Part shown: positions 1-64,000 of the stretch, one piece after another
Numbering within the stretch: position 1 is the stretch's first letter
Layout of the letters: every line of letters starts with the position of its first letter
Assembly (NCBI GenBank): GCA_018646625.1
Contig: JABGUJ010000003.1
Location: 1-64,000 of the forward strand
Direction of reading: 5' to 3'
DNA length: 64,000 bases
DNA from: Candidatus Woesearchaeota archaeon
GTDB taxonomy: Archaea > Nanobdellota > Nanobdellia > Woesearchaeales > JABGUJ01
Position numbers and translations under genes: made by a program
Notes under the pieces: model-generated
Told to the model about the DNA's origin: nothing
Databases searched by the model: none
What the model saw: the letters and a program-made list of their open reading frames with translations, nothing else

Positions 1-314
<314 letters not shown>

Positions 315-373
315 TTTTTTTTATCACTTTATTCAATACGTGTTTACCAATATTTTTTTTACTTTCACACGAT

Positions 374-480
374 GGGCCTGTAGCTCAGTCTGGTAGAGCA
401 TCGCCCTTGCAAGGCGGGGGCCACGGGTTCGAAAATCGCATCATAATTTATGGTGAGGTCCGAAAGTCCCGTCGGGTCCA
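374..480 (+). tRNA. tRNA-Ala(UGC) with an intron in the T-loop
   Basis: The gene lies in the 16S-23S spacer, the usual archaeal place for tRNA-Ala. The acceptor stem is GGGCCTG (374-380) with CGGGTCC (473-479) and contains the G3:U70 pair that identifies tRNA-Ala. The D-arm is 383-399 and the anticodon arm 401-417, with anticodon TGC at 408-410. The T-stem ACGGG (423-427) pairs with CCCGT (468-472), but 40 nt instead of 7 lie between them. Removing 434-466 restores a normal T-loop, TTCGAAT. The discriminator is A480 and CCA is not encoded. Confidence 0.95.
434..466 (+). other. 33-nt tRNA intron in the T-loop (position 59/60)
   Basis: A bulge-helix-bulge can be drawn directly. The T-stem is one flanking helix, AGT (465-467) is the 3' bulge, TTCG (428-431) pairs with CGAA (461-464) as the 4-bp central helix, and AAA (432-434) is the 5' bulge. 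An intron hairpin (435-445 with 449-459, one mismatch) is the other flanking helix. The archaeal splicing endonuclease cuts after the second base of each bulge, giving an exon junction between 433 and 467 and the canonical T-loop TTCGAAT. One unpaired C (460) makes it slightly relaxed. Confidence 0.9.
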
Positions 481-596
481 TCCTTTTATTCATTAAATCA
501 CACTCACATCAATTATTACCCACGAAAGTGGACTCATTCCTTAACGAACGTTGGGAATGGGTGGACGAGATATGATTTGTCCTTCAAATTCATGTT

Positions 597-621
597 GATG
601 ATACCATGCATAAATGGAGTA
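597..621 (+). other. 5' half of the 23S processing stem
   Basis: ACCATG (603-608) and CATAAATGGAGTA (609-621) pair with TACTCCATTTATG (3514-3526) and CATGGT (3528-3533), giving 19 bp with one bulged U at 3527. GATGAT (597-602) can extend it by pairing with 3540-3545 across a 6-nt bulge. The stem brings the ends of pre-23S rRNA together for excision. The rest of the spacer (481-596) is AT-rich and can form small hairpins; no second tRNA is seen there. Confidence 0.75.
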
Positions 622-3502
<2,881 letters not shown>

Positions 3503-3513
3503 AATAATTCTTA

Positions 3514-3545
3514 TACTCCATTTATGTCATGGTTTTTTCATCATC
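3514..3545 (+). other. 3' half of the 23S processing stem
   Basis: The 3' partner of 597-621: 13 bp, one bulged U, then 6 bp, then a 6-nt bulge and 6 more possible pairs. The two opposed 3-nt bulges of a classical archaeal bulge-helix-bulge are not visible in this stem. Confidence 0.7.
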
Positions 3546-3565
3546 TTTTTTTTCTTTTTTTAATT
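3533..3565 (+). terminator. Poly-T terminator of the rRNA operon
   Basis: Runs of T (3533-3538, 3546-3553, 3555-3561) directly follow the 23S processing stem. Archaeal RNA polymerase terminates at such U-tracts without needing a hairpin. The rest of the gap to 3645 is AT-rich and shows no gene. Confidence 0.6.
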
Positions 3566-3645
3566 TACCATGAGAAGTAGTTTGAACTCTACAGAGTTTC
3601 AACTATCAAAAAAAACATTGTAGTTTATACTTTATTAGAAAAAAA

Positions 3646-4374
3646 TTATCTGACTAAACCTAATACTCGTCCAGCTTCTAACACAGAATCAAATCCGCTA
3701 AGTTCTCCATTAGATCTTGACTTTGCTTTTATGTACGCACTTAGTCTATAAAAAAATCTACCAACAGGAACTAACAAGTGTGCATAATTAGTTCTAAGAA
3801 AATTATGATCAAAAACATCATCCATAGTAGGAGGTTTAGCAAAACCTTCTGCATTCAAAATTATCTCTTGCGCTCTGAATCTATCGACTGCATCCGCATC
3901 CTTTAAAACTCTAAGCTCTGGCGGAATAGAAGGAGCCTCACAATCCTGAGGTACATGCCAAAAATTACAATAAGCAATTGCATCTTTATCAGTACCATTA
4001 GTACCAAAATCGGTGTCCATTACCCACGCAGCAGAACGCTCACCATGTTGATAATCAAAACCTTCACCATGCCTTCGCAAATCATGAGTAACTGCAGACC
4101 ATCTAACAACATCTTGATCTAATGATGCTCCCGCTAATACCTCAAGTCTACTTAACACCTCAGATAAAACAAGAACTCGAGCTTCATGAGGAATTCCATG
4201 AACACCTCGCCTTGATTCTTCACGAGAAAACCATTCACTTCTAGGTTCATATCTTCTCAACAAATCAGCTTCAGGTAAATCACCAGCTAATCTCTCAGTA
4301 ACTGCACCTAAAGAAGATCTCAAAGCACCATAACCTGCTCTAGACCCCATAATCTCTGCATATAAGTCGTCCAT
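3646..4374 (-). CDS. HD-superfamily metal-dependent phosphohydrolase-like protein
   Basis: A 242-residue soluble protein with the HD-domain pattern of metal-binding residues: H63 (GIPHEARV), H97-D98 (SAVTHDLRR), further histidines H110 and H140, and D159/D161 (LKDADAVDRF). HD proteins hydrolyse phosphomonoesters, nucleotides or cyclic nucleotides; the substrate here cannot be read from sequence. The KDADAVDR ending resembles uncharacterised HD hydrolases rather than Cas3 or RelA/SpoT types. The start is ATG, with a TATA-like element at 4395-4405 placing transcription at about 4374, so the mRNA is probably leaderless. It is divergent from the small gene at 4470. Confidence 0.75.
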   Translation of the reverse strand: MDDLYAEIMGSRAGYGALRSSLGAVTERLAGDLPEADLLRRYEPRSEWFSREESRRGVHGIPHEARVLVLSEVLSRLEVLAGASLDQDVVRWSAVTHDLRRHGEGFDYQHGERSAAWVMDTDFGTNGTDKDAIAYCNFWHVPQDCEAPSIPPELRVLKDADAVDRFRAQEIILNAEGFAKPPTMDDVFDHNFLRTNYAHLLVPVGRFFYRLSAYIKAKSRSNGELSGFDSVLEAGRVLGLVR

Positions 4375-4394
4375 CTATAAAATCGCAAAATCTT

Positions 4395-4405
4395 GATATA
4401 AAAAG
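4395..4405 (-). promoter_or_regulatory. TATA box for the HD-domain gene
   Basis: CTTTTTATATC on the minus strand is centred 26 nt upstream of the ATG at 4374, the distance expected for a leaderless archaeal transcript. Confidence 0.5.
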
Positions 4406-4438
4406 GTTTCCCCTAAATTAACACTAGATAAACAAAAA

Positions 4439-4447
4439 GTTTAAATA
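4439..4447 (+). promoter_or_regulatory. TATA box for the small gene at 4470
   Basis: GTTTAAATA is centred 26-27 nt upstream of the ATG at 4470. This favours that ATG over the GTG at 4461 as the start. Confidence 0.5.
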
Positions 4448-4469
4448 ACACCACCAACTAGTGACAATT

Positions 4470-4679
4470 ATGAAATACTTACGTTATATTGGAAGAGGAG
4501 TACTAGAAGGATTACATAAAATTGCTGATGCATATGAAAGACATCTAAGCAGAGAGTTTATAAGACAACATAGTGCAGGTCTAGTGAGAATAGAATCAGC
4601 AAACGGAGACCAAAGCTACAGACCAGTTAGAGACAACGAAATTGGTGGAATAAGTGAAAGTTTAGATACACGCCTATAA
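4470..4679 (+). CDS. Small basic protein of unknown function
   Basis: A 69-residue ORF with no family I recognise. The N-terminal half (YLRYIGRGVLEGLHKIADAY) looks like an amphipathic helix and the C-terminal half is polar. There is no signal peptide, cysteine motif or clear transmembrane segment. It has its own TATA box and likely a leaderless ATG at 4470; an in-frame GTG at 4461 would add three residues. Its stop codon abuts the stop of the convergent lipoprotein gene. It could be a true small protein or, less likely, a chance ORF; the well-placed promoter argues for the former. Confidence 0.5.
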   Translation: MKYLRYIGRGVLEGLHKIADAYERHLSREFIRQHSAGLVRIESANGDQSYRPVRDNEIGGISESLDTRL

Positions 4680-5759
4680 TCACTCAACTTCTTTTTTATA
4701 TTGTTGAAAACTTAAAACAACATCTTTAGTTTGTCGAAGAGTACTATCAACATCACTCAAATCACAATCAGCACAAAGAACTACGTAATTAACACCTTTA
4801 GTATCTAGATGTTCAATCACACTAGGACCATGATTTCCACCCGAAAATAGAATCCCATTATCGCCTGATTCTAACATATAATCAATCATCTCTCTACTTC
4901 TTCCAGAAATCCACCAATCAAATTCGTCTTTAACATAATCTGCATAATTGTTAAACTCTTTGAAATATAAAACCAAGTCTCGCATAGTTGCACCATCTGG
5001 TAAAACCAGGTCACCTTTTTTCTTAGCTCGCCTATACAATCTAGTTAACTCATCAAATTGAGACTCTTTTTCTCCAGGAAAAACAGTAGTTGCGCTAGCC
5101 AATGCAGTCAGTAGTTTAGCATAACGCATTTGTTTTCTAACAGACTCTTCAGTCTCAGCACCAAAAAAAGTAATATCCTCATGATTTGTTAAAGCTAACA
5201 ACAACGATGTATCCACACCCCTTCCAAATAAAGATGACCTCACAATGCCTGCACGCTTATCGGAAGAAGCATATATAACAGATCTAAAGTCTAAAGAAGG
5301 ATCATGCTCAGACAAAGCAGTCAACATATGACGAAGATTCATATATGGCGCTAAACTTTCAGCATATACTTTATCAAAACCAGCACCCACTAATTGCAAA
5401 CCAGCATCATACAATTTAGCTTGTAAGTTATTAGGATCTTCACTAACCCTTTTTTCGGAATCAAGAGAGTGAGATTCAAGAATCACCGCAACAGTTTTAT
5501 TATTATTCGCATCATACTTTTTTGCTAAAACACTAATACTAGAATCAAAAACAATCGCATCCAAATCAATTGGAGTTGGAGGAACAATCACAGGTTTTGG
5601 TTCCGGCTCAGCAACAACTTGCGCACCAGCAGATGTAACTGCAGGAGAAACAACACTCCTAGGTTCATCATCATTAGAACATTTACAACCCGCAACACCT
5701 AACAAAGCTAACAAAGCTAATGCAGATAATGCTCGATCAAAATAATTTCCAAAAGTCAT
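4680..5759 (-). CDS. Lipoprotein, possibly of the TraB/ChaN/EreA-like fold
   Basis: A signal peptide with lipobox (LLGVAGC) predicts a lipid-anchored exported protein of about 359 residues, followed by a Pro/Val-rich linker. The mature domain has VILESHSLDSEK, YAESLAPYMNLRHML, FFGAETEESVRKQ and GGNHGPSVIEHLDTKG. Spaced Glu and His residues and a late GxxHxxxxxxxL segment recall the TraB/TIKI/ChaN and erythromycin-esterase superfamily, but the resemblance is weak. The ORF can begin at a GTG (5768); the ATG at 5759 is preferred because the TATA box at 5780-5791 places the transcript start there. Confidence 0.55.
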   Translation of the reverse strand: MTFGNYFDRALSALALLALLGVAGCKCSNDDEPRSVVSPAVTSAGAQVVAEPEPKPVIVPPTPIDLDAIVFDSSISVLAKKYDANNNKTVAVILESHSLDSEKRVSEDPNNLQAKLYDAGLQLVGAGFDKVYAESLAPYMNLRHMLTALSEHDPSLDFRSVIYASSDKRAGIVRSSLFGRGVDTSLLLALTNHEDITFFGAETEESVRKQMRYAKLLTALASATTVFPGEKESQFDELTRLYRRAKKKGDLVLPDGATMRDLVLYFKEFNNYADYVKDEFDWWISGRSREMIDYMLESGDNGILFSGGNHGPSVIEHLDTKGVNYVVLCADCDLSDVDSTLRQTKDVVLSFQQYKKEVE

Positions 5760-5779
5760 TAGATGCACAACAAATCACA

Positions 5780-5791
5780 CATATTTAAAGC
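5780..5791 (-). promoter_or_regulatory. TATA box for the lipoprotein gene
   Basis: GCTTTAAATATG on the minus strand is centred 26 nt before the ATG at 5759, consistent with a leaderless message. Confidence 0.45.
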
Positions 5792-5863
5792 TATTTGTTT
5801 AGTCTCTGCCAGGTACTAACTACCGAAAAACTTATAATTAGCGCCCAATTCCTGCGATCTAGC

Positions 5864-6721
5864 ATGGTGAAAATTCTAGTACATCAGTCACTAACCCTGA
5901 CTGAAAAGGGCGAACCTAACCAGTTGGGACTTCAATTAGTTGAAACTCTCGCCGCCAAATATCCAATTAGCGATGAGAAACTATATTCTGATGAAGCATT
6001 CTTAGAAGATATTAGAAGTTCACTAAGAGGCAACAAGCCTGGAATCGTAAGAAAATTAGTAGAATCATGTTGCGGAGAACAGCTTAAAGGAATAAATAGA
6101 TTTCCTGATAAAGAAACAATATTTCTATTATGGGGTTCAGGAGAAGCGCACTGGGTTAGTCCATACATATCACCAAGAAGAATAGAGTATGACAAAGTAG
6201 TATGGGACAGACACTTTGACGATGCAAAGATAAATGAACAATACATAATGATGGGACACATACCTTCAAGAGAAGGAGCATGGTTAACTGCAGAAAGAAG
6301 AGCAAACAAAAATCTAAAACATGCAGAAACAATAAACAGAAAAACCGGAATCTACACAAGATGTAATAAAAAAATACATGTCTCTGTAGACCTTGATATA
6401 GTCTCAGGATTTCCAGCACTCCCATGTTGGCAACACGACAAAGCACAAGATGGATACAGAGATGTGAGAGGCCTAACATTAGATCAAACAGTAGCACAAA
6501 TATTATCAGCAATAGACGACAACACAATAAGAAGATTCGACATTGGCGGATTGCATTTACCAAGAGATGAAGAACTAAAAGATTATAAAAAACCAGGGAT
6601 CTTCGATCCAAGAGATCCAGAAGCATTCAGATTCGCAGTAGAATGTTATGATAGAATATTAGACATAGCATATAGAAAAGCAATGAAGCAAGAAGGAGAA
6701 ACTGTTAATTTTGATACTTAG
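5864..6721 (+). CDS. Arginase/agmatinase (ureohydrolase)-like protein
   Basis: A 285-residue protein with the metal-site layout of ureohydrolases. WGSGEAHW (H96) corresponds to the GGDHS segment, DRHFDD (D115, H117, D119) to DAHxD, and HVSVDLDI (D176, D178) to SxDxDxxDP. The usual Pro after the last Asp is missing, so it is a divergent member. Ureohydrolases cleave guanidino compounds with a Mn2+ pair; the substrate here is unknown, and no polyamine or arginine genes are adjacent. The ORF extends upstream, but the ATG at 5864 fits the TATA-like CTTATAAT at 5831-5838. Its 3' end overlaps the convergent gene by 17 nt. Confidence 0.7.
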   Translation: MVKILVHQSLTLTEKGEPNQLGLQLVETLAAKYPISDEKLYSDEAFLEDIRSSLRGNKPGIVRKLVESCCGEQLKGINRFPDKETIFLLWGSGEAHWVSPYISPRRIEYDKVVWDRHFDDAKINEQYIMMGHIPSREGAWLTAERRANKNLKHAETINRKTGIYTRCNKKIHVSVDLDIVSGFPALPCWQHDKAQDGYRDVRGLTLDQTVAQILSAIDDNTIRRFDIGGLHLPRDEELKDYKKPGIFDPRDPEAFRFAVECYDRILDIAYRKAMKQEGETVNFDT

Positions 6722-7115
6722 ATTTGTCTGCCTGGTATCCCGACTCCTCAGAACTGGAATACCCAACAGATTCTTTTGAACTAGTATATTCACTTTTTTC
6801 TTCTTCACCAATTAATTCACCAGCAGTTTTATGCCAACCACACCCACAACAAACTCGCACATTGTTACCTAATGCTTCACCAACATCACCATATTTATCA
6901 CTATGTTTACTCTCAAAATCTTTTGATCTGTCAACACCTTCATCTACTTCTTTCCCCAAACCATCTTTATCTCTATTTTCTTCAACAAACATATCAAAAT
7001 GCTCAGTTTTTTTATGTGCTTTAGCGTGTTCTCTAGCAGCAATCTCAAGTAACTTCTTTCTAAACTCAGGATCTACAATATCATCCACAGAATCCGACAC
7101 TCTTACAAATCTCAT
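6705..7115 (-). CDS. Small acidic protein of unknown function
   Basis: A 136-residue, highly charged, hydrophilic protein. The first 40 residues can form a helix (DPEFRKKLLEIAAREH), the middle is Glu/Lys/Asp-rich, VCCGCGWHKTAGEL gives one Cys cluster, and the tail is Ser/Glu-rich and low in complexity. No family recognised. The opposite-strand ORF (6724-7188) is Ser/Pro/Leu-rich with no recognisable feature and is treated as a shadow. It overlaps the 3' end of the ureohydrolase-like gene by 17 nt, tail to tail. Confidence 0.6.
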   Translation of the reverse strand: MRFVRVSDSVDDIVDPEFRKKLLEIAAREHAKAHKKTEHFDMFVEENRDKDGLGKEVDEGVDRSKDFESKHSDKYGDVGEALGNNVRVCCGCGWHKTAGELIGEEEKSEYTSSKESVGYSSSEESGYQADKSKYQN

Positions 7116-7202
7116 AATAAGCCCTAATAAACAGAGATTAATAATTCTATCGCATAATTCGTCCCAAAACAGAGGTTATAAGCTCTAAACAACGCAATTA
7201 AC

Positions 7203-7210
7203 TTTATATA
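7203..7210 (+). promoter_or_regulatory. TATA box for the gene at 7255
   Basis: TTTATATA places a transcript start near 7233, leaving a leader of about 22 nt that contains the Shine-Dalgarno-like AGGGGG at 7243-7248. Confidence 0.45.
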
Positions 7211-7242
7211 GTATTTAACTAAACGATAATTAACAGTGAGTT

Positions 7243-7248
7243 AGGGGG
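7243..7248 (+). promoter_or_regulatory. Ribosome binding site that points to an ATT start
   Basis: AGGGGG matches the anti-Shine-Dalgarno with one G-U pair. It lies 6 nt before ATT 7255, the proposed initiation codon. No ATG, GTG or TTG is available nearby in this frame. Confidence 0.45.
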
Positions 7249-7254
7249 ATTACA

Positions 7255-8049
7255 ATTACACAAGACGGAGCTACAGCAGCGAACGACGAAGACGGTGCAC
7301 AATTATTCAGCCTACCAGGACATTCATTAGGAATCCCCATCCAAGAAGGAGAAGGTAGACTACACATTGGCGTCATTGAGATAGGAAGACAACCATATGG
7401 CAAATGTGGCCAGTTAAGAAGAGGAAGATCAAGCCTAAATGCATACTGGCACAAGGTATTTTATGAACGAAAACAAGTACCTTGGTTTCCAGACATAACC
7501 AGAACTTTAGTACATTTCAGCAGAGAAAGTAGCGTACATGAGTTTGAAGAAACAGATCACTTCACTCCAGAAACTGTAATACATTATCCAAATCTAACTG
7601 AAAGAGTAATTACAGCACTAACAGATTTACAAAAAGAAGATATAGTATCTAGAACAAAGAACGGATCCAGAAAAGAGATAGAAAGAGCAATAGCAGACAC
7701 AGATTTAGCATTACTTGAACATCATTTTTACTTAAAACGTCACCCATACTGGGAAGATGTTGGAGGATACCGCTGGAAGTTATCAGAAGCAATCGCCTTA
7801 AACGATATTTCCGATCACATACCACAGGGAATGATGTTATTCGCAAACATACAACCACATCGCTTTGAATTCAGAGGACAAATGTACGATAGCAAAGAGA
7901 TAGACGGATTATTATTCTACCAAAGAATGCAAGAATATGTTGCACTCATTGACGCACTAGAAACATTACCAGATACTGTTGTTGCACTGAGACCTGATTT
8001 TCAAGAACACATTAAACAACTAGAACCATCTGAACGATACGTTTCATAA
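7255..8049 (+). CDS. Unknown protein with an apparent ATT start codon
   Basis: The frame is open from the stop at 7237-7239 to 8049 and would encode about 264 residues. The first in-frame ATG is only at 7831, yet the upstream part looks coding (LHIGVIEIGRQPYGKC, then HHFYLKRHPYWEDVGGYRW). A TATA box and strong SD precede ATT 7255. The protein is soluble and rich in His and aromatic residues; I recognise no family. It ends one base before the convergent giant gene. Alternatives are ATT 7249, or a sequencing error hiding an upstream start. The start resembles that of the gene at 58885. Confidence 0.6.
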   Translation: MTQDGATAANDEDGAQLFSLPGHSLGIPIQEGEGRLHIGVIEIGRQPYGKCGQLRRGRSSLNAYWHKVFYERKQVPWFPDITRTLVHFSRESSVHEFEETDHFTPETVIHYPNLTERVITALTDLQKEDIVSRTKNGSRKEIERAIADTDLALLEHHFYLKRHPYWEDVGGYRWKLSEAIALNDISDHIPQGMMLFANIQPHRFEFRGQMYDSKEIDGLLFYQRMQEYVALIDALETLPDTVVALRPDFQEHIKQLEPSERYVS

Positions 8050-11000
8050 CTATTTCTTCTTAGAAGTTTTTTTCTTAGTTTTCTTTCGAGCAGATTTACG
8101 CTTTGGCTTTTTCACAATTTTCTTCTTGTTTGACTTCGCTCTAATGCTCTTTCTCTCGACAACATAACGTCCAGCATGAGATGAATTATCAAGAACATGA
8201 TACTTCCCAACAAATGTCCTAACAACACCAATCAACTTAGCAACACGATGATGATTACGCAATAAATAACCAAGCAACGTAAGTAATGCAATCAAAGTTA
8301 ATAACAATAACAATACAAACCATCCTATAGACGACTTACAAACACCACCAATCACACTAATTGCAATTAAACCATCATCATTCTTTATATCCAAAGAATC
8401 ATCATACACATCAACATCACCAGGTTCTAAATCTGACGAACCAGATTGAGAAATTTCACCTTCAACTCCAGCAACCAAATCATCAGACGCTGATTTATCA
8501 AGTTTGCACACACCACAATCATTCGGACAATTCGAACAACTCTCATTCACATAATCACTACACAAACCATCTCCACACACTAACCTTCTCTGAGACTTAC
8601 CACTACTACCACTACTAGTATCACTAGAAGCAGCCGGTGAAGAAGGAGCAGCTTGAGTACCTCTAACCGCACTATTCTCTAACCCTTCAATCATAATTGT
8701 AGAACCCAAATCAGTACAAGTAAGATTACCAGTAGTTAGATTAGCACCTAAACAATCTGTAAAGTCAGTTTCATTTGAACCAGCACAGCCAGAACTCATC
8801 GCACTTATTGCAGCAACCTCTTCATCCTTCACACATAAACTAATGAAACTATTATCAGTAATATAAAGAGTTTTATTTGCCTGCAACTGACCAGACATAT
8901 TAATAATCACATAAGTATCAGTAACAATCAGAGTTACATCCCTCAAATCAAGAGTTGAATTTGTAAAATTATGAGTGAAATTAATCACAGCATCAGATTC
9001 ATCATAAAACACAACCTCTCTCAAGCCACCATAAGTACCATTAGTTGCATTGCCATCCACAGTAATGTTCAAATCATCAACACCCGTTGTATTAACATTA
9101 ATTTCAGTACCAATCAGATTATCAACATCATCTTTAATATCATCGTTATCAACATCAGTAAAATTAATCATAATGCTTCTATTCTCCGACCAATTACTAT
9201 TACCTGCAAAGTCTTCGACAAAACAAGCCCAAGTATAATTACCATGTGTTAAAGTTAAGTTCCAAGTAGATTCATTAACTGCACCACCAACTGTCGTTTC
9301 ATTATTCAACCCAAAACTAGTATTAAGAGCATTTGTGATATACAAACTAACATTAGAAAGTTGATAATTATCTTCTACAGAACAATTAAATGTTAAATTA
9401 ACTCTCGGTGCAGAACCATTGTAATAACTGTCCGCAGGACTATTCAAAGTCACATTTGGCGCAACAGTATCCATTAAGAACCTAACAGAATCATTACCAA
9501 AGTTATTCAAACTATCATTACAATATATAGTTAAATTATTCCAACCTTGCAAATTAGATACATTAGTAAAGTTCTGACCAGCACTCACTGCTGAAGAATT
9601 AACAGATCCATTATCATACCAACAACTGTCCAAAGTACCTAGATCAGAAACAGAATAATTAAATTGCGTAACATTAACCAAATACATTGTATTGTTCAAG
9701 GGATAAACAACACTAATTGAAGGAGAAACTGTATCAGTTACATTAACCCACACAGCACCATACGCATCATTACTCGAAGTATCGTTCACACTTATATTCA
9801 GAGTATAAACCCCAGTAACCAGGCCAGTAGCATTACTCAAATAGCCAGAACAATTAATACTAAAGTTACCATCATCAACCGCAAAACAGCTCACAGCATT
9901 GGCATCAGTGGCATTAACATCATAATTGAAAATAGAACCAACTTCAACAGTTTGGTTATCGATAGCAGTAAACACAGGAGCAGTAGTATCAGTTACATTA
10001 ACCCACATCAAACCATAAGCTTCATTATCAGAAGTATCATTAACCGTAACATTTAACCAATACAATCCAACACCCAACAAAGTAGCATTACTCAAGTAAC
10101 CAGAACAATTAATACTAAAGTCAGAATCATTCACAGCAAAGCAACTCACACCTTGTGCATCGGTAGCATTCAAATCATAACCCAAACCAACACCATATTC
10201 AACAGTTTGATTCTCAATCACAGTAATTACCGGAGCAACAGAATCCTCAACAGTTACAGACATAGTATTGGTATTCTCATTCCCATAACTATCATTTATA
10301 GTCACATCCAACCAATAGGTTCCAAGAGACAATCCAGTAGCATTACTCAAGTAACCAGAACAATTAATACTAAAATCAGAATCATTCACTACAAAACAGC
10401 TTACACCATTAACATCTGAAGCATTAATATCATAACTTAATGAAGATCCAACCTCAATTGTTTGATTTCCCATAGCAGTGAAAGCAGGAGCAACAGAATC
10501 TTTAAAGAAAGTTACAAAGTCAGTTCCTTGATTATCATAAGTATCATTACAATACACAGTCCAAGTATTAGAACCTTCAGAACTAGTCAACGAAGTAAAA
10601 TTGACTCCAGCACTAATTAATGAAGAATTAGTACTTCCATTATCTAAACTATACCAACATTTATCCCGAATTTCATCACCACTCACAGAATAATTCAAAA
10701 CAGCAACATTACTTGTATAAGACGTAGTCAAAGGATATAAAACATTAACTGTGACAACTGTACCAGAAACATTCACCCACATCAAGTTAGATGCGGTATT
10801 ACCAAAAGTATCATTCACAGTAACATTGATCCAATGCTGTCCAGAAGATACAAGAGTATTATTTATCAAATAACCAGAGCAATTAATAGCAAAATTAGAA
10901 GTATCATCTACAGAGAAGCAACCAATACCATTCGCATCAGTTGCATTAATATCATATCCTAAAGCAGTTTCATATTCAATAGTAACATTACCTATATCGG

Positions 11001-14000
11001 TAAACGCAGGAACAATAGAATCCAGAGTAAATGACACTGTCGAACTATTAACAGCACCAGCACTATCATTCACCCACACAGTTACATTATGATTGCCCTC
11101 ACCCCAGACCACAGAAGTAATATTAGAACAATTAGTCAAAGTATAATTGCTTTGCATAGTATCATTAGAATACCAACAACTATCTAAGTTAGTATCAGAA
11201 ACATTAAACTCAACATCCAATCCAGAATCAACAACATTCGCACCACCAGACGGAGACACAATACTCAAAGAAGGATTAACAGAATCCAAAATAATTGATC
11301 TAGTAGAAGTATAGTTCAAATTACCAACAGTATCTAGAACTGAAACATTATAATAATACAACCCATCAGACAAAGAACTAAAATTAATAGTCCTAATGCC
11401 TGCCTTTTTAGTTTGAGAACTCAACACATCTTCACTAGAATTATAAAGTGAAAATGTAATATTTGCTTCATTAGCATCACTCGCACTAACATTAACATAT
11501 ATCCAGGACTGTATCCTATAAACACCATCAGCCTCCGCGCCAGATGCATAATCAATAGAAGGCGTAGTTGAATCTATAGTATAATTACGAGTCTCAGTAT
11601 AATTTTTATTAGACAAAGTATCATTCGCACTTGCATTCATGAAATAATCCCCATCCAACAAAGAGCTAAAATTATAAGTTAATGAAGATGATTGAGCAAG
11701 AGTAGAATTTATCAAATCACCACTAGAATTATACAAGTATACAGCAATAGAGTCAAACCTCATGTCAGATGCACTAACATTAGCGTAAACATAATCAACA
11801 GCATAGTCTCCGGATGAAGTTGTATCAGACTCAAACGCAACTAAAGGTGCAGTATCATCTATCTCTAAGCTCAAAGTATTTGAAGAATTACATCTAGTAT
11901 CATCACAAGCAGTCGCATTATAATAATACACACCATCGACTAATGATGTAAAGTTAGCAGAATAAGGATTCTCACCGCCTTCAGAAGTATTCACCAATCC
12001 ACCTGTTGAATTATACAATCTGACAATTAAAGTTGTCACACCACTATCCGAAGAGTTAACTCTCGCATAAACCCAATCCCTCGAATAATTACCAGTATCA
12101 GGACTCATAAAGTTAACATCAGGATATCTCGTATCGTCAACTGCAAATGTAGTTGTAGTTATATTACTATTACCAGCATCATCTTCAGCATACAATGAAA
12201 TAGTATATGTCCCTAAAGCAATTAATTCCACATCAGTCAAATTAACAGTTCCAGATGAAGATGAAGAATTATAAATCACATAGCCACTTGCCAAAGTAAC
12301 ATTCATCACAACATTATTAACATTATTTTCAGCCACACTCCAATTAATCATAACATAATCTTCACCAAACTCTAGACTAGATGCATTTCTCCATACAGAA
12401 ACCAAAGGATTTGTTACATCTAAGAACATCGCCCTAGTCCCAGTTGCACTAACATGACCATAAGAATCATTAGCAGTCGCATTAACATAATAAAGACCTT
12501 CAGAAAGACCAGATACATTCAACGACAACACCCCAGAAGTTGTATTAGTGGTATTAATCAAATCAAGACTTGAATTATAGAAATCCAACACGATAGCATC
12601 CAAATAAAGATCACTGGCAGTCACATTCATAGAAATATAATCTTGCGATAAATTATCCGCAGAAGTTGAAGGAGAAACAAACGAAATCACAGGACTTGTT
12701 CTATCAATTGTAAAGTTGCCTGATTCAGTAATAGCATTTGAAGCATTATCCCTACAAACAACACTAAAGTTATAGAAATCCTCGCCAAAATTAGTAAATG
12801 TATAATCACAGCCAGAACCATTATCACAAATAACTTGCTGCACCACTTGACCAACAGTAACATTACAAAGCAATGATGTAGATATGTTATCACTTACAGT
12901 CCAATTAAATACTACAGAAGAATTATCAATAAATTGTCCAGACTCAGGAGAATATACAACCACCACAGGAGATGTCTGATCTAAAACAAATTGAACAGAA
13001 GTTGAGACAGCATTAGGAACAATATCTCTACCATAAACTGTCAGATTATAATACCCATCATCATTACCATCAACATCAAAACTGTCGTTCCAAATATGTT
13101 CTTCAACAGGACTACCATAAGCTGAAGAATTATACTGTATTGTGGCGCCCGAAGACTCGCTCGTTATATTGTAATATGTATAGTTAAAAGAGTTATCCTG
13201 AACAATAACATTCATTGTAAAGTTCGAGTTATAAAACTTAAGAGCTGACGTAGGTTCAACATACTGCATTACAGGTCTCGCATTATCAAGATTAAATGAA
13301 ACATTATTTGTAGCAACATTACCCAAAGTATCATTTGCATACACAACTAAAAGAATATCCCACGCAACACCAGGATAACCTGAAGAATCCCATAATGAAT
13401 CCCAGTCCGAAGAATCATTCAAAGTACCATTAGCTAACTGTTGACTAGTATCCGTACCATTGTAAACAAAATACCAACCAGAACTAACATTAGACAACGC
13501 ATCCACAATATCCGTAGTCACATAAATTTGATAACCTACAGTCTCGTTATATGCGGGAGACTCAATAGATATCACAGGACCAACCGTATCTACAGTTAAA
13601 GTTCTAGTCTCACTAACATTAGTATTGCCAGCCTCATCAATACAAGATACATACCAAGAGTATTCTCTTCCCGAAAAGTTAGTAGCAGTTACAGTCGTAT
13701 TAACATCAGGCTGAACAGACTCATTCAAAGCTGCCAGCTCATACGTAACAGATGCCTCAACATCCCTATAAACACTACAGTTAGCAGTCGAATCTTCAGT
13801 TAGATTAAATACAAAATCAATTGAAGAAGATCCAGTAATATATTCATCATCAGGAGCATAAAGAGTTATACCAGGCTCATCATTATCTAAATAAATTGTC
13901 CTAGTCTCTGAAAATCCAACATTACCACTCTCATCAACTGCAGAGGATGCATTAAGATAATATACGCCATCGCTTAAATTTGTAAACTCAAGATAAATTT

Positions 14001-17000
14001 GATCATCCGTAGTAAAATTAGAATACAATACACCACTATCATTATACAAGAACACAGTCATATTCACATAATAATAATCAGTCGCAGTGACATTAGCTAA
14101 AATTACTGAGCCATTAGAATAACCCGCACTATGAGACGGAGAAACAAAGTGCAATACAGGCGCAGTCAAATCTAGAATTGTAACATTCCAATGTTCAGTA
14201 TCATTTCTGATTGAAGTATCTTGACCAACTTCAGCATAAGCAAAGAAATCGTAAGAAGTATTTAATCTGCCAGTCGCATTAACAAAGAAGGTCACTATCT
14301 GACTCTCAGACTCATTCAGATTAATAGTATAAGGATTAGTTGACATATTAGTGTAGAATGGAACAGTACCTGCAACAGTAGATATTGTACCCTTGTCAGA
14401 ACTCACACAAACACCATTTGAATAGGATAAACAAACATCATCTAATATCGCTTCTCCATGATCACCGGTACCACCATCACCTGTCCAAACTTTAATTCTC
14501 AAATTTTTATTCTTTAAACTATCATTCAGCGCCACAGTCTTATCTGTTAAAGTACCTAGCTGATAGATGTTATTATCTTCACATCCACCCCAAACCTCAT
14601 CTGACGCACCCCAACTACCAGTGTAAGGACACCTATATTCTAACAATTGATAATTCTCACTCTCATTACCGTCTTCATAAAGCATCAAACCATATCCCCA
14701 CTCATCATACTCATACGCTTTGAAATTGTAAGTAACATAGTCAGCATTTGCTAAAAACGCATCCGAATAAATATATGACTTCCACAAAGTATTTCTAGAA
14801 CCACCATAGGTTGATTTAAAATCCAACCAATTACCCTTATCACCAAAAGGATTAGTCGCAGTACTAACCTCGGCACGCTCATACGTGCCATCGGCAACTT
14901 CATAATAGGTCCAACCAGGAATATCTGTACAAGTTCCGTCCGCACCACTACAATCCCCAGTCAAACTAAAATCACAATTAGATATAGGACCACAATCAAT
15001 ACCACTTAAAGGATCCAAAGTAACATTCACATCACCACAATCCGCACCAGTACAACTAACATTCAGAGTAACATTAAACCAATAATATTGTGAAACAGAA
15101 GTACTTCCAGGAGGATACACCACAGATATACCAACATAAGGTCTTGCCAAAACAATAGTTCTAGACGTAATATTAACATTTCCTGATGTGTCAGTTGCCG
15201 TCACATTAACATAATAAGTCCCATATGGCAAGTCAGTTAATTGTATGTAAGAATCACTTGTGCTATTCATCAAACCAGTAGAATTATACACATTAACTAA
15301 AAGAGTATCAAGATATAAATCAGAGGCACTCACATTCACAGTGATTGTAGTAACTAAGTTATTCATTCCAGCATCAGTCGTATCATTCCCAAATTCCAAA
15401 CTAGGATTAGTTAAATCCAATATAGTGACATTCCACGTAGAACTAACGTCAGATATAGGAATTGGAAAATCAGTAGTATTTGCATAAACAAAGAATTCAT
15501 GTTCACTACTCAAATAACCCGTAGCATTAACCCAGTAACTCACCAGAGTACTCTCATTCTCACTCAAACTGATATTATACGGATTTGTAGTATTAGTAAA
15601 GAAAGGTACTGCAGAACTATCCATAGATATTAATCCACTTTTAACAGGAGCGTTCGAAACTAAAGTAACGTTATCAACCCAACCTTGATCACTACCTCCA
15701 ACCGAACCAGAATCTTTAGCATAATACCAAAGCAGAGTATGCGTGCCTGCACTTAACTCATAAGTTACTTGCGTCCAGTCTACAGTTCCAGATATGCCTG
15801 AAACAGTACCATAACCAGTATCACCAAACCTTCTACACCCAGCAACCCCATAACTTAAGTCCACACAAAATCCTAAATAATCATATGAAGACTCACTAGA
15901 AACCTTCCACATAAAACTCAAATTAGTATCTTCATATATAGTCACATCTTGAGTCAACAAAGAATACTCACTATGACCTATCGCACCAGTCTCCGCAGAA
16001 TAGTTACCAGAACTAACTACAGTCCCTTGCAATGACCAATTAGCATCCCCGCTTCTACTCCAGCCAGTAAAGTCATTAGTTTCAAAGTCACCATTAGTCA
16101 CTGCATCAAACGTAACAGGATCTAAACTAACATTTATCGCACCACAATCCATTTCCACACAACTAACGTTTACAACAACCTCAAACATCTGACCTGCAGA
16201 AACGTTAATTTCCGAAGAAGATGGAGTAATAATTTCCAAACTAATCTCAGGAGCATCTACAGTAAAATCAACATACTCCGAATTGTTCCAATTATCTTGC
16301 CAATCAAAGCAATAAACATTAGCAGTATAATCATTTCCCGCTTCAACACTTAGATTTGAAGTAAAACTAGTATTAGAAACAACAACAGACATGGTATAGT
16401 TCGTAGTACCATTATCTAGACTATAATAACAAGTAGTATTCTCATCAGTTGTTACATTTAACTGAACTAAAGTTGTAGAGTAATTAAATAACGCATCTCG
16501 CGAAGGCGCATCTATAGTAACATTCGGTACAGTAACATCTTGATTTGTAATATTAACATAGATCTGTGCATAATTCTCATTACCTATAGTATCATTAACT
16601 GTTAGATTAATCCAGTAAATACTTTCATTCAAAGAGGATGCATTCGTTAAATAACCCGTACAATTGATAGTAAACTGCGCTGTATCATTCACACTAAAAC
16701 AATCTATACCACTAATGTCATAAGCATCAAAGTCATTACTCCATGGCGGTCCATACTGTTTTGTTAAATTCTCAAGATCGGTAAAGACAGGTAAGGTTGT
16801 ATTCGTTACATTCACAGTAACAAACTCCGAAACAAGATTATTCGAAGTATCATTCACAGTAATATTCAAAATATACATACCTAGTTCCAAGAAAGTATTA
16901 TTCGTCAACACACCTGAGCAATTGATTGTAAAATTACCATCATCTACAGTAAAACAACTTAAGTCGTTATAATCAGATGCATTAACATCATAAGACCAAG

Positions 17001-20000
17001 TATAATTATATTCTAAAGTTAAGTTATCTGTATAATTAAATACTGGAGAAGTAGTATCGATTATAGTAACATTCCAGATTTCAGAAGTATTTCTTATAGT
17101 CAAATCATCCAATCTATCAGCATAAACAAAGAATTCATGCTCAGTTTCAATTCCGCCGGTAGTATTTACATACCAAGTAATGACTTGCGAGTCGCCTTGA
17201 CTCAAATTAACCATATAAGGATTTTGCACAGTAGTATAGAATGGCGTCGCACTAGTATTCATAGAAACAGTACCTTTACCTGATGCACGAGATATGGTAA
17301 CATAGCCATCATCCGAATTAGCTCCTTCAGAATTATTCTGATTTGTTCCATTGTTATAAGAACCGCCACCGCCACCAGCATAATTGTCACTATAGCCGCC
17401 ACCGCCACCAGAATAACCACCAGCACCACCACCGCCATGCCAACCATTGCCGCCACCGCCGCCAAAGCCACCAGGACCATTAGTTGAAGCAGTACCACCA
17501 GCACCACCTAATATAAATGCAACACCTCCAGTACTACGAGAGCCAGCAACACCACTACCATAATATCCTGCACCACCTGAACCACTAAAACTTCCAGTAC
17601 CCTTACCAGCACCATTACCATTAGTCCCCGCATTACCTGCAGAATTCCAACCATCAGTACCGTTAATACCAGTCACACCATCCTTACCATATTGGGTTGA
17701 ACTCGAACCACTAGAATCACCGCCACCGCCACCAGCCACTACTAAAGGAGTTGCGTCGGAATAATGAGTACCGGCAGCAACAAAAGTTCCACCACCGCCG
17801 CCACCATAACTAGTACACACACCTTTCTGACCAACAAGAATTTGTAAAACCTCTCCACCAACAAAATCAAACTCACCCGAAATTACTGCACCATCACCAC
17901 CATCAGTACAACCACCTTTTGCACCCGCAGCTTCAATAATATATGTTCCAGATTGCGGTACAGTCCAATTCTGAATACCACTATAGACCTGAACGTCACC
18001 ATCTAACAAAGTATCAGCATAAACAGAATCGCAACTAGCCTGTAAAGGTCCCGTTCGCCCCGTCACACCACAAGATGTAAAATTATAAATTGTTCCTGAC
18101 TCAGGATCTAAAGTAACATTAACATTACCACACTCATTATCGATACAGCTCACATTAATAGTGACATTAAACATCTCAAACTGAGAAGCATTCATGTGAG
18201 TAGTCGGATACAACACTTCTAAGTTCAATCGACCTTTATCTGTAACATTAATCCAGATAAGTGTATAATTCTCATTTCCAGAGGAATCATTAATAGTAAC
18301 ATTTAACCAATACAATCCAACAATACTTTGATTCATTTCAGTAACATTGCTAATAAAACCAGAACAGTTAACATCAAACACAGATGTATCATTCAAACTA
18401 AAACAACTCACACTAACATAATCACTTGAATTAATTTGATAACCATAGAAATCATCTTCATATATGGTTTGGTTTGTAAAATTAATAAACACGGGAGAAG
18501 TTCTATCTAATGTCAAATAAATCATACTGGTATTCACATTTCCATAAGTATCATTAGCCCAAACAGTAATATTACGATAAGACTCGGGCCACAATATAGA
18601 TGTAATATTTTCACAACCAACAAGAGTTATATTCTCTTCACCAGTATTATTCCTATACCAACAACTATCCAAGTTCAAGTCATACACACTATAATTAATA
18701 TCTAACCCGCCATCATTTGAGAAAGTATTGTTCAAAGGGTAAGTGATGTTCAAAGCCGGAGCAGTAGTATCCGTAATATTAACCCACATCAGACTCCAAT
18801 TAACATTATTAACTGTATCATTAGAAGTAATATTTAACAAATAGAACCCAACGGCCAACCAAGTATTATTCTGCAAATAACCCGAACAATTTATTGTGAA
18901 ATTAGTAGTATCATCAACAGTAAAACAACTAACGTTGTTTGAGTCTGTCGCATTAACATCAAAAGTAAACAACTCACCATACTCGTGAGTCACATTTGCA
19001 ATATATGATGAGTTAGTTATATTCACAAAGTATGGAGGAATTGTATCCGTTACATTTACCCACATAACATTTGAGAAATTGTTATTCGCAGTATCATTAA
19101 TTGTAATATTCAACCAATATACACCATTACTCAATTCAGTTGCATTAGTCAACACACCAGAACAAGTTATACTAAAATTAGTGTTATTAACAGCAAAACA
19201 ACTTACATCATTCTCGTCGCTCGCATTAATATCATAAGAAATACCATAAGCATGCTCCACAGTTTGATTTGAGAAGTTAGTAAACTCTGGCTCAGTCCAG
19301 TCAACAATAATCAACCTCTCGATAGTATTATTCAAATTACCATAAATATCAGAAGCATACAAATTATAAGTATAATTACCCTCCACCAGATCATCAGTAG
19401 CATTCAAACTCTGATTAACATAGAAATACCAATCATTTGCACCATATTTATTCAGATTAGAAACATATTGAATATAAACCTCATCGGCAGTTAAACTTCT
19501 ATTCCAAATTCGAACTTCATCTATAGTTCCATTAAAATAAGAAGAGCCAGCACCCACCCATTGATCTTCGCCTATAACTATAGGATTTGAGTTAGAAGGA
19601 ATAGCATCGGTTTTGGATGAAACACCAACAAGCACCCCATTGGAATAAAACCTAACATTTGTTCGATCATAAGTCACAGTAAGATGATGCCATCTTCCAA
19701 TCTCCAAGTCAGCATCAGTAGAATCAGAATCCCACAATCCAGGAATTGTAAATCTCAACTCATCAAGACTAACAGTGCTAGTATGAAACGCAAAAGCATC
19801 CTCTTTGGATAAGAAAGAAAAATCATTAGAAAGATTGTTAATATTTACCCAGACACTTAGAGTAATATTGCCAGAAATATTCAAACTCGAGCTACTCTCG
19901 ATTTCAACAGAATCGTCAACACCATCAAAATCAAATGCACCACCATACTTTCCACCAGATAGATTAAAAACAGATCCATTAACAACACCATCATTACCAT

Positions 20001-23000
20001 AATCACTAACATCAACAACATAACTATCATTCTCACCTAGTGCAGAAACATTATCAAAATTATACATTAAGACCAGAGAATCATTCCAAAAAGTATGGTT
20101 TGTACCATTCCAATCATAGTAAATATAATCCAATACGAATTCATTAATCGAAGCATTAACTAAGAAAGATCTTTCAGGTTGCCTAGTATTATTTGCAGGC
20201 GTTGGTGAGACAAAGCTCATCGCAGGAGGAGTTGTATCAAGAGTAATTTGTCTAGTTTCGGTTGAATTAGTATTATCTGCCGTATCGATCGCGGTAGCAT
20301 TGACATAATAAGTAGCATCAGTTAAGTTAGTGAAATTAACAAAGAACGGTGAAGAAGAATCACTTGAAGAAGTCACCAGACCACCAGTAGTGTTATAAAT
20401 TCCCACAACAATATTCGCAAGATGTGAATCTGAAGAACTTACGTTCACTGCAATCCAATCATTAGGATAAGTTCCATTACTCAATGTTGGAGATTCATAA
20501 TCAAGAGAAGGAGTCGTATCATCATCAATTGTAACATTCCAAGTAGATGTTATATTACTATTTGACAATCTCGAAGTTTTATTAGCAAATACAAAAAATT
20601 CATATTCATCAGTACCATCACCAGTAGCATTAACATAAAAAGTCACAATCTGACTCTCACCAGATAACAAACTAATATTATATGGGTTAGATGATTTATT
20701 AGTATAGAACGGAGTTTCTGAAATATTTGTTGAGATCAAACCACCTTTACCTGCTTCATAAGTAACGTTTTCTCTCACATAAATATAATACCATTCAGAA
20801 TCCGCAGGCCCTGCCAAGTAATTTTCACCACCAATACAACCTATATCGTTATTCCAGTCACCAGCAGGATTATATGTAGAAAATACAGCCCTATCATTTG
20901 CTTCAGGATCACCATCACCATGCCAGATCTTAATCCAATCATTTGTAAAGTAACTGCCTGAACGATTATAACTATCATAACTACCCCGCAAGCCAGTGTT
21001 CCAAGCACCACCTGTATTAGGCCCTGGATTAGGACCTGTAAGATTAATAAGTGCATCATAAGTCACATTAAGATGAGCCAGAATCATGCCATCTGTTGAA
21101 TAAGTTGACTCTAGCATTAAATCATCTACTGGCACAGAATCATATGCCGCACTTTTTCCTTGAGATGTTTGGTTTACCGAAGCAGTCGTGTAACCTTCAG
21201 TGAACCAACCAGCCCATGTTGATTTATGCGTGCTTGATGATCCTTGACTTGCAAATACCATTGTCCATCCGCCAGAATCTGTAGTCATGTCGCAATATAC
21301 TTCAATCGAAGATGAATTTTCATCGAATGGATATATAGTATAGATACCATCCCCTTGACTTTGACCTATGTCCAGTATCTCCTTACAAGAAACTGGAGTA
21401 CCAAGCGGATCTAAACTAACATTAATCTCTCGACAAGGAACCAAACTATCACATGAAACATTAACTGTAACATTAAAGAACTCATTTTGCGTCACATTAG
21501 TATGGTTCGTAGGATAAATCAAAGATAAACCAATTCTAGAATCCAACACAACAGTCCAAACTTCTGATTGATTTGAGTTCCCTTCAGTATCATTAAAGTA
21601 CCAAGTCCAAGATATCGGGCTCGAAGTTATGTTCTTAACAACACTAAGTTCCTCCCCACTACTAAAGCCTTGAGAAGTATCATTTATCCAATCGGTCCCA
21701 TTATAAAAACTAAAGATGTATTCGCTAGGAGAAGTATCATTTGCACTAATATTGAAATAAGCATCCTGTCCAAGATCAAAACTACTTGTCAAATTAGTTT
21801 TATTATCATACCAAAGAGGAGCACCGACTGGTTTAATAGTTACATTCCATCTTGAAGAAGTTTCTGAATTAGACATCTTTTCCGTTCTATTAACATAAAC
21901 AAAGAATTCATGTGTAGTTTCGATATAACCTGTAGCATTAACCCAAAAAGTCACAAGTTCACTTTCGCCATCACTTAAACTAATATTATATGGATTAGAT
22001 GATTTATTTGTATAGAAAGGCGTTGCAGAAGTATTAGTTGAAACAACTCCTGTTTTAATTGGAGCAGTCAATATAATAGTTACATAACCTTGACCAGTAT
22101 TATATCCGCCAACATTATATTGGCCAGCCCCACCATTATACGAACCACCGCCACCAGCACCAGCACTACTCGTGCCGCCACCACCGCCGCCAGAGTAGCC
22201 ACCGCCACCACCAGCAGAACCATAATAGCAATGTTCACCACCTGCGCCACCACCAAAGCCACCATCTCCACTATTAGTAGTACACTCAGTACCTCCTGTT
22301 CCACCATTAACAAATGCCAAACCCCCGGTTGAAGGAGAACGTCCATCATCACCATCAGTTGTCAAGCCACCGCCGCCAGAACCACCATTACCACTTGCCC
22401 CGGCAGAACCTCCAGAACCTGAAGTACCTCCCGAACTAGTTCCTTCTCCAGCCCTACCAGCAGTTTCATTAGACGCATCACTGTAACCGGAACGATCATT
22501 AGATGATGAATAAGCACCACCGCCAGCACCAGCAACAACTAACGGAGTATTATTAGAATAGACCACATAAGTTCCACCGCCACCACCAGAACCATAAGTC
22601 GCAGAGTCACCCCTCTGACCCACGAGAATCTGAACGACCTGACCTGCGTTTAAATAAAAAGTTCCATTTACCAAGGCACCTCTTCCAGGATAACTATTAC
22701 CACCACCTGCAGCACCTACAGCAACAATGGTATAACTGCCAGTAAAAGGCACAGTCCAATTTTGAATACCACTCGACACAGTAACTAAACTTTCTAAAGT
22801 AGTATTAGAGTACTCAGAGTCACAATTTCCTTGCGATGGTCCACTCCTCCCAGTCGAAGTACAAGTTGTAAAATTATAAACAGTAGTAGACTCAGGATCT
22901 AGAGTAACATTCAAGTCACCACAATCAAACCCAACACTACAGCTAACATTAACAACAACATCAAAACCTAAGTTCTGAGTCACATTAACATTCCCTGATG

Positions 23001-26000
23001 GAGAAATAACTTCAACACCAATTACAGCATCCAACAATAAACCCCAGACATCTGATTGATTACTATTACCTTCAGTATCATTAAAGTACCAAGTCCAATT
23101 AATCATACTCCCCGTAATATTTTTCAGAACAGATAACTCCTCACCATCGGTATAATTAACAGCAGAATCATTCACCCAACCAGTACCATTATAGAAGCTA
23201 AAAATATACTGACTAGAACTACTTTCATTCACAGTAATATTAAAGTAAACGGTATCACCATAAGAAGTTGAATCAGATAAATTAGTTTTATTCAAACTCC
23301 AAGTCGGAGCAACATAGTCACCTTCAACAATCGTAATATTAAGAATCTCGCTAGTATTTGATTGAGATTCATCATAAGTGATATTGGCATGAGCAAAGAA
23401 CTTATACACATCGTCCGAAGAACCTGTAACATTCACCCAGAACTCAATTTCTCTACTCTCACCAGCACTCATAGAAGATAAAGTGACTGGATTAGTCGAA
23501 CTATTTGTCCAAAATGGAGATGAATTAGTAGTAGACAACACACCATCGCTTCTAGGAGTATAATCTATTCTAATGTCATCCCAAGCCATACCATCGTTAG
23601 GCCAAGCAGTATTATCATATTGAGTAAACTTAATCTTAAAATTCTCATCAAGAGTACCACAAAAATCAGGATCAACAGTAACATTAATTGTTTGTTGAGT
23701 CCAACTAGTAAAACTCTCAGGAGCATTCATCAAATGATACCATAAAGTACCATCGCAGGTATAATAAACCGCATCCGATGTATGGCTCTGTCCAGAGTGA
23801 TCTCCACCCAGATTTAACTCATCACCATCATCGGACTCTCTCCAATAAAAATCAAGATAAACATAATCATGTCCTGTAAAATCATAACCAGTTATTAACT
23901 CATTCACACTTGTACTCCCATCAGCCACATTAGCCAAGACAGAGTACCCTCCAGAATATGCAGTCGTATCATTCACATCAATATAACCATTACCATCACT
24001 ACTATACGTGGTCCAGTCATCACCTACAAATGCGCCAGTATCAAAATTATCAAAGAAATAGAAATTGTCAGAATCTAAAGTAACATTAACATCACCGCAA
24101 TCTTCCTGCCCTGTGCAAGTTACATTAAAAGCCATACGATACATTCTCGCTCGAGTAGCGTTAGCATTAGAAGATGGAGTCACAAAAGAGACAGAAACAC
24201 TGGAATTAACAGGTTCAATAACAGACAAAGATCTTTCTTCGGTAGATAAATTAGATACGCCCTCAACAAAAACCTGATAAGTATAGTCACCAGTTGCTAA
24301 TTCATCTGTAGCATTCTTACTCTGATTAACATACAAATACCATTGCGTCGAGCTAAATTTGTTTAGATTTGAAACATATTGTTGATAAACTTCATTAGCA
24401 GTTAGACTTCGGTTCCAAATTCTAACTTCATCTATGTGACCATCAAAACCATTAGATTGCGAAGTACTAGATGCCCCTATAATAAGATTATCATTTATAT
24501 CGTCATCGCTATCAGTTGCTGCAGAACCTAAAAAATCCCCATCATAATAAGTTATTTTATTTGTACCATTATCTACTACTACAACATTATGCCATACATT
24601 TGGTGTTGGTTCATCATATTTGTTCATTCTATTACCTATTTGAGTTGTTAATAAATACTCACCAAGCGTACTATCAAGCCAGATATGGTAACCATCTCCC
24701 CCACTTCCTGCCGAACCTTTGGATAATATGTAAGAATTGCTAGAAGAACCATCCCAATTAAACCAAAGCTCAATTGTCATAGGATCTGTTAATCTTAAAC
24801 TCACATCATTTCCACAATCAACATAATCACCACTAGCATCAAACTCAAATCCACCATCATGCTTCCCACTTAAATCAGGACCAGAATCGGAATCAGGTAA
24901 AACACTAAAAGTCCCATTATTTTCATTCCCACTCAAATCCAAAATATTAGTATTGTTTTCTCCAAGAGAACTAACATTATCAAAGTTATACATCAAAATC
25001 AAAGAATCATCATACATAGTATAGTTAGTACCATTCCAATTATAAACAACAGAAGACAACCCACCCTCAACAATCGAAACATTTACCTCAACAGAAGTAT
25101 TTATTGTAGAAGACCCATTCGATAAAGTTGGAGAAACAAACTCAACAGAAGAATCTAAGAGAGAAACACTCCTCACATCAGTTTCATTAGAATTACTAGA
25201 ACCGTCCTCAACAAACACCTGATAGGTATAACCCCCATAATTCAAATCATCAGTTGCATTTTTACTCTGATTAACATACAGATACCATTGACTAGAATTA
25301 AACTTATTCAGATTAGAAACATATTGTTGATAAACATCTTCAGAAGACAAAGCCACATCCCAAATTCTCACTTCATCAATTGAACCATTAAAATAAGCAT
25401 TCTGCCAAATAGTTGTACCAACACGCAAATAATTATCAACCAAACTGTGACTTACAAAAGAACCAAGAGAATCTGTCTTGGACAACAAACCATCAATATA
25501 AGTCTTAACCTGCGAACCATCATTCACCCACACAACATAATGCCAGTCATCTTCACTTATAGATACAGAAGAAGCTGTAGCGAACCAATCACCCACAGAA
25601 CCTTGTCTCATCGCAAAAGAAATATTACCCCCCACAGACACACTAGTCTCCAAAGTATACGTGCCTGAAGAACTCCCATCATTTCCTAAACCAAGTATAT
25701 AACGACCAGTATCATTCTGCCTTGTTGAAATCCACACAGAAATTGTATAATCATCTCCCGCACCAAAATCTAAACCCGCATCTGAGTTAAAGATGACATC
25801 ATCAACACCATCAAAATCATATCCACCACTATACTTGCCAGAAGAATTAAAACTAGCTCCAATAACGGTACCTCTAAGATCAGATATTGAATTATCAACC
25901 ACCATCAAAGGCGCAGCAGAAACATTACCAATACTATTCAAAGAACCAGAAGTCTGTAGATGAACTGCGTTTGTAAAATCACCTGAAGTGTAGATCTCTT

Positions 26001-27243
26001 TTCTAACAGTACCCGCACCATCTGTTATAACAATATTATCCAAATATCCTGTATAAGTCCCTGTAGAATCTGCCTCGCAAACAACATCATAATATTGAAT
26101 AGTTTTACCAACATGACTAACCGGAAGTGCAATAGTTCTATGATACCATTTATTGAGGGCATAAGCAGAAATATCCGTACTAGGATGAGAACTTAAACCA
26201 TTCTGATCAACACCAGAAGATCTCAACTCAGTAGCATCAGAATTAGTATAATCAAAAGCAATCTCATCACTCGAACTAGTCCAATAAATATCATACTCAA
26301 CATAATCCCCAGACTGAATAACATAATCCGTAACGCTGCTCAAATCTTCATAATGGTACGCATTAGCATTATTAGTCATAGAAAATGAAGCATTGATGAC
26401 TTCCTGCTCATCAGAGTCATCTAAATTCATCATTAAAACCAATGAATCATTATACATTGTATGATTAGTTCCATTCCAATTATAAATCAAAGAATCTAAA
26501 TCCTCCTCAATAATGGAAACATTAACTTCAACAGTTGTTACAGATTGACTATCACCATCATCAGGAGTTGGAGAAACAAACTCAATCAAAGGATTAGCAG
26601 AAGAGGAAGCAACTTGATAAAGCACAGGTAACTCAAAACAATTTATATCACCAACACAATCATCATCATCACAATCTTCCTCGCCATCAAAATCATTATC
26701 TCTTAAATCATCACAAATTCTTTCAACTTCATCTTCAGATTGACAATCTGCACTTTTCAAATCTTCTCCTTGACAACAAATCCAATCATCTTCATCTTCG
26801 TCGCAAGGCACACACAAACTATCAGAACAATAAGTTCCATCCCAACAATCATCTCTAGCACTACACTGACACTCTTCATTCAAAATACAATCAGCATCTT
26901 CACAGTCTGTAAAGTAATCGTTATCATTATCAGTTCCGTCTTGACAGTTAGTCTCAACATCTAATCCACAATCTCCACCACGTTCACCATTACAACAGAT
27001 ACCATCATCCGCCCATAAACTACACTCTTCACAAACATTATTATCAGAACAATAAAACGACTCACTACAATCATCATTACTAGAACAAACATCAACTAAG
27101 GGTTCTTCTATAGGAACATTAAAACCATAAAAACTAGAATTAGACACATTATCATCAAGAGCAGAAACAACATTCACAGGCTGTACGGACATAGAATAGA
27201 GTATAAATAGTAACAAGATCACTCTACCCAGATTCACTGGCAT
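8050..27243 (-). CDS. Giant modular cell-surface protein, 6397 residues
   Basis: Signal peptide (1-29); Asp/Cys-rich region with DNDFDGEEDCDD-type segments (about 52-200); three LamG-like lectin modules (about 448-644, 748-965, 2394-2601); six copies of a scaffold module with inserts, including two Gly-rich domains and a fibrinogen-like domain; nine Cys-paired repeats of about 85 residues; many Ig/cadherin-like repeats with NxS/T sequons throughout; a Cys-rich CGDGLCxxY...CPNDCGVC motif (about 6218-6249); one transmembrane helix (about 6299-6328) and a Lys-rich cytoplasmic tail. The topology is extracellular with a C-terminal anchor. A role in attachment or the cell envelope is inferred. The ATG follows GGGGTGG by one base; GTG 27237 is an alternative start. 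TATA-like elements lie at 27297-27309 and 27321-27333. Confidence 0.9.
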   Translation of the reverse strand: MPVNLGRVILLLFILYSMSVQPVNVVSALDDNVSNSSFYGFNVPIEEPLVDVCSSNDDCSESFYCSDNNVCEECSLWADDGICCNGERGGDCGLDVETNCQDGTDNDNDYFTDCEDADCILNEECQCSARDDCWDGTYCSDSLCVPCDEDEDDWICCQGEDLKSADCQSEDEVERICDDLRDNDFDGEEDCDDDDCVGDINCFELPVLYQVASSSANPLIEFVSPTPDDGDSQSVTTVEVNVSIIEEDLDSLIYNWNGTNHTMYNDSLVLMMNLDDSDEQEVINASFSMTNNANAYHYEDLSSVTDYVIQSGDYVEYDIYWTSSSDEIAFDYTNSDATELRSSGVDQNGLSSHPSTDISAYALNKWYHRTIALPVSHVGKTIQYYDVVCEADSTGTYTGYLDNIVITDGAGTVRKEIYTSGDFTNAVHLQTSGSLNSIGNVSAAPLMVVDNSISDLRGTVIGASFNSSGKYSGGYDFDGVDDVIFNSDAGLDFGAGDDYTISVWISTRQNDTGRYILGLGNDGSSSGTYTLETSVSVGGNISFAMRQGSVGDWFATASSVSISEDDWHYVVWVNDGSQVKTYIDGLLSKTDSLGSFVSHSLVDNYLRVGTTIWQNAYFNGSIDEVRIWDVALSSEDVYQQYVSNLNKFNSSQWYLYVNQSKNATDDLNYGGYTYQVFVEDGSSNSNETDVRSVSLLDSSVEFVSPTLSNGSSTINTSVEVNVSIVEGGLSSVVYNWNGTNYTMYDDSLILMYNFDNVSSLGENNTNILDLSGNENNGTFSVLPDSDSGPDLSGKHDGGFEFDASGDYVDCGNDVSLRLTDPMTIELWFNWDGSSSNSYILSKGSAGSGGDGYHIWLDSTLGEYLLTTQIGNRMNKYDEPTPNVWHNVVVVDNGTNKITYYDGDFLGSAATDSDDDINDNLIIGASSTSQSNGFDGHIDEVRIWNRSLTANEVYQQYVSNLNKFSSTQWYLYVNQSKNATDELATGDYTYQVFVEGVSNLSTEERSLSVIEPVNSSVSVSFVTPSSNANATRARMYRMAFNVTCTGQEDCGDVNVTLDSDNFYFFDNFDTGAFVGDDWTTYSSDGNGYIDVNDTTAYSGGYSVLANVADGSTSVNELITGYDFTGHDYVYLDFYWRESDDGDELNLGGDHSGQSHTSDAVYYTCDGTLWYHLMNAPESFTSWTQQTINVTVDPDFCGTLDENFKIKFTQYDNTAWPNDGMAWDDIRIDYTPRSDGVLSTTNSSPFWTNSSTNPVTLSSMSAGESREIEFWVNVTGSSDDVYKFFAHANITYDESQSNTSEILNITIVEGDYVAPTWSLNKTNLSDSTSYGDTVYFNITVNESSSSQYIFSFYNGTGWVNDSAVNYTDGEELSVLKNITGSMINWTWYFNDTEGNSNQSDVWGLLLDAVIGVEVISPSGNVNVTQNLGFDVVVNVSCSVGFDCGDLNVTLDPESTTVYNFTTCTSTGRSGPSQGNCDSEYSNTTLESLVTVSSGIQNWTVPFTGSYTIVAVGAAGGGNSYPGRGALVNGTFYLNAGQVVQILVGQRGDSATYGSGGGGGTYVVYSNNTPLVVAGAGGGAYSSSNDRSGYSDASNETAGRAGEGTSSGGTSGSGGSAGASGNGGSGGGGLTTDGDDGRSPSTGGLAFVNGGTGGTECTTNSGDGGFGGGAGGEHCYYGSAGGGGGYSGGGGGGTSSAGAGGGGSYNGGAGQYNVGGYNTGQGYVTIILTAPIKTGVVSTNTSATPFYTNKSSNPYNISLSDGESELVTFWVNATGYIETTHEFFVYVNRTEKMSNSETSSRWNVTIKPVGAPLWYDNKTNLTSSFDLGQDAYFNISANDTSPSEYIFSFYNGTDWINDTSQGFSSGEELSVVKNITSSPISWTWYFNDTEGNSNQSEVWTVVLDSRIGLSLIYPTNHTNVTQNEFFNVTVNVSCDSLVPCREINVSLDPLGTPVSCKEILDIGQSQGDGIYTIYPFDENSSSIEVYCDMTTDSGGWTMVFASQGSSSTHKSTWAGWFTEGYTTASVNQTSQGKSAAYDSVPVDDLMLESTYSTDGMILAHLNVTYDALINLTGPNPGPNTGGAWNTGLRGSYDSYNRSGSYFTNDWIKIWHGDGDPEANDRAVFSTYNPAGDWNNDIGCIGGENYLAGPADSEWYYIYVRENVTYEAGKGGLISTNISETPFYTNKSSNPYNISLLSGESQIVTFYVNATGDGTDEYEFFVFANKTSRLSNSNITSTWNVTIDDDTTPSLDYESPTLSNGTYPNDWIAVNVSSSDSHLANIVVGIYNTTGGLVTSSSDSSSPFFVNFTNLTDATYYVNATAIDTADNTNSTETRQITLDTTPPAMSFVSPTPANNTRQPERSFLVNASINEFVLDYIYYDWNGTNHTFWNDSLVLMYNFDNVSALGENDSYVVDVSDYGNDGVVNGSVFNLSGGKYGGAFDFDGVDDSVEIESSSSLNISGNITLSVWVNINNLSNDFSFLSKEDAFAFHTSTVSLDELRFTIPGLWDSDSTDADLEIGRWHHLTVTYDRTNVRFYSNGVLVGVSSKTDAIPSNSNPIVIGEDQWVGAGSSYFNGTIDEVRIWNRSLTADEVYIQYVSNLNKYGANDWYFYVNQSLNATDDLVEGNYTYNLYASDIYGNLNNTIERLIIVDWTEPEFTNFSNQTVEHAYGISYDINASDENDVSCFAVNNTNFSITCSGVLTNATELSNGVYWLNITINDTANNNFSNVMWVNVTDTIPPYFVNITNSSYIANVTHEYGELFTFDVNATDSNNVSCFTVDDTTNFTINCSGYLQNNTWLAVGFYLLNITSNDTVNNVNWSLMWVNITDTTAPALNITYPLNNTFSNDGGLDINYSVYDLNLDSCWYRNNTGEENITLVGCENITSILWPESYRNITVWANDTYGNVNTSMIYLTLDRTSPVFINFTNQTIYEDDFYGYQINSSDYVSVSCFSLNDTSVFDVNCSGFISNVTEMNQSIVGLYWLNVTINDSSGNENYTLIWINVTDKGRLNLEVLYPTTHMNASQFEMFNVTINVSCIDNECGNVNVTLDPESGTIYNFTSCGVTGRTGPLQASCDSVYADTLLDGDVQVYSGIQNWTVPQSGTYIIEAAGAKGGCTDGGDGAVISGEFDFVGGEVLQILVGQKGVCTSYGGGGGGTFVAAGTHYSDATPLVVAGGGGGDSSGSSSTQYGKDGVTGINGTDGWNSAGNAGTNGNGAGKGTGSFSGSGGAGYYGSGVAGSRSTGGVAFILGGAGGTASTNGPGGFGGGGGNGWHGGGGAGGYSGGGGGYSDNYAGGGGGSYNNGTNQNNSEGANSDDGYVTISRASGKGTVSMNTSATPFYTTVQNPYMVNLSQGDSQVITWYVNTTGGIETEHEFFVYADRLDDLTIRNTSEIWNVTIIDTTSPVFNYTDNLTLEYNYTWSYDVNASDYNDLSCFTVDDGNFTINCSGVLTNNTFLELGMYILNITVNDTSNNLVSEFVTVNVTNTTLPVFTDLENLTKQYGPPWSNDFDAYDISGIDCFSVNDTAQFTINCTGYLTNASSLNESIYWINLTVNDTIGNENYAQIYVNITNQDVTVPNVTIDAPSRDALFNYSTTLVQLNVTTDENTTCYYSLDNGTTNYTMSVVVSNTSFTSNLSVEAGNDYTANVYCFDWQDNWNNSEYVDFTVDAPEISLEIITPSSSEINVSAGQMFEVVVNVSCVEMDCGAINVSLDPVTFDAVTNGDFETNDFTGWSRSGDANWSLQGTVVSSGNYSAETGAIGHSEYSLLTQDVTIYEDTNLSFMWKVSSESSYDYLGFCVDLSYGVAGCRRFGDTGYGTVSGISGTVDWTQVTYELSAGTHTLLWYYAKDSGSVGGSDQGWVDNVTLVSNAPVKSGLISMDSSAVPFFTNTTNPYNISLSENESTLVSYWVNATGYLSSEHEFFVYANTTDFPIPISDVSSTWNVTILDLTNPSLEFGNDTTDAGMNNLVTTITVNVSASDLYLDTLLVNVYNSTGLMNSTSDSYIQLTDLPYGTYYVNVTATDTSGNVNITSRTIVLARPYVGISVVYPPGSTSVSQYYWFNVTLNVSCTGADCGDVNVTLDPLSGIDCGPISNCDFSLTGDCSGADGTCTDIPGWTYYEVADGTYERAEVSTATNPFGDKGNWLDFKSTYGGSRNTLWKSYIYSDAFLANADYVTYNFKAYEYDEWGYGLMLYEDGNESENYQLLEYRCPYTGSWGASDEVWGGCEDNNIYQLGTLTDKTVALNDSLKNKNLRIKVWTGDGGTGDHGEAILDDVCLSYSNGVCVSSDKGTISTVAGTVPFYTNMSTNPYTINLNESESQIVTFFVNATGRLNTSYDFFAYAEVGQDTSIRNDTEHWNVTILDLTAPVLHFVSPSHSAGYSNGSVILANVTATDYYYVNMTVFLYNDSGVLYSNFTTDDQIYLEFTNLSDGVYYLNASSAVDESGNVGFSETRTIYLDNDEPGITLYAPDDEYITGSSSIDFVFNLTEDSTANCSVYRDVEASVTYELAALNESVQPDVNTTVTATNFSGREYSWYVSCIDEAGNTNVSETRTLTVDTVGPVISIESPAYNETVGYQIYVTTDIVDALSNVSSGWYFVYNGTDTSQQLANGTLNDSSDWDSLWDSSGYPGVAWDILLVVYANDTLGNVATNNVSFNLDNARPVMQYVEPTSALKFYNSNFTMNVIVQDNSFNYTYYNITSESSGATIQYNSSAYGSPVEEHIWNDSFDVDGNDDGYYNLTVYGRDIVPNAVSTSVQFVLDQTSPVVVVYSPESGQFIDNSSVVFNWTVSDNISTSLLCNVTVGQVVQQVICDNGSGCDYTFTNFGEDFYNFSVVCRDNASNAITESGNFTIDRTSPVISFVSPSTSADNLSQDYISMNVTASDLYLDAIVLDFYNSSLDLINTTNTTSGVLSLNVSGLSEGLYYVNATANDSYGHVSATGTRAMFLDVTNPLVSVWRNASSLEFGEDYVMINWSVAENNVNNVVMNVTLASGYVIYNSSSSSGTVNLTDVELIALGTYTISLYAEDDAGNSNITTTTFAVDDTRYPDVNFMSPDTGNYSRDWVYARVNSSDSGVTTLIVRLYNSTGGLVNTSEGGENPYSANFTSLVDGVYYYNATACDDTRCNSSNTLSLEIDDTAPLVAFESDTTSSGDYAVDYVYANVSASDMRFDSIAVYLYNSSGDLINSTLAQSSSLTYNFSSLLDGDYFMNASANDTLSNKNYTETRNYTIDSTTPSIDYASGAEADGVYRIQSWIYVNVSASDANEANITFSLYNSSEDVLSSQTKKAGIRTINFSSLSDGLYYYNVSVLDTVGNLNYTSTRSIILDSVNPSLSIVSPSGGANVVDSGLDVEFNVSDTNLDSCWYSNDTMQSNYTLTNCSNITSVVWGEGNHNVTVWVNDSAGAVNSSTVSFTLDSIVPAFTDIGNVTIEYETALGYDINATDANGIGCFSVDDTSNFAINCSGYLINNTLVSSGQHWINVTVNDTFGNTASNLMWVNVSGTVVTVNVLYPLTTSYTSNVAVLNYSVSGDEIRDKCWYSLDNGSTNSSLISAGVNFTSLTSSEGSNTWTVYCNDTYDNQGTDFVTFFKDSVAPAFTAMGNQTIEVGSSLSYDINASDVNGVSCFVVNDSDFSINCSGYLSNATGLSLGTYWLDVTINDSYGNENTNTMSVTVEDSVAPVITVIENQTVEYGVGLGYDLNATDAQGVSCFAVNDSDFSINCSGYLSNATLLGVGLYWLNVTVNDTSDNEAYGLMWVNVTDTTAPVFTAIDNQTVEVGSIFNYDVNATDANAVSCFAVDDGNFSINCSGYLSNATGLVTGVYTLNISVNDTSSNDAYGAVWVNVTDTVSPSISVVYPLNNTMYLVNVTQFNYSVSDLGTLDSCWYDNGSVNSSAVSAGQNFTNVSNLQGWNNLTIYCNDSLNNFGNDSVRFLMDTVAPNVTLNSPADSYYNGSAPRVNLTFNCSVEDNYQLSNVSLYITNALNTSFGLNNETTVGGAVNESTWNLTLTHGNYTWACFVEDFAGNSNWSENRSIMINFTDVDNDDIKDDVDNLIGTEINVNTTGVDDLNITVDGNATNGTYGGLREVVFYDESDAVINFTHNFTNSTLDLRDVTLIVTDTYVIINMSGQLQANKTLYITDNSFISLCVKDEEVAAISAMSSGCAGSNETDFTDCLGANLTTGNLTCTDLGSTIMIEGLENSAVRGTQAAPSSPAASSDTSSGSSGKSQRRLVCGDGLCSDYVNESCSNCPNDCGVCKLDKSASDDLVAGVEGEISQSGSSDLEPGDVDVYDDSLDIKNDDGLIAISVIGGVCKSSIGWFVLLLLLTLIALLTLLGYLLRNHHRVAKLIGVVRTFVGKYHVLDNSSHAGRYVVERKSIRAKSNKKKIVKKPKRKSARKKTKKKTSKKK
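9725..11020 (-). repeat. Four copies of the Cys-paired 85-residue repeat (giant protein, C-terminal cluster)
   Basis: Within the giant protein, units begin near 11020, 10490, 10235 and 9980. Each has the pattern NQTVE, then YDINATDANxVSCF, NDSDFSINCSGYLSNAT, YWLNVTVNDT and MWVNVTDTTAP. The two Cys (SCF and NCSG) are invariant and probably form a disulfide. The units resemble HYR/cadherin-like beta-sandwiches. The last three are tandem and the most alike, suggesting recent duplication. A Trp/Cys-containing Ig-like unit separates the first from the second. Confidence 0.8.
14160..15130 (-). repeat. Scaffold module 6 with an inserted jelly-roll-like domain (giant protein)
   Basis: The N half (VYPPGSTSV ... 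NVSCTGADCGDVNVTLDP) and C half (GTISTVAGTVPFYTN ... FVNATGRLN ... WNVTILDLTAP) flank an insert of about 200 residues containing CTDIPGWTYYEVADGTYER and ILDDVCL, which looks like a carbohydrate-binding beta-sandwich. Approximate residues 4038-4361. Confidence 0.65.
15420..16245 (-). repeat. Scaffold module 5 with an inserted CBM-like domain (giant protein)
   Basis: NVSCVEMDCGAINVSLDP precedes an insert that starts NGDFETNDFTGWSRSG and ends WVDNVTLVS, typical of carbohydrate-binding-like jelly rolls. The C half resumes at GLISMDSSAVPFFTN and ends WNVTILDLTNP. Approximate residues 3667-3941. Confidence 0.65.
16545..17045 (-). repeat. Two copies of the Cys-paired 85-residue repeat (giant protein, middle cluster)
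   Basis: Two tandem units (LSCFTVDDGNFTINCSG and IDCFSVNDTAQFTINCTG) lie between scaffold modules 4 and 5. They share the Cys pair and the WxN(I/L)TVNDT end of the other copies. Confidence 0.75.
17065..18230 (-). repeat. Scaffold module 4 with the second glycine-rich domain (giant protein)
   Basis: NVSCIDNECGNVNVTLDP precedes a Gly-rich insert (DNA 17280-17960) with ILVGQKG, VVAGGGGG and repeated GGGG. The C half resumes at GTVSMNTSATPFYT. The insert is paralogous to that in module 2 (shared TSCGVTGRTGPLQ-like start and QILVGQ). Confidence 0.7.
18240..19290 (-). repeat. Three copies of the Cys-paired 85-residue repeat (giant protein, N-side cluster)
   Basis: Units begin near 19285, 19040 and 18500. 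A different Ig-like unit (LNITYPLNNTFSNDGG) separates the second and third. The Cys pair and NDT/MWVN(V/I)TDT signature are shared with the six other copies. Confidence 0.75.
20530..21530 (-). repeat. Scaffold module 3 with an inserted fibrinogen-like domain (giant protein)
   Basis: NVSCDSLVPCREINVSLDP precedes a fibrinogen C-terminal-like domain (DNA about 20750-21400): SCKEIL, YTIYPFDENSSSIEVYCDM, DSGGWTMVFASQG and WNNDIGCIGG. The C half resumes at GLISTNISETPFYTN. Fibrinogen-like domains are mainly known from animals and some bacteria, where they bind glycans or proteins. Confidence 0.75.
21835..23015 (-). repeat. Scaffold module 2 with the first glycine-rich domain (giant protein)
   Basis: NVSCSVGFDCGDLNVTLDP precedes a Gly-rich insert of about 220 residues (DNA 22080-22740) with IVAVGAAGGG, QILVGQRGD and GGGGGYSGGGGGG. 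The C half resumes at GVVSTNTSATPFYTN. The insert resembles the glycine-rich domain family found in some bacterial surface proteins. Confidence 0.7.
23320..24210 (-). repeat. Scaffold module 1 with an inserted jelly-roll-like domain (giant protein)
   Basis: NVTCTGQEDCGDVNVTLDS precedes an insert (FDNFDTGAFVGDDWTTYSS to MAWDDIRIDY) resembling a MAM/CBM-like beta-sandwich. The C half resumes at GVLSTTNSSPFWTN and ends LNITIVEGD. Approximate residues 1012-1305. It is the most divergent of the six copies. Confidence 0.6.
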
Positions 27244-27435
27244 CCACCCCTTTTTTCAGCTAGAAAAAAGACTAACCTAGCTATCACTTGATCGCCTCTT
27301 TTTATACCCCTAACAATTAAGTTATTTATAAAGTCAAGAATTTTTAGTTTATAAAAGTTTCTATCAATTCTTAAGAAAGAGAGTCTTAAACAAAACAATC
27401 AAAAATCAAATAATAATAATAATATTTCTGTTGGT

Positions 27436-27485
27436 TTCAAGAATTTTAGCAAAAAATGCTACATTTGCCAAAATCCTCTCTTGAA
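27436..27485 (-). terminator. Long hairpin downstream of the dehydrogenase gene
   Basis: TTCAAGA (27436-27442) pairs with TCTTGAA (27479-27485), and 27443-27453 pairs with 27464-27474 with one mismatch, around a 10-nt loop. It lies 39 nt beyond the stop of the upstream minus-strand gene and upstream of the giant gene, so it may be a terminator or a small structured RNA. The rest of 27244-27523 holds TATA-like elements for the giant gene and an ATT-repeat tract at 27411-27423. Confidence 0.5.
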
Positions 27486-27523
27486 TCCTTCGCCAGCTAC
27501 TAGAATTTAGCAAATAGGTACCA

Positions 27524-28426
27524 TTATTTCTTTTTTAGAATATTCTGCGGAGAACCACCAATAAATGTTTTAATATTTTGAATAGCAATCTCGCCGCCGT
27601 TTGCCACAGCTTGTTTAGTTGAAAATGCAATATGTGGCGTAACCAATATTTTTTCACAACTTAGACATTTTTGATAAAAATCATTCGTAGTATCTCCAAA
27701 TTTCTCAGGATCACAATCAATTGCAGCATTAGCAACGATTCCCGCGTCAATGGATCTTATTAATCCTTCAATCTCGTATGTGTAAGGTCTTGAAAAAGTA
27801 AGATAAAATGATCCTTTTTTCATACCCATAAAAAATGTTTCATCAAGAAGATTCTTACTGCTGGTATTACAGTTGAGAGAATTAACGACCAGATCGGCGT
27901 CTTCTGCTTTTGTGGCTAGATCATCTCCTCTATTAAAAAAGTTAATTTTCATACCAAAGGCTTCACAAAGGTTACCCACTTGACTACCAATACTACCACG
28001 ACCAACGATTAAAATATTTTTTCCAACCAAACTTTCTTGAAGCTCAACTGGAAAATTCTCTGTTGCTCTCACCATAGGAGAAAACTTTCTAAACAACGAC
28101 AAAATCATAAACATTGTCCATTCAACAATAGAGTCCTTATTTCCGCCTTGAGAATTAGCAACTTGCACACCATTTTTTTCAAGTTCTTCAGTATTGAAAA
28201 CACCTAACTCAACATAAGGATAAACAACAAAAACATTTTTTAATTTTGGAAGAACATCAAGCAAGAAATCACCATTACTAAATATAACATCAGCGCCTTC
28301 AGTTTTGGATAAGAAATCTTCAACTGATTCAGGACTTTCTTGAATAATTAACTCTCCGATTGATTCAAGTCTTTGTTTGTGCTCATCTTTAAGATTCATC
28401 CCAAGAGTAACAATTTTTTTACCCAT
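27524..28426 (-). CDS. D-isomer-specific 2-hydroxyacid dehydrogenase family protein
   Basis: About 300 residues. The NAD-binding Rossmann motif is VGRGSIGSQVG, followed by FNRGDDLATKAEDADLVVNSL. The catalytic region shows SFYLTFSRPYTYE (Arg), IDCDPEKF (Glu) and TPHIAFST (His), matching the Arg-Glu-His set of the family. Members include phosphoglycerate and lactate dehydrogenases; FSRPYTYE replaces the common NxxRGxxVD, so the substrate is uncertain. The ORF can extend three codons to a TTG; the ATG at 28426 is favoured because a TATA-like TTTATAAA lies about 26 nt upstream. No biosynthetic partners are nearby. Confidence 0.8.
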   Translation of the reverse strand: MGKKIVTLGMNLKDEHKQRLESIGELIIQESPESVEDFLSKTEGADVIFSNGDFLLDVLPKLKNVFVVYPYVELGVFNTEELEKNGVQVANSQGGNKDSIVEWTMFMILSLFRKFSPMVRATENFPVELQESLVGKNILIVGRGSIGSQVGNLCEAFGMKINFFNRGDDLATKAEDADLVVNSLNCNTSSKNLLDETFFMGMKKGSFYLTFSRPYTYEIEGLIRSIDAGIVANAAIDCDPEKFGDTTNDFYQKCLSCEKILVTPHIAFSTKQAVANGGEIAIQNIKTFIGGSPQNILKKK

Positions 28427-28558
28427 ACTACTCAAGTGGCGATCGGACCTTTATAAATAAATCGTTTTCTGTGACAGAGCAAGATCCAGAATTGTATAAA
28501 AGCATTTTAGCACACAACTTAGCTGTTGTAATAAAAAGAATGTAACCCCACGATTGGA

Positions 28559-28629
28559 TGCGGCGACCGGGAATTGAACCCGGGCCAGAGCGTTGGCAAC
28601 GCCCCATTGTACCATTCAACCACCGCCGC
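28559..28629 (-). tRNA. tRNA-Gly(GCC)
   Basis: A 71-nt cloverleaf. The acceptor stem is GCGGCGG with TCGCCGC, the anticodon loop TTGCCAA, and the T-arm CCGGGTTCAATTCCCGG, with discriminator A. CCA is not encoded and there is no intron. It lies 13 nt downstream of tRNA-Val and the two are probably co-transcribed. Confidence 0.95.
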
Positions 28630-28642
28630 ATTAAAAATGAAA

Positions 28643-28715
28643 TGGGCCCGCCCGGACTCGAACCGGGGATCAATGCCTTGTAAGGGCACTGTCATAGCCA
28701 CTAGACCACGGGCCC
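28643..28715 (-). tRNA. tRNA-Val(UAC)
   Basis: A 73-nt cloverleaf. The acceptor stem is GGGCCCG with CGGGCCC, the anticodon loop CTTACAA (anticodon TAC), and the T-arm CCCGGTTCGAGTCCGGG, with discriminator A. CCA is not encoded and there is no intron. Confidence 0.95.
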
Positions 28716-28793
28716 ATTGATAGCAATGCAAACTAAGTGTCTATTTTTAAAGTTTATGGTAAATTAGAAAGAAAAGAAAAAAGAAAAAGGCAA

Positions 28794-29564
28794 TTAAGCC
28801 TTACAATTTCTCATTGTGTAAGCGATTCTTTGATTTACACAAGCCTTTGTCTCGTCATCTTGAAGAGTTCTTGGTAAAGCAATAATTTTCTTAATTGATC
28901 CGAACTTATCTTCCCAATCAGAAACTTCCACCTTGTACTCTTTCTCGTCACCAGACGCAAGAGGCTCTTTGCTTACATCAAATCCAGTTTCACCGTTGTC
29001 AGCATTGATGTAGAATAGTAATCCACCATCAACATCTCCTCTACCGGAGCTTTTGATAGTTAAGATAACATCTCCGTCACCAGTAACTTCACAACCTTTG
29101 TAACCTAGACTGATAGTTTCGTCACACTTGTGACCGCAGTCTCCTGGACAAATGAAATTGTTTTCGGTTCTTTTACCGTCGATATTACACTCAAACTGAG
29201 TACATACCAACTTTTCAGAATCTTCATAAAGTCCTTCGATGTTTTGACAAACGCCGTCACCACAGTAACCTGCACTAGTCTCTTCGAGATTAGTAACAAC
29301 GTCAGTGTCAGCAACTACTGGTTCAACATCTTTAACTTCTTCTTTAACTTCTTCTTGAGCTGGAACTGAATCAACCACTGGCTCATCAACCACTGGCATA
29401 GCTTCCGGCCCTGCGTCTTGACATCCTTTGATCGCTACGATTGCAATAATAATTACAATTACAGCAATAATGCCAATAGCATAAGACAAATCAGAACTTT
29501 TCTCTTTTTTTTTGTGATGTGTTTTTTTTTTCGGGTGTGATCCCGCTTTATGTTTCTTAGCCAT
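28794..29564 (-). CDS. Membrane-anchored extracellular Cys-rich protein
   Basis: 256 residues. A Lys/His-rich cytoplasmic N-terminus is followed by one transmembrane helix (AIGIIAVIVIIIAIVAI, about 29-45), an acidic Pro/Val linker, a Cys-rich part (YCGDGVCQNIE ... CPGDCGHKC) and a C-terminal beta-rich domain (VILTIKSSGRGDVDGGLLFY) with a Cys pair near the end. The CGDGxC...CPxDCG motif also occurs near the C-terminus of the giant surface protein, so both may share an extracellular fold. The start is the ATG after a strong SD (GGAGGGTCA); a TATA-like ATTTAAATATAG lies near 29622-29634. The function is unknown. Confidence 0.75.
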   Translation of the reverse strand: MAKKHKAGSHPKKKTHHKKKEKSSDLSYAIGIIAVIVIIIAIVAIKGCQDAGPEAMPVVDEPVVDSVPAQEEVKEEVKDVEPVVADTDVVTNLEETSAGYCGDGVCQNIEGLYEDSEKLVCTQFECNIDGKRTENNFICPGDCGHKCDETISLGYKGCEVTGDGDVILTIKSSGRGDVDGGLLFYINADNGETGFDVSKEPLASGDEKEYKVEVSDWEDKFGSIKKIIALPRTLQDDETKACVNQRIAYTMRNCKA

Positions 29565-29736
29565 GTTTGTGACCCTCCTAAAAAACTTATTTTAATTATG
29601 ATCTATGCTTCTATACCGAAGTTCTATATTTAAATGTTTGGATTGCAGAATACAAAAACCTAGGACTCAGCGCCTGAAAAGCCAAAATTCTTAAAAAACA
29701 ACCCCAAATAAATAATCTCAAAAAAACATCAGATAC

Positions 29737-29745
29737 ATTTAAATA
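29737..29745 (+). promoter_or_regulatory. TATA box for scpA
   Basis: ATTTAAATA is centred 29 nt before the ATG at 29770, giving an almost leaderless transcript. Confidence 0.55.
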
Positions 29746-29769
29746 CCGCACATACAAGCTCTAAACACT

Positions 29770-30546
29770 ATGCAAGAGAAGATTTTTAGCATTCTGTTTG
29801 ATGAAGATGAGATAAATTGGAAAGGACTTCTATATGATCTTGTAAAATCAGAAGGTATGGATCCATGGGATATTGACGTTTCTGAGATCTCTAAAAAATA
29901 CCTTGACATGGTTAAAAAACTTAGAGAGATGGATCTTAAAATGTCAGGTAAAGTTCTGTTGGCTGCAGCCATACTATTAAAATTCAAATCTAATCACTTG
30001 TTAAGCCAAGGAATAAACAACCTTGATGGACTATTTGCACAATCTGAACAAGAGGAAGAGATCTGGGAAGAAGTAGATGGTGAACTAGTAAAAGTAACCC
30101 CTGATAGATTGAAAGATTATCAGAACGCAGAACTCATTCCAAGAACTCCTCAACCAAGAAAAAGACAAGTTTCTATTTACGATCTAGTTGATGCACTTCA
30201 ACAAGCATTAGAAGTAAGAAACAGAAGAGTAAGAAGATATGAAGAAGAACCTATGGAGATTCCAGAGAAACAAACAGACATTAGTCAATTAATGCAAGAA
30301 CTTCTATCAGATATTTATGAACACTTTGAAAAAAATCTCACAGAGAAATTAACGTTCCAACAGCTAGTAAAAGACACTAATAGAGAAGCAAAAGTTCTAA
30401 CATTCATCCCACTACTACATTTAACTAATCAAAGAAAAGTCGATTTAGATCAAAAAGAACATTTTGGCGAAATAGAAATCATGCTTAACAAATTTGTAGA
30501 AGAAAAAGAAGAATCTAAAGAAGAAGAGAAACCAGCAGAAGCATAA
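29770..30546 (+). CDS. scpA: Segregation and condensation protein A (kleisin)
   Basis: 258 residues with the ScpA N-terminal pattern (WKGLLYDLVKSEGMDPWDID, then SEISKKYLDMVKKL and KVLLAAAILLKFKSNHLL) and a winged-helix-like C-terminus (KVLTFIPLLHLTNQRKVDL ... FGEIEIML). ScpA bridges SMC heads in the prokaryotic condensin that organises and segregates chromosomes. Neither smc nor scpB is adjacent; instead a LOG-family gene follows with a one-base overlap (TAATG). The Glu/Lys-rich tail is low in complexity. A TATA box lies just upstream and the start is unambiguous. Confidence 0.85.
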   Translation: MQEKIFSILFDEDEINWKGLLYDLVKSEGMDPWDIDVSEISKKYLDMVKKLREMDLKMSGKVLLAAAILLKFKSNHLLSQGINNLDGLFAQSEQEEEIWEEVDGELVKVTPDRLKDYQNAELIPRTPQPRKRQVSIYDLVDALQQALEVRNRRVRRYEEEPMEIPEKQTDISQLMQELLSDIYEHFEKNLTEKLTFQQLVKDTNREAKVLTFIPLLHLTNQRKVDLDQKEHFGEIEIMLNKFVEEKEESKEEEKPAEA

Positions 30547-31196
30547 TGAGTACAATAAATAAACAAAAAAAGAGCATAGGTCCAGGCAAACTAATTCTAC
30601 AAGTAGGAGTTATAGGAAACGCAGGTAAAGAAGAATATCCAAAAAACTGGAAGCCCCATAAAGATGAACTAAGAACTGTCAAAACAATAGGACAACTCTT
30701 AGGAAAAGCAGGTGCAACAGTATTAACGGGCGGAGCACAAGGAATCATGAGTACAGTATCAACAGAAGCAATCAAAGGAGAAAGTATAACTGTTGGTTTG
30801 TTTAATCACTTAGAACAAAGAGGAGCAAGTGAAGAATATACTGTAGGATTAAATACAGGAATGAAAGAAGGAGCATTAGAAAATCTTCTAACCATGTTCT
30901 CAGATATAATGATTGCAATAGGAGGATGCTCAGGAACACTTAACGAACTATGTATGGCGTACCGAAACAAGATCCCCGTAGTTTTACTAAAAGGATATGG
31001 TGGATGGGTAGATAACATAATACCACTATTACATAAAGGAAAATATTTAGACGTGAGAGAAAGAACAGAGTTCTACATAGCAGAGACTCCTGAAGACGCA
31101 GTTAGAACGGCATTAAGAATTGGCAAAAAAAGACTCATAGAAATAAAAAAGAAAGGAAAGAATTTCTACAAGAATACAACAACTACTTCAAAATAG
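30546..31196 (+). CDS. LOG/TIGR00725-type Rossmann-fold protein (SLOG superfamily)
   Basis: 216 residues with the LOG-type nucleotide-binding signature: VGVIGNAG at the start, VLTGGAQGIMSTVSTEA, and IGGCSGTLNELCMAY, which corresponds to the PGGxGTxxE motif. Some LOG proteins cleave nucleotide 5'-monophosphates (as in cytokinin activation) and others bind nucleotide ligands; the role here is unknown. It is translationally coupled to scpA by a one-base overlap, which suggests shared expression rather than shared function. The C-terminus is basic (KKRLIEIKKKGKNFYK). Confidence 0.75.
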   Translation: MSTINKQKKSIGPGKLILQVGVIGNAGKEEYPKNWKPHKDELRTVKTIGQLLGKAGATVLTGGAQGIMSTVSTEAIKGESITVGLFNHLEQRGASEEYTVGLNTGMKEGALENLLTMFSDIMIAIGGCSGTLNELCMAYRNKIPVVLLKGYGGWVDNIIPLLHKGKYLDVRERTEFYIAETPEDAVRTALRIGKKRLIEIKKKGKNFYKNTTTTSK

Positions 31197-31245
31197 CAAA
31201 ACACCCAAACATTTTTATATGTCTTGGCCAAAAAATAATTCTATA

Positions 31246-31971
31246 ATGGATCTAAAAGAGTTAATTCTAAGACTACATGCGCGAGAGCTTAAACCTGACG
31301 GAATAGAACTTGTCAGAAAAGTTGAACTAGCAGAGTTAGATGAAAGTGACCTAGAACTAATGGTATTTAGAAAAGAAGATGATACTGCCACAACTGTTGA
31401 CATAGTTAGAGGAACAACTCTTTGGCGAGAAGGACTTGAAAGATATCCAAAATTCAGAGGAGCAATAGTAAGAAGCGGATCACTTCAAAGAGTTATAGTT
31501 AAAGACTCAGCAATAGTAGATGAAGGAAAAGAAAGAAATTTACTAGAAGAAGGCAGAATATACACAATCCCTGAAGAATTGATAACATCAGGAAAAGTAT
31601 TTGAGTCTTTACTACCAGAAAATGCAATCATGCAATTCTACTTTACAGAAGGCAGAGGACCAGCAAATGTTTTTGGTGTAACAAGAATAACAAGCTTAGA
31701 CCAAATAGTTCCCGGCAGTAGAATTATGATTGACAAAGATGGCGGAATAAACAGCTTTGAAGAAATAAGAGTAGACGAAGCATTAACCGACGAGTTCAGA
31801 GACGAGCCTGCAAGATTAATAACCGCAGGTCATCACAGAGAAGCTTATGCCACACAAGATAGAGGAGTTAGATATATGAGCACAGGGTGGATAGTTGGCT
31901 CAAGACGCATGGCTTTATACCCAGTACCAGAATCACTCGTAAAAACCGGAAACGTATACAGAATAAGATAG
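31246..31971 (+). CDS. Unknown soluble protein, conserved-looking
   Basis: About 241 residues from the ATG at 31246. The ORF could start nine codons earlier, but a TATA-like TTTTATAT at 31213-31220 sits about 29 nt before 31246. The protein is acidic with segments such as YTIPEELITSGKVFESLL, FYFTEGRGPANVFGVTRI and AGHHREAYATQDRGVRYM. There are no transmembrane, signal or Cys motifs. The predicted beta-rich character could suit a ligand-binding or PUA/AraC-like barrel, but I do not recognise the family. It lies between the scpA pair and asnS, each with its own promoter. Confidence 0.6.
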   Translation: MDLKELILRLHARELKPDGIELVRKVELAELDESDLELMVFRKEDDTATTVDIVRGTTLWREGLERYPKFRGAIVRSGSLQRVIVKDSAIVDEGKERNLLEEGRIYTIPEELITSGKVFESLLPENAIMQFYFTEGRGPANVFGVTRITSLDQIVPGSRIMIDKDGGINSFEEIRVDEALTDEFRDEPARLITAGHHREAYATQDRGVRYMSTGWIVGSRRMALYPVPESLVKTGNVYRIR

Positions 31972-31982
31972 AACAACAAAAT

Positions 31983-31993
31983 CTATTTAAATA
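31983..31993 (+). promoter_or_regulatory. TATA box for asnS
   Basis: CTATTTAAATA is centred about 29 nt before the ATG at 32017; the mRNA is nearly leaderless. Confidence 0.55.
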
Positions 31994-32016
31994 ACATACC
32001 CACCACGTTCTTCACA

Positions 32017-33324
32017 ATGACATTTACAAGTATACAAGAAGCTATGAACAAAGGAGACGGAGAAGTTTCCATAAGAGGATGGGTCCACAGAGAAAGAGGA
32101 TCAAATAAAATCAAGTTTATTTCATTAAGAGATTCTACCAACGTAATACAATGTGTTGTAGAGAAAGAAGTTCTTGGAGAAGAAAAATGGGCAGAAACTA
32201 GCCTATTCAAGATGGAAGCTTCAGCAGCAATACACGGTAACATTAGAAAAGATGAAAGAGCACCTACTGGCTACGAAATAAATGTAACAGACTTTGCAAT
32301 CATAGGCAAGTCAGATACATTCCCAATAACTAGAGATCAATCACCAGAATTTTTACTAGATAAAAGACATCTATGGTTGAGATCTCGAAAAATGACTGCA
32401 ATGATGAAAATCAGATCTACAGTCACAGGAGCAATCCACGATTTCTTTAGACAAAGAGGATACTTTGAGTTTACTCCACCTATTTTGCAACCAAATCAAT
32501 GTGAAGGTGGTTCAACTTTATTCGAAGTTAAATACTACAAAGATAAAACATACCTATCACAAACATGGCAACTATATGCAGAGGCAGCAATCTTCGCATT
32601 AGAAAAAGTATACGACATGTCTCCAACATTCAGAGCAGAGAAATCAAAAACATCTCGACACTTAAGCGAATTCTGGATGGCAGAGATGGAAGCCGCATGG
32701 ATGGATTACAAAGAATGTTCAGAAGTTGCAAAAGCAGAACTAAAATTCATTGTTCAACAAGTTCTAGAAAAGAATCAAGCAGAATTAAAAGTGCTAGAGC
32801 GAGATGTTAGTAAATTAACTCCAACAGCAGAAAACAAACTACCTACAATAACATATACTGAAGCATTGAAAATGTTAAAAGAAAAATGCGACCTGGATGT
32901 TGAATGGGGTAAAGATCTTAGAACTGTTGAAGAAGATAAATTGGCAACTTTATTCGACACACCCGTTGTCGTAACACATTATCCTAAAGAAATAATGGCA
33001 TTCTACAAACCTACTGACGACACTCAAACTGACGCACCAGGACCAGTTGCAAAATGTTTTGATGTTATTGCGCCCGAAGGTTATGGAGAAATAGTTGGCG
33101 GAAGTGAAAGAGATACAGACATCGACGAACTAAAGAAAGCACTAGAAGCTGATGGCGAAGATGTGGCCAATTATCAATTCTATTTTGACACAAGACTGTA
33201 CGGCAGTGTTCCACACTCAGGTTATGGTGTTGGTGTAGAAAGAGTTATCGCATGGATTTGCGGATTGGAAAACATCAAAGATGCAATACCATTCCCAAGA
33301 ACTATGTTGAGAAAAGAACCTTAA
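32017..33324 (+). CDS. asnS: Asparaginyl-tRNA synthetase
   Basis: 435 residues, class II synthetase. The N-terminal OB-fold anticodon-binding domain (VSIRGWVHRERGSNKIKFIS) is followed by the catalytic core: motif 1 near FFRQRGYFEFTPPILQP, motif 2 FRAEKSKTSRHLSEFWMAEM, then THYPKEIMAFYKP and motif 3 GYGVGVERVIAWICG. It ligates Asn to tRNA-Asn. The AEKSxTxRHLxEFWMxE segment and PKxxxAFYM-like loop favour AsnRS over AspRS. Having AsnRS means direct Asn-tRNA formation rather than only transamidation. The final codons overlap the convergent substrate-binding protein gene by 4 nt. Confidence 0.9.
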   Translation: MTFTSIQEAMNKGDGEVSIRGWVHRERGSNKIKFISLRDSTNVIQCVVEKEVLGEEKWAETSLFKMEASAAIHGNIRKDERAPTGYEINVTDFAIIGKSDTFPITRDQSPEFLLDKRHLWLRSRKMTAMMKIRSTVTGAIHDFFRQRGYFEFTPPILQPNQCEGGSTLFEVKYYKDKTYLSQTWQLYAEAAIFALEKVYDMSPTFRAEKSKTSRHLSEFWMAEMEAAWMDYKECSEVAKAELKFIVQQVLEKNQAELKVLERDVSKLTPTAENKLPTITYTEALKMLKEKCDLDVEWGKDLRTVEEDKLATLFDTPVVVTHYPKEIMAFYKPTDDTQTDAPGPVAKCFDVIAPEGYGEIVGGSERDTDIDELKKALEADGEDVANYQFYFDTRLYGSVPHSGYGVGVERVIAWICGLENIKDAIPFPRTMLRKEP

Positions 33325-34367
33325 GAGATTCTTTTCATCTCAAATTCTTTTTCTTCTCTATTACTATTCTCAAAACTTATCTCCCCAGTAACTCCAGAAT
33401 ATGAAACAGTAGACAAATACTCAGAAACACACTCCGACTCAACACAACCAAACTCAATCGCATCCAATAATAAATTCATAGCATCATATGCATATGCCGC
33501 AGAAGGCGATGGTTTCTTAGAATAATATTCTTCAAAATGGTAATTAAATTCTAAAGAAGAATTCTCAACAACAGGATATGGATAATACGTACCTTCAATC
33601 TCAGGAAATTCATCTAATAAGATAGGAGTTTCAGTATTTGATGTTGCATACAACACAACAGAATCTAACAAACCCAATTCTTTAGCTTGACGAGTAAACT
33701 GACCTTGAGGAGGATAATAAGCAAACGCACCAAACACAGCATCAACATTTAATGATTTAATTTTCGTCACGACAGACCTATAATCATTTTCATAGGTGTC
33801 AACTGCAAACACTTCAACAACAGTAACATTATTCTCTAAAGAAAATTTCACAAAAGAATTTTTAATCTCCTCAGCCCAATCATTCTGATTATACACGATC
33901 ACAACTCTACTAAGATTAACCAAACCCATATGATTAACAACAGGTTTAACTTCTTGATCAGTTGTCGACCATAAATTAAAATAATACTTAGACGGGATAG
34001 TCACTAAACCAGAAGATGGAGAAACAAAAACAGTAGAATAATCTTTTGCCAACCCGCTAGCAATCTGTCCAAACCAAGTAGGCCCTATAATAAAGTCTAC
34101 ATCATCAAAAGAAACTAACTTCTTAACTGCAGTTACAGTTTTAGGAAAACTAGTTTCACAATCTTCAACCACAAAATCAACATAACTTATATTTCTCTCA
34201 ACTAAAGACAATTGAGCACCAAGCATTTCACTCTCACCCCAAAAAGCACCTGCACCAGTTAGATGAAACAAACCACCAATCTTAATCTTCTCACTTCTGA
34301 CAACCTCACCTGAAACCCCACAACCAACTATCAAAAGTAACAAAGCTAACGCTAACATCTTATTCAT
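33321..34367 (-). CDS. ABC-type substrate-binding lipoprotein (Leu/Ile/Val-binding type)
   Basis: About 348 residues. The signal peptide with lipobox (LLLLIVGC) is followed by a type 1 periplasmic-binding fold: KIKIGGLFHLTGAGAFWGE, FIIGPTWFGQIASGLA, VVIVYNQNDWAEEIKNSF, VDAVFGAFAYYPPQG and YAYDAMNLLLDA. Such proteins bind amino acids, amides or other small ligands for ABC importers. No permease or ATPase is adjacent, so it is an orphan receptor here. The ORF extends 20 codons further upstream, but the ATG at 34367 has a strong SD (GGAGGT at about 34376) and yields the cleaner lipoprotein signal. It is divergent from a TrmB-like regulator. Confidence 0.8.
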   Translation of the reverse strand: MNKMLALALLLLIVGCGVSGEVVRSEKIKIGGLFHLTGAGAFWGESEMLGAQLSLVERNISYVDFVVEDCETSFPKTVTAVKKLVSFDDVDFIIGPTWFGQIASGLAKDYSTVFVSPSSGLVTIPSKYYFNLWSTTDQEVKPVVNHMGLVNLSRVVIVYNQNDWAEEIKNSFVKFSLENNVTVVEVFAVDTYENDYRSVVTKIKSLNVDAVFGAFAYYPPQGQFTRQAKELGLLDSVVLYATSNTETPILLDEFPEIEGTYYPYPVVENSSLEFNYHFEEYYSKKPSPSAAYAYDAMNLLLDAIEFGCVESECVSEYLSTVSYSGVTGEISFENSNREEKEFEMKRIS

Positions 34368-34455
34368 TCTAACTACCTCCGCCCAAACACAACCAAATAA
34401 TAAGAAAAGAAGCATATAAAACATCATTCAGCAGTTACTGTTGAATAATACAAAC

Positions 34456-34464
34456 ATTTAAATA
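34456..34464 (+). promoter_or_regulatory. TATA box for the TrmB-like gene
   Basis: ATTTAAATA is centred 30 nt before the ATG at 34490. The 122-nt divergent region also holds the promoter of the substrate-binding protein and could contain the regulator's operator. Confidence 0.5.
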
Positions 34465-34489
34465 GAAAAAGCACAATATAGGCTTTAAA

Positions 34490-35251
34490 ATGCAAGAATT
34501 AAAAGAAATAGGATTAACAGATGGAGAGATAAAAGTCTACTTAGCATTACTAGAACTAGGTCCATCAACCAATTCACCCATTGCGAACAAAACAAGAATG
34601 CAAGCATCAAGTGTATACTATTGTCTCAACTCATTGATCAACAAAGGTTTTGTAAGTTACGTAATAAAAGCAAACAGAAAAAATTTTGAAGCAAATGATC
34701 CCGATAGCATTCCCGAAATAATCAATGAAAACATAAAGAAACTAGAACAACAAAAGAAAAAGATTAATTCTTTGGTACCAAAGTTAAAACTAAAACAAAA
34801 CTTCGCAAAGAAAAAGAGTCTTGCTGTCGTCTACGAAGGATTCAACGGACTCAAAACAATCTTCAATAACCTAAGACAAAACTTAAACAAAGGAGAAACA
34901 TTTTGTGCATTTGCCATAGGTCAAAAAACAGAAGAAAACAAAGCACTCCAGTTATTTTTTCAACAACACAATAGAGAACTAAAGAAAAAAGGCATTAAAC
35001 TAAAACTGTTATCAGAAGAAAGTTCAAGAAAAATCTTCAAAGAAATGTACGGCTCAAGATTCTTGGAAGGTCAACAAGAACTAAAGTACACAAAAGAAAC
35101 AATACCCTCCGGGGTCACAATCTGGAAAGATAACGTAGTCATTCATGTATGGGATGGCCTAGAACCTATGTCATTTATGATTACAAACCCTCAAGTAGCC
35201 GAAAACTACCAGAAATACTTTGATTCTATATGGGAGAAAGCCTCACCCTAA
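34490..35251 (+). CDS. TrmB-family transcriptional regulator
   Basis: 253 residues. The N-terminal winged helix-turn-helix (ELKEIGLTDGEIKVYLALLE, then ASSVYYCLNSLINKGFVSYV) is the TrmB hallmark, followed by a coiled-coil linker (NIKKLEQQKKKINSLVPKLK) and a C-terminal ligand-sensing domain. TrmB proteins control sugar transport and metabolism genes in archaea. It is divergent from the substrate-binding lipoprotein, so it may regulate that gene; the ligand is unknown. The mRNA is probably leaderless. Confidence 0.8.
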   Translation: MQELKEIGLTDGEIKVYLALLELGPSTNSPIANKTRMQASSVYYCLNSLINKGFVSYVIKANRKNFEANDPDSIPEIINENIKKLEQQKKKINSLVPKLKLKQNFAKKKSLAVVYEGFNGLKTIFNNLRQNLNKGETFCAFAIGQKTEENKALQLFFQQHNRELKKKGIKLKLLSEESSRKIFKEMYGSRFLEGQQELKYTKETIPSGVTIWKDNVVIHVWDGLEPMSFMITNPQVAENYQKYFDSIWEKASP

Positions 35252-35252
35252 A

Positions 35253-35263
35253 CTATTTAAATA
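35253..35263 (+). promoter_or_regulatory. TATA box for the aIF6-prefoldin-ftsY operon
   Basis: CTATTTAAATA is centred 26 nt before the ATG at 35284, which selects that start over an in-frame upstream ATG at 35230. Confidence 0.6.
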
Positions 35264-35283
35264 GGCCACATTTCCAAGAAATC

Positions 35284-35961
35284 ATGCATATATTAATAAC
35301 AGATTTCCAAGGAAACCCAAATGTAGGGCTTTACGGCTTTGCAACTGATGAATATTGCCTACTTGGTAAAGATGTCAGTGAAGAAAAAGCTGAAGAAATA
35401 TCTAAAGTACTGAAAGTTCCAACACACAGAATAAATATTTGTGGAACATCTTTAGTTGGAGTTTTTGTAACTGGAAATACAAATAAACTTCTCGTTCCAA
35501 GTATCGCATTTGAAAGCGAACTTAAAGTCCTAGAAAAATTAAAAATTGATTATGAAGTTATTGAAACAAAATTAACTGCTTTAGGCAACAACATTCTTTG
35601 CAACGATAATGGCGCATTAGTTAATCCAGACTTTCCAGCCACTGTTAAAAAAAGAATCAGACAAGCACTTAATGTACAATTAAAACCAGGCACAATTGCA
35701 CGAATGCATAATGTAGGATCATTATCAATTTCACATCAATCAAAATGCGTAATTCATAGAGACGCAGATAAAGAAGATATGGAAATCATAAGTGAACTTC
35801 TAAACTTAGAAGTAGAACTAGGCACAGTAAACATGGGAAGCCCATACTTGAGATCAGGAATAATTTGCAATAGTAACGGATTCATTGTTGGCGAAAGTTC
35901 AGGAGGACCTGAAATAGCACAACTAGATGAATCATTAGGCTTCTTAGATGAAGAATTATAA
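35284..35961 (+). CDS. eif6: Translation initiation factor aIF6
   Basis: 225 residues with the aIF6 pentein fold. It opens ITDFQGNPNVGLYGFATDEY and has repeated segments such as GTSLVGVFVTGNTNKLLVP, TALGNNILCNDNGALVNP and TVNMGSPYLRSGIICNSNG. aIF6 binds the large ribosomal subunit and prevents premature joining of subunits. The annotated frame can start 18 codons earlier, but the ATG at 35284 has the right homologous start and TATA spacing. It heads an operon with prefoldin alpha and ftsY, part of a gene order widely conserved in archaea; the ribosomal proteins that often accompany it (L39e, L31e, LX) are absent here. Confidence 0.93.
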   Translation: MHILITDFQGNPNVGLYGFATDEYCLLGKDVSEEKAEEISKVLKVPTHRINICGTSLVGVFVTGNTNKLLVPSIAFESELKVLEKLKIDYEVIETKLTALGNNILCNDNGALVNPDFPATVKKRIRQALNVQLKPGTIARMHNVGSLSISHQSKCVIHRDADKEDMEIISELLNLEVELGTVNMGSPYLRSGIICNSNGFIVGESSGGPEIAQLDESLGFLDEEL

Positions 35962-35977
35962 TTATAAGAGGGACAAA

Positions 35978-36391
35978 ATGGCAGAAGAAAACGAAAAAGA
36001 AATGCAACAAAAGTATATGGAACTTCAAATGATGCAACAGCATATGCAACAAGTCCAACAACAGCTACAGAAAATGGACCAGCAAATGATGGAACTTAAG
36101 AACATGGAAGAAAGTGTTGGCGAGTTAAGTAAAGTTGAAGCTGGAAATGAAATTCTACTACCAATATGTTCAGGAGTCTTTGTAAAAGCAAAGATACAAG
36201 ATACTAACGAACTATTCGTAAACGTTGGAAGCGATGTAACTGTTAAGAAAGATAACAAATCAGTTCAAAAAATGATTGTAGATCAAATTGAAGAAATAAA
36301 CCAATACAAAGAAGAGATCAACCAACAAATGTCCCAGATCCAAGAACAATCAGGGCTTATTGAAAAAGAGATTCAAAGTAGAGCAAAATAA
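35978..36391 (+). CDS. pfdA: Prefoldin alpha subunit
   Basis: 137 residues with two long coiled-coil helices (Gln/Met-rich at the N-terminus; IEEINQYKEEINQQMSQIQE at the C-terminus) joined by the beta-hairpin region (EILLPICSGVFVKAKI, then NELFVNVGSDVTVKK) characteristic of prefoldin alpha. With the beta subunit it forms the hexameric jellyfish chaperone that delivers unfolded proteins. The ATG at 35978 is preceded by GAGGGAC as SD; the frame is open ten codons further upstream. It lies between eif6 and ftsY. Confidence 0.9.
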   Translation: MAEENEKEMQQKYMELQMMQQHMQQVQQQLQKMDQQMMELKNMEESVGELSKVEAGNEILLPICSGVFVKAKIQDTNELFVNVGSDVTVKKDNKSVQKMIVDQIEEINQYKEEINQQMSQIQEQSGLIEKEIQSRAK

Positions 36392-36393
36392 AA

Positions 36394-38220
36394 ATGTTTG
36401 GCTTCTTAAAAAAGAAACTCAAGGAAACTGTAGAGAAGTTCTCTAAGGAAGTAGACGAAGAAACAGAAGAATTTACAGAGGAAGAACTTAAAGACGAGAA
36501 AATACAGGAAGAGATTGAGAAAAAAGACAAAGAAGTAAAACCAAAAGTAAAGAAACCTAAAGCTAAAAAAGAAAAGCCAAAGAAAGAAGTTGTTAAAGAA
36601 CCAGAACTCACAGAAACAAAAGAAGAAGAAGAAATCAAAGGCGTTAAGATAACATATTATGTTCACGGCACAACAACAGATAACGAAGAACACCTAGCAA
36701 CAGGACACGCACCTGGTGAGTTATCAGAACTTGGAAAAGAACAAGCAGAGAATCTAAAAGAATTTGCCAAAGACAAAACATTCAACGTTGTATTCTGTTC
36801 AGATCTGAAAAGAGCAATTGATTCTGCAGAATTAGGATTCAAAGATCAATACAAGATAATACAAGACGTAAGACTAAGAGAAGCAGACTACGGAGATCTC
36901 ACTCAAAAACCCTGCAGCGAATTCAAACAAGACATGCCAAAGTATGTCGAGAAACAGTTCCCTAATGGCGAGAGTTATATAGATGTAGAAATTCGAATTG
37001 CAGAATTCTTAAATCACCTTTACGATAAATACTACGGACAACACATAGCAATTGTCGCACATCAAGCACCACAATTAGCACTGGACGTCCTCCTGAAAAA
37101 AAGAACATGGAATCAAGCGATTGCAGAAGACTGGAGACTTAAAAAAGCATGGCAACCTGGTTGGGATTATTTTATAGAAGAAAAAGTCAAAGTTCCCGAA
37201 GCACCAGAATACTCCGAAGACATTGAAGAAAAAGAAGAACCCAAAGAAGAAAAGAAAGGTTTCCTAGGAAAACTCTTTGGAAAGAAAAAAGAAGAGCCTA
37301 AAGAAGAAGAATTACCAGAAGAACCTGTTGAAGAAAAAGAAGATTCTAGTATTTTTGGCAAGTTAAAAGATGTTGTAACAAAGAAAGCAGTTTCTGAAGA
37401 GAAATTCGAAGAACTATTTTTCGATCTAGAGGTTGCAATGTTAGAAAACAATGTAGCGCTAGAAGTCATAGAAAAAATAAAAGAAGACCTTAAGAAAGAA
37501 TTAGTAGACACTAAAGTACTAAGAGGTCAAATACAAGAGATTATAGCAAACACACTATCAAATTCTATTGCAGAACTATTCAAAGTTGAGCCTATAGACG
37601 TTATAGAGAAGATAAAAGAAAGCAAAGATCCATTCGTTATAGCATTTATTGGAATCAACGGTTCAGGTAAGACTACAACAATAGGTAAATTTGCAAAACT
37701 ATGCCAGAACAACGGACTAAAACCAGTAATGGCGGCAGCAGATACATTCAGAGCAGCAGCAATACAACAACTAGAAGAGCATGCAAAAAGATTAGATGTC
37801 AAGATGATAAAACATGACTACGGCTCAGACCCTGCAGCAGTCGGATTTGACGCAATAAAATTTGCAAAAGCCAAAGGATACGATGTTGTATTAATTGACA
37901 CAGCAGGAAGATTACATTCAAATGCAAACTTAATGGATGAAATGAAGAAAATCATCAGAGTTTGCACACCAGATATGAAACTATTCATAGGAGAAAGCAT
38001 AACAGGAAATGATTGCGTAGAACAAGCCACAAAATTCAATGAAGCCGTAGGAATTGACGGAATAATTCTCAGCAAAGTCGATGTTGATGACAAAGGCGGC
38101 GCAGCAATTTCCGTATCACATGTAACTGGCAAACCAATTTTATACATAGGAACTGGCCAAGACTATGAAGACATGAAAAAGTTTGACAAAAACATAATTC
38201 TAGATAATTTAGGAATATAA
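36394..38220 (+). CDS. ftsY: FtsY (SRP receptor GTPase) with an N-terminal histidine-phosphatase domain
   Basis: 608 residues against about 300-400 for archaeal FtsY. Residues 1-80 are an acidic/Lys-rich A-region (FGFLKKKLKE). Residues about 83-262 form a histidine-phosphatase domain: VHGTTTDN (H91), CSDLKRAIDSAE, LREADYGDL, PNGESYIDVE and VAHQAP (H223). A second FGKK linker follows (about 289-315), then the NG domain: GINGSGKTTT (about 420), DTFRAAA (450), DTAGR (502) and SKVDVDDKGGAA (560). FtsY docks ribosome-SRP complexes at the membrane. The phosphatase keeps both His but has Val in place of the Arg of RHG, so activity is uncertain. The frame is continuous and in the conserved eif6-pfdA-ftsY context. 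Confidence 0.9.
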   Translation: MFGFLKKKLKETVEKFSKEVDEETEEFTEEELKDEKIQEEIEKKDKEVKPKVKKPKAKKEKPKKEVVKEPELTETKEEEEIKGVKITYYVHGTTTDNEEHLATGHAPGELSELGKEQAENLKEFAKDKTFNVVFCSDLKRAIDSAELGFKDQYKIIQDVRLREADYGDLTQKPCSEFKQDMPKYVEKQFPNGESYIDVEIRIAEFLNHLYDKYYGQHIAIVAHQAPQLALDVLLKKRTWNQAIAEDWRLKKAWQPGWDYFIEEKVKVPEAPEYSEDIEEKEEPKEEKKGFLGKLFGKKKEEPKEEELPEEPVEEKEDSSIFGKLKDVVTKKAVSEEKFEELFFDLEVAMLENNVALEVIEKIKEDLKKELVDTKVLRGQIQEIIANTLSNSIAELFKVEPIDVIEKIKESKDPFVIAFIGINGSGKTTTIGKFAKLCQNNGLKPVMAAADTFRAAAIQQLEEHAKRLDVKMIKHDYGSDPAAVGFDAIKFAKAKGYDVVLIDTAGRLHSNANLMDEMKKIIRVCTPDMKLFIGESITGNDCVEQATKFNEAVGIDGIILSKVDVDDKGGAAISVSHVTGKPILYIGTGQDYEDMKKFDKNIILDNLGI

Positions 38221-38236
38221 AAAAAGAAAAAGAAAC

Positions 38237-39097
38237 TTACGGAGTGTAAGTTTGAATTGCGTGTTCTATTGATTTTGGATCAAATCCCAGTTGTGCAAAT
38301 TTCACTTCACAGTCCCCATTAAGATATACAAACGCAGGCACACCAGGTGCATCTAAAGCCTCTGCAACCCTCCGACCATCACGCCTTTCTATGTCGTATT
38401 TAACAAAATCAACATCTCGACCATACTTTTCAATGAGAGAACTAAATTCAGCACTATCTTCCGCATGCGTACATGCAGGACACCAATCGGCAGCAACCAT
38501 TATCACCGCAGGTCTTCCCTCACTACAAAGATCGCCAAACACTTCATGACCATCTAACGCTTGTGCATTATCAGAAAACACTTTACGTCTCGCCATATCT
38601 GATGCTTGCAACAAGCTTTCCGCAATTCCACCATCGTAAGATCCCATCAACTGCGCACCCATTCTTAATGCCTTCACGGTATGACCATCCACAACATCAT
38701 GATCTGCCTGATATTGTACCAACTCAAGTAAATGTTGAACCGCTTGAAGAGAGTTATCTTGTCTGTGAGAGTCTTTTGCCATCAGCGCTAAACCCAAAAC
38801 ATGACTTTCGTCATAAGTATCAATCGCAGCAAGATAACCATCCGAGTAAAGCTTACGAATTACCTCCATCGATCTAGGATCATCTTCATTAACAACACCA
38901 CTAATAGCATCGTCTAAAGTCGATTCCAAATCAAGATCAGCACGCGTATCAGGTTCAAGCGTCCTTTCATAAAGCATAGAACTACTAGCTCCAGGTCTAT
39001 CACCTAAACAATCACCAACTTTTTGACCCGTACTCGCACAACCAGCACCTAATGCTAAAAGCAAAGCACCAGTTGTAACAATTTTTCCTAATCCCAT
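38237..39097 (-). CDS. Lipoprotein with a thioredoxin-like domain
   Basis: 286 residues. The lipobox is ALGAGC near residue 20. The middle (about 45-180) is helical with no recognised family. The C-terminal thioredoxin-like domain has VIMVAADWCPACTHAE (the CxxC redox centre), VDFVKYDIERRD and the cis-Pro segment GVPAFVYLNGD. It probably performs thiol-disulfide exchange outside the cell, perhaps for Cys-rich exported proteins such as those in this window (inference). It is the last gene of a three-gene minus-strand operon. The strong SD AGGAGGA precedes the ATG. Confidence 0.8.
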   Translation of the reverse strand: MGLGKIVTTGALLLALGAGCASTGQKVGDCLGDRPGASSSMLYERTLEPDTRADLDLESTLDDAISGVVNEDDPRSMEVIRKLYSDGYLAAIDTYDESHVLGLALMAKDSHRQDNSLQAVQHLLELVQYQADHDVVDGHTVKALRMGAQLMGSYDGGIAESLLQASDMARRKVFSDNAQALDGHEVFGDLCSEGRPAVIMVAADWCPACTHAEDSAEFSSLIEKYGRDVDFVKYDIERRDGRRVAEALDAPGVPAFVYLNGDCEVKFAQLGFDPKSIEHAIQTYTP

Positions 39098-39109
39098 TTT
39101 ATATTCCTC

Positions 39110-39859
39110 CTAAAGCCAAGTACCTGTTGGTTTTACCTCAGGTTTAACACTCTCAGGTAACACAGGCATTTCTGAACAACAATCTTGAACATATAGCACA
39201 GACGCAGCAAGTCCAGTAATCAGATCATACATACACCCTACTACTTTACCCTCAGGAGTATCAAACAATTGCACACTCGACGGATCAACACAATCATCGG
39301 ACAAAAGTTCTCTTCCCTCTTGCGGATTAAGAGCATAAAGCTGTGAAGTCATCGAAACCAGGTCACCATCTCTGAACGTAGAAACTGAGGCAACAGCTTG
39401 CTCAGCAACGCCATCTGCTTTTTTGTCAACAAAATAAGAAGATACTAAACTTTGCGGATTGTCACTATCTCGCGCAGTCACCATCAACTCAAGATCGTCA
39501 CCTTTAACTCTAATATTTAGATACATATCACCAAGATTAATATCAAGAGTACGCTCACCATCAACCAGCGTACCGTTCTTAGCAACATAATCATGAACAA
39601 ATTCAGAATACTTAGCCACAGAACCATCATTACATCTAGGTTCACCAACTTTATCAACAAACTTTTTTACTTCACCCGGACTTAGAAAATCCAAAAGACC
39701 TTCACCTTGATCTGCCACAGGCGCAACTTGCACAACAGACGCAGGATCTATCAAAGCATCCAAACTATCCATTTCTTCACCCTGCACAGGCGCTCCCAAT
39801 AATAAAACAGATAATCCTGCCGCAACTCCCAAACCTTTCAATCCATCAATTACTTTCAT
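39110..39859 (-). CDS. Exported protein of unknown function
   Basis: 249 residues with a signal peptide (GLKGLGVAAGLSVLLLGAPVQG) and no lipobox Cys. The mature part is acidic with segments such as LDINLGDMYLNIRVKGDDLE and VGCMYDLITGLAASVLYVQDCC. No family recognised. SD GGGAGGA precedes the ATG. It is 12 nt upstream of the thioredoxin-like lipoprotein gene, so the two are probably co-translated and may act together at the cell surface. Confidence 0.65.
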   Translation of the reverse strand: MKVIDGLKGLGVAAGLSVLLLGAPVQGEEMDSLDALIDPASVVQVAPVADQGEGLLDFLSPGEVKKFVDKVGEPRCNDGSVAKYSEFVHDYVAKNGTLVDGERTLDINLGDMYLNIRVKGDDLELMVTARDSDNPQSLVSSYFVDKKADGVAEQAVASVSTFRDGDLVSMTSQLYALNPQEGRELLSDDCVDPSSVQLFDTPEGKVVGCMYDLITGLAASVLYVQDCCSEMPVLPESVKPEVKPTGTWL

Positions 39860-39874
39860 TCTATTTTCCTCCCA

Positions 39875-40582
39875 TTACTTCTGATTTCTGTAAGCAATAT
39901 CTCTCATTTCTTTCAAAACATCTTTAGAATAATCACAAACAGTGATTTGATCTTTAGAAAAATCAATCTTAACTTTAGGCGGCTCATAGCCCACACCATG
40001 AAATGAAGTTTTCATCTCATAACTTAACCTAACAAGAATATCTCTACCTCTTGGACCATTAAGAGTTCCAGAATCATTTCTCTTAGCCCAATGTTCATTC
40101 TTTCCAATATCTACTCTACCTCTTTCAATCAAAGAACTAAGATAATTTCTAGATTGAGTAGAACTTTTCTGAAACAATGCACATCTACCAAGAACTTTCT
40201 TTGCAACTTCTTCAGGAACAGTTTTTACAGCAAACGGATCTTCAGGATTAATAAAATCCCTTAAACTATCTAAACTGTAGAAACTGTCAACATAAGGAGT
40301 AATATCAGTTGCCTCAACCCAACCATTATCACTTTCTTGAATAAACTTAACATGCGCTTGCTGAACTAATGAAAGATATGATTCCATGTAACCATTCCTA
40401 TAATTTAGAAACTCACCATTCTGTATAATGGTAACAGCGTTATCAAAACCTACAAAATTCTCAAGTTTTGTAAACTCATCATCAAATTCATCTAATGTTT
40501 TCTTTGACGCAGCCTTTGATGCCCTATCTGCAGGTATATCAAAAGTCTCCGTCAACATTTCCTCTAGCAATTCACAACTCAT
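39875..40582 (-). CDS. Soluble protein of unknown function
   Basis: 235 residues without signal peptide or membrane segments, moderately charged, with segments AVTIIQNGEFLNYRNGYMES, VEEATD-like acidic stretches and a C-terminal VKIDFSKDQITVCDYSKDVL. No family recognised. It is the first gene of the operon that includes the two exported proteins downstream (16-nt gap to the next). It is divergent from the AbrB-PhoU regulator, with symmetric TATA-like elements between them. TAGGTGGT serves as SD. Confidence 0.6.
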   Translation of the reverse strand: MSCELLEEMLTETFDIPADRASKAASKKTLDEFDDEFTKLENFVGFDNAVTIIQNGEFLNYRNGYMESYLSLVQQAHVKFIQESDNGWVEATDITPYVDSFYSLDSLRDFINPEDPFAVKTVPEEVAKKVLGRCALFQKSSTQSRNYLSSLIERGRVDIGKNEHWAKRNDSGTLNGPRGRDILVRLSYEMKTSFHGVGYEPPKVKIDFSKDQITVCDYSKDVLKEMRDIAYRNQK

Positions 40583-40615
40583 ATTTTACCACCTAGAGAG
40601 AAAAAGCTCAGAAAA

Positions 40616-40625
40616 GATATATACT
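40616..40625 (-). promoter_or_regulatory. TATA box of the exported-protein operon
   Basis: AGTATATATC on the minus strand lies about 38 nt before the ATG at 40582. The motif is mirrored by AGTATATATATC on the plus strand at 40673-40684. Confidence 0.45.
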
Positions 40626-40635
40626 TAATTCATAT

Positions 40636-40684
40636 AGTATATAACTAAGTATATACACATATATAATAGAAAAGTATATATATC
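40636..40684 (+). promoter_or_regulatory. Three AGTATATA repeats in the divergent promoter region
   Basis: AGTATATA occurs at 40636-40643, 40648-40655 and 40673-40680, spaced 12 and 25 nt. The last copy overlaps the likely TATA box of the AbrB-PhoU gene (ATG 40713). They could be a regulator-binding array or simply degenerate TATA sequence in AT-rich DNA. Confidence 0.35.
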
Positions 40685-40712
40685 AGACACGACTTACCAT
40701 ATACGATTTAAA

Positions 40713-41657
40713 ATGATTAGAAAGATTATACGATTAGGAACATCAACCTTAGTGACATCCCTACCGTCAAGATGGATTAAAGAACACTCCCTCAAACAAG
40801 GAGATGAAATAGTTCTAGAAGAAGAAGGTAAAAGTCTAAGAGTTAGCACAACAAAATCTGCAGAGACTGGAGCTACAGAAATAAACATAACAGATCTAGA
40901 CACAAAGCTCGTCGACAGATTCATTCGGGGAGCATACATAAAAGGATTTAGCGAAATAAGAGTAGTATTTCAAAATCAAGAAGTAAAAGAACTAAAGACA
41001 GGAAAGACACATCCAACTGTAGACATAATTCAGAAAACTGTCAACTCACTCTTAATAGGCATGGAAATCATAGAACAGAGGAACAACAGCTGTACAATCA
41101 AAGATATAACGGGTCACACAGATAATGAACTAGAAAACATTCAGAGAAGAATATTCTTATTAACACAATCAATGGGAGAAACTTGCTTAGAATTAGTAAG
41201 ATCAAAAGACAAAAACATAAGACTAAGATCAAATAAAGAGAACATATTCAGATTCACAAACTACTGTCACAGACTACTAAACATAAAAGGTCACACAGAC
41301 TACAAGAACGTTTCATTCTACTACATAATTATAGAAAAGATAAAAGAGATCGTCGACGCATATGAAGCAGTTGCAAACGACATAACTGAACTGAAAACAC
41401 AACCATCAGAAAATACAGAAAAAATTTTAGAACTAACAAACGAATGTTTAAGAACCACATATGAGTTATTCTACAAATTCTCATCAAAAAAATGTTTAGA
41501 ATTAATTAAAAAACGAAGAGAAGCATTCGACGTAGTAAACAAAGCAAAAACAGACAAAACAACAAAGAATATAGACTTCCTAATGATTGGAAGACTCACA
41601 GATATACTATTCACCACATTATACATCGCAGAAGCAAGAATAGGTATAGAATTCTAA
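40713..41657 (+). CDS. AbrB-PhoU fusion protein (archaeal phosphate-uptake regulator type)
   Basis: 314 residues. The N-terminal SpoVT/AbrB-like swapped-hairpin domain is about 1-50 (MIRKIIRLGTSTLVTSLPSR, then WIKEHSLKQGDEIVL). A helical PhoU-like domain follows (ENIQRRIFLLTQSMGETCLE, FTNYCHRLLNIKG, YYIIIEKIKEIVDAYEAVAN). In archaea this combination is annotated as a PhoU-type regulator, thought to sense phosphate status. No phosphate transporter genes are in the window. It is divergent from the exported-protein operon and may regulate it and itself (inference). The mRNA is probably leaderless. Confidence 0.8.
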   Translation: MIRKIIRLGTSTLVTSLPSRWIKEHSLKQGDEIVLEEEGKSLRVSTTKSAETGATEINITDLDTKLVDRFIRGAYIKGFSEIRVVFQNQEVKELKTGKTHPTVDIIQKTVNSLLIGMEIIEQRNNSCTIKDITGHTDNELENIQRRIFLLTQSMGETCLELVRSKDKNIRLRSNKENIFRFTNYCHRLLNIKGHTDYKNVSFYYIIIEKIKEIVDAYEAVANDITELKTQPSENTEKILELTNECLRTTYELFYKFSSKKCLELIKKRREAFDVVNKAKTDKTTKNIDFLMIGRLTDILFTTLYIAEARIGIEF

Positions 41658-41725
41658 AACACCACTGACAAGTAGTGGCAAAAGCGAAAGCTTTAAATAT
41701 AGATAGTAGAACAGATATAGGCAAG

Positions 41726-41781
41726 TTGGGTTGGAAATACAGATAAAAGAGGCGTAGCCTTATCTGCTAAAAATAACCTAA
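41726..41781 (+). promoter_or_regulatory. Structured 5' leader of the kinase-like gene
   Basis: A TATA-like CTTTAAATA lies near 41692-41700, so the leader is about 65 nt. Outer stem TTGGGTT (41726-41732) pairs with AACCTAA (41775-41781) with one G-U. Inner stem CAGATAA (41740-41746) pairs with TTATCTG (41760-41766), then an AAGA bulge and a GGC/GCC cap with loop GTA. A long folded leader is unusual here, where most genes are leaderless. It may be a regulatory element. Confidence 0.45.
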
Positions 41782-41791
41782 TTCTGAACAA

Positions 41792-43516
41792 ATGACAACA
41801 GCAATAGAAGCAGTAAGACAATATTTCGGAGGAAATTTTGATAAGATTATGTTATCATTTCTAGCTGATGCTGCAAAAGAAGAAACAAGATCATTTCCCG
41901 AAAGAAGACAAAGACTTGATCAAATTGTTCAACATTTAAGATCAAAGGAAAGAACTCCAGTTGGTGCAGTATTTATTGGAGAATCATCTGCAACTTACAC
42001 AAATAAACAAGGTTTCATTGCATATTTATCAACATCACACGGAACTTTACAAAGAGAAGTTGTCACAATCAATAAAATTCTAAGTGAACTTGAAAGAAAA
42101 AAAGGTTACCAAGTTCCAGAACGTGTTTCAGGAGCAGTTCAAACCATAGAAGAACTTTGCGAGAGGGCTAAACTACCAACCGCAAAAATTCAAAGAGAAC
42201 TCACAAGAATAAGAACTACAACTTTAGGTGCAGGAGATGCACAAAGACATGCAGCATATCAAATTACACAAGCATGCGACAGAGCTTCTAGAAGTTTTAG
42301 TGTTCCAAACATGAGCGCAGTAATTAAAGTTACAAAAGATAAAGATGACGTAAGAAGATCATACAACATACAAAGACTACTGTCAGACTACGGAGTAGGA
42401 TCTGTTCTAGAACCAAGAAGAATGTCGGAAGGTCTAGATAATCCAATAACACGATTTTTTAGCAAACTATTAGGCATAGATCGATGCTTCATCATGGACT
42501 CATTCTCTAGTGGAAATAACATGTCAGAAGTATACTACACTTTAACTCCCAGAGCAAGAGATCAAACAGTAAGAGCCATAGTCTCAGATATTGTCGATAT
42601 AAACCACAGAACAAGAGATAAAGGAAATGGAAAGCAAGAGAAAGTTAAGAGCACCATCCCCGATAAAGCATATCAAAATGATTTTGAGACAAAGTATCTT
42701 ACAACAAGACAAAGATCAAAACCAGATACACTTACCGAAAGAATTAGAGAATTTTATACAACAAATATCGCAAATCCGTTAGAGCAAGACAATGGGATCA
42801 TACATAATGATCTACACTTTGATAACATAAGAGCGAGTGCAAATGGCAGAGAACTAGATGAATACCACTTAATAGATTTTGGAATGGCAAGAATAGGACA
42901 CTTATCTTCGGATTTACACAGAGTATTCATGGCAGCGAATGTATTCAGAGATCGAAAAGAAGAAGTATACTTGAAAGAAGCTCACAACATTGCAAAAATA
43001 AGATATGGATTCCAGGATACATACGAAGCATTCAAAGAAGTATGCGAGAAAGGATTCATACATGGAGATCTAAGATACGCAATGACTTGCAATTCATGTT
43101 ACAACTCAATAGAATTACATGGAAGAGAGAAGCAAGTAGTGGCAGACACAGCATCATTTTTCTACACAAGAGCTATTAAAAGATTGGAGAAAGCTGCAGC
43201 AGAACGAAGACTAGACACAACACAAACTTCAGAGTTCATAGAAAACTTAGAAAGACAGGTTGCACGTAACCCTACACTGCACATCAGAAAATTATCAGAC
43301 CCAGATTATCACAGAATGCAGAGAGCAAATTCACACTTAGAATCAGGAAGATTAACTGTTGAAGAATACCAAAAACAAATACAATCCAATTCATTCAAAG
43401 GAACTTATGACGTGGACAGAATGAATTGGAGAATAATTGCTCCATATCTTACACAACAAGCAGAAATATCAAATAGAGTGTCAGAAATAGGTAGAGCAAT
43501 AGACAGTAAAAGATAA
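41792..43516 (+). CDS. Protein-kinase-like (APH/RIO-type) phosphotransferase with N-terminal extension
   Basis: 574 residues. The kinase-like core runs from about residue 170: AVIKVTKDK (candidate ATP-binding Lys), GIIHNDLHFDNIR (catalytic Asp and Asn, about 335-347) and HLIDFGMAR (the DFG-like metal-binding Asp, about 356-364). This matches aminoglycoside-phosphotransferase/RIO-like kinases. The N-terminal 170 residues are helical and unrecognised, as is the C-terminal 200-residue helical region. The substrate is unknown and could be protein or a small molecule. The start is ATG after a structured leader with its own promoter. Confidence 0.7.
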   Translation: MTTAIEAVRQYFGGNFDKIMLSFLADAAKEETRSFPERRQRLDQIVQHLRSKERTPVGAVFIGESSATYTNKQGFIAYLSTSHGTLQREVVTINKILSELERKKGYQVPERVSGAVQTIEELCERAKLPTAKIQRELTRIRTTTLGAGDAQRHAAYQITQACDRASRSFSVPNMSAVIKVTKDKDDVRRSYNIQRLLSDYGVGSVLEPRRMSEGLDNPITRFFSKLLGIDRCFIMDSFSSGNNMSEVYYTLTPRARDQTVRAIVSDIVDINHRTRDKGNGKQEKVKSTIPDKAYQNDFETKYLTTRQRSKPDTLTERIREFYTTNIANPLEQDNGIIHNDLHFDNIRASANGRELDEYHLIDFGMARIGHLSSDLHRVFMAANVFRDRKEEVYLKEAHNIAKIRYGFQDTYEAFKEVCEKGFIHGDLRYAMTCNSCYNSIELHGREKQVVADTASFFYTRAIKRLEKAAAERRLDTTQTSEFIENLERQVARNPTLHIRKLSDPDYHRMQRANSHLESGRLTVEEYQKQIQSNSFKGTYDVDRMNWRIIAPYLTQQAEISNRVSEIGRAIDSKR

Positions 43517-43535
43517 CTCACAAATCATATTACTT

Positions 43536-43612
43536 CGGCAAACTTCATCGAAAGATTCAAGTGATCTACATAACCCAACCCAGATCACCGTATCCAAGAT
43601 GATGTTTCGCCG
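43536..43612. terminator. Long imperfect hairpin between convergent genes
   Basis: The lower stem pairs 43536-43549 with 43598-43612 (CGGC/GCCG, AAAC/GTTT, five more pairs; one bulge and one mismatch). An internal loop separates it from the upper stem GTGATCT (43561-43567) with AGATCAC (43582-43588). A T6 run (43614-43619) follows on the plus strand. It fits a bidirectional terminator; a stable structured RNA is also possible, but no ACA box or C/D boxes are seen. Confidence 0.5.
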
Positions 43613-43617
43613 ATTTT

Positions 43618-44343
43618 TTAATTATACTTGCCACGAACATTAAAAACAAAAACTTCTTTATCCGTGTTAACACTTCTAGAAGGATCTAACACTTCAACAA
43701 TATTCCGTTCAGTAGTTACTTTATTCAATCTAGTTCCAGCACTATAACCTTTACCATACCCTTGAATAAACTTCTTTTTTTCTAATCCTCTAATCTCTTC
43801 ATAAGTTCGACCATTAGGTGATTTCAATTGCAACGCAGTCCGATACAAAGAATAAGGATTTTTGTAACTTCTAGACCTACCATCTTCAAACCCTATCCTA
43901 TAACCCAGATCACGACTATGTGGACCTCGTTCAGGAGACAAAGAATACAAGTTTAAATCAGTATATCTTCTCCTAACATTAGTTCCTATTACGCCAGGCT
44001 TGCTTTTTGCAACTTTAAGATTATCTTCATCCAAGAACCCTTTAGAACGACTCAAACTAGCACCATTCTTAGTAGAATAATAACCAAATCTATAACCCTT
44101 AAGATAATAAAACATATCAAAGTTCAAAGGATTCATTCCTTCAACATTAAGTTCCTTAAAAACTTGTAATCGATAACGCGGATGATTCATCCCATAAAGA
44201 TTCATAGTATCACCAGTCTCGGCATCTCCTACACCAGTCTGATAACCCATATCATAAAGTAAATCTTTTTCCACAGTTCCTGCAGCAAAAACACCTAAAG
44301 AAAGTACAAACACGCTTAGTAGAAGAAATCCAATAAATCTCAT
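43618..44343 (-). CDS. Exported protein with repeated Gly/Tyr motifs
   Basis: 241 residues with a signal peptide (FIGFLLLSVFVLSLGVFAAG). The mature protein is basic and contains four loosely repeated units of type GYxxGxxxG: YDMGYQTGVGDA, KGYRFGYYSTKNG, LGYRIGFEDG and QGYGKGYSAG. Such GYxxG repeats occur in some secreted or surface proteins; I recognise no specific family. The strong SD AGAGGTGATA precedes the ATG, typical of exported genes in this window. It probably has its own promoter upstream at about 44395. Confidence 0.65.
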   Translation of the reverse strand: MRFIGFLLLSVFVLSLGVFAAGTVEKDLLYDMGYQTGVGDAETGDTMNLYGMNHPRYRLQVFKELNVEGMNPLNFDMFYYLKGYRFGYYSTKNGASLSRSKGFLDEDNLKVAKSKPGVIGTNVRRRYTDLNLYSLSPERGPHSRDLGYRIGFEDGRSRSYKNPYSLYRTALQLKSPNGRTYEEIRGLEKKKFIQGYGKGYSAGTRLNKVTTERNIVEVLDPSRSVNTDKEVFVFNVRGKYN

Positions 44344-44431
44344 GAAATATCACCTCTTGATTAAGATAACCTAAAAACAGCGGTCGTACTATAAAAAGCT
44401 TTCATAAAAAAAAGAAATAAAAAAAATATTC

Positions 44432-45277
44432 TTAGCCGTCTCTCTTCAGCTTACCCGTTCTCATAGCATACTCTTCAGCTTTAGTAAAGCCCCAGATTCC
44501 TACCGGAATCAATACAACTCCACAAACTATCAAAGGTAACAGCACAGGAACAAACAATTCAGCAACGCCCGTCCCATGAATTATTGCTTCCCTCATACCT
44601 TGCAAAGTGTATGTCGCAGGACTAAACTTTGAAAACACTTGAAGCCATCCAGGTAATACGCTAATCGGATAAAAGATTCCACTAACCATAAGCAATACAG
44701 CATCAAAGATATGCACTACTTGGAAACCTTTCTCAGGAGCAATAATTGGAAATATCGCAGTCAAAGCACCAAAACCGACAAACGACAAACTTGCCAACAT
44801 CAAAACCAGCAAAGCCGAGCCAACATTCGCATTGCTAAGATCCAACTTAAGCACTAACGCCACCACTACCAACACCAAAGCAGTTCTAATTAATCCGTAC
44901 AAAACCGAAAACAGAGTCATACCCAAAATATGAACCACCCTTGAAACTGGCGCCATGAATGTATACTCGATTGTTCCTTCCCATCTTTCAATAGTCACCA
45001 AAAAGTTTGTTTCCAAGACAATCATTGACAGATATCCCCAAAGCAAACTTCCAGTTACCAGGAACAATGTTACTTCACTCACATTAATGTTCGCACTGCC
45101 AGAGAGTTTCTGCATTCCTGCACCTATGAAACCAACCGAAAGAGCTAACGCAATCGTGTACACTAACCAAACCAACTCCCACATGTAAAATCTAACATAC
45201 ATACGAAGCTGACGATAGATGAATGCGTAGCCCTTCTTAATCTCAAACCACAAATTACTTTTCTTCTTCATCTTCAT
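44432..45277 (-). CDS. ABC-2 type transporter permease
   Basis: 281 residues with six predicted transmembrane helices. It begins with a cytoplasmic amphipathic stretch (WFEIKKGYAFIYRQLRMYVR) and contains the ABC-2 hallmark before helix 5-6 (LLMVSGIFYPISVLPGWLQ, then FSPATYTLQGMREA). Together with the upstream ATPase it forms an exporter of the drug/polysaccharide/lipid type; the substrate is unknown. The start codon overlaps the ATPase gene by 4 nt, indicating translational coupling. Confidence 0.85.
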   Translation of the reverse strand: MKMKKKSNLWFEIKKGYAFIYRQLRMYVRFYMWELVWLVYTIALALSVGFIGAGMQKLSGSANINVSEVTLFLVTGSLLWGYLSMIVLETNFLVTIERWEGTIEYTFMAPVSRVVHILGMTLFSVLYGLIRTALVLVVVALVLKLDLSNANVGSALLVLMLASLSFVGFGALTAIFPIIAPEKGFQVVHIFDAVLLMVSGIFYPISVLPGWLQVFSKFSPATYTLQGMREAIIHGTGVAELFVPVLLPLIVCGVVLIPVGIWGFTKAEEYAMRTGKLKRDG

Positions 45278-46260
45278 TCCTCTTGGTCTGACAATGATTT
45301 TCCGGTCAAATGCAAGAAAACATCCTCAAGCGTTGGCTTAACGGTATTGATCTGTTCAAAATCTAAACCGTTCAATTTCTGCACAACCTTAGGCAATATT
45401 TTCTTCTTCGACTCGAAAACAACCTTCTTATCTGCCACCTTAATGTCCAAAACTCCTTCGACATCCTTCAAAGCCAAGTAGACATCCTTCAACTGTGAAG
45501 TTACGATTTCGTACTTGTCATTTTCCTGAACAAGTTTCTTCAGCTCTTCCCCAGTGCCTTCTGCCACAATCCTACCAGAGTTCATTATAGCAATTCTGTC
45601 ACAAAGTGCATCAACTTCATCCATATCATGCGAAGACAACATAAGAGTCACATCATGTTTTTTTCGTATACTACGAATAAACATCTGAACTTCTTTCTTC
45701 GATTTAGGATCTAACCCAGTAGTAGGTTCATCTAACAAAAGTAATCTAGGAGTAGTCAAGAAGCCTCGAGTTATCGCAACCTTTTGCTGCAAACCTCTAC
45801 TATACTTCTCAACCGGCTCATCGTACTTTTTCATAGGAAAACCGATCTGCTTCAAAATCGCTTTAGCTTTCTTTTCCGCATCAGCAACGTCCATCCCATA
45901 AAGACGAGCAGCATAGATCAAATTCTCTCTAGCCGAAAGTCTTTTGAAAAAAGATGCCTCTACCGAAACTCTGTTTATGAGCTTCTTCACTGCAGCTCTA
46001 GACTTGTACACGTCTTTGCCGAAAACTCTTATTTCTCCCTTATCAGGAATCAGCAAAGTCGCAATCATCCTAATCAGAGTACTTTTACCACAACCGTTGT
46101 GACCCAGTACACCGTAGGTTTCTCCTTGCTTCACATCTAGAGTGATTCCAGAGATCGCTCTAAACATCTTCTTGCTCTTCCAAGGCAACAAACTCACCTT
46201 GTGGTTCTCGTCCACGAAACTTTTGGACACGTTTTTTATCCTCAATACATTTTTTGTCAT
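45274..46260 (-). CDS. ABC-2 type transporter ATP-binding protein
   Basis: 328 residues. Walker A is GHNGCGKSTL, the signature region EKYSRGLQQKVAI replaces LSGGQ as is common in the ABC-2 exporter subfamily, Walker B is RLLLLDEPTTGLDP, and the switch His is in LSSHDMDEVDALCDRI. A C-terminal regulatory extension of about 90 residues follows (YEIVTSQLKDVYLALKDVEG). It powers the permease encoded immediately downstream. GGTGA serves as SD. Confidence 0.88.
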   Translation of the reverse strand: MTKNVLRIKNVSKSFVDENHKVSLLPWKSKKMFRAISGITLDVKQGETYGVLGHNGCGKSTLIRMIATLLIPDKGEIRVFGKDVYKSRAAVKKLINRVSVEASFFKRLSARENLIYAARLYGMDVADAEKKAKAILKQIGFPMKKYDEPVEKYSRGLQQKVAITRGFLTTPRLLLLDEPTTGLDPKSKKEVQMFIRSIRKKHDVTLMLSSHDMDEVDALCDRIAIMNSGRIVAEGTGEELKKLVQENDKYEIVTSQLKDVYLALKDVEGVLDIKVADKKVVFESKKKILPKVVQKLNGLDFEQINTVKPTLEDVFLHLTGKSLSDQEE

Positions 46261-46741
46261 TTTTTCACCAATGGATCATTTTGGCGTTGGTATGATCATG
46301 AAATCACATTTGTATAGACTCCAGTCAAGGAGCATAGAGAACCCACAACGCAGAACATAGCTTTTTCCTGGAACAGAATCACTTCAAGAAGAAATGTTGT
46401 AAACAAGAATCCGGCTTGCGCTATGGATTAAATGTTAAATGATGCCCCTGCAAGAATAATATCATAGGTCACTCTAACAAAGATAGGGCTTTCCACTTTG
46501 CATCCTTGAGTTGTTTGCTTGATTTGCATTTTTACACCTAAATAATTTTTAACAACGTTAGTATTCATTACTACTATTTATAGTTTTCTTTTTTAGTCAC
46601 TTAATGGTAACAAAGATTATGCCAAAATACCCTGAAAGTGTAAAGAAAACCCCAAAACGCATCATATTTTGTAGACACTGTAACGTGATAATCTCCAAAA
46701 CATCAATCAAATTAATATAATAGTCTGAAGTTTCAACTCTC
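46261..46741. other. 480-bp intergenic region without a convincing gene
   Basis: This is the shared upstream region of the divergent ABC transporter and the helicase fragment. No frame shows a Walker A or DEAH motif, so it does not hold the missing N-terminal half of the helicase. AATCC/GGATT near 46410-46440 can form a small hairpin and a TATA-like AATTAATATAATAG lies near 46706-46718. A 29-codon ORF from 46271 has no supporting features. An unrecognised ncRNA is possible. Confidence 0.5.
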
Positions 46742-48307
46742 ATGTCTAAAACCGTCCACATCCCATTAAAAACAAACAATCAATCGATAAACATAGCTCT
46801 CGACACAATACAAATAGGCAAACAAGCATTAATATTTGTTAACACAAAACGTTCTGCAGAAAAATTATCAGAAGACATTTCTAAAAAAATAAAACATATC
46901 TCTCTTCCAACACTATCGGCTTCAATATTAAAAGCAGTTTCCTCGCCAACAAAACAATGTAGAAGATTATCTAAGATCGTGGAGAAAGGCGTTGCATTTC
47001 ATCACGCAGGTTTAGTTTCAAAACAAAGAGAGTTAATTGAAGATAAATTTAGAGAGGGTGTAATAAAAGTTATTTGCTGCACACCAACATTAGCATTTGG
47101 TCTTGATATGCCTGCATTCCGTGCAGTTATCAGAGATCTAAAAAGATTCTCTGTTGGGACATCATGGGGAATGACGGACATTCCAGTATTAGAATACATG
47201 CAAATGGCAGGCCGAGCAGGACGTCCAGGTAAAGAAGATTACGGAGAAGCAATCTGCATTGCACAAACAGAATCAGATAAAGACTTTATTGAACAGAAAT
47301 ATATTGAAGGAGAACCTGAATGTATTTATTCAAAACTCGCAGTTGAACCAGTGTTAAGAACATACTTATTATCATTAATCGCATCACACTTCGTAAGAAC
47401 TTATGATGACATCATAACATTCTTTTCAAAAACATTTTGGGCATACCAATTTGAAGACATGAACCGACTAGAAAGCATCATAAATAAAATGCTAAAACTT
47501 CTTGTTGACTTTGAATTCATAGAAATGTCAGAAACAACTGACGATTTTGTATCAGCACAAGAAATGGCAGAACGAAAAGTCAAAGCTACAAAGCTAGGAG
47601 AAAGAGTTGCACAATTATACATAGATCCACTAACTGCAAACAAATTGATTGAAGATATGAAAGCATCAGCGGAACAAGATCTAACCGCATTCTCTGTACT
47701 ACACATGGTTTGTTCAACATTAGAGTTAAGACCTTACTTAAGAATAAAGGCAAAAGAAGTAGACAAGATCGAAGAACGTTATGCAGAATTCGCAGACGAA
47801 ATACTCGCAGATGAACCTGAAATGTTTGAAGATCACTACTCCGACTTCATGGACTCCATTAAAACATCATTATTCATGTACGACTGGATCGAAGAAAAAG
47901 GTGAAGAATATTTGTTAGAAACCTTCGACATCCGTCCAGGAGAAATTAAAGCAAAATTAGACAGAGCAGACTGGTTACTCTACGCATGTGTAGAGTTATC
48001 CAAAATAATTGGATTAACAAAAGTGAACAAAGACATTACCAAAACAAGAATGCGGTTAAAGTCAGGAGTAAAAGAAGAACTACTCTCATTACTAAGACTA
48101 AAAGGCGTTGGTAGAATCAGAGCAAGAAAAATGTTCAACAACGGAATAAAAGATTTGAAAGACGCCAAAACATGCGATCTCACTAAACTCGCACAATTAA
48201 TCGGACGAGCAATTTCTTATAAGATAAAAGAACAACTAGGTCAAAAAGTAACACCAATAAAAGAAAACAAAAGAAAAGGACAAATTAATCTTAATGACTT
48301 TAGATAA
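46742..48307 (+). CDS. Hel308/Ski2-like DNA helicase, C-terminal part only (split gene)
   Basis: 521 residues matching Hel308 from the second RecA domain onward: IGKQALIFVNTKRSAEKL (motif IV region), AFHHAGLVSKQRELIED, CTPTLAFGLDMPAFRAVI (motif V) and QMAGRAGRPG (motif VI). The winged-helix and ratchet helical domains follow, then a helix-hairpin-helix (LKGVGRIRARKMFNNGIKDL). The first RecA domain with Walker A and DExH is absent, so this polypeptide alone cannot be a complete ATPase. A TATA-like element precedes a clean ATG start, suggesting a functional split subunit whose partner lies elsewhere, as for other split genes in Nanoarchaeum. Hel308 acts on stalled replication forks. Confidence 0.85.
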   Translation: MSKTVHIPLKTNNQSINIALDTIQIGKQALIFVNTKRSAEKLSEDISKKIKHISLPTLSASILKAVSSPTKQCRRLSKIVEKGVAFHHAGLVSKQRELIEDKFREGVIKVICCTPTLAFGLDMPAFRAVIRDLKRFSVGTSWGMTDIPVLEYMQMAGRAGRPGKEDYGEAICIAQTESDKDFIEQKYIEGEPECIYSKLAVEPVLRTYLLSLIASHFVRTYDDIITFFSKTFWAYQFEDMNRLESIINKMLKLLVDFEFIEMSETTDDFVSAQEMAERKVKATKLGERVAQLYIDPLTANKLIEDMKASAEQDLTAFSVLHMVCSTLELRPYLRIKAKEVDKIEERYAEFADEILADEPEMFEDHYSDFMDSIKTSLFMYDWIEEKGEEYLLETFDIRPGEIKAKLDRADWLLYACVELSKIIGLTKVNKDITKTRMRLKSGVKEELLSLLRLKGVGRIRARKMFNNGIKDLKDAKTCDLTKLAQLIGRAISYKIKEQLGQKVTPIKENKRKGQINLNDFR

Positions 48308-49597
48308 CTAAACAGCAGGTCTAAGAGCTTTCAACAACTCATCAGGACCAACTAGTTTCTCAACCCCATGATAATAACTTTTGTATAAAGCAGATGCCAA
48401 CAATATATGAGTTGCAGGCAAATAAGTGATAGGCACAGATATATTATTAGGATTTTGCACAACAGTATCCAAACACACAAACTCATCAATCTCAGTACGA
48501 GTATTAAATTTACCGATATTCTCACAAAGAGGATGTGTTGTCCAGGATTCTATTCTCACATTATCTACGTGATCAGGCGCATGTTCTCTAACAATATCTT
48601 TGATGTACTTAGCAATATCATCAACAGTTCCGCCGCTACTAACCATATCATCTGGAAGAATATAAAGAATCTTCTTACCTGATTTGGCCATCTCAATAAT
48701 ATGTCTTTCCTGAATTGGACTAAATGATTTGAAACCCTGAATCTCGACTTCACCATCACGAATTCTTCGTTTCAAGATATAAGCCATATCTTTTTTCTTG
48801 GCTCTACAGTTACCAACAAACGTTTCAACTCTACGCTCAGCCCCAGCATCGGGACAGACCATAATAACTTCATCATACTTACCTTTAATATCATTATACC
48901 TATTAACAAAAGGTTGCATTTGATGCGTTACTTTATGAGCAACATCCTCTTCCTCTCTACCGAATCCCAACTTTGCCCAAATAATATTTTTTGCAGAATC
49001 AAAAGGATCAAGAGAATGAACATCAAGACCAAAAGACCTTGCAAGCTCCTCTCCTTTCATTGAATGAGGATCCAACCACATCAAATCATCAATAGATTCA
49101 TTATGATAGTCTTCAATAATCATCCTTAAAGCATCCAATTCGATGTGACCTTGAGCGGCATACTTCTCCACACTATGAGATCTCAAGTAAGGACCATAAG
49201 GTAACGCCAAAGTCCTACGATGAATCGGAAGACCGGGAACTTGTTTAAGCCACCTGAAAAAACCTCTCACCTCCATATGCAAAGAATCAATCTGAGATAA
49301 TTCTTCAGTTGGCTGAAAAGAATATTGAACAAAAGCAACATGATTATTTGCAAACTGATTCCAAAGAAGATCAAGACCCGATCTTATCTCTCGTTCACCA
49401 CCACCACCGAAAGCACCAACTTTAAGCGGATCTCTACGAGTTTTTTCTTTTCCCATACCTTGGCCATGAGTCGAAACAATTCCAACCAATTCAGGATCTA
49501 GTCTGAAATCATGCATTAAAGAATTCCTAACTCTATCAACTAGAGAATGACTCTCACCTGAGCCTGGAACTAGAACCAATTTTGGCAAATTAACCAT
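48308..49597 (-). CDS. Divergent ribose-phosphate pyrophosphokinase (PRPP synthetase)-like protein
   Basis: 429 residues, longer than the usual 290-320. The N-terminal Prs-like fold includes VAFVQYSFQPTEELSQIDS, corresponding to the QS/SFxxPVNDxLME region, and RTLALPYGPYLRSHS at the RQDR-type position. The C-terminal domain has VIMVCPDAGAERRVETF and the PRPP loop LPDDMVSSGGTVDD. These residues suit PRPP synthesis from ribose 5-phosphate and ATP, or a related phosphoribosyltransferase-type reaction. Several insertions suggest it is not the standard enzyme. It is convergent with the helicase gene, with stops adjacent. Confidence 0.7.
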   Translation of the reverse strand: MVNLPKLVLVPGSGESHSLVDRVRNSLMHDFRLDPELVGIVSTHGQGMGKEKTRRDPLKVGAFGGGGEREIRSGLDLLWNQFANNHVAFVQYSFQPTEELSQIDSLHMEVRGFFRWLKQVPGLPIHRRTLALPYGPYLRSHSVEKYAAQGHIELDALRMIIEDYHNESIDDLMWLDPHSMKGEELARSFGLDVHSLDPFDSAKNIIWAKLGFGREEEDVAHKVTHQMQPFVNRYNDIKGKYDEVIMVCPDAGAERRVETFVGNCRAKKKDMAYILKRRIRDGEVEIQGFKSFSPIQERHIIEMAKSGKKILYILPDDMVSSGGTVDDIAKYIKDIVREHAPDHVDNVRIESWTTHPLCENIGKFNTRTEIDEFVCLDTVVQNPNNISVPITYLPATHILLASALYKSYYHGVEKLVGPDELLKALRPAV

Positions 49598-49654
49598 TAA
49601 AAAACCCCCTGAAAAGCGATATAACTACTAAGATTCCTGACACAAATATATAGT

Positions 49655-50038
49655 TTACGCAAATCGATAGTTGTCCCTACTACTTGACGACTTTTTTCGG
49701 ATCCATCTAACAATAAGATTAACCACTGCAGAAACTTCACGTTCGTTTAGATGTTTATATTTAGGAATCCTATGCCAACGCTGCAAACAAGTTCTACAAC
49801 ATGTTGCAGTTGCATGCTGTGCAACAAAAACAGGATGCCCCCTATAAGGAGTTATCTTTTCATTATTTGTTGGCACAATTAATTTACTTCTAACTATTTT
49901 CTCAGCATGCTCTTTAATCTTATACTCCCCCAAATCATAAAACATTTTTTTATCTAGTGCAGATAATTGAAACTTTCGTCTAAACTTACTACTATTCAAC
50001 TTCACTAAAGGATCATATCGCATCAATTGTGTCCACAT
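49655..50038 (-). CDS. DUF4186-family protein
   Basis: About 127 residues. The C-terminal half contains the block GHPVFVAQHATATCCRTCL followed by WHRIPKYKHL, which I recognise as the conserved core of DUF4186. The His/Cys-rich block suggests metal binding. The function is not known. The ORF is open 12 codons upstream, but the ATG at 50038 is correctly spaced from a TATA-like CTATATAAAC (about 50064-50075). It is divergent from the YdeI-like gene. Confidence 0.75.
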   Translation of the reverse strand: MWTQLMRYDPLVKLNSSKFRRKFQLSALDKKMFYDLGEYKIKEHAEKIVRSKLIVPTNNEKITPYRGHPVFVAQHATATCCRTCLQRWHRIPKYKHLNEREVSAVVNLIVRWIRKKSSSSRDNYRFA

Positions 50039-50152
50039 GAAAAAAGAGAGAAAAACAGGGTTTATATAGCTCACACGAGGAAAAGTCCAGTGACCAGTGA
50101 AGAAAGCAAGCTTATGGAATAGTATATATAGGTAATAATATCTTAATAAAAT

Positions 50153-50716
50153 ATGGAATTAGGAAAAACACTATACGTAACTAATAGAAAACAATGGCGT
50201 TCATGGCTCGCTAAAAATCATAAAAAAGAAAAAGAAATTTGGCTTGTTTATTATAGAAAATCTTCTGGCGAAAAAAGGATTCCTTACAATGATGCAGTTG
50301 AAGAAGCACTTTGTTATGGTTGGATAGACAGCACAATAAAACGTATAGATGAAAAAAGTTTTGCTCAGAGATTCACTCCAAGAAGATCAAATAGTGTGCT
50401 TTCCCCAACCAACAAAGAACGCATCCATAGACTTATTGAAAAAAAGAAAATGACCACTAAAGGTCTCAATGCTGTTAAACATGCGTTTGATGCTTCATCA
50501 AAAAATTCAAAATGTATAATTAAAGATGATATTCTCAGATTATTAAAGGAAGAAAAAACAACTTGGGAGAATTTCCAAAAATTCCCTGAATCATACAAAC
50601 GTATTCGCATAGGATGGATAGAAGGAGCCAGAACTCGCCCTGATCTGTTTAAGAAGAGACTAGAATATTTTCTTAAGATGACTGCAAAGAATAAAAAATA
50701 TGGTATGGTGCAGTAA
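50153..50716 (+). CDS. YdeI/OmpD-associated family protein
   Basis: 187 residues. The N-terminal block (YVTNRKQWRSWLAKNHKKEK, EIWLVYYRK, YNDAVEEALCYGWIDSTIK, FAQRFTPRR) is the signature of the YdeI/OmdA-like family, which in bacteria is linked to protection against antimicrobial peptides or is uncharacterised. The C-terminal helices (FPESYKRIRIGWIEGARTRP) also fit. It was probably acquired from bacteria (inference). A TATA-like element at about 50122-50131 precedes a leaderless ATG. Confidence 0.8.
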   Translation: MELGKTLYVTNRKQWRSWLAKNHKKEKEIWLVYYRKSSGEKRIPYNDAVEEALCYGWIDSTIKRIDEKSFAQRFTPRRSNSVLSPTNKERIHRLIEKKKMTTKGLNAVKHAFDASSKNSKCIIKDDILRLLKEEKTTWENFQKFPESYKRIRIGWIEGARTRPDLFKKRLEYFLKMTAKNKKYGMVQ

Positions 50717-50805
50717 TAATTTACAATATCAATACAAATACTTGGTTCTATTTGAAAATATTTATAAACAAAAAACACACATCACAAGCTATAGGTGATT
50801 AATTA

Positions 50806-51360
50806 GTGAAAATAAAGAAGAAAGGAATTGCATTGTTGCTAGTATTGATGATATTTTCAATTGCATTCATATTTGGCTCAGGCATGACGCATAACGAAGT
50901 CACAGCCAAAGTAAGCCAATTAGTAGTCAAAGATACATCTTCTACAGTCATTGATAGCATACTTCTAATACTTTTGGCAGGGTTAGCAATTGTATTAATG
51001 TCAATATTAGGTAATCTAGTACGAAGCCATCACCTAGGGTTACACTTCCACCAACCTCGACCAACAATAATTGAAACTCCTGAACAAATTATTGAAGAAG
51101 ATGAAGCACTAAAAGAGAAAATAGATACATTAGTTAACGAAGTCGATGCAATGGATAAGATTTCAGCAGGAATAAAACAAACTAAAACTCTAGAACAACA
51201 TAAAGAACTTATTCAAGAACATACTGAAGAAAAACAAGATTTAGTAAGTAAACATGTTGATGCAATACACGCTTTTGCTAAGAACTTAATACTAAAACAA
51301 ACAATTACGCAAGAGAATTCTTCAGAAGACCAGCCTTCTCCGTCTCAGTCAGATTTCTAA
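50806..51360 (+). CDS. Small membrane protein with coiled-coil domain, GTG start
   Basis: 184 residues starting with GTG. Helix 1 (GIALLLVLMIFSIAFIFGSG) is a signal or anchor and helix 2 (VIDSILLILLAGLAIVLMSI) is transmembrane. A hydrophilic coiled-coil-rich region follows (EALKEKIDTLVNEVDAMDKI ... HKELIQEHTEEKQDLVSKHV). No family recognised. A TATA-like ATTTATAAAC lies about 45 nt upstream. The last 56 nt overlap the convergent pseudouridine synthase gene. Confidence 0.6.
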   Translation: MKIKKKGIALLLVLMIFSIAFIFGSGMTHNEVTAKVSQLVVKDTSSTVIDSILLILLAGLAIVLMSILGNLVRSHHLGLHFHQPRPTIIETPEQIIEEDEALKEKIDTLVNEVDAMDKISAGIKQTKTLEQHKELIQEHTEEKQDLVSKHVDAIHAFAKNLILKQTITQENSSEDQPSPSQSDF

Positions 51361-52015
51361 ACTTACCTCTTCTAAGTTTACCAATACCAACTCTACCAAT
51401 TCTAACTCTTTCCAGTTCTACAACTCTATAACCTAAAGATTCCATCATTCTTTTGATAATTCGATTCTTACCTTCATGAAGTGTAACCTCTAACAAAGTC
51501 TGACTGAACTTACTAACCTTAGCAGGTCTAGTTCTATAGCCATCATCCAACATAAAACCATTTTTGATCTTATTGATAACTTGAGGATTAAGATTTCTAT
51601 CAACTCTAACCTTGTATGTTTTATCCACACCATATCTAGGATGTATAACTTGATTAGCAAAATCGCCATCATTAGTAAGAATAATTAGTCCTTCAGTATT
51701 CATATCTAATCTGCCAACAGGTATTAACTTCTCCCTGATCCTTATCAAATCAAATACTGTTTTTCTACCCCTAGGATCATCACAAGTAACCAAAAAGCCA
51801 GCAGGTTTGTTCAAAAGAATATACTTTTTTTCAGTCACAGGCTCAAGTTTTTTATTAAACACTCGAATATCATCTTTTTCTAAATCGGCTTTATCTCCTA
51901 AAGTAATCACTCGGCCATTTACCTTCACTTTACCTTTATATATTAAGTCCTCAGCCTTCCTTCTAGCACATATGCCGGCATTCGCAATTATCTTCTGAAC
52001 TCTCTCTTCAGCCAT
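51305..52015 (-). CDS. RsuA/RluB/RluE-type rRNA pseudouridine synthase
   Basis: 236 residues. The N-terminal S4 RNA-binding domain (RVQKIIANAGICARRKAEDL, then GKVKVNGRV) is followed by the catalytic domain with KYILLNKPAGFLVTC, the motif VGRLDMNTEGLIILTNDGDF (catalytic Asp in GRLD) and EGKNRIIKRMMESLGYRV. It converts specific uridines in rRNA to pseudouridine. The family is typical of bacteria and rare in archaea, so transfer is likely. The ATG at 52015 is preferred over a longer frame because it aligns with the family N-terminus and a TATA-like element. Confidence 0.88.
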   Translation of the reverse strand: MAEERVQKIIANAGICARRKAEDLIYKGKVKVNGRVITLGDKADLEKDDIRVFNKKLEPVTEKKYILLNKPAGFLVTCDDPRGRKTVFDLIRIREKLIPVGRLDMNTEGLIILTNDGDFANQVIHPRYGVDKTYKVRVDRNLNPQVINKIKNGFMLDDGYRTRPAKVSKFSQTLLEVTLHEGKNRIIKRMMESLGYRVVELERVRIGRVGIGKLRRGKFRNLTETEKAGLLKNSLA

Positions 52016-52106
52016 TCTATATAGTTTATATACGCAATATATAAAACTAGCGCACCACAAGATTAAAAAATCAGCGTGCAACAACTGCCCAGAAGGGTGA
52101 TTTTTC

Positions 52107-52814
52107 ATGAAAGAAGCATTATATCTTGAAGACAGTTATTTGAAAGAATTCGAAGCCGAAGTAACATCTGTAACAGATGATAAGTTTGTAGTATTAAATC
52201 AAACAGCATTCTATCCTAAAAGTGGTGGACAGCTAAACGATGAAGGTACCTTGACAAACGAAGCAGGAGAAGAATTCAAAGTAGTCTTTACAGGTAAATT
52301 CTCTGGAAAAATAAGTCACGAAACGGACAAACCAGGATTAAAAGTTGGAGATAAAGTTAAAGGTAAACTTGATTGGGAAAGACGTTACACCATGATGAGA
52401 ATGCATACCGCAGCTCATGTATTATGTTCTATATACTCAAAAGACGCTGGCGCCCTAATAACTGGTAATCAACTAGGCATAGAAAAAACTAGAATAGACT
52501 TTAGCTTAGACAACATGGACAAAGAGAAAATGATTGCATACCTAGGTAAAGCAAATGAGTTAATCAACCTAAACAAACCAATAAAATCATTTTATCTATC
52601 AAGAGAAGATGCACTTAAACTACCAGACATCTCAAAATTAGCAAAAGGTCTACCAGATCTACAAGAATTCAGAATCATAGAAATCGAAGACATTGACACG
52701 CAAGCAGATGGCGGTACTCACGTAAAAAGCACTGAAGAAGTAGGAGAACTCGAATTTCTCAAAGTAGAAAACAAAGGTAAAAATAATAGAAGAGTATACT
52801 TCAAGTTAAAGTGA
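52107..52814 (+). CDS. alaX: Alanyl-tRNA editing protein AlaX
   Basis: 235 residues. The AlaX beta-barrel N-terminus (NQTAFYPKSGGQLNDEG) is followed by the zinc-binding editing site: HTAAH near residue 99 and GGTHVKSTEEVG with a later His in place of the usual CGGTH Cys. It hydrolyses Ser (or Gly) mis-attached to tRNA-Ala. AGGGTGAT serves as SD. It is the first gene of an operon with two very small ORFs and an MnmC-like methyltransferase. The Cys of the C-x-GGTH motif is replaced by Asp/Gly (QADGGTH), so metal ligation may differ. Confidence 0.87.
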   Translation: MKEALYLEDSYLKEFEAEVTSVTDDKFVVLNQTAFYPKSGGQLNDEGTLTNEAGEEFKVVFTGKFSGKISHETDKPGLKVGDKVKGKLDWERRYTMMRMHTAAHVLCSIYSKDAGALITGNQLGIEKTRIDFSLDNMDKEKMIAYLGKANELINLNKPIKSFYLSREDALKLPDISKLAKGLPDLQEFRIIEIEDIDTQADGGTHVKSTEEVGELEFLKVENKGKNNRRVYFKLK

Positions 52815-52933
52815 ATACAAAAGACTTTGAAAAGAGCATGATTATGCAAATTGGCATAATAGCGTTCATAGTAATATTGATAGCGGGCCTTGTGATTGTA
52901 TGGATGGCATACAAACTCAATGCCTTATCATAG
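52811..52933 (+). CDS. 40-residue single-pass membrane peptide
   Basis: A GTG start overlaps the alaX stop (GTGA), the usual sign of translational coupling. The product has a charged N-terminus (NTKDFEKSM) and one hydrophobic helix of about 25 residues (IGIIAFIVILIAGLVIVWMA), ending KLNALS. It is too short to assign a function. The overlap and clean transmembrane design argue for a real gene; homologues would decide. Confidence 0.55.
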   Translation: MNTKDFEKSMIMQIGIIAFIVILIAGLVIVWMAYKLNALS

Positions 52934-52962
52934 GGAAAAATAGAGTAAGGAGGCTTGATTGC

Positions 52963-53118
52963 ATGAGTTATAACAACGGAAACGGATATAAACCACAGAG
53001 AAAATACGCCACAGACACCACAGTAAAAGTAAAAATGGCAGAACAAAACCGAATCTGGAGAGACATAAGACCAAGACAGATTTACGAAGTAATGGGAGCA
53101 TACAAGCGAAGAGGATGA
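52963..53118 (+). CDS. 51-residue basic protein
   Basis: The ATG follows a near-perfect SD (TAAGGAGG at about 52946-52953). The product is Tyr/Arg/Lys-rich (NNGNGYKPQRKYATD, then IWRDIRPRQIYEVMGAYKRR). It might bind nucleic acid (inference from charge only). Its end overlaps the next gene by 4 nt (ATGA), so it is in the same operon. Confidence 0.6.
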   Translation: MSYNNGNGYKPQRKYATDTTVKVKMAEQNRIWRDIRPRQIYEVMGAYKRRG

Positions 53119-53768
53119 AACAAGTAAAGACTGGTGACGATTCAGTCACCTATCACAATCCTAAATACGATGAAACTTATCACTCTACTTCTGGAGCTGT
53201 AGAAGAAGCATGTGAAAAATTCGTAAAACCTTGCAAAATTGAAGAACGTTCTAAAGAAAAAGACTCAATAAAGGTTCTAGACATTTGCTTTGGACTAGGC
53301 TATAACAGCTGCGCAGCAATTGATGCAGCAGAATGCAAGATATTCATTACAGCTTTAGAAAATGATGAAGAAATAATACACCGCATCAAAGAAGTTGATC
53401 CACAATTTGAGAATTACTCATTATTAAAAGAATTAGTACGTACAAAACCTAGAACTCACGCATGGAAATTAAGTACAGATCAAGTAAACATCAAATTAAT
53501 TCTTGGAGATGCAAGAGACGAAATTAAAAAATTAAAAAATAAATTTGATTGCATATTCCTGGACCCATTCTCTCCGAAAAAATGTCCAGAGCTTTGGACA
53601 AAAGAGTTCATGCAAGATATTTACAACGTCACAGCACCTGGCGGAATTCTCGCAACCTACAGTTGTGCAAAATCTGTTAGAGACAATCTAAAAGAAGCAG
53701 GCTTCAAAGTTGAAGATGGACCTTGCATTGGACGAAAATCACCTTCTACTATCGCAACTAAACAATAA
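53115..53768 (+). CDS. MnmC-like SAM-dependent methyltransferase (DUF752 type)
   Basis: 217 residues. SAM-binding motif I is VLDICFGLGYNSCAAIDAA, followed by FITALENDEE, LILGDARDEIKKL and CIFLDPFSPKKCPELWT, the MnmC methyltransferase signature, then GGILATYSCAKSVRDNL. MnmC(m) methylates the wobble uridine side chain in some tRNAs (nm5s2U to mnm5s2U). In archaea the domain is standalone and its exact substrate less certain. The start overlaps the preceding small gene by 4 nt. Confidence 0.82.
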   Translation: MKQVKTGDDSVTYHNPKYDETYHSTSGAVEEACEKFVKPCKIEERSKEKDSIKVLDICFGLGYNSCAAIDAAECKIFITALENDEEIIHRIKEVDPQFENYSLLKELVRTKPRTHAWKLSTDQVNIKLILGDARDEIKKLKNKFDCIFLDPFSPKKCPELWTKEFMQDIYNVTAPGGILATYSCAKSVRDNLKEAGFKVEDGPCIGRKSPSTIATKQ

Positions 53769-53802
53769 GCCTTTTAAATTCTAATAAACCTCGCAACAAT
53801 AT

Positions 53803-53876
53803 GCCCACGTAGTATAGCATGGATAGTATGGCTGGTTGCGGTCCGGTTGACCGGGGTTCAAATCCTCGCGTGGGCG
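53803..53876 (+). tRNA. tRNA-Arg(GCG)
   Basis: A 74-nt cloverleaf. The acceptor stem is GCCCACG with CGTGGGC, the anticodon stem GCTGG/CCGGT has loop TTGCGGT (anticodon GCG), and the T-arm is CGGGGTTCAAATCCTCG, with discriminator G. The D-stem is GTAT/GTAT with G-U pairs. CCA is not encoded and there is no intron. A TATA-like TTTTAAAT lies near 53773. Confidence 0.93.
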
Positions 53877-53906
53877 TTAATCAAACAACGACATGAGAAG
53901 ACTAAA

Positions 53907-54227
53907 ATGTACATACCAAAAAGATACGGACAATCAAGAATAGACAACTGCCCTTTCTGCGGAAAGATAGGGGTAACAAAGAACAGCCAAGGAGTTTCTA
54001 CTTGCAAAGATCACAAAGATAAACTTGTAGAGAACTTAAAATGCGTTTGCGGAGAATATCTAGATTTAGGTGTCGGTAAATGGGGCCCATACTTTCGATG
54101 CATAAACTGCGGTAACATCAACTTCAGAAAAGCAATGGAAATGAATCCTAACGTAAAACAACAAGCACCTGTTAAAGAAAGAAAAGAAATCGTTGTAAGA
54201 TCTGACGAACTTGATTTTATGTACTAA
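53907..54227 (+). CDS. Zinc-ribbon protein
   Basis: About 106 residues from the ATG at 53907. The frame is open upstream, but that part lies in tRNA-Arg. Two zinc-binding units are seen: CPFCGKIG ... CKDH and CVCGEYLDLG ... RCINCGNINF. They resemble topoisomerase or ribosomal zinc ribbons, and the protein probably binds nucleic acid or acts as an adaptor. No catalytic domain is present. Its stop overlaps the convergent gene by 4 nt. Confidence 0.75.
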   Translation: MYIPKRYGQSRIDNCPFCGKIGVTKNSQGVSTCKDHKDKLVENLKCVCGEYLDLGVGKWGPYFRCINCGNINFRKAMEMNPNVKQQAPVKERKEIVVRSDELDFMY

Positions 54228-54646
54228 TCAAAATGATCTTCATAACAAAAATTCTGCGCCACACCTTTGTATGTGCAGCTACCTATATCTAAAATAACAT
54301 TACCATTTAAGAAATGTCTAAACTTAGCAACTAAAGCATTACAATCAGAACATCTTCGAAAACAAGTTCCAATCTCAACATCATATTCTTTATCTGAAAC
54401 CTTAATCACTTTAGAAGGCACTTCAGATTCATTAACAAAATAACCATGAACTTTCTCTACAAAGCCAGGCTGTAAAGAAGAAGACAGCTCAATCCTTAAA
54501 GCACACTTCTTAGGAGATCTATCATTAACAATCTCTTTACGAATCTTAACACATCTTTGCGTTTGCATTCTACGATTATCATTTGACGCCTTCTTAACAA
54601 ACTTATCAGGCATCTTAATACTCCCATCTGGATTAAATTCAAGCAT
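54224..54646 (-). CDS. Small Cys-containing protein of unknown function
   Basis: 140 residues, opening MLEFNPDGSIKMPD. Basic N-terminal half; later GTCFRRCSDCNALVAKFRHF with a CxxxCxxC pattern and two more Cys near the end (IGSCTYKG, NFCYED), suggesting zinc binding. I do not recognise a named family. It is convergent with the zinc-ribbon gene with a 4-nt overlap. Confidence 0.6.
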   Translation of the reverse strand: MLEFNPDGSIKMPDKFVKKASNDNRRMQTQRCVKIRKEIVNDRSPKKCALRIELSSSLQPGFVEKVHGYFVNESEVPSKVIKVSDKEYDVEIGTCFRRCSDCNALVAKFRHFLNGNVILDIGSCTYKGVAQNFCYEDHFD

Positions 54647-54732
54647 AGAACAATAACCTAACTAGACATATATAATATTTACGATCTTAATACATAGATA
54701 ACTTTATAACACAAAAACCATCTATCAAACAT

Positions 54733-55668
54733 ATGATACCAAAAAGACTCAAAGAAGGGGATACAATAGGATTCGTATCGCCTTCAAGTGCAACTGATAA
54801 AGAAAAACAACCGTTAATAGAGAACGCAGTTAAAATTCTAAAAAATATGGGTTTAGAATCAATATTCGAAGATAATACAAAAGTTATTGATAAGTATGGT
54901 ATATCATGCGGAACTGCTAAAGAAAGAGCTGAGAGTATTAACAAATATTTCAAAAATCCAGAAATAAATGCAATATGGTGTCTGCAAGGAGGAGATACAG
55001 TAAACGAAATTCTCCCATATTTAGATTATGAAGCAATAAAACATAATCCTAAGATATTTATGGGATTCTCAGACAATACAGTACTACTAAACGCAATCTA
55101 CAAAAAAACAGGATTAGTCACATTTCAAGCGCCAGATGCAAAAGCAGGTAGTGAGGATGCACATTTTGATTCAAAATATTCGCAAACAGAATTTAGAGAA
55201 AGATTAATGAATGCAAATAAAGATATTGATGCAGAATATAAAGTTATTAGAGAAGGCAACGCAAAAGGGAAAATTATAGGAGCCAACTTAAACTGTTTTC
55301 TGAAACTCACAGGTACAGAATACGCACCAGATTTTAAAGACACAATTATCCTGATCGAAGGCTACAGAATGGAAGTAAGAAGAGCACTCCATTTAATCGC
55401 ACAGTTAAAACAACAAAAAGATTTCAACAAAGTAAAAGGTGTAGTCATAGGAGATGTATTTGGCTTCGATACAGAAGAGAAAAAAGACACTAGCGGAAAT
55501 AGACTACACTTTGAAGAAATATTCAAAGAATTAACAGAAGAATATAATTTCCCAATTCTCAAGACACATTCATTCGGGCATAGATGCCCCTGCACAACAA
55601 CTCCTATAGGAGTTCAAGGAGAAATCAAAGACGGAAAACTTATAATAACAGAAGAGTTCATAGAATAA
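54733..55668 (+). CDS. LD-carboxypeptidase-like protein (peptidase family S66, MccF type)
   Basis: 311 residues with the S66 Ser-Glu-His triad positions: GFSDNTVLL (Ser), ILIEGYRMEVRRA (Glu) and SFGHRCPCTTTPIG (His). The start GDTIGFVSPSSATDKEK is also typical. S66 members cleave LD-peptide bonds of murein or, as MccF, detoxify microcin C7-type aminoacyl nucleotides. An archaeon lacking murein makes a MccF-like or peptide-scavenging role more plausible. It is followed by the Nudix gene one base later, as an operon. Confidence 0.85.
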   Translation: MIPKRLKEGDTIGFVSPSSATDKEKQPLIENAVKILKNMGLESIFEDNTKVIDKYGISCGTAKERAESINKYFKNPEINAIWCLQGGDTVNEILPYLDYEAIKHNPKIFMGFSDNTVLLNAIYKKTGLVTFQAPDAKAGSEDAHFDSKYSQTEFRERLMNANKDIDAEYKVIREGNAKGKIIGANLNCFLKLTGTEYAPDFKDTIILIEGYRMEVRRALHLIAQLKQQKDFNKVKGVVIGDVFGFDTEEKKDTSGNRLHFEEIFKELTEEYNFPILKTHSFGHRCPCTTTPIGVQGEIKDGKLIITEEFIE

Positions 55669-55669
55669 A

Positions 55670-56092
55670 ATGGAAAGATCAAAGATTAGAGGACATCAAG
55701 TTATTTGCAGCGCATTTATTGAAAAAGATAATAAATTTCTAACAGTAATGTGTCCCAGATTCAAAGTGTGGCGAGTCCCAGGCGGAAGAGCAGAACATGG
55801 AGAAAGATTAGAAGAAACTCTAATAAGAGAAATGCAAGAAGAAACAAGAATAGAATTCAAAGATCCAAAATTCATTGGCTTTGGTCAAGATCAACAATTC
55901 CACGTAAAAGCACAAAGAGAAACTTCAAGATTATTAATGTTCTTTCACGTAAAGACAAACGAAGAACCACAATTAGACCCAGACGAATGTGAAGAACACA
56001 AGTGGGTAACGCTTGAAGAACTAAAACAAATTGAAAACAAAGAAGGCGGGTTAACTGACCTATTCAAAAGAAATCCTGACTTTAAACTCTAA
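55670..56092 (+). CDS. Nudix hydrolase
   Basis: 140 residues. The Nudix box GGRAEHGERLEETLIREMQ, followed by EET, fits GX5EX7REUXEEXGU, although the residue after EE-T is R rather than G. It hydrolyses nucleoside diphosphates linked to other groups; the substrate is unknown. A single base separates it from the upstream LD-carboxypeptidase gene, suggesting joint housekeeping of small metabolites. It overlaps the convergent NTPase gene by 4 nt. Confidence 0.85.
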   Translation: MERSKIRGHQVICSAFIEKDNKFLTVMCPRFKVWRVPGGRAEHGERLEETLIREMQEETRIEFKDPKFIGFGQDQQFHVKAQRETSRLLMFFHVKTNEEPQLDPDECEEHKWVTLEELKQIENKEGGLTDLFKRNPDFKL

Positions 56093-56640
56093 ATCTTATT
56101 ACCACAAAACTTATCAAAACCAGTTTTAGCATCTTCAAAGTTATTAACTTTCAAAACTCTAACATCATTAGCTATCAAGTTTGCTCTAAACTCATTAACC
56201 ATAGAATAAACTAACTCTTCAATCTCTTGCCTAAACTCGCTATTAGTAGATCGAAAACCATCAGCCAACATTGGCTCTTCTTTTATTTTAGTAACCAACA
56301 ATAAATCATACCCTTTCAAATGCGTTAACATCAAATCTTTAAGCTCATGATGTTGTTTACCGTTTGCTCTATACAAGTAAGCATAATTATCCAACACACT
56401 TCTATCACACACTACAACATCAAAATCAGCAGAATTATTTTCTTCCCTAATCTGGTGAGGCAAAATCCATTCCTGCGCTTTCAAAGTAGACTCTTCATTA
56501 ACCGGAAAAGGACATTTTCTTGCCATTTCTGTAATCTGAGTTACCTTTAATCCTCTCGCTTGAAGATAAAGAACTAACTTATTACAAATAGTAGTCTTAC
56601 CTGTACAATGTGCACCAATCACCGCTATCTTTTTAACCAT
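56089..56640 (-). CDS. P-loop NTPase/kinase-like protein (AAA_28, NadR-like)
   Basis: 183 residues. The Walker A motif GAHCTGKTT lies near the N-terminus, CDRSVLDNYAYL is the lid/catalytic region, and DLLLVTKIKEE follows. The pattern recalls nucleoside or nucleotide kinases and the NadR-type AAA_28 family. Substrate unknown. The ATG is at 56640; an upstream promoter was not clearly seen. Confidence 0.7.
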   Translation of the reverse strand: MVKKIAVIGAHCTGKTTICNKLVLYLQARGLKVTQITEMARKCPFPVNEESTLKAQEWILPHQIREENNSADFDVVVCDRSVLDNYAYLYRANGKQHHELKDLMLTHLKGYDLLLVTKIKEEPMLADGFRSTNSEFRQEIEELVYSMVNEFRANLIANDVRVLKVNNFEDAKTGFDKFCGNKI

Positions 56641-56672
56641 AAAAACAAATAGAACGTCTGAGACTTATAAAT

Positions 56673-57446
56673 TTACTGGTCTTGTCTATATTCTCTCACA
56701 ACATACAAGCCCCGATTCCTTATCGTAGGATGCTTTAGTGAAACCCAAGTTTCTCTAGCATCTGAAAAATGATCTTCAAGTTTCTCACCAGCCTGACTTG
56801 CAAGAAGTCCTAAAGGAGAATCTGAACAAACAAAAACAGCATCAGGCCCCATAATTCTTTTAACAGCTTCAGCATCAGAAGGCCCCTGCATTTTAACACC
56901 GCCATTGATCACCATAGAAAACACACCACGTTTCATATCCTGATAATTACCTGCAGCCATAAGAAAACTACAACCATCAAAACCAAACTCATGTAAACCT
57001 GTAAATGATTCTTCAGAATCAGAACTTGAATGACAAATAAGATCGTCAGGACATTCATTAACTCTCCTAAGTAACTCCACTAATTTTGCCCTTTCATCAG
57101 CTGAAGCTCTGGAATCAAACTCTAAATAAAGAGGATCAACACTAGTATAGCTATTACACATGCCAACAACACCTTCATAAACATGATGACCACTACCAAT
57201 TTCAAGAACATCCTGGCCAGCATAGTACTCAGGATTTCCTTCAAGATGCAAAGCAGTTGCCAACCTCAACAAAGAAGTTTGAGATCTTTCCTCCAATGTT
57301 GCAAGAGCTCGATCATGACCAACATCAACTTCAAGAATCCTTCGCGGAACCTTAGAAGCCAATAAATACTCAGCAAGCTGCTCATACCCTGCAGCCCCCC
57401 AATTAAGAATATGAAGCTCAACTATTTTTTCAATATCTTTAATCAT
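56673..57446 (-). CDS. Methyltransferase-like protein (paralogue B)
   Basis: 257 residues. The SAM-binding-like motif is GQDVLEIGSGHHVYEGVV with SVDPLYLEF after it, as in class I methyltransferases. The C-terminal half (FSMVINGGVKMQGPSDAEAV, MGPDAVFVCSDSPLGLLAS) replaces the usual catalytic segment. It is paralogous to the protein encoded upstream, with which it overlaps by 8 nt, and is the last gene of the operon starting at 58747. The substrate is unknown. Confidence 0.65.
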   Translation of the reverse strand: MIKDIEKIVELHILNWGAAGYEQLAEYLLASKVPRRILEVDVGHDRALATLEERSQTSLLRLATALHLEGNPEYYAGQDVLEIGSGHHVYEGVVGMCNSYTSVDPLYLEFDSRASADERAKLVELLRRVNECPDDLICHSSSDSEESFTGLHEFGFDGCSFLMAAGNYQDMKRGVFSMVINGGVKMQGPSDAEAVKRIMGPDAVFVCSDSPLGLLASQAGEKLEDHFSDARETWVSLKHPTIRNRGLYVVREYRQDQ

Positions 57447-58215
57447 CTAAAACACCCGAATAAACTCCAACAACAAGTAAAGTGTTCTGACTTTTAAAAG
57501 GTGCGACTAATTCTAACCAATATTCTTTCACAGATTCAAAATGCTCATGTGGTTGAGCTCTATCATTTAAAGTCCACATAACAGGATAACTAACATCAAC
57601 ATAATGCCCTTCAGGCGTCAATAAACGAGATATCTCAGCCATCGCATCTTCAGTCACCACCAACCCATTGTTCACAACCACATCATACGTTACATCCATA
57701 GAAATATCTTCAAACAGTCCAGGAATCAAAGTTACTTTACCCTCTTGCAAGAACCATTCATCCATCCTAGTTTGAGAAGTACTTTTAGGCGTTTCACACA
57801 ACAAACCTTTACCCTTATGAGCTTTCTCAAGCAATCTTCTAAACTGCAAATAACCTGCCAGATCAGGATCCATCAATAACTTTTGATAAACAGGATCAAC
57901 ACCAGTATAATGTTCAGAAGCATCAACAACATTCTGATCCAAATACATGCCACTTCCGATCTCTAGAACACGTGCGCCTTCAAACAAAGGAGCATAATCT
58001 CTTGCAAATCTATTCATCGCCAAATTCACATCCGCCATACAACTTGCCAAAGGATTAAGAGAAGTTACTAACATCTCCAGAAAAGATACTTTAACAACAT
58101 CATGAAAACGAGCATGATCATTATCCCTAAGATAAGAAGCAATCTGTTCTGCAAACTCAGTACCATGATACTTCTGATCAAGATGTAAGAATTTAGAAAT
58201 TTGATCTTCATTCAT
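57439..58215 (-). CDS. Methyltransferase-like protein (paralogue A)
   Basis: 258 residues with GARVLEIGSGMYLDQNVV and YTGVDPVYQKLL, then VTYDVVVNNGLVVTEDAMA and GHYVDVSYPVMWTLNDRAQP. It shares the layout and LEIGSG/VDP(L/V)Y signatures with the downstream gene, so the pair arose by duplication. The ATG follows the stop of the signal-peptidase-like gene by one base. These proteins are likely SAM-binding, but the methyl acceptor is unknown. Confidence 0.65.
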   Translation of the reverse strand: MNEDQISKFLHLDQKYHGTEFAEQIASYLRDNDHARFHDVVKVSFLEMLVTSLNPLASCMADVNLAMNRFARDYAPLFEGARVLEIGSGMYLDQNVVDASEHYTGVDPVYQKLLMDPDLAGYLQFRRLLEKAHKGKGLLCETPKSTSQTRMDEWFLQEGKVTLIPGLFEDISMDVTYDVVVNNGLVVTEDAMAEISRLLTPEGHYVDVSYPVMWTLNDRAQPHEHFESVKEYWLELVAPFKSQNTLLVVGVYSGVLDD

Positions 58216-58216
58216 T

Positions 58217-58747
58217 TTAGTATATCAAAGCAACAACCACGCCATTAACTTGGTTAAACCTAATCTTTCCCGGATCTAATCCAGGATTGTTATCGCCTTT
58301 CACTCTAAAATAAAAACCTTCCTGATCAAAACCTTTCTCAACAACTCTATGTACAATTAAACCATCAGCAAATTCTGAATTATAAGAAATAATATCACCA
58401 ACAGTAATTTCATCAGCACTGTCCGGCATAATTTCAATACCATTAGTACCTTTATCCAATATTGGATCCATAGAATTTGTATCTAAAAATCTTGCCCAAG
58501 TTGCATTTTGAATATCCAACTCAATATTATCTGAATAAACATGAATCATATCTTCACTCACTCTATCAGAAGGCGAAGCCATCTCTGGATTTTTCTCAAC
58601 AAAAACATCATCTAGAGTTAGAGTTGGCAATTCATTCTGAGTATCTACTACAGACATTGATGTAATACCAGAATACAAGCTAGAAGAGGCCCATCCCAGA
58701 CCAAAACAAAGCAATATTAATGCCAAAACCGCTAGTTCAGCTCTCAT
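58217..58747 (-). CDS. Signal peptidase I-like serine protease (S26B type)
   Basis: 176 residues. An N-terminal transmembrane helix (LAVLALILLCFGLGW) is followed by an acidic segment and the catalytic domain: FLDTNSMDPIL (Ser nucleophile in NSM), VGDIISYNS, VHRVVEKG (His, in place of the bacterial Lys) and VKGDNNPGLDPGKI (Asp). It matches archaeal/ER-type signal peptidase that removes signal peptides from exported proteins. The acidic insertion of about 40 residues between anchor and active site is unusual, so it might be specialised. It is the first gene of an operon with two methyltransferase-like genes. TATA-like GCTTTAAAAATG lies upstream; GGTGG is the SD. Confidence 0.75.
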   Translation of the reverse strand: MRAELAVLALILLCFGLGWASSSLYSGITSMSVVDTQNELPTLTLDDVFVEKNPEMASPSDRVSEDMIHVYSDNIELDIQNATWARFLDTNSMDPILDKGTNGIEIMPDSADEITVGDIISYNSEFADGLIVHRVVEKGFDQEGFYFRVKGDNNPGLDPGKIRFNQVNGVVVALIY

Positions 58748-58827
58748 TTTCCACCGGAAGAGCTATTCAATACTTCATTTTTAAAGCTTTCGCTTTTGTT
58801 CCCACCACGCAGTACTAAAAACACAAG

Positions 58828-58837
58828 CTATTTAAAT
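58828..58837 (+). promoter_or_regulatory. TATA box for the gene at 58885
   Basis: CTATTTAAAT predicts a transcript start near 58859, giving a leader of about 26 nt that contains the SD AGGGGGAGAT at 58871-58880. The promoter is divergent from that of the signal peptidase operon. Confidence 0.45.
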
Positions 58838-58870
58838 GAAACATCAATAATTCAGCATAAGGACGCATTT

Positions 58871-58880
58871 AGGGGGAGAT
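58871..58880 (+). promoter_or_regulatory. Ribosome binding site that points to an ATC start
   Basis: AGGGGGAGAT resembles the full anti-SD complement AGGAGGTGAT (8 of 10 positions identical, one of the others able to pair as G-U). The proposed start ATC 58885 follows it. No ATG, GTG or TTG lies between the upstream in-frame stop (58870-58872) and 58951. Confidence 0.45.
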
Positions 58881-58884
58881 AAAC

Positions 58885-59349
58885 ATCACAGAACAAAAAG
58901 AACTTTACATCGTTAATGTTGGAGTTGATCCTGTATTTCTTAGATCCATCATGAATGAAACTAGACCAGTAGTTGCAGACATGGGAAAAAGACGTGAACA
59001 ATACGATGTATTTGCAGAACATGTTAGAGCACAATATCCAGGATTTGGATTTCCATTCTTAGCAATACCTGGAAACAGAACAGAAGTACATTGTTTCAAC
59101 AGCGGACTTCAAGGTGGCACAACAAAAGATACCATTGATGCAGAAGGCAGAATAAAAGGAGTTCCAATTGATGATTGGATTTATCAACTAACTCTACCCC
59201 GACCAGTAAAAGGAGTTTATACAAGAGCCGACTCAACAATGGTAGGGGTGAATCTAACTGCATTAGTAGAATGCGCAGAAACTGAAATGTTCCCTGAAGC
59301 AATGCAAAGACTTGAAGATCATTTTAAGATAACTCGAATACTTCTATAG
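58885..59349 (+). CDS. Unknown protein with an apparent ATC start codon
   Basis: About 154 residues from ATC 58885; only 132 if started at ATG 58951. The 22 upstream codons read as protein (KELYIVNVGVDPVFLRSI) and continue the hydrophobic pattern of a first beta-strand, so they are probably translated. The rest is soluble with FPFLAIPGNRTEVHCFNS and VYTRADSTMVGVNLTAL. No family recognised. The strong SD and missing standard start parallel the gene at 7255; the first residues (x-T-E-Q and x-T-Q-D) are also alike. Confidence 0.6.
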   Translation: MTEQKELYIVNVGVDPVFLRSIMNETRPVVADMGKRREQYDVFAEHVRAQYPGFGFPFLAIPGNRTEVHCFNSGLQGGTTKDTIDAEGRIKGVPIDDWIYQLTLPRPVKGVYTRADSTMVGVNLTALVECAETEMFPEAMQRLEDHFKITRILL

Positions 59350-59393
59350 AAAATTCGTAAATTATACGAACTAGACGACAAATTCTCCATAAT

Positions 59394-59404
59394 CTTTATA
59401 AATA
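59394..59404 (+). promoter_or_regulatory. TATA box for lysS
   Basis: CTTTATAAATA is centred 26 nt before the ATG at 59425; the mRNA is probably leaderless. Confidence 0.55.
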
Positions 59405-59424
59405 ATACTCTAATTGCCAAACGC

Positions 59425-60909
59425 ATGGAAAAAACAAATGAAAAAGAAAATCCTAACAAGTTAATCCAGGACAGACTTAGAAAGTTAAACGATCTAAGGG
59501 AACTCAACGTTAATCCATATCCTTATTCTTATCAGCCTACACACAAGGCTAAAGATATCAATGAAAAATACGCAGGACTGAAAGCAGAAGAAGAAACTAA
59601 AGACAATGTTAAGGTTGCAGGAAGAATCATGCAGCTAAGAAACATGGGTAAAATCTGTTTTATCCATTTAATGGACTCCACAGGAAAAGTTCAATTATAT
59701 TTACGAAAAGAAGATTTAGGAGATAACTACAAACTTCTTAAGAAATTAGATCTTGGCGACTTTATTGGAGCAGAAGGTCACATCTTCAAAACGAAGATGG
59801 GCGAAGTTACAGTATACACAAAAAATTTTGAAGTACTGTGCAAATCACTAAGACCTCTACCAGAAAAGTATCACGGCCTACAAGATGTAGAGATAAGATA
59901 CAGAAAGAGATACTTAGATTTAATCACTAATCCAAATATAAGAGATACCTTTGTTACAAGAAGTAAGATCATAAAAGGCATTAGAAATTATTTAGATGAC
60001 AGAGGATATGTGGAAGTTCAAGTACCAATGCTTCAACCAATCTACGGTGGAGCAGCAGCAAGACCTTTCAAAACACATCACAACGATCTAGACATGCCGT
60101 TATACCTGAAGATTTCTCCAGAACTCTACTTAAAGAGACTCATTGTAGGAGGATTCGACAAAGTTTACGACATCAGTTATAATTTCAGAAATGAAGGTAC
60201 TGATACTAATCACAATCCAGAGTTTACAATGATCGAATGGTATGAAGCTTACGCAGACTACAACGACATGATGAGAATGACGGAAGAGTTAGTAAGTGGA
60301 TTAGTAAAAGAACTTCACGGTTCAACTAAGCTAACGTACCAAGGAACAGAATTAGACTTCACCATGCCATGGAGAAGACTAAAGATGAAAGATGCAATCA
60401 AAGAATATGCTGATATTGATATTGATGACTACGATGATGAACAAATCAAAGAACTAATCGATACATACAATTTAGAATATCACGGAGATGTAACAAGAGG
60501 TGGAATTGTACAAGTTTTATTTGAAGAACTAGCTGAAGATAAACTTATTCAACCAACGTTCATCATAGATCATCCAGTTGAAGTTTCACCACTAACTAAA
60601 ATTCATAGAACTGACAAGGGTTTCGTAGAAAGATTTGAGTTATTCATCAACAAAATGGAACTAGCCAACGCATATTCTGAATTGAATGATCCGATTGATC
60701 AGAAAAACAGATTAGAAGAACAAGAAGCTAGCAGAGCTGTTGATGATGAAGCACATCCAATGGATGAAGACTTTGTTGAAGCTATCGAAACAGGTATGCC
60801 ACCTACTGGAGGCATTGGTATTGGTGTTGACAGATTAGTTATGATTCTAACAGATAGTCCTAGTATTAGGGATGTAATTCTCTTCCCAACCATGAAACCA
60901 CAGGATTAG
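59425..60909 (+). CDS. lysS: Lysyl-tRNA synthetase, class II
   Basis: 494 residues. The OB-fold domain (VKVAGRIMQLRNMGKICFIH) is followed by class II motifs: motif 1 near FLDDRGYVEVQVP-like YLDDRGYVEVQVPM, motif 2 FRNEGTDTNHNPEFTMIEWY, and motif 3 GGIGIGVDRLVMILT. KYHGLQDVEIRYRKRYLDL is characteristic of LysRS. Many archaea have the unrelated class I enzyme; class II occurs in bacteria, eukaryotes and some archaea including Nanoarchaeum. It charges tRNA-Lys. It has its own promoter. Confidence 0.93.
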   Translation: MEKTNEKENPNKLIQDRLRKLNDLRELNVNPYPYSYQPTHKAKDINEKYAGLKAEEETKDNVKVAGRIMQLRNMGKICFIHLMDSTGKVQLYLRKEDLGDNYKLLKKLDLGDFIGAEGHIFKTKMGEVTVYTKNFEVLCKSLRPLPEKYHGLQDVEIRYRKRYLDLITNPNIRDTFVTRSKIIKGIRNYLDDRGYVEVQVPMLQPIYGGAAARPFKTHHNDLDMPLYLKISPELYLKRLIVGGFDKVYDISYNFRNEGTDTNHNPEFTMIEWYEAYADYNDMMRMTEELVSGLVKELHGSTKLTYQGTELDFTMPWRRLKMKDAIKEYADIDIDDYDDEQIKELIDTYNLEYHGDVTRGGIVQVLFEELAEDKLIQPTFIIDHPVEVSPLTKIHRTDKGFVERFELFINKMELANAYSELNDPIDQKNRLEEQEASRAVDDEAHPMDEDFVEAIETGMPPTGGIGIGVDRLVMILTDSPSIRDVILFPTMKPQD

Positions 60910-60981
60910 AGAGCTCTAAGCAATGAATCAAGCACACCGAAAGCTTTAAATTCTAGTTTATAAATCAAAGTAGAGATAAAA

Positions 60982-61380
60982 ATGGGAATGTTTTCAAGTA
61001 ACGGCAAAGATGTAACCATCAGATTTGGTGAAAGAACAGTTATAGGACTAACTGAGAAAGTAATCATCAAAAGTTTAGATGGAAAAGAAAAAGAAGTTCT
61101 TGCAAGAATTGACACTGGTGCAACAACTAGTTCAGTAGATGTCGGATTAGCAGCCGAGTTAGGCCTAGGACCAGTCATCAAGAGCAAACTTATCAAAAGT
61201 GCATCTGGCTCAGGAATGAGAGCTGTTGTAAAAGCAATAATGGTTATGGAAAACCAAGATAAAGAATGCGAATTCAATCTTGCAGACCGAACACACATGA
61301 AATACAGAGTATTAATTGGTCAGAACATTCTAAAAGACGGTGGATTCTTAATAGATCCCACCAAGTCACAAATAGATTAA
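60982..61380 (+). CDS. RimB-like retropepsin (ATP-dependent zinc protease family, PF05618)
   Basis: 132 residues. The active-site motif ARIDTGATTSSVDV (DTGA) and the later block YRVLIGQNILKDGGFLIDP are characteristic of the RimK-associated retropepsin-like family. In Pseudomonas the homologue RimB trims poly-glutamate added by RimK to ribosomal protein S6. Here it directly precedes a rimK homologue (12-nt gap). The archaeal target is unknown, because S6 of the bacterial type is absent from archaea. TATA-like elements lie at 60942-60951 and 60957-60966. Confidence 0.85.
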   Translation: MGMFSSNGKDVTIRFGERTVIGLTEKVIIKSLDGKEKEVLARIDTGATTSSVDVGLAAELGLGPVIKSKLIKSASGSGMRAVVKAIMVMENQDKECEFNLADRTHMKYRVLIGQNILKDGGFLIDPTKSQID

Positions 61381-61392
61381 ACTTGGGGTAAA

Positions 61393-62499
61393 ATGGCAGC
61401 TGAAGAACCAAAGCTAAGGGCAGCTCTCGTAAGTCTAGGTAGCGTTTCATCTAAATGGACATTAGAAGAAATGGAAAAGTATTTCTCAGAAGTTGACTCA
61501 TTAAATGTAAAAGAATTTGAAGTTGATTTAGGATCAGACGGTGCAGAAGTCCTTTACAAAGGTAAAAAAATACCAGACTATGATTGTATTTATCTAAAAG
61601 GATCATTCAAATATGCAAATTTACTATCATCTATTTGCTCAGTTCTTCAAGGAAAATGTTACATGCCAACATCACCATCATCATTCACTAACGGACATGA
61701 TAAACTATTAACACATCTTAAAATGCAGCAAGCAAAAATACCTATGCCTGCTACCTACATATCTTCTACACCTCAAGCAGGTAAAGAGATTCTAGAGAGA
61801 ATGAATTATCCAATAATAATTAAATTTCCACAAGGTACTCACGGTAAAGGAGTCTTGATAGCAGAAAGTTATACATCGGCATCATCTATGCTTGATGCAC
61901 TAATAGCTTTAAAGCAACCATTCATCATTCAAGAATTCGTCGACACAGGAGGCAAGGACATCAGAGCAATCGTTGTAGGTAATAAAGTAGTAGCAGCAAT
62001 GCAAAGAGTTGCAAAAAAAGGAGAACATAGAGCTAACGTTCATGCAGGCGGAGTTTGCGAAGCAATAGTAGTAGATTACAAAACAGAAAAGATCGCAGTA
62101 GAAACTGCTAAAAGATTAGGCATCGATATCTGCGCAGTAGATATCTTACTAGGACCAAAAGGACCTCTAGTAATTGAAGCCAACCTAAGTCCAGGACTAC
62201 AAGGAATCACTGACTGCACAAAAATTAATGTAGCGAGCAAGATTGCAAGGTTTCTTTACGAACAAACACTAATATTCAAACAAAACAAAGGAGACAACAA
62301 AACAAACAGAATCTTAAACGATTTAGGTATTGGCAAAAGCACGCCAGCTCAAGAAATTGTATCTAATCTTGATTTTAGAGGAACTAGAATACTTCTACCA
62401 GAAATGGCATCCGCACTAAGTAAACTTAGCACTGCTGATGAAGTTACAATAAGTGCTAAGAAAGATGAAATAAAAATCAAGAAGATGGATATCGAATAA
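61393..62499 (+). CDS. rimK: RimK-family ATP-grasp alpha-L-glutamate ligase
   Basis: 368 residues. The ATP-grasp core has PSSFTNGHDKLLTHLKM, IIIKFPQGTHGKGVLIAES, FIIQEFVDTGGKDIRAIVVG (substrate and ATP loop), KKGEHRANVHAGG and VIEANLSPGLQGI (the metal-binding Asn/Glu). RimK-type enzymes attach glutamates to protein C-termini or synthesise poly-glutamate and related peptides. A C-terminal extension of about 70 residues is not part of the usual family core. It pairs with the upstream retropepsin, suggesting a reversible modification. Confidence 0.87.
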   Translation: MAAEEPKLRAALVSLGSVSSKWTLEEMEKYFSEVDSLNVKEFEVDLGSDGAEVLYKGKKIPDYDCIYLKGSFKYANLLSSICSVLQGKCYMPTSPSSFTNGHDKLLTHLKMQQAKIPMPATYISSTPQAGKEILERMNYPIIIKFPQGTHGKGVLIAESYTSASSMLDALIALKQPFIIQEFVDTGGKDIRAIVVGNKVVAAMQRVAKKGEHRANVHAGGVCEAIVVDYKTEKIAVETAKRLGIDICAVDILLGPKGPLVIEANLSPGLQGITDCTKINVASKIARFLYEQTLIFKQNKGDNKTNRILNDLGIGKSTPAQEIVSNLDFRGTRILLPEMASALSKLSTADEVTISAKKDEIKIKKMDIE

Positions 62500-62506
62500 A
62501 ACCCAT

Positions 62507-63037
62507 CTATTTATTTCCATAATAAAAGAACTTCTCGATTTCCACGTCTTCTGAATTATAGCTTCCACATCTTGGCGATGATTTTGGAGGCTCAGGCTCT
62601 TTGAACTGAGATTGTCTTTCAACTTTAGGATGTTCAGGATTATCAGCAGTTACAGGAGAATCTGAAGCAAACACTTTTACGCTTTTTTGTTTCTGCTCTA
62701 ACTGATTCATCATCTCAATCATTTCATTCATTTTTTGCTGCATTTCTACAATAGTTTCTTCTTGCCGTTTCATTTGATTCTGCAAAGATCTAACATGTAG
62801 TTCATGCTCAGGCGCCTTACCAGGTATATTAACAGCACTAGTTGTAGATGTCTCTGGAGAGTCTTTCTCAATCTTTATAACACCAGAATCCGACGTACTA
62901 GTTACAGATGACACTTCACCATCATTTCTAATCATTTGCTCTGCTTGACTCACAGCTTGAGTCATATCTTCAGCCATACCGTGGTTTTTTAATTCCATAG
63001 CGAGCTTGTTTATTTTTTGTAGTTTATCTACATCCAT
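62507..63037 (-). CDS. Coiled-coil protein of unknown function
   Basis: 176 residues. An N-terminal helical domain (LQKINKLAMELKNHGMAEDM, TQAVSQAEQMI) is followed by a Ser/Thr-rich linker, a Met/Gln-rich coiled coil (QMKRQEETIVEMQQKMNEMI) and a Pro-rich disordered tail. No known function. A strong SD (AAGGAGGA) precedes the ATG. It lies in tandem 22 nt downstream of the membrane protein gene at 63060-63914. Confidence 0.6.
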   Translation of the reverse strand: MDVDKLQKINKLAMELKNHGMAEDMTQAVSQAEQMIRNDGEVSSVTSTSDSGVIKIEKDSPETSTTSAVNIPGKAPEHELHVRSLQNQMKRQEETIVEMQQKMNEMIEMMNQLEQKQKSVKVFASDSPVTADNPEHPKVERQSQFKEPEPPKSSPRCGSYNSEDVEIEKFFYYGNK

Positions 63038-63059
63038 TTTTGTTCCTCCTTACTGCAAC

Positions 63060-63914
63060 TTATTTGATTCTATGAACGTCAATATAGTGAGGCGAACCAG
63101 CCGATGTTGATTTCTTCCTCACAGGTTTTGAGTGATGCCCTTCTTGAAAACTACCCACAAGAATAGTTCCTAACAAAAAGTACAACACAAATAATACAAA
63201 TGGAATATATGGCAAGTTAACTCCAGATAAAGGCAAAGTCAACAACTCCAAAAGAATCATAGGAGTCAAAGCATAAATTCCAATATTAAAAAGTTCATTA
63301 AAATTAATTTCAAACCTAAACAATCGTGATAAAACTAAGATTATAACTGTTCCAAGCAATACAAATATCAAATACTTCAAAGAAAAGTAAACAAAAGCCA
63401 AAAGAGCCAACAAAGGCGACATAAGCAATAACACTTTTGAAACAAAGCTTGAGACTTCACTTTTATTTGCCTTAAAATCATTAAACAAAGACATACTTAT
63501 TTTCTTATAACCAAACAATTTGTCGTACATAAAGTTGGTGCCATCAAAAACCAGTAATCCATCCGCTTCAGATTCATTGCCCTCACCAAAAGTAACTAAT
63601 GCTTCTTTTTCACCAAACACTACAGGCTCAGCAGAAGAAAAATGAAAATCTACACCTATACTATCAAAATTATCTAACTTACCTTCTACATACTCAGATA
63701 ATCCAAACAAAGCAGGAATAAATAATATTAAAGAAATTACAAAAACCCAGAGTAACAACGTAAAAAAATGTTTAACAGAATTACCAACAATAGCAACACT
63801 CAAATCTTTGTAAGAACGAGGGTTAAATGATCTAGCCACAGTTCTAATAAACTGCTCAATTGATGGATTTATGTTCCATCCCTTTTGTTTATACACCTTT
63901 TTTCTTGACAACAT
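63060..63914 (-). CDS. Polytopic membrane protein (DUF1189-like)
   Basis: 284 residues with about five transmembrane helices: VKHFFTLLLWVFVISLILFI, an extracytoplasmic beta-rich domain (VDFHFSSAEPVVFGEKEALV), then VLLLMSPLLALLAFVYF, YLIFVLLGTVIILVLS, ALTPMILLELLTLPLSG and YIPFVLFVLYFLLG. The N-terminal RSFNPRSYKDLS before helix 1, and this topology, resemble DUF1189/YIP1-like proteins. The tail is basic (SKPVRKKSTSAG). Function unknown. It is probably co-transcribed with the coiled-coil gene downstream. Confidence 0.65.
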   Translation of the reverse strand: MLSRKKVYKQKGWNINPSIEQFIRTVARSFNPRSYKDLSVAIVGNSVKHFFTLLLWVFVISLILFIPALFGLSEYVEGKLDNFDSIGVDFHFSSAEPVVFGEKEALVTFGEGNESEADGLLVFDGTNFMYDKLFGYKKISMSLFNDFKANKSEVSSFVSKVLLLMSPLLALLAFVYFSLKYLIFVLLGTVIILVLSRLFRFEINFNELFNIGIYALTPMILLELLTLPLSGVNLPYIPFVLFVLYFLLGTILVGSFQEGHHSKPVRKKSTSAGSPHYIDVHRIK

Positions 63915-64000
63915 GAAGCATCAACAATATTTATCTCTTTTTAGCTTTGAATGCTTTTTACGCAATTCAAAACTTATTTGTTTACTTCCCTCAACATGAG

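What the first reader, a model, noticed from the sequence alone, without database searches (positions are those of the whole stretch)
14160..24210. One scaffold module recurs six times, each with a separate domain inserted at the same site
Each module opens with NVSC...CGxxNV(T/S)LDP and closes with G(x)(I/V)ST...PF(Y/W)TN...NPYxIxL...(V/I)xxxxVNATG...(F/Y)xFF(V/A)(Y/F)A...WNVTI. Between the halves sit, in order, a jelly roll, a Gly-rich domain, a fibrinogen-like domain, a second Gly-rich domain, a CBM-like domain and another jelly roll. The split module acts like a socket displaying exchangeable binding domains, an architecture I do not recognise as a described family.
Basis: partly seen in the sequence, partly recalled or inferred. 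Interest (0 to 1): 0.85.

Follow-up and report, generated by a model that had tools for sequence, protein, structure and literature searches.

The report
Archaeal split-domain socket displaying varied domains
A giant surface protein of a tiny (Woesearchaeota-type) archaeon carries six copies of one small immunoglobulin-like domain, each opened at the same loop to hold an inserted domain; related archaea use the same loop to carry protein-digesting enzymes, lectin-like domains, propellers or nothing at all, so it looks like a general-purpose display socket.

Summary
Observation confirmed. window:8050-27243(-) encodes one 6397-aa, membrane-anchored, probably N-glycosylated surface protein of a Woesearchaeota-type archaeon. 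It holds six copies of a ~118-aa scaffold, each interrupted at one site (after strand C, 'N-V-[ST]-L-D-P') by a 160-282-aa domain. The scaffold has no Pfam, NCBIfam or PDB sequence match. Interpretation largely supported: uninterrupted ('empty') scaffolds exist, one beside filled sisters in the same protein. The empty one is predicted as a single Ig-like sandwich (pLDDT 94.9, pTM 0.84; nearest solved folds complement C3/C4), with the insertion point in the C-C' turn. It occurs in 82 of 288 genomes sampled from the order. 89 modules read show insert lengths from none to ~1000 aa in about 38 sequence clusters: nine subtilases, beta-propellers, ALK/LTK-like Gly-rich, fibrinogen-like, ThuA-like and others. 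So the socket takes enzymes as well as possible binding domains. Two corrections: the same protein has a second, unrelated socket type (three LamG domains inside another split Ig-like domain); and the principle is known, as 'split Ig-like domains' of bacterial RTX adhesins. This is a separate archaeal version, with a different insertion point and far wider cargo. Verdict: new variant of a known kind. Ligands and exchange mechanism are inferred.

The parts
8050..27243 (-). whole gene: 6397-aa surface protein (signal peptide, two socket types, Ig-like stalk, C-terminal TM, basic tail)
27154..27243 (-). N-terminal signal/hydrophobic segment (aa 1-30)
   Evidence: hydropathy
25153..26607 (-). second socket type, copy 1: split Ig-like domain (aa 213-697) with LamG region inserted (aa 265-646)
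24214..25170 (-). second socket type, copy 2 (aa 692-1010) with LamG inserted (aa 745-961)
23329..24204 (-). socket module 1 (aa 1014-1305); insert 23545-24069 (175 aa, jelly-roll-like by eye, no significant family)
21835..23028 (-). socket module 2 (aa 1406-1803); insert 22051-22893 (281 aa, ALK/LTK glycine-rich-like)
20527..21540 (-). socket module 3 (aa 1902-2239); insert 20743-21405 (221 aa, fibrinogen-like GGGWT)
19294..20244 (-). second socket type, copy 3 (aa 2334-2650) with LamG inserted (aa 2387-2598)
17062..18234 (-). socket module 4 (aa 3004-3394); insert 17275-18102 (276 aa, Gly-rich, related to module 2 insert)
15421..16248 (-). socket module 5 (aa 3666-3941); insert 15637-16116 (160 aa, CBM_4_9-like at E 0.079 only); full module modelled
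15151..15420 (-). uninterrupted relative of the LamG-type socket (aa 3942-4031)
   Evidence: hmmsearch iE 2.3e-6
14176..15141 (-). socket module 6 (aa 4035-4356); insert 14392-15009 (206 aa, no significant family)
9094..14175 (-). stalk of tandem Big_13-type Ig-like domains (about aa 4357-6050)
   Evidence: Pfam Big_13 E 2.2e-24, six stretches
8254..8370 (-). C-terminal hydrophobic/TM region (aa 6292-6330)
8053..8253 (-). short Lys/Arg-rich C-terminal tail, presumed cytoplasmic
   Evidence: sequence

Best explanation
A lineage-specific split Ig-like 'socket' domain on giant cell-surface proteins of Woesearchaeota-type archaea. SHOWN (sequence or prediction): strands A, A', B and C are encoded first; then, at the C-C' turn (after N-V-[ST]-L-D-P), an independent domain is inserted; then C', D, E, F and G complete the sandwich. 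The protein begins with a signal segment and ends in a TM helix and a basic tail; Ig-like domains make the stalk; six inserts, plus three LamG domains in a second type of split Ig-like domain, are carried along it. INFERRED: because both ends of the cargo enter and leave through one turn, the cargo projects sideways from a rod that stays continuous, so cargo can be gained, lost or swapped without breaking the rod. A disulphide between the two invariant N-half Cys and dense N-glycosylation probably stabilise it. In this protein the cargo (LamG, fibrinogen-like, ALK/LTK-type Gly-rich, jelly-roll-like) most likely makes a multivalent adhesin that contacts polymers or a host or partner cell. In a second giant protein of the same genome and in several related genomes the same socket carries a subtilase, i.e. 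surface-tethered proteolysis.
For: Six alternating N/C halves, chance excluded. Naturally empty scaffolds. AF2 of the empty copy: pLDDT 94.9, pTM 0.84, strands E4-11, 21-24, 28-38, 43-51 | 57-59, 65-69, 74-83, 90-99, 106-108, 112-117. Foldseek to the PDB: complement C4/C3 chains TMq 0.66-0.67, E 3e-4 to 6e-4. Filled module 5: halves about 90 pLDDT with matching strands, insert about 35; single Ig-like chains of 107-142 aa align across 277-284 columns of it, i.e. over the insert (weak). N- and C-half divergence correlate (Mantel r 0.66, p 0.0002). Insert lengths 25-875 aa in 59 split pairs against 13 continuous copies. About 38 insert clusters in 89 modules. Subtilases at the site with Asp/His/Ser motifs, most with an I9 propeptide. 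Sister scaffolds with different inserts. C-terminal TM; 381 N-x-S/T against 132 expected; STT3 homologue in the genome. The same mechanics are solved experimentally in RTX adhesins (PMC12077191).
Against: No experimental structure. The filled-module model has an unmodelled insert, pTM 0.51 and no PAE, so its orientation is unknown. Ligands are unknown, and three of the six inserts have no significant family assignment. Part of the Mantel correlation would arise from shared descent even if the halves did not touch. The scaffold tree is poorly resolved (6 of 86 branches starred), so the number of insert exchanges is uncertain. In the longest 'inserts' (over about 500 aa) a missed intermediate half could inflate the length.
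Confidence: 0.8

Rival explanations
1. The two halves are independent small domains that flank unrelated domains; N-C pairing reflects duplication of a larger unit.
For: Short motifs alone would not distinguish the two; the halves always travel together, as a duplicated unit also would.
Against: Continuous copies without anything between the halves exist in about a dozen genomes and fold as one sandwich. The N-half alone (three to four strands) is not a known fold, and the duplicated unit would have to change its middle many times (about 38 clusters).
Confidence: 0.05
2. The scaffold is a structural or S-layer stalk element and the inserts are neutral passengers accumulated in a tolerant loop, without selection for display.
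For: Great insert variety, including unassigned sequences and short hydrophobic 'GNLITG' inserts; empty versions persist.
Against: Many inserts are whole conserved domains; subtilases keep catalytic motifs and most keep propeptides; the same cargo types recur on divergent scaffolds (10 Gly-rich, 9 subtilase).
Confidence: 0.12
3. The protein is a SPEARE-like DPANN attack protein (protease + adhesion + nuclease), and the socket is one of its building blocks.
For: Giant, membrane-anchored, LamG-rich DPANN protein; SPEARE-like sequences are reported in Woesearchaeota (PMC6642349); a sister protein in the same genome carries a subtilase in the socket.
Against: The window protein has no protease and no restriction-endonuclease domain (Pfam scan), and its tail after the TM is only about 67 aa.
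Confidence: 0.05

Closest known systems
Split Ig-like domains of bacterial RTX adhesins (MpIBP, FrhA, AhLap; PMC10865825, PMC12077191)
   Same: An Ig-like sandwich interrupted in sequence, with a ligand-binding domain budding sideways from a long Ig-like rod; adjacent N and C termini of the cargo; several sockets per protein.
   Different: No RTX repeats here; archaeal, with signal segment and TM anchor; in the FrhA unit the break follows a single first strand (12 aa) whereas here it follows strand C. The cargo range is much wider, including enzymes, propellers, short hydrophobic segments and none. I did not test sequence relation to RTX split domains directly; the scaffold has no significant PDB sequence match.
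SPEARE proteins of Nanohaloarchaeota (PMC6642349)
   Same: Giant membrane-anchored DPANN surface proteins with LamG and, elsewhere in this family, subtilase domains.
   Different: No protease or nuclease in the window protein; no split scaffold is mentioned in the passages read.
Macroglobulin-type Ig-like domains of complement C3/C4/A2M
   Same: Best Foldseek match of the empty scaffold (TMq about 0.66).
   Different: 12-16% identity; fold similarity only; no claim of homology.
Adhesin-like proteins of Methanobrevibacter and Methanosphaera (PMC11532034)
   Same: Large archaeal surface proteins, some with Ig-like assignments.
   Different: A text search of that paper found no mention of split or inserted domains.
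Integrin alpha-I domain
   Same: Known case of a ligand-binding domain inserted in a loop of another domain (general knowledge; PMC12422189 seen as title and abstract only).
   Different: Single cargo type in a beta-propeller, not a repeated Ig-like socket with many cargos.

Membership tests
Split Ig-like display domain (works-like class) | scaffold discontinuous in sequence around a complete inserted domain | tested here: met
Split Ig-like display domain (works-like class) | the two parts together make one Ig-like beta-sandwich | tested here: met
   AF2 of the natural empty copy; Foldseek; filled module only indirectly
Split Ig-like display domain (works-like class) | cargo projects away from the rod and binds a ligand | not testable with these tools
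   no PAE or coordinates, no binding assay
[quoted passage not shown]
   no repeat match in the protein; C-terminus is a TM plus basic tail
SPEARE | serine protease domain in the ectodomain | tested here: not met
   Pfam scan of P0001, (a different protein of the genome has one)
SPEARE | intracellular type III restriction-enzyme-like domain | tested here: not met
   only about 67 aa follow the TM
SPEARE | laminin-G domains in the ectodomain | tested here: met
   Laminin_G_3
Existing Pfam/NCBIfam family for the scaffold | profile match to the N- or C-half or to the empty copy | tested here: not met

The most novel reading that the evidence does not exclude
A dedicated, order- to class-wide 'universal insertion socket': one Ig-like domain family whose C-C' turn has become a general landing site for whole domains (lectin-like, receptor-like, proteases, propellers, hydrophobic segments), with cargo exchanged by recombination between conserved flanking halves, so that these small archaea re-arm their surface by cassette swapping.
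Probability: 0.35. Interest if true: 0.82.

Novelty: new variant of a known kind. Interest (0 to 1): 0.64.

Why it matters
Woesearchaeota and related small archaea are thought to live attached to partners, but how they recognise and act on them is mostly unknown. A recognisable scaffold marks where the functional cargo sits in otherwise unannotatable proteins of thousands of residues: find the two halves and whatever lies between is the exposed domain. That makes their surface repertoire, including at least nine socketed subtilases among the copies read here, listable and testable. It also shows an apparently separate archaeal instance of the split-Ig display principle of RTX adhesins, with much wider cargo tolerance, of use for understanding domain insertion and as a protein-display scaffold.

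Tried and rejected
Independent-domain reading: rejected by natural empty copies. Fragment-based alignments (N and C halves as separate rows) were useless because MAFFT stacked N on C; full modules aligned correctly. A first genome-contig scan with the spliced alignment failed because its pattern spanned the artificial junction; the C-half alignment worked. The insert of module 5 could not be modelled (pLDDT about 35), so its CBM label stays unproven. Existing families for the scaffold: none in Pfam, NCBIfam or PDB sequences. The tree of 89 scaffolds is too short (120 columns) to resolve exchange history; only a few supported sister pairs are used. Literature searches for an archaeal split Ig-like scaffold found none in the held library; subscription papers are not covered.

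Full report
WHAT IS THERE. The region lies in one minus-strand ORF, 8050-27243, 6397 aa. The genome is 1.57 Mb in 4 contigs. The protein has an N-terminal hydrophobic signal, a C-terminal TM and a basic tail, three LamG domains, a fibrinogen-like domain and a stalk of Big_13-type Ig domains. N-x-S/T sequons number 381 against 132 in shuffles, and the genome holds an STT3 oligosaccharyltransferase homologue, so heavy N-glycosylation is likely.

THE SIX MODULES. Six N-halves (about 44 aa, ending in N-V-[ST]-L-D-P) and six C-halves (about 72 aa, from G-x-[IV]-S-T to W-N-V-T-I) strictly alternate, with no orphan half at E<0.01. E-values are 1e-18 to 1e-34; 100 shuffles of the protein reach at most 2.9 and 5.3 bits. 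Spliced, the copies share 26 invariant columns, including two Cys that bracket the B-C turn of the N-half. Inserts are 175, 281, 221, 276, 160 and 206 aa. Inserts 2 and 4 are relatives of the ALK/LTK glycine-rich domain (PDB LTK E 2e-14; 55% identical to each other over 125 aa). Insert 3 is fibrinogen-like. Inserts 1, 5 and 6 are not assigned with significance.

ONE DOMAIN OR TWO? A profile of the spliced halves found the scaffold in relatives, and some copies are continuous. The most telling lies in L063 (Woesearchaeota SI047_bin129): one ORF holds modules with inserts of 306, 281 and 157 aa, a further N-half cut off by the end of the locus, and, among them, an empty copy (aa 705-819) whose halves are directly joined. 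That natural protein, aligned with 19 filled modules of the window and public loci, is predicted by AlphaFold2 as a single beta-sandwich, mean pLDDT 94.9, pTM 0.84; the joint lies between strand E43-51 (C) and E57-59 (C'). Foldseek places it with Ig-like domains of complement C4 and C3 (TMq 0.66-0.67) and other Ig-like folds. The full window module 5 is predicted with both halves at about 90 pLDDT and the same strand order, the insert unmodelled; several single Ig-like chains of 107-142 aa align over 277-284 columns of it, i.e. across the insert, which is weak support. N- and C-half divergences correlate across 37 modules (Mantel r 0.66, p 0.0002), as expected for co-inherited halves.

HOW WIDESPREAD, HOW EXCHANGEABLE. 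82 of 288 genomes of the order and 44 of 193 of a phylum sample carry the scaffold; all hits listed are in the same order or class. From the match tables, 59 split pairs (25-875 aa between halves, median 268, 35 genomes) and 13 continuous copies (12 genomes) were counted. Reading 89 modules gave 8 empty copies and 75 inserts over 60 aa that fall into about 38 clusters by phmmer. Cargo includes nine subtilases carrying Asp/His/Ser motifs, most with an I9 propeptide; one is in another giant protein of the window's own genome (L043), others in L052, L141-143, L146, L147, L150, L155. Others are PQQ, FG-GAP and delta-60 propellers, ThuA-like, nidogen-like, DUF2341, DUF4082, CBM96/DNRLRE, ALK/LTK Gly-rich (10 copies) and fibrinogen-like (2). 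Some sister scaffolds carry different cargo: L063_918 Gly-rich and L063_1410 a different insert (support 92), L052_1651 ThuA-like and L052_2072 subtilase (94), window modules 2 and 5 (82). The tree has few columns, so this is suggestive only.

A SECOND SOCKET. The three LamG domains of the same protein also sit inside a split Ig-like domain, of a different type: N-part up to W-N-G-T-N-x-T, C-part from W-Y-x-Y-V-N-Q-S-x-N-A-T-D. Its spliced model matches an uninterrupted domain at aa 3942-4031 (iE 2.3e-6). The protein thus carries nine inserted domains on two unrelated sockets.

MECHANISM. Shown: architecture, common site, empty state, predicted Ig-like fold, anchor. Inferred: cargo projecting sideways from a rod that stays continuous, and multivalent adhesion as the function here, by analogy with RTX adhesins, where split Ig-like domains project ligand-binding domains and crystal structures exist (PMC12077191; PMC10865825). 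Display of proteases in the same socket elsewhere suggests the socket is a general carrier and not a lectin module.

COMPARISON. It works like the RTX split domain but is not an RTX adhesin (no RTX repeats; TM-anchored), and the break is after strand C, whereas the FrhA unit breaks after one strand of 12 aa. It is not a SPEARE: no protease or nuclease in this protein, although size, anchor and LamG agree with SPEARE (PMC6642349). No sequence relative is solved.

UNEXPLAINED. One class of short inserts (26-43 aa in L128, L129, L138, L148, L153; similar in L055, L050, L062) is hydrophobic or amphipathic and most end in a recurring ITG/GNLITG-x-x-TG-like motif before the C-half; this fits neither a display domain nor an empty turn.

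LIMITS. All structure is predicted; no PAE; ligands unknown; MAG data; literature limited to open-access papers.

Noticed in passing
window:25153-26607, 24214-25170, 19294-20244 (-): Three LamG domains are themselves inserted in a second, unrelated split Ig-like domain; an uninterrupted relative lies at aa 3942-4031 of the same protein.
   Followed up: partly
L128, L129, L138, L148, L153, L055, L050, L062: Short (26-89 aa) hydrophobic or amphipathic inserts at the socket site, most with a recurring ITG/GNLITG-type motif just before the C-half; role unexplained.
   Followed up: partly
L043 (own genome, contig C3), aa 2115-3104 of the ORF: A second giant protein of the same genome carries the same socket with a subtilase inserted; the protein also has NosD/right-handed beta-helix domains.
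   Followed up: partly
window:36394-38220 (+): FtsY (SRP receptor) apparently fused to an N-terminal histidine-phosphatase domain (aa 91-227), close to eIF-6: unusual fusion.
   Followed up: no
window:46742-48307 (+): Hel308-like helicase that starts at the Helicase_C domain, lacking the first RecA half in this ORF: split or truncated gene.
   Followed up: no
L069 (JAVCCH010000072.1, labelled Ca. Tenebribacter davisii): A 9.7-kb contig in a bacterial MAG carries the archaeal socket protein; binning error more likely than transfer.
   Followed up: no
L072 (IMG/VR contig IMGVR_UViG_3300033150_001342): A contig classed as viral encodes the socket protein with an in-frame stop inside the insert; probably archaeal sequence misclassified as viral.
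   Followed up: no
window:22051-22893 and 17275-18102 (-): Archaeal relatives of the ALK/LTK receptor glycine-rich domain (E 2e-14 to LTK in the PDB).
   Followed up: partly
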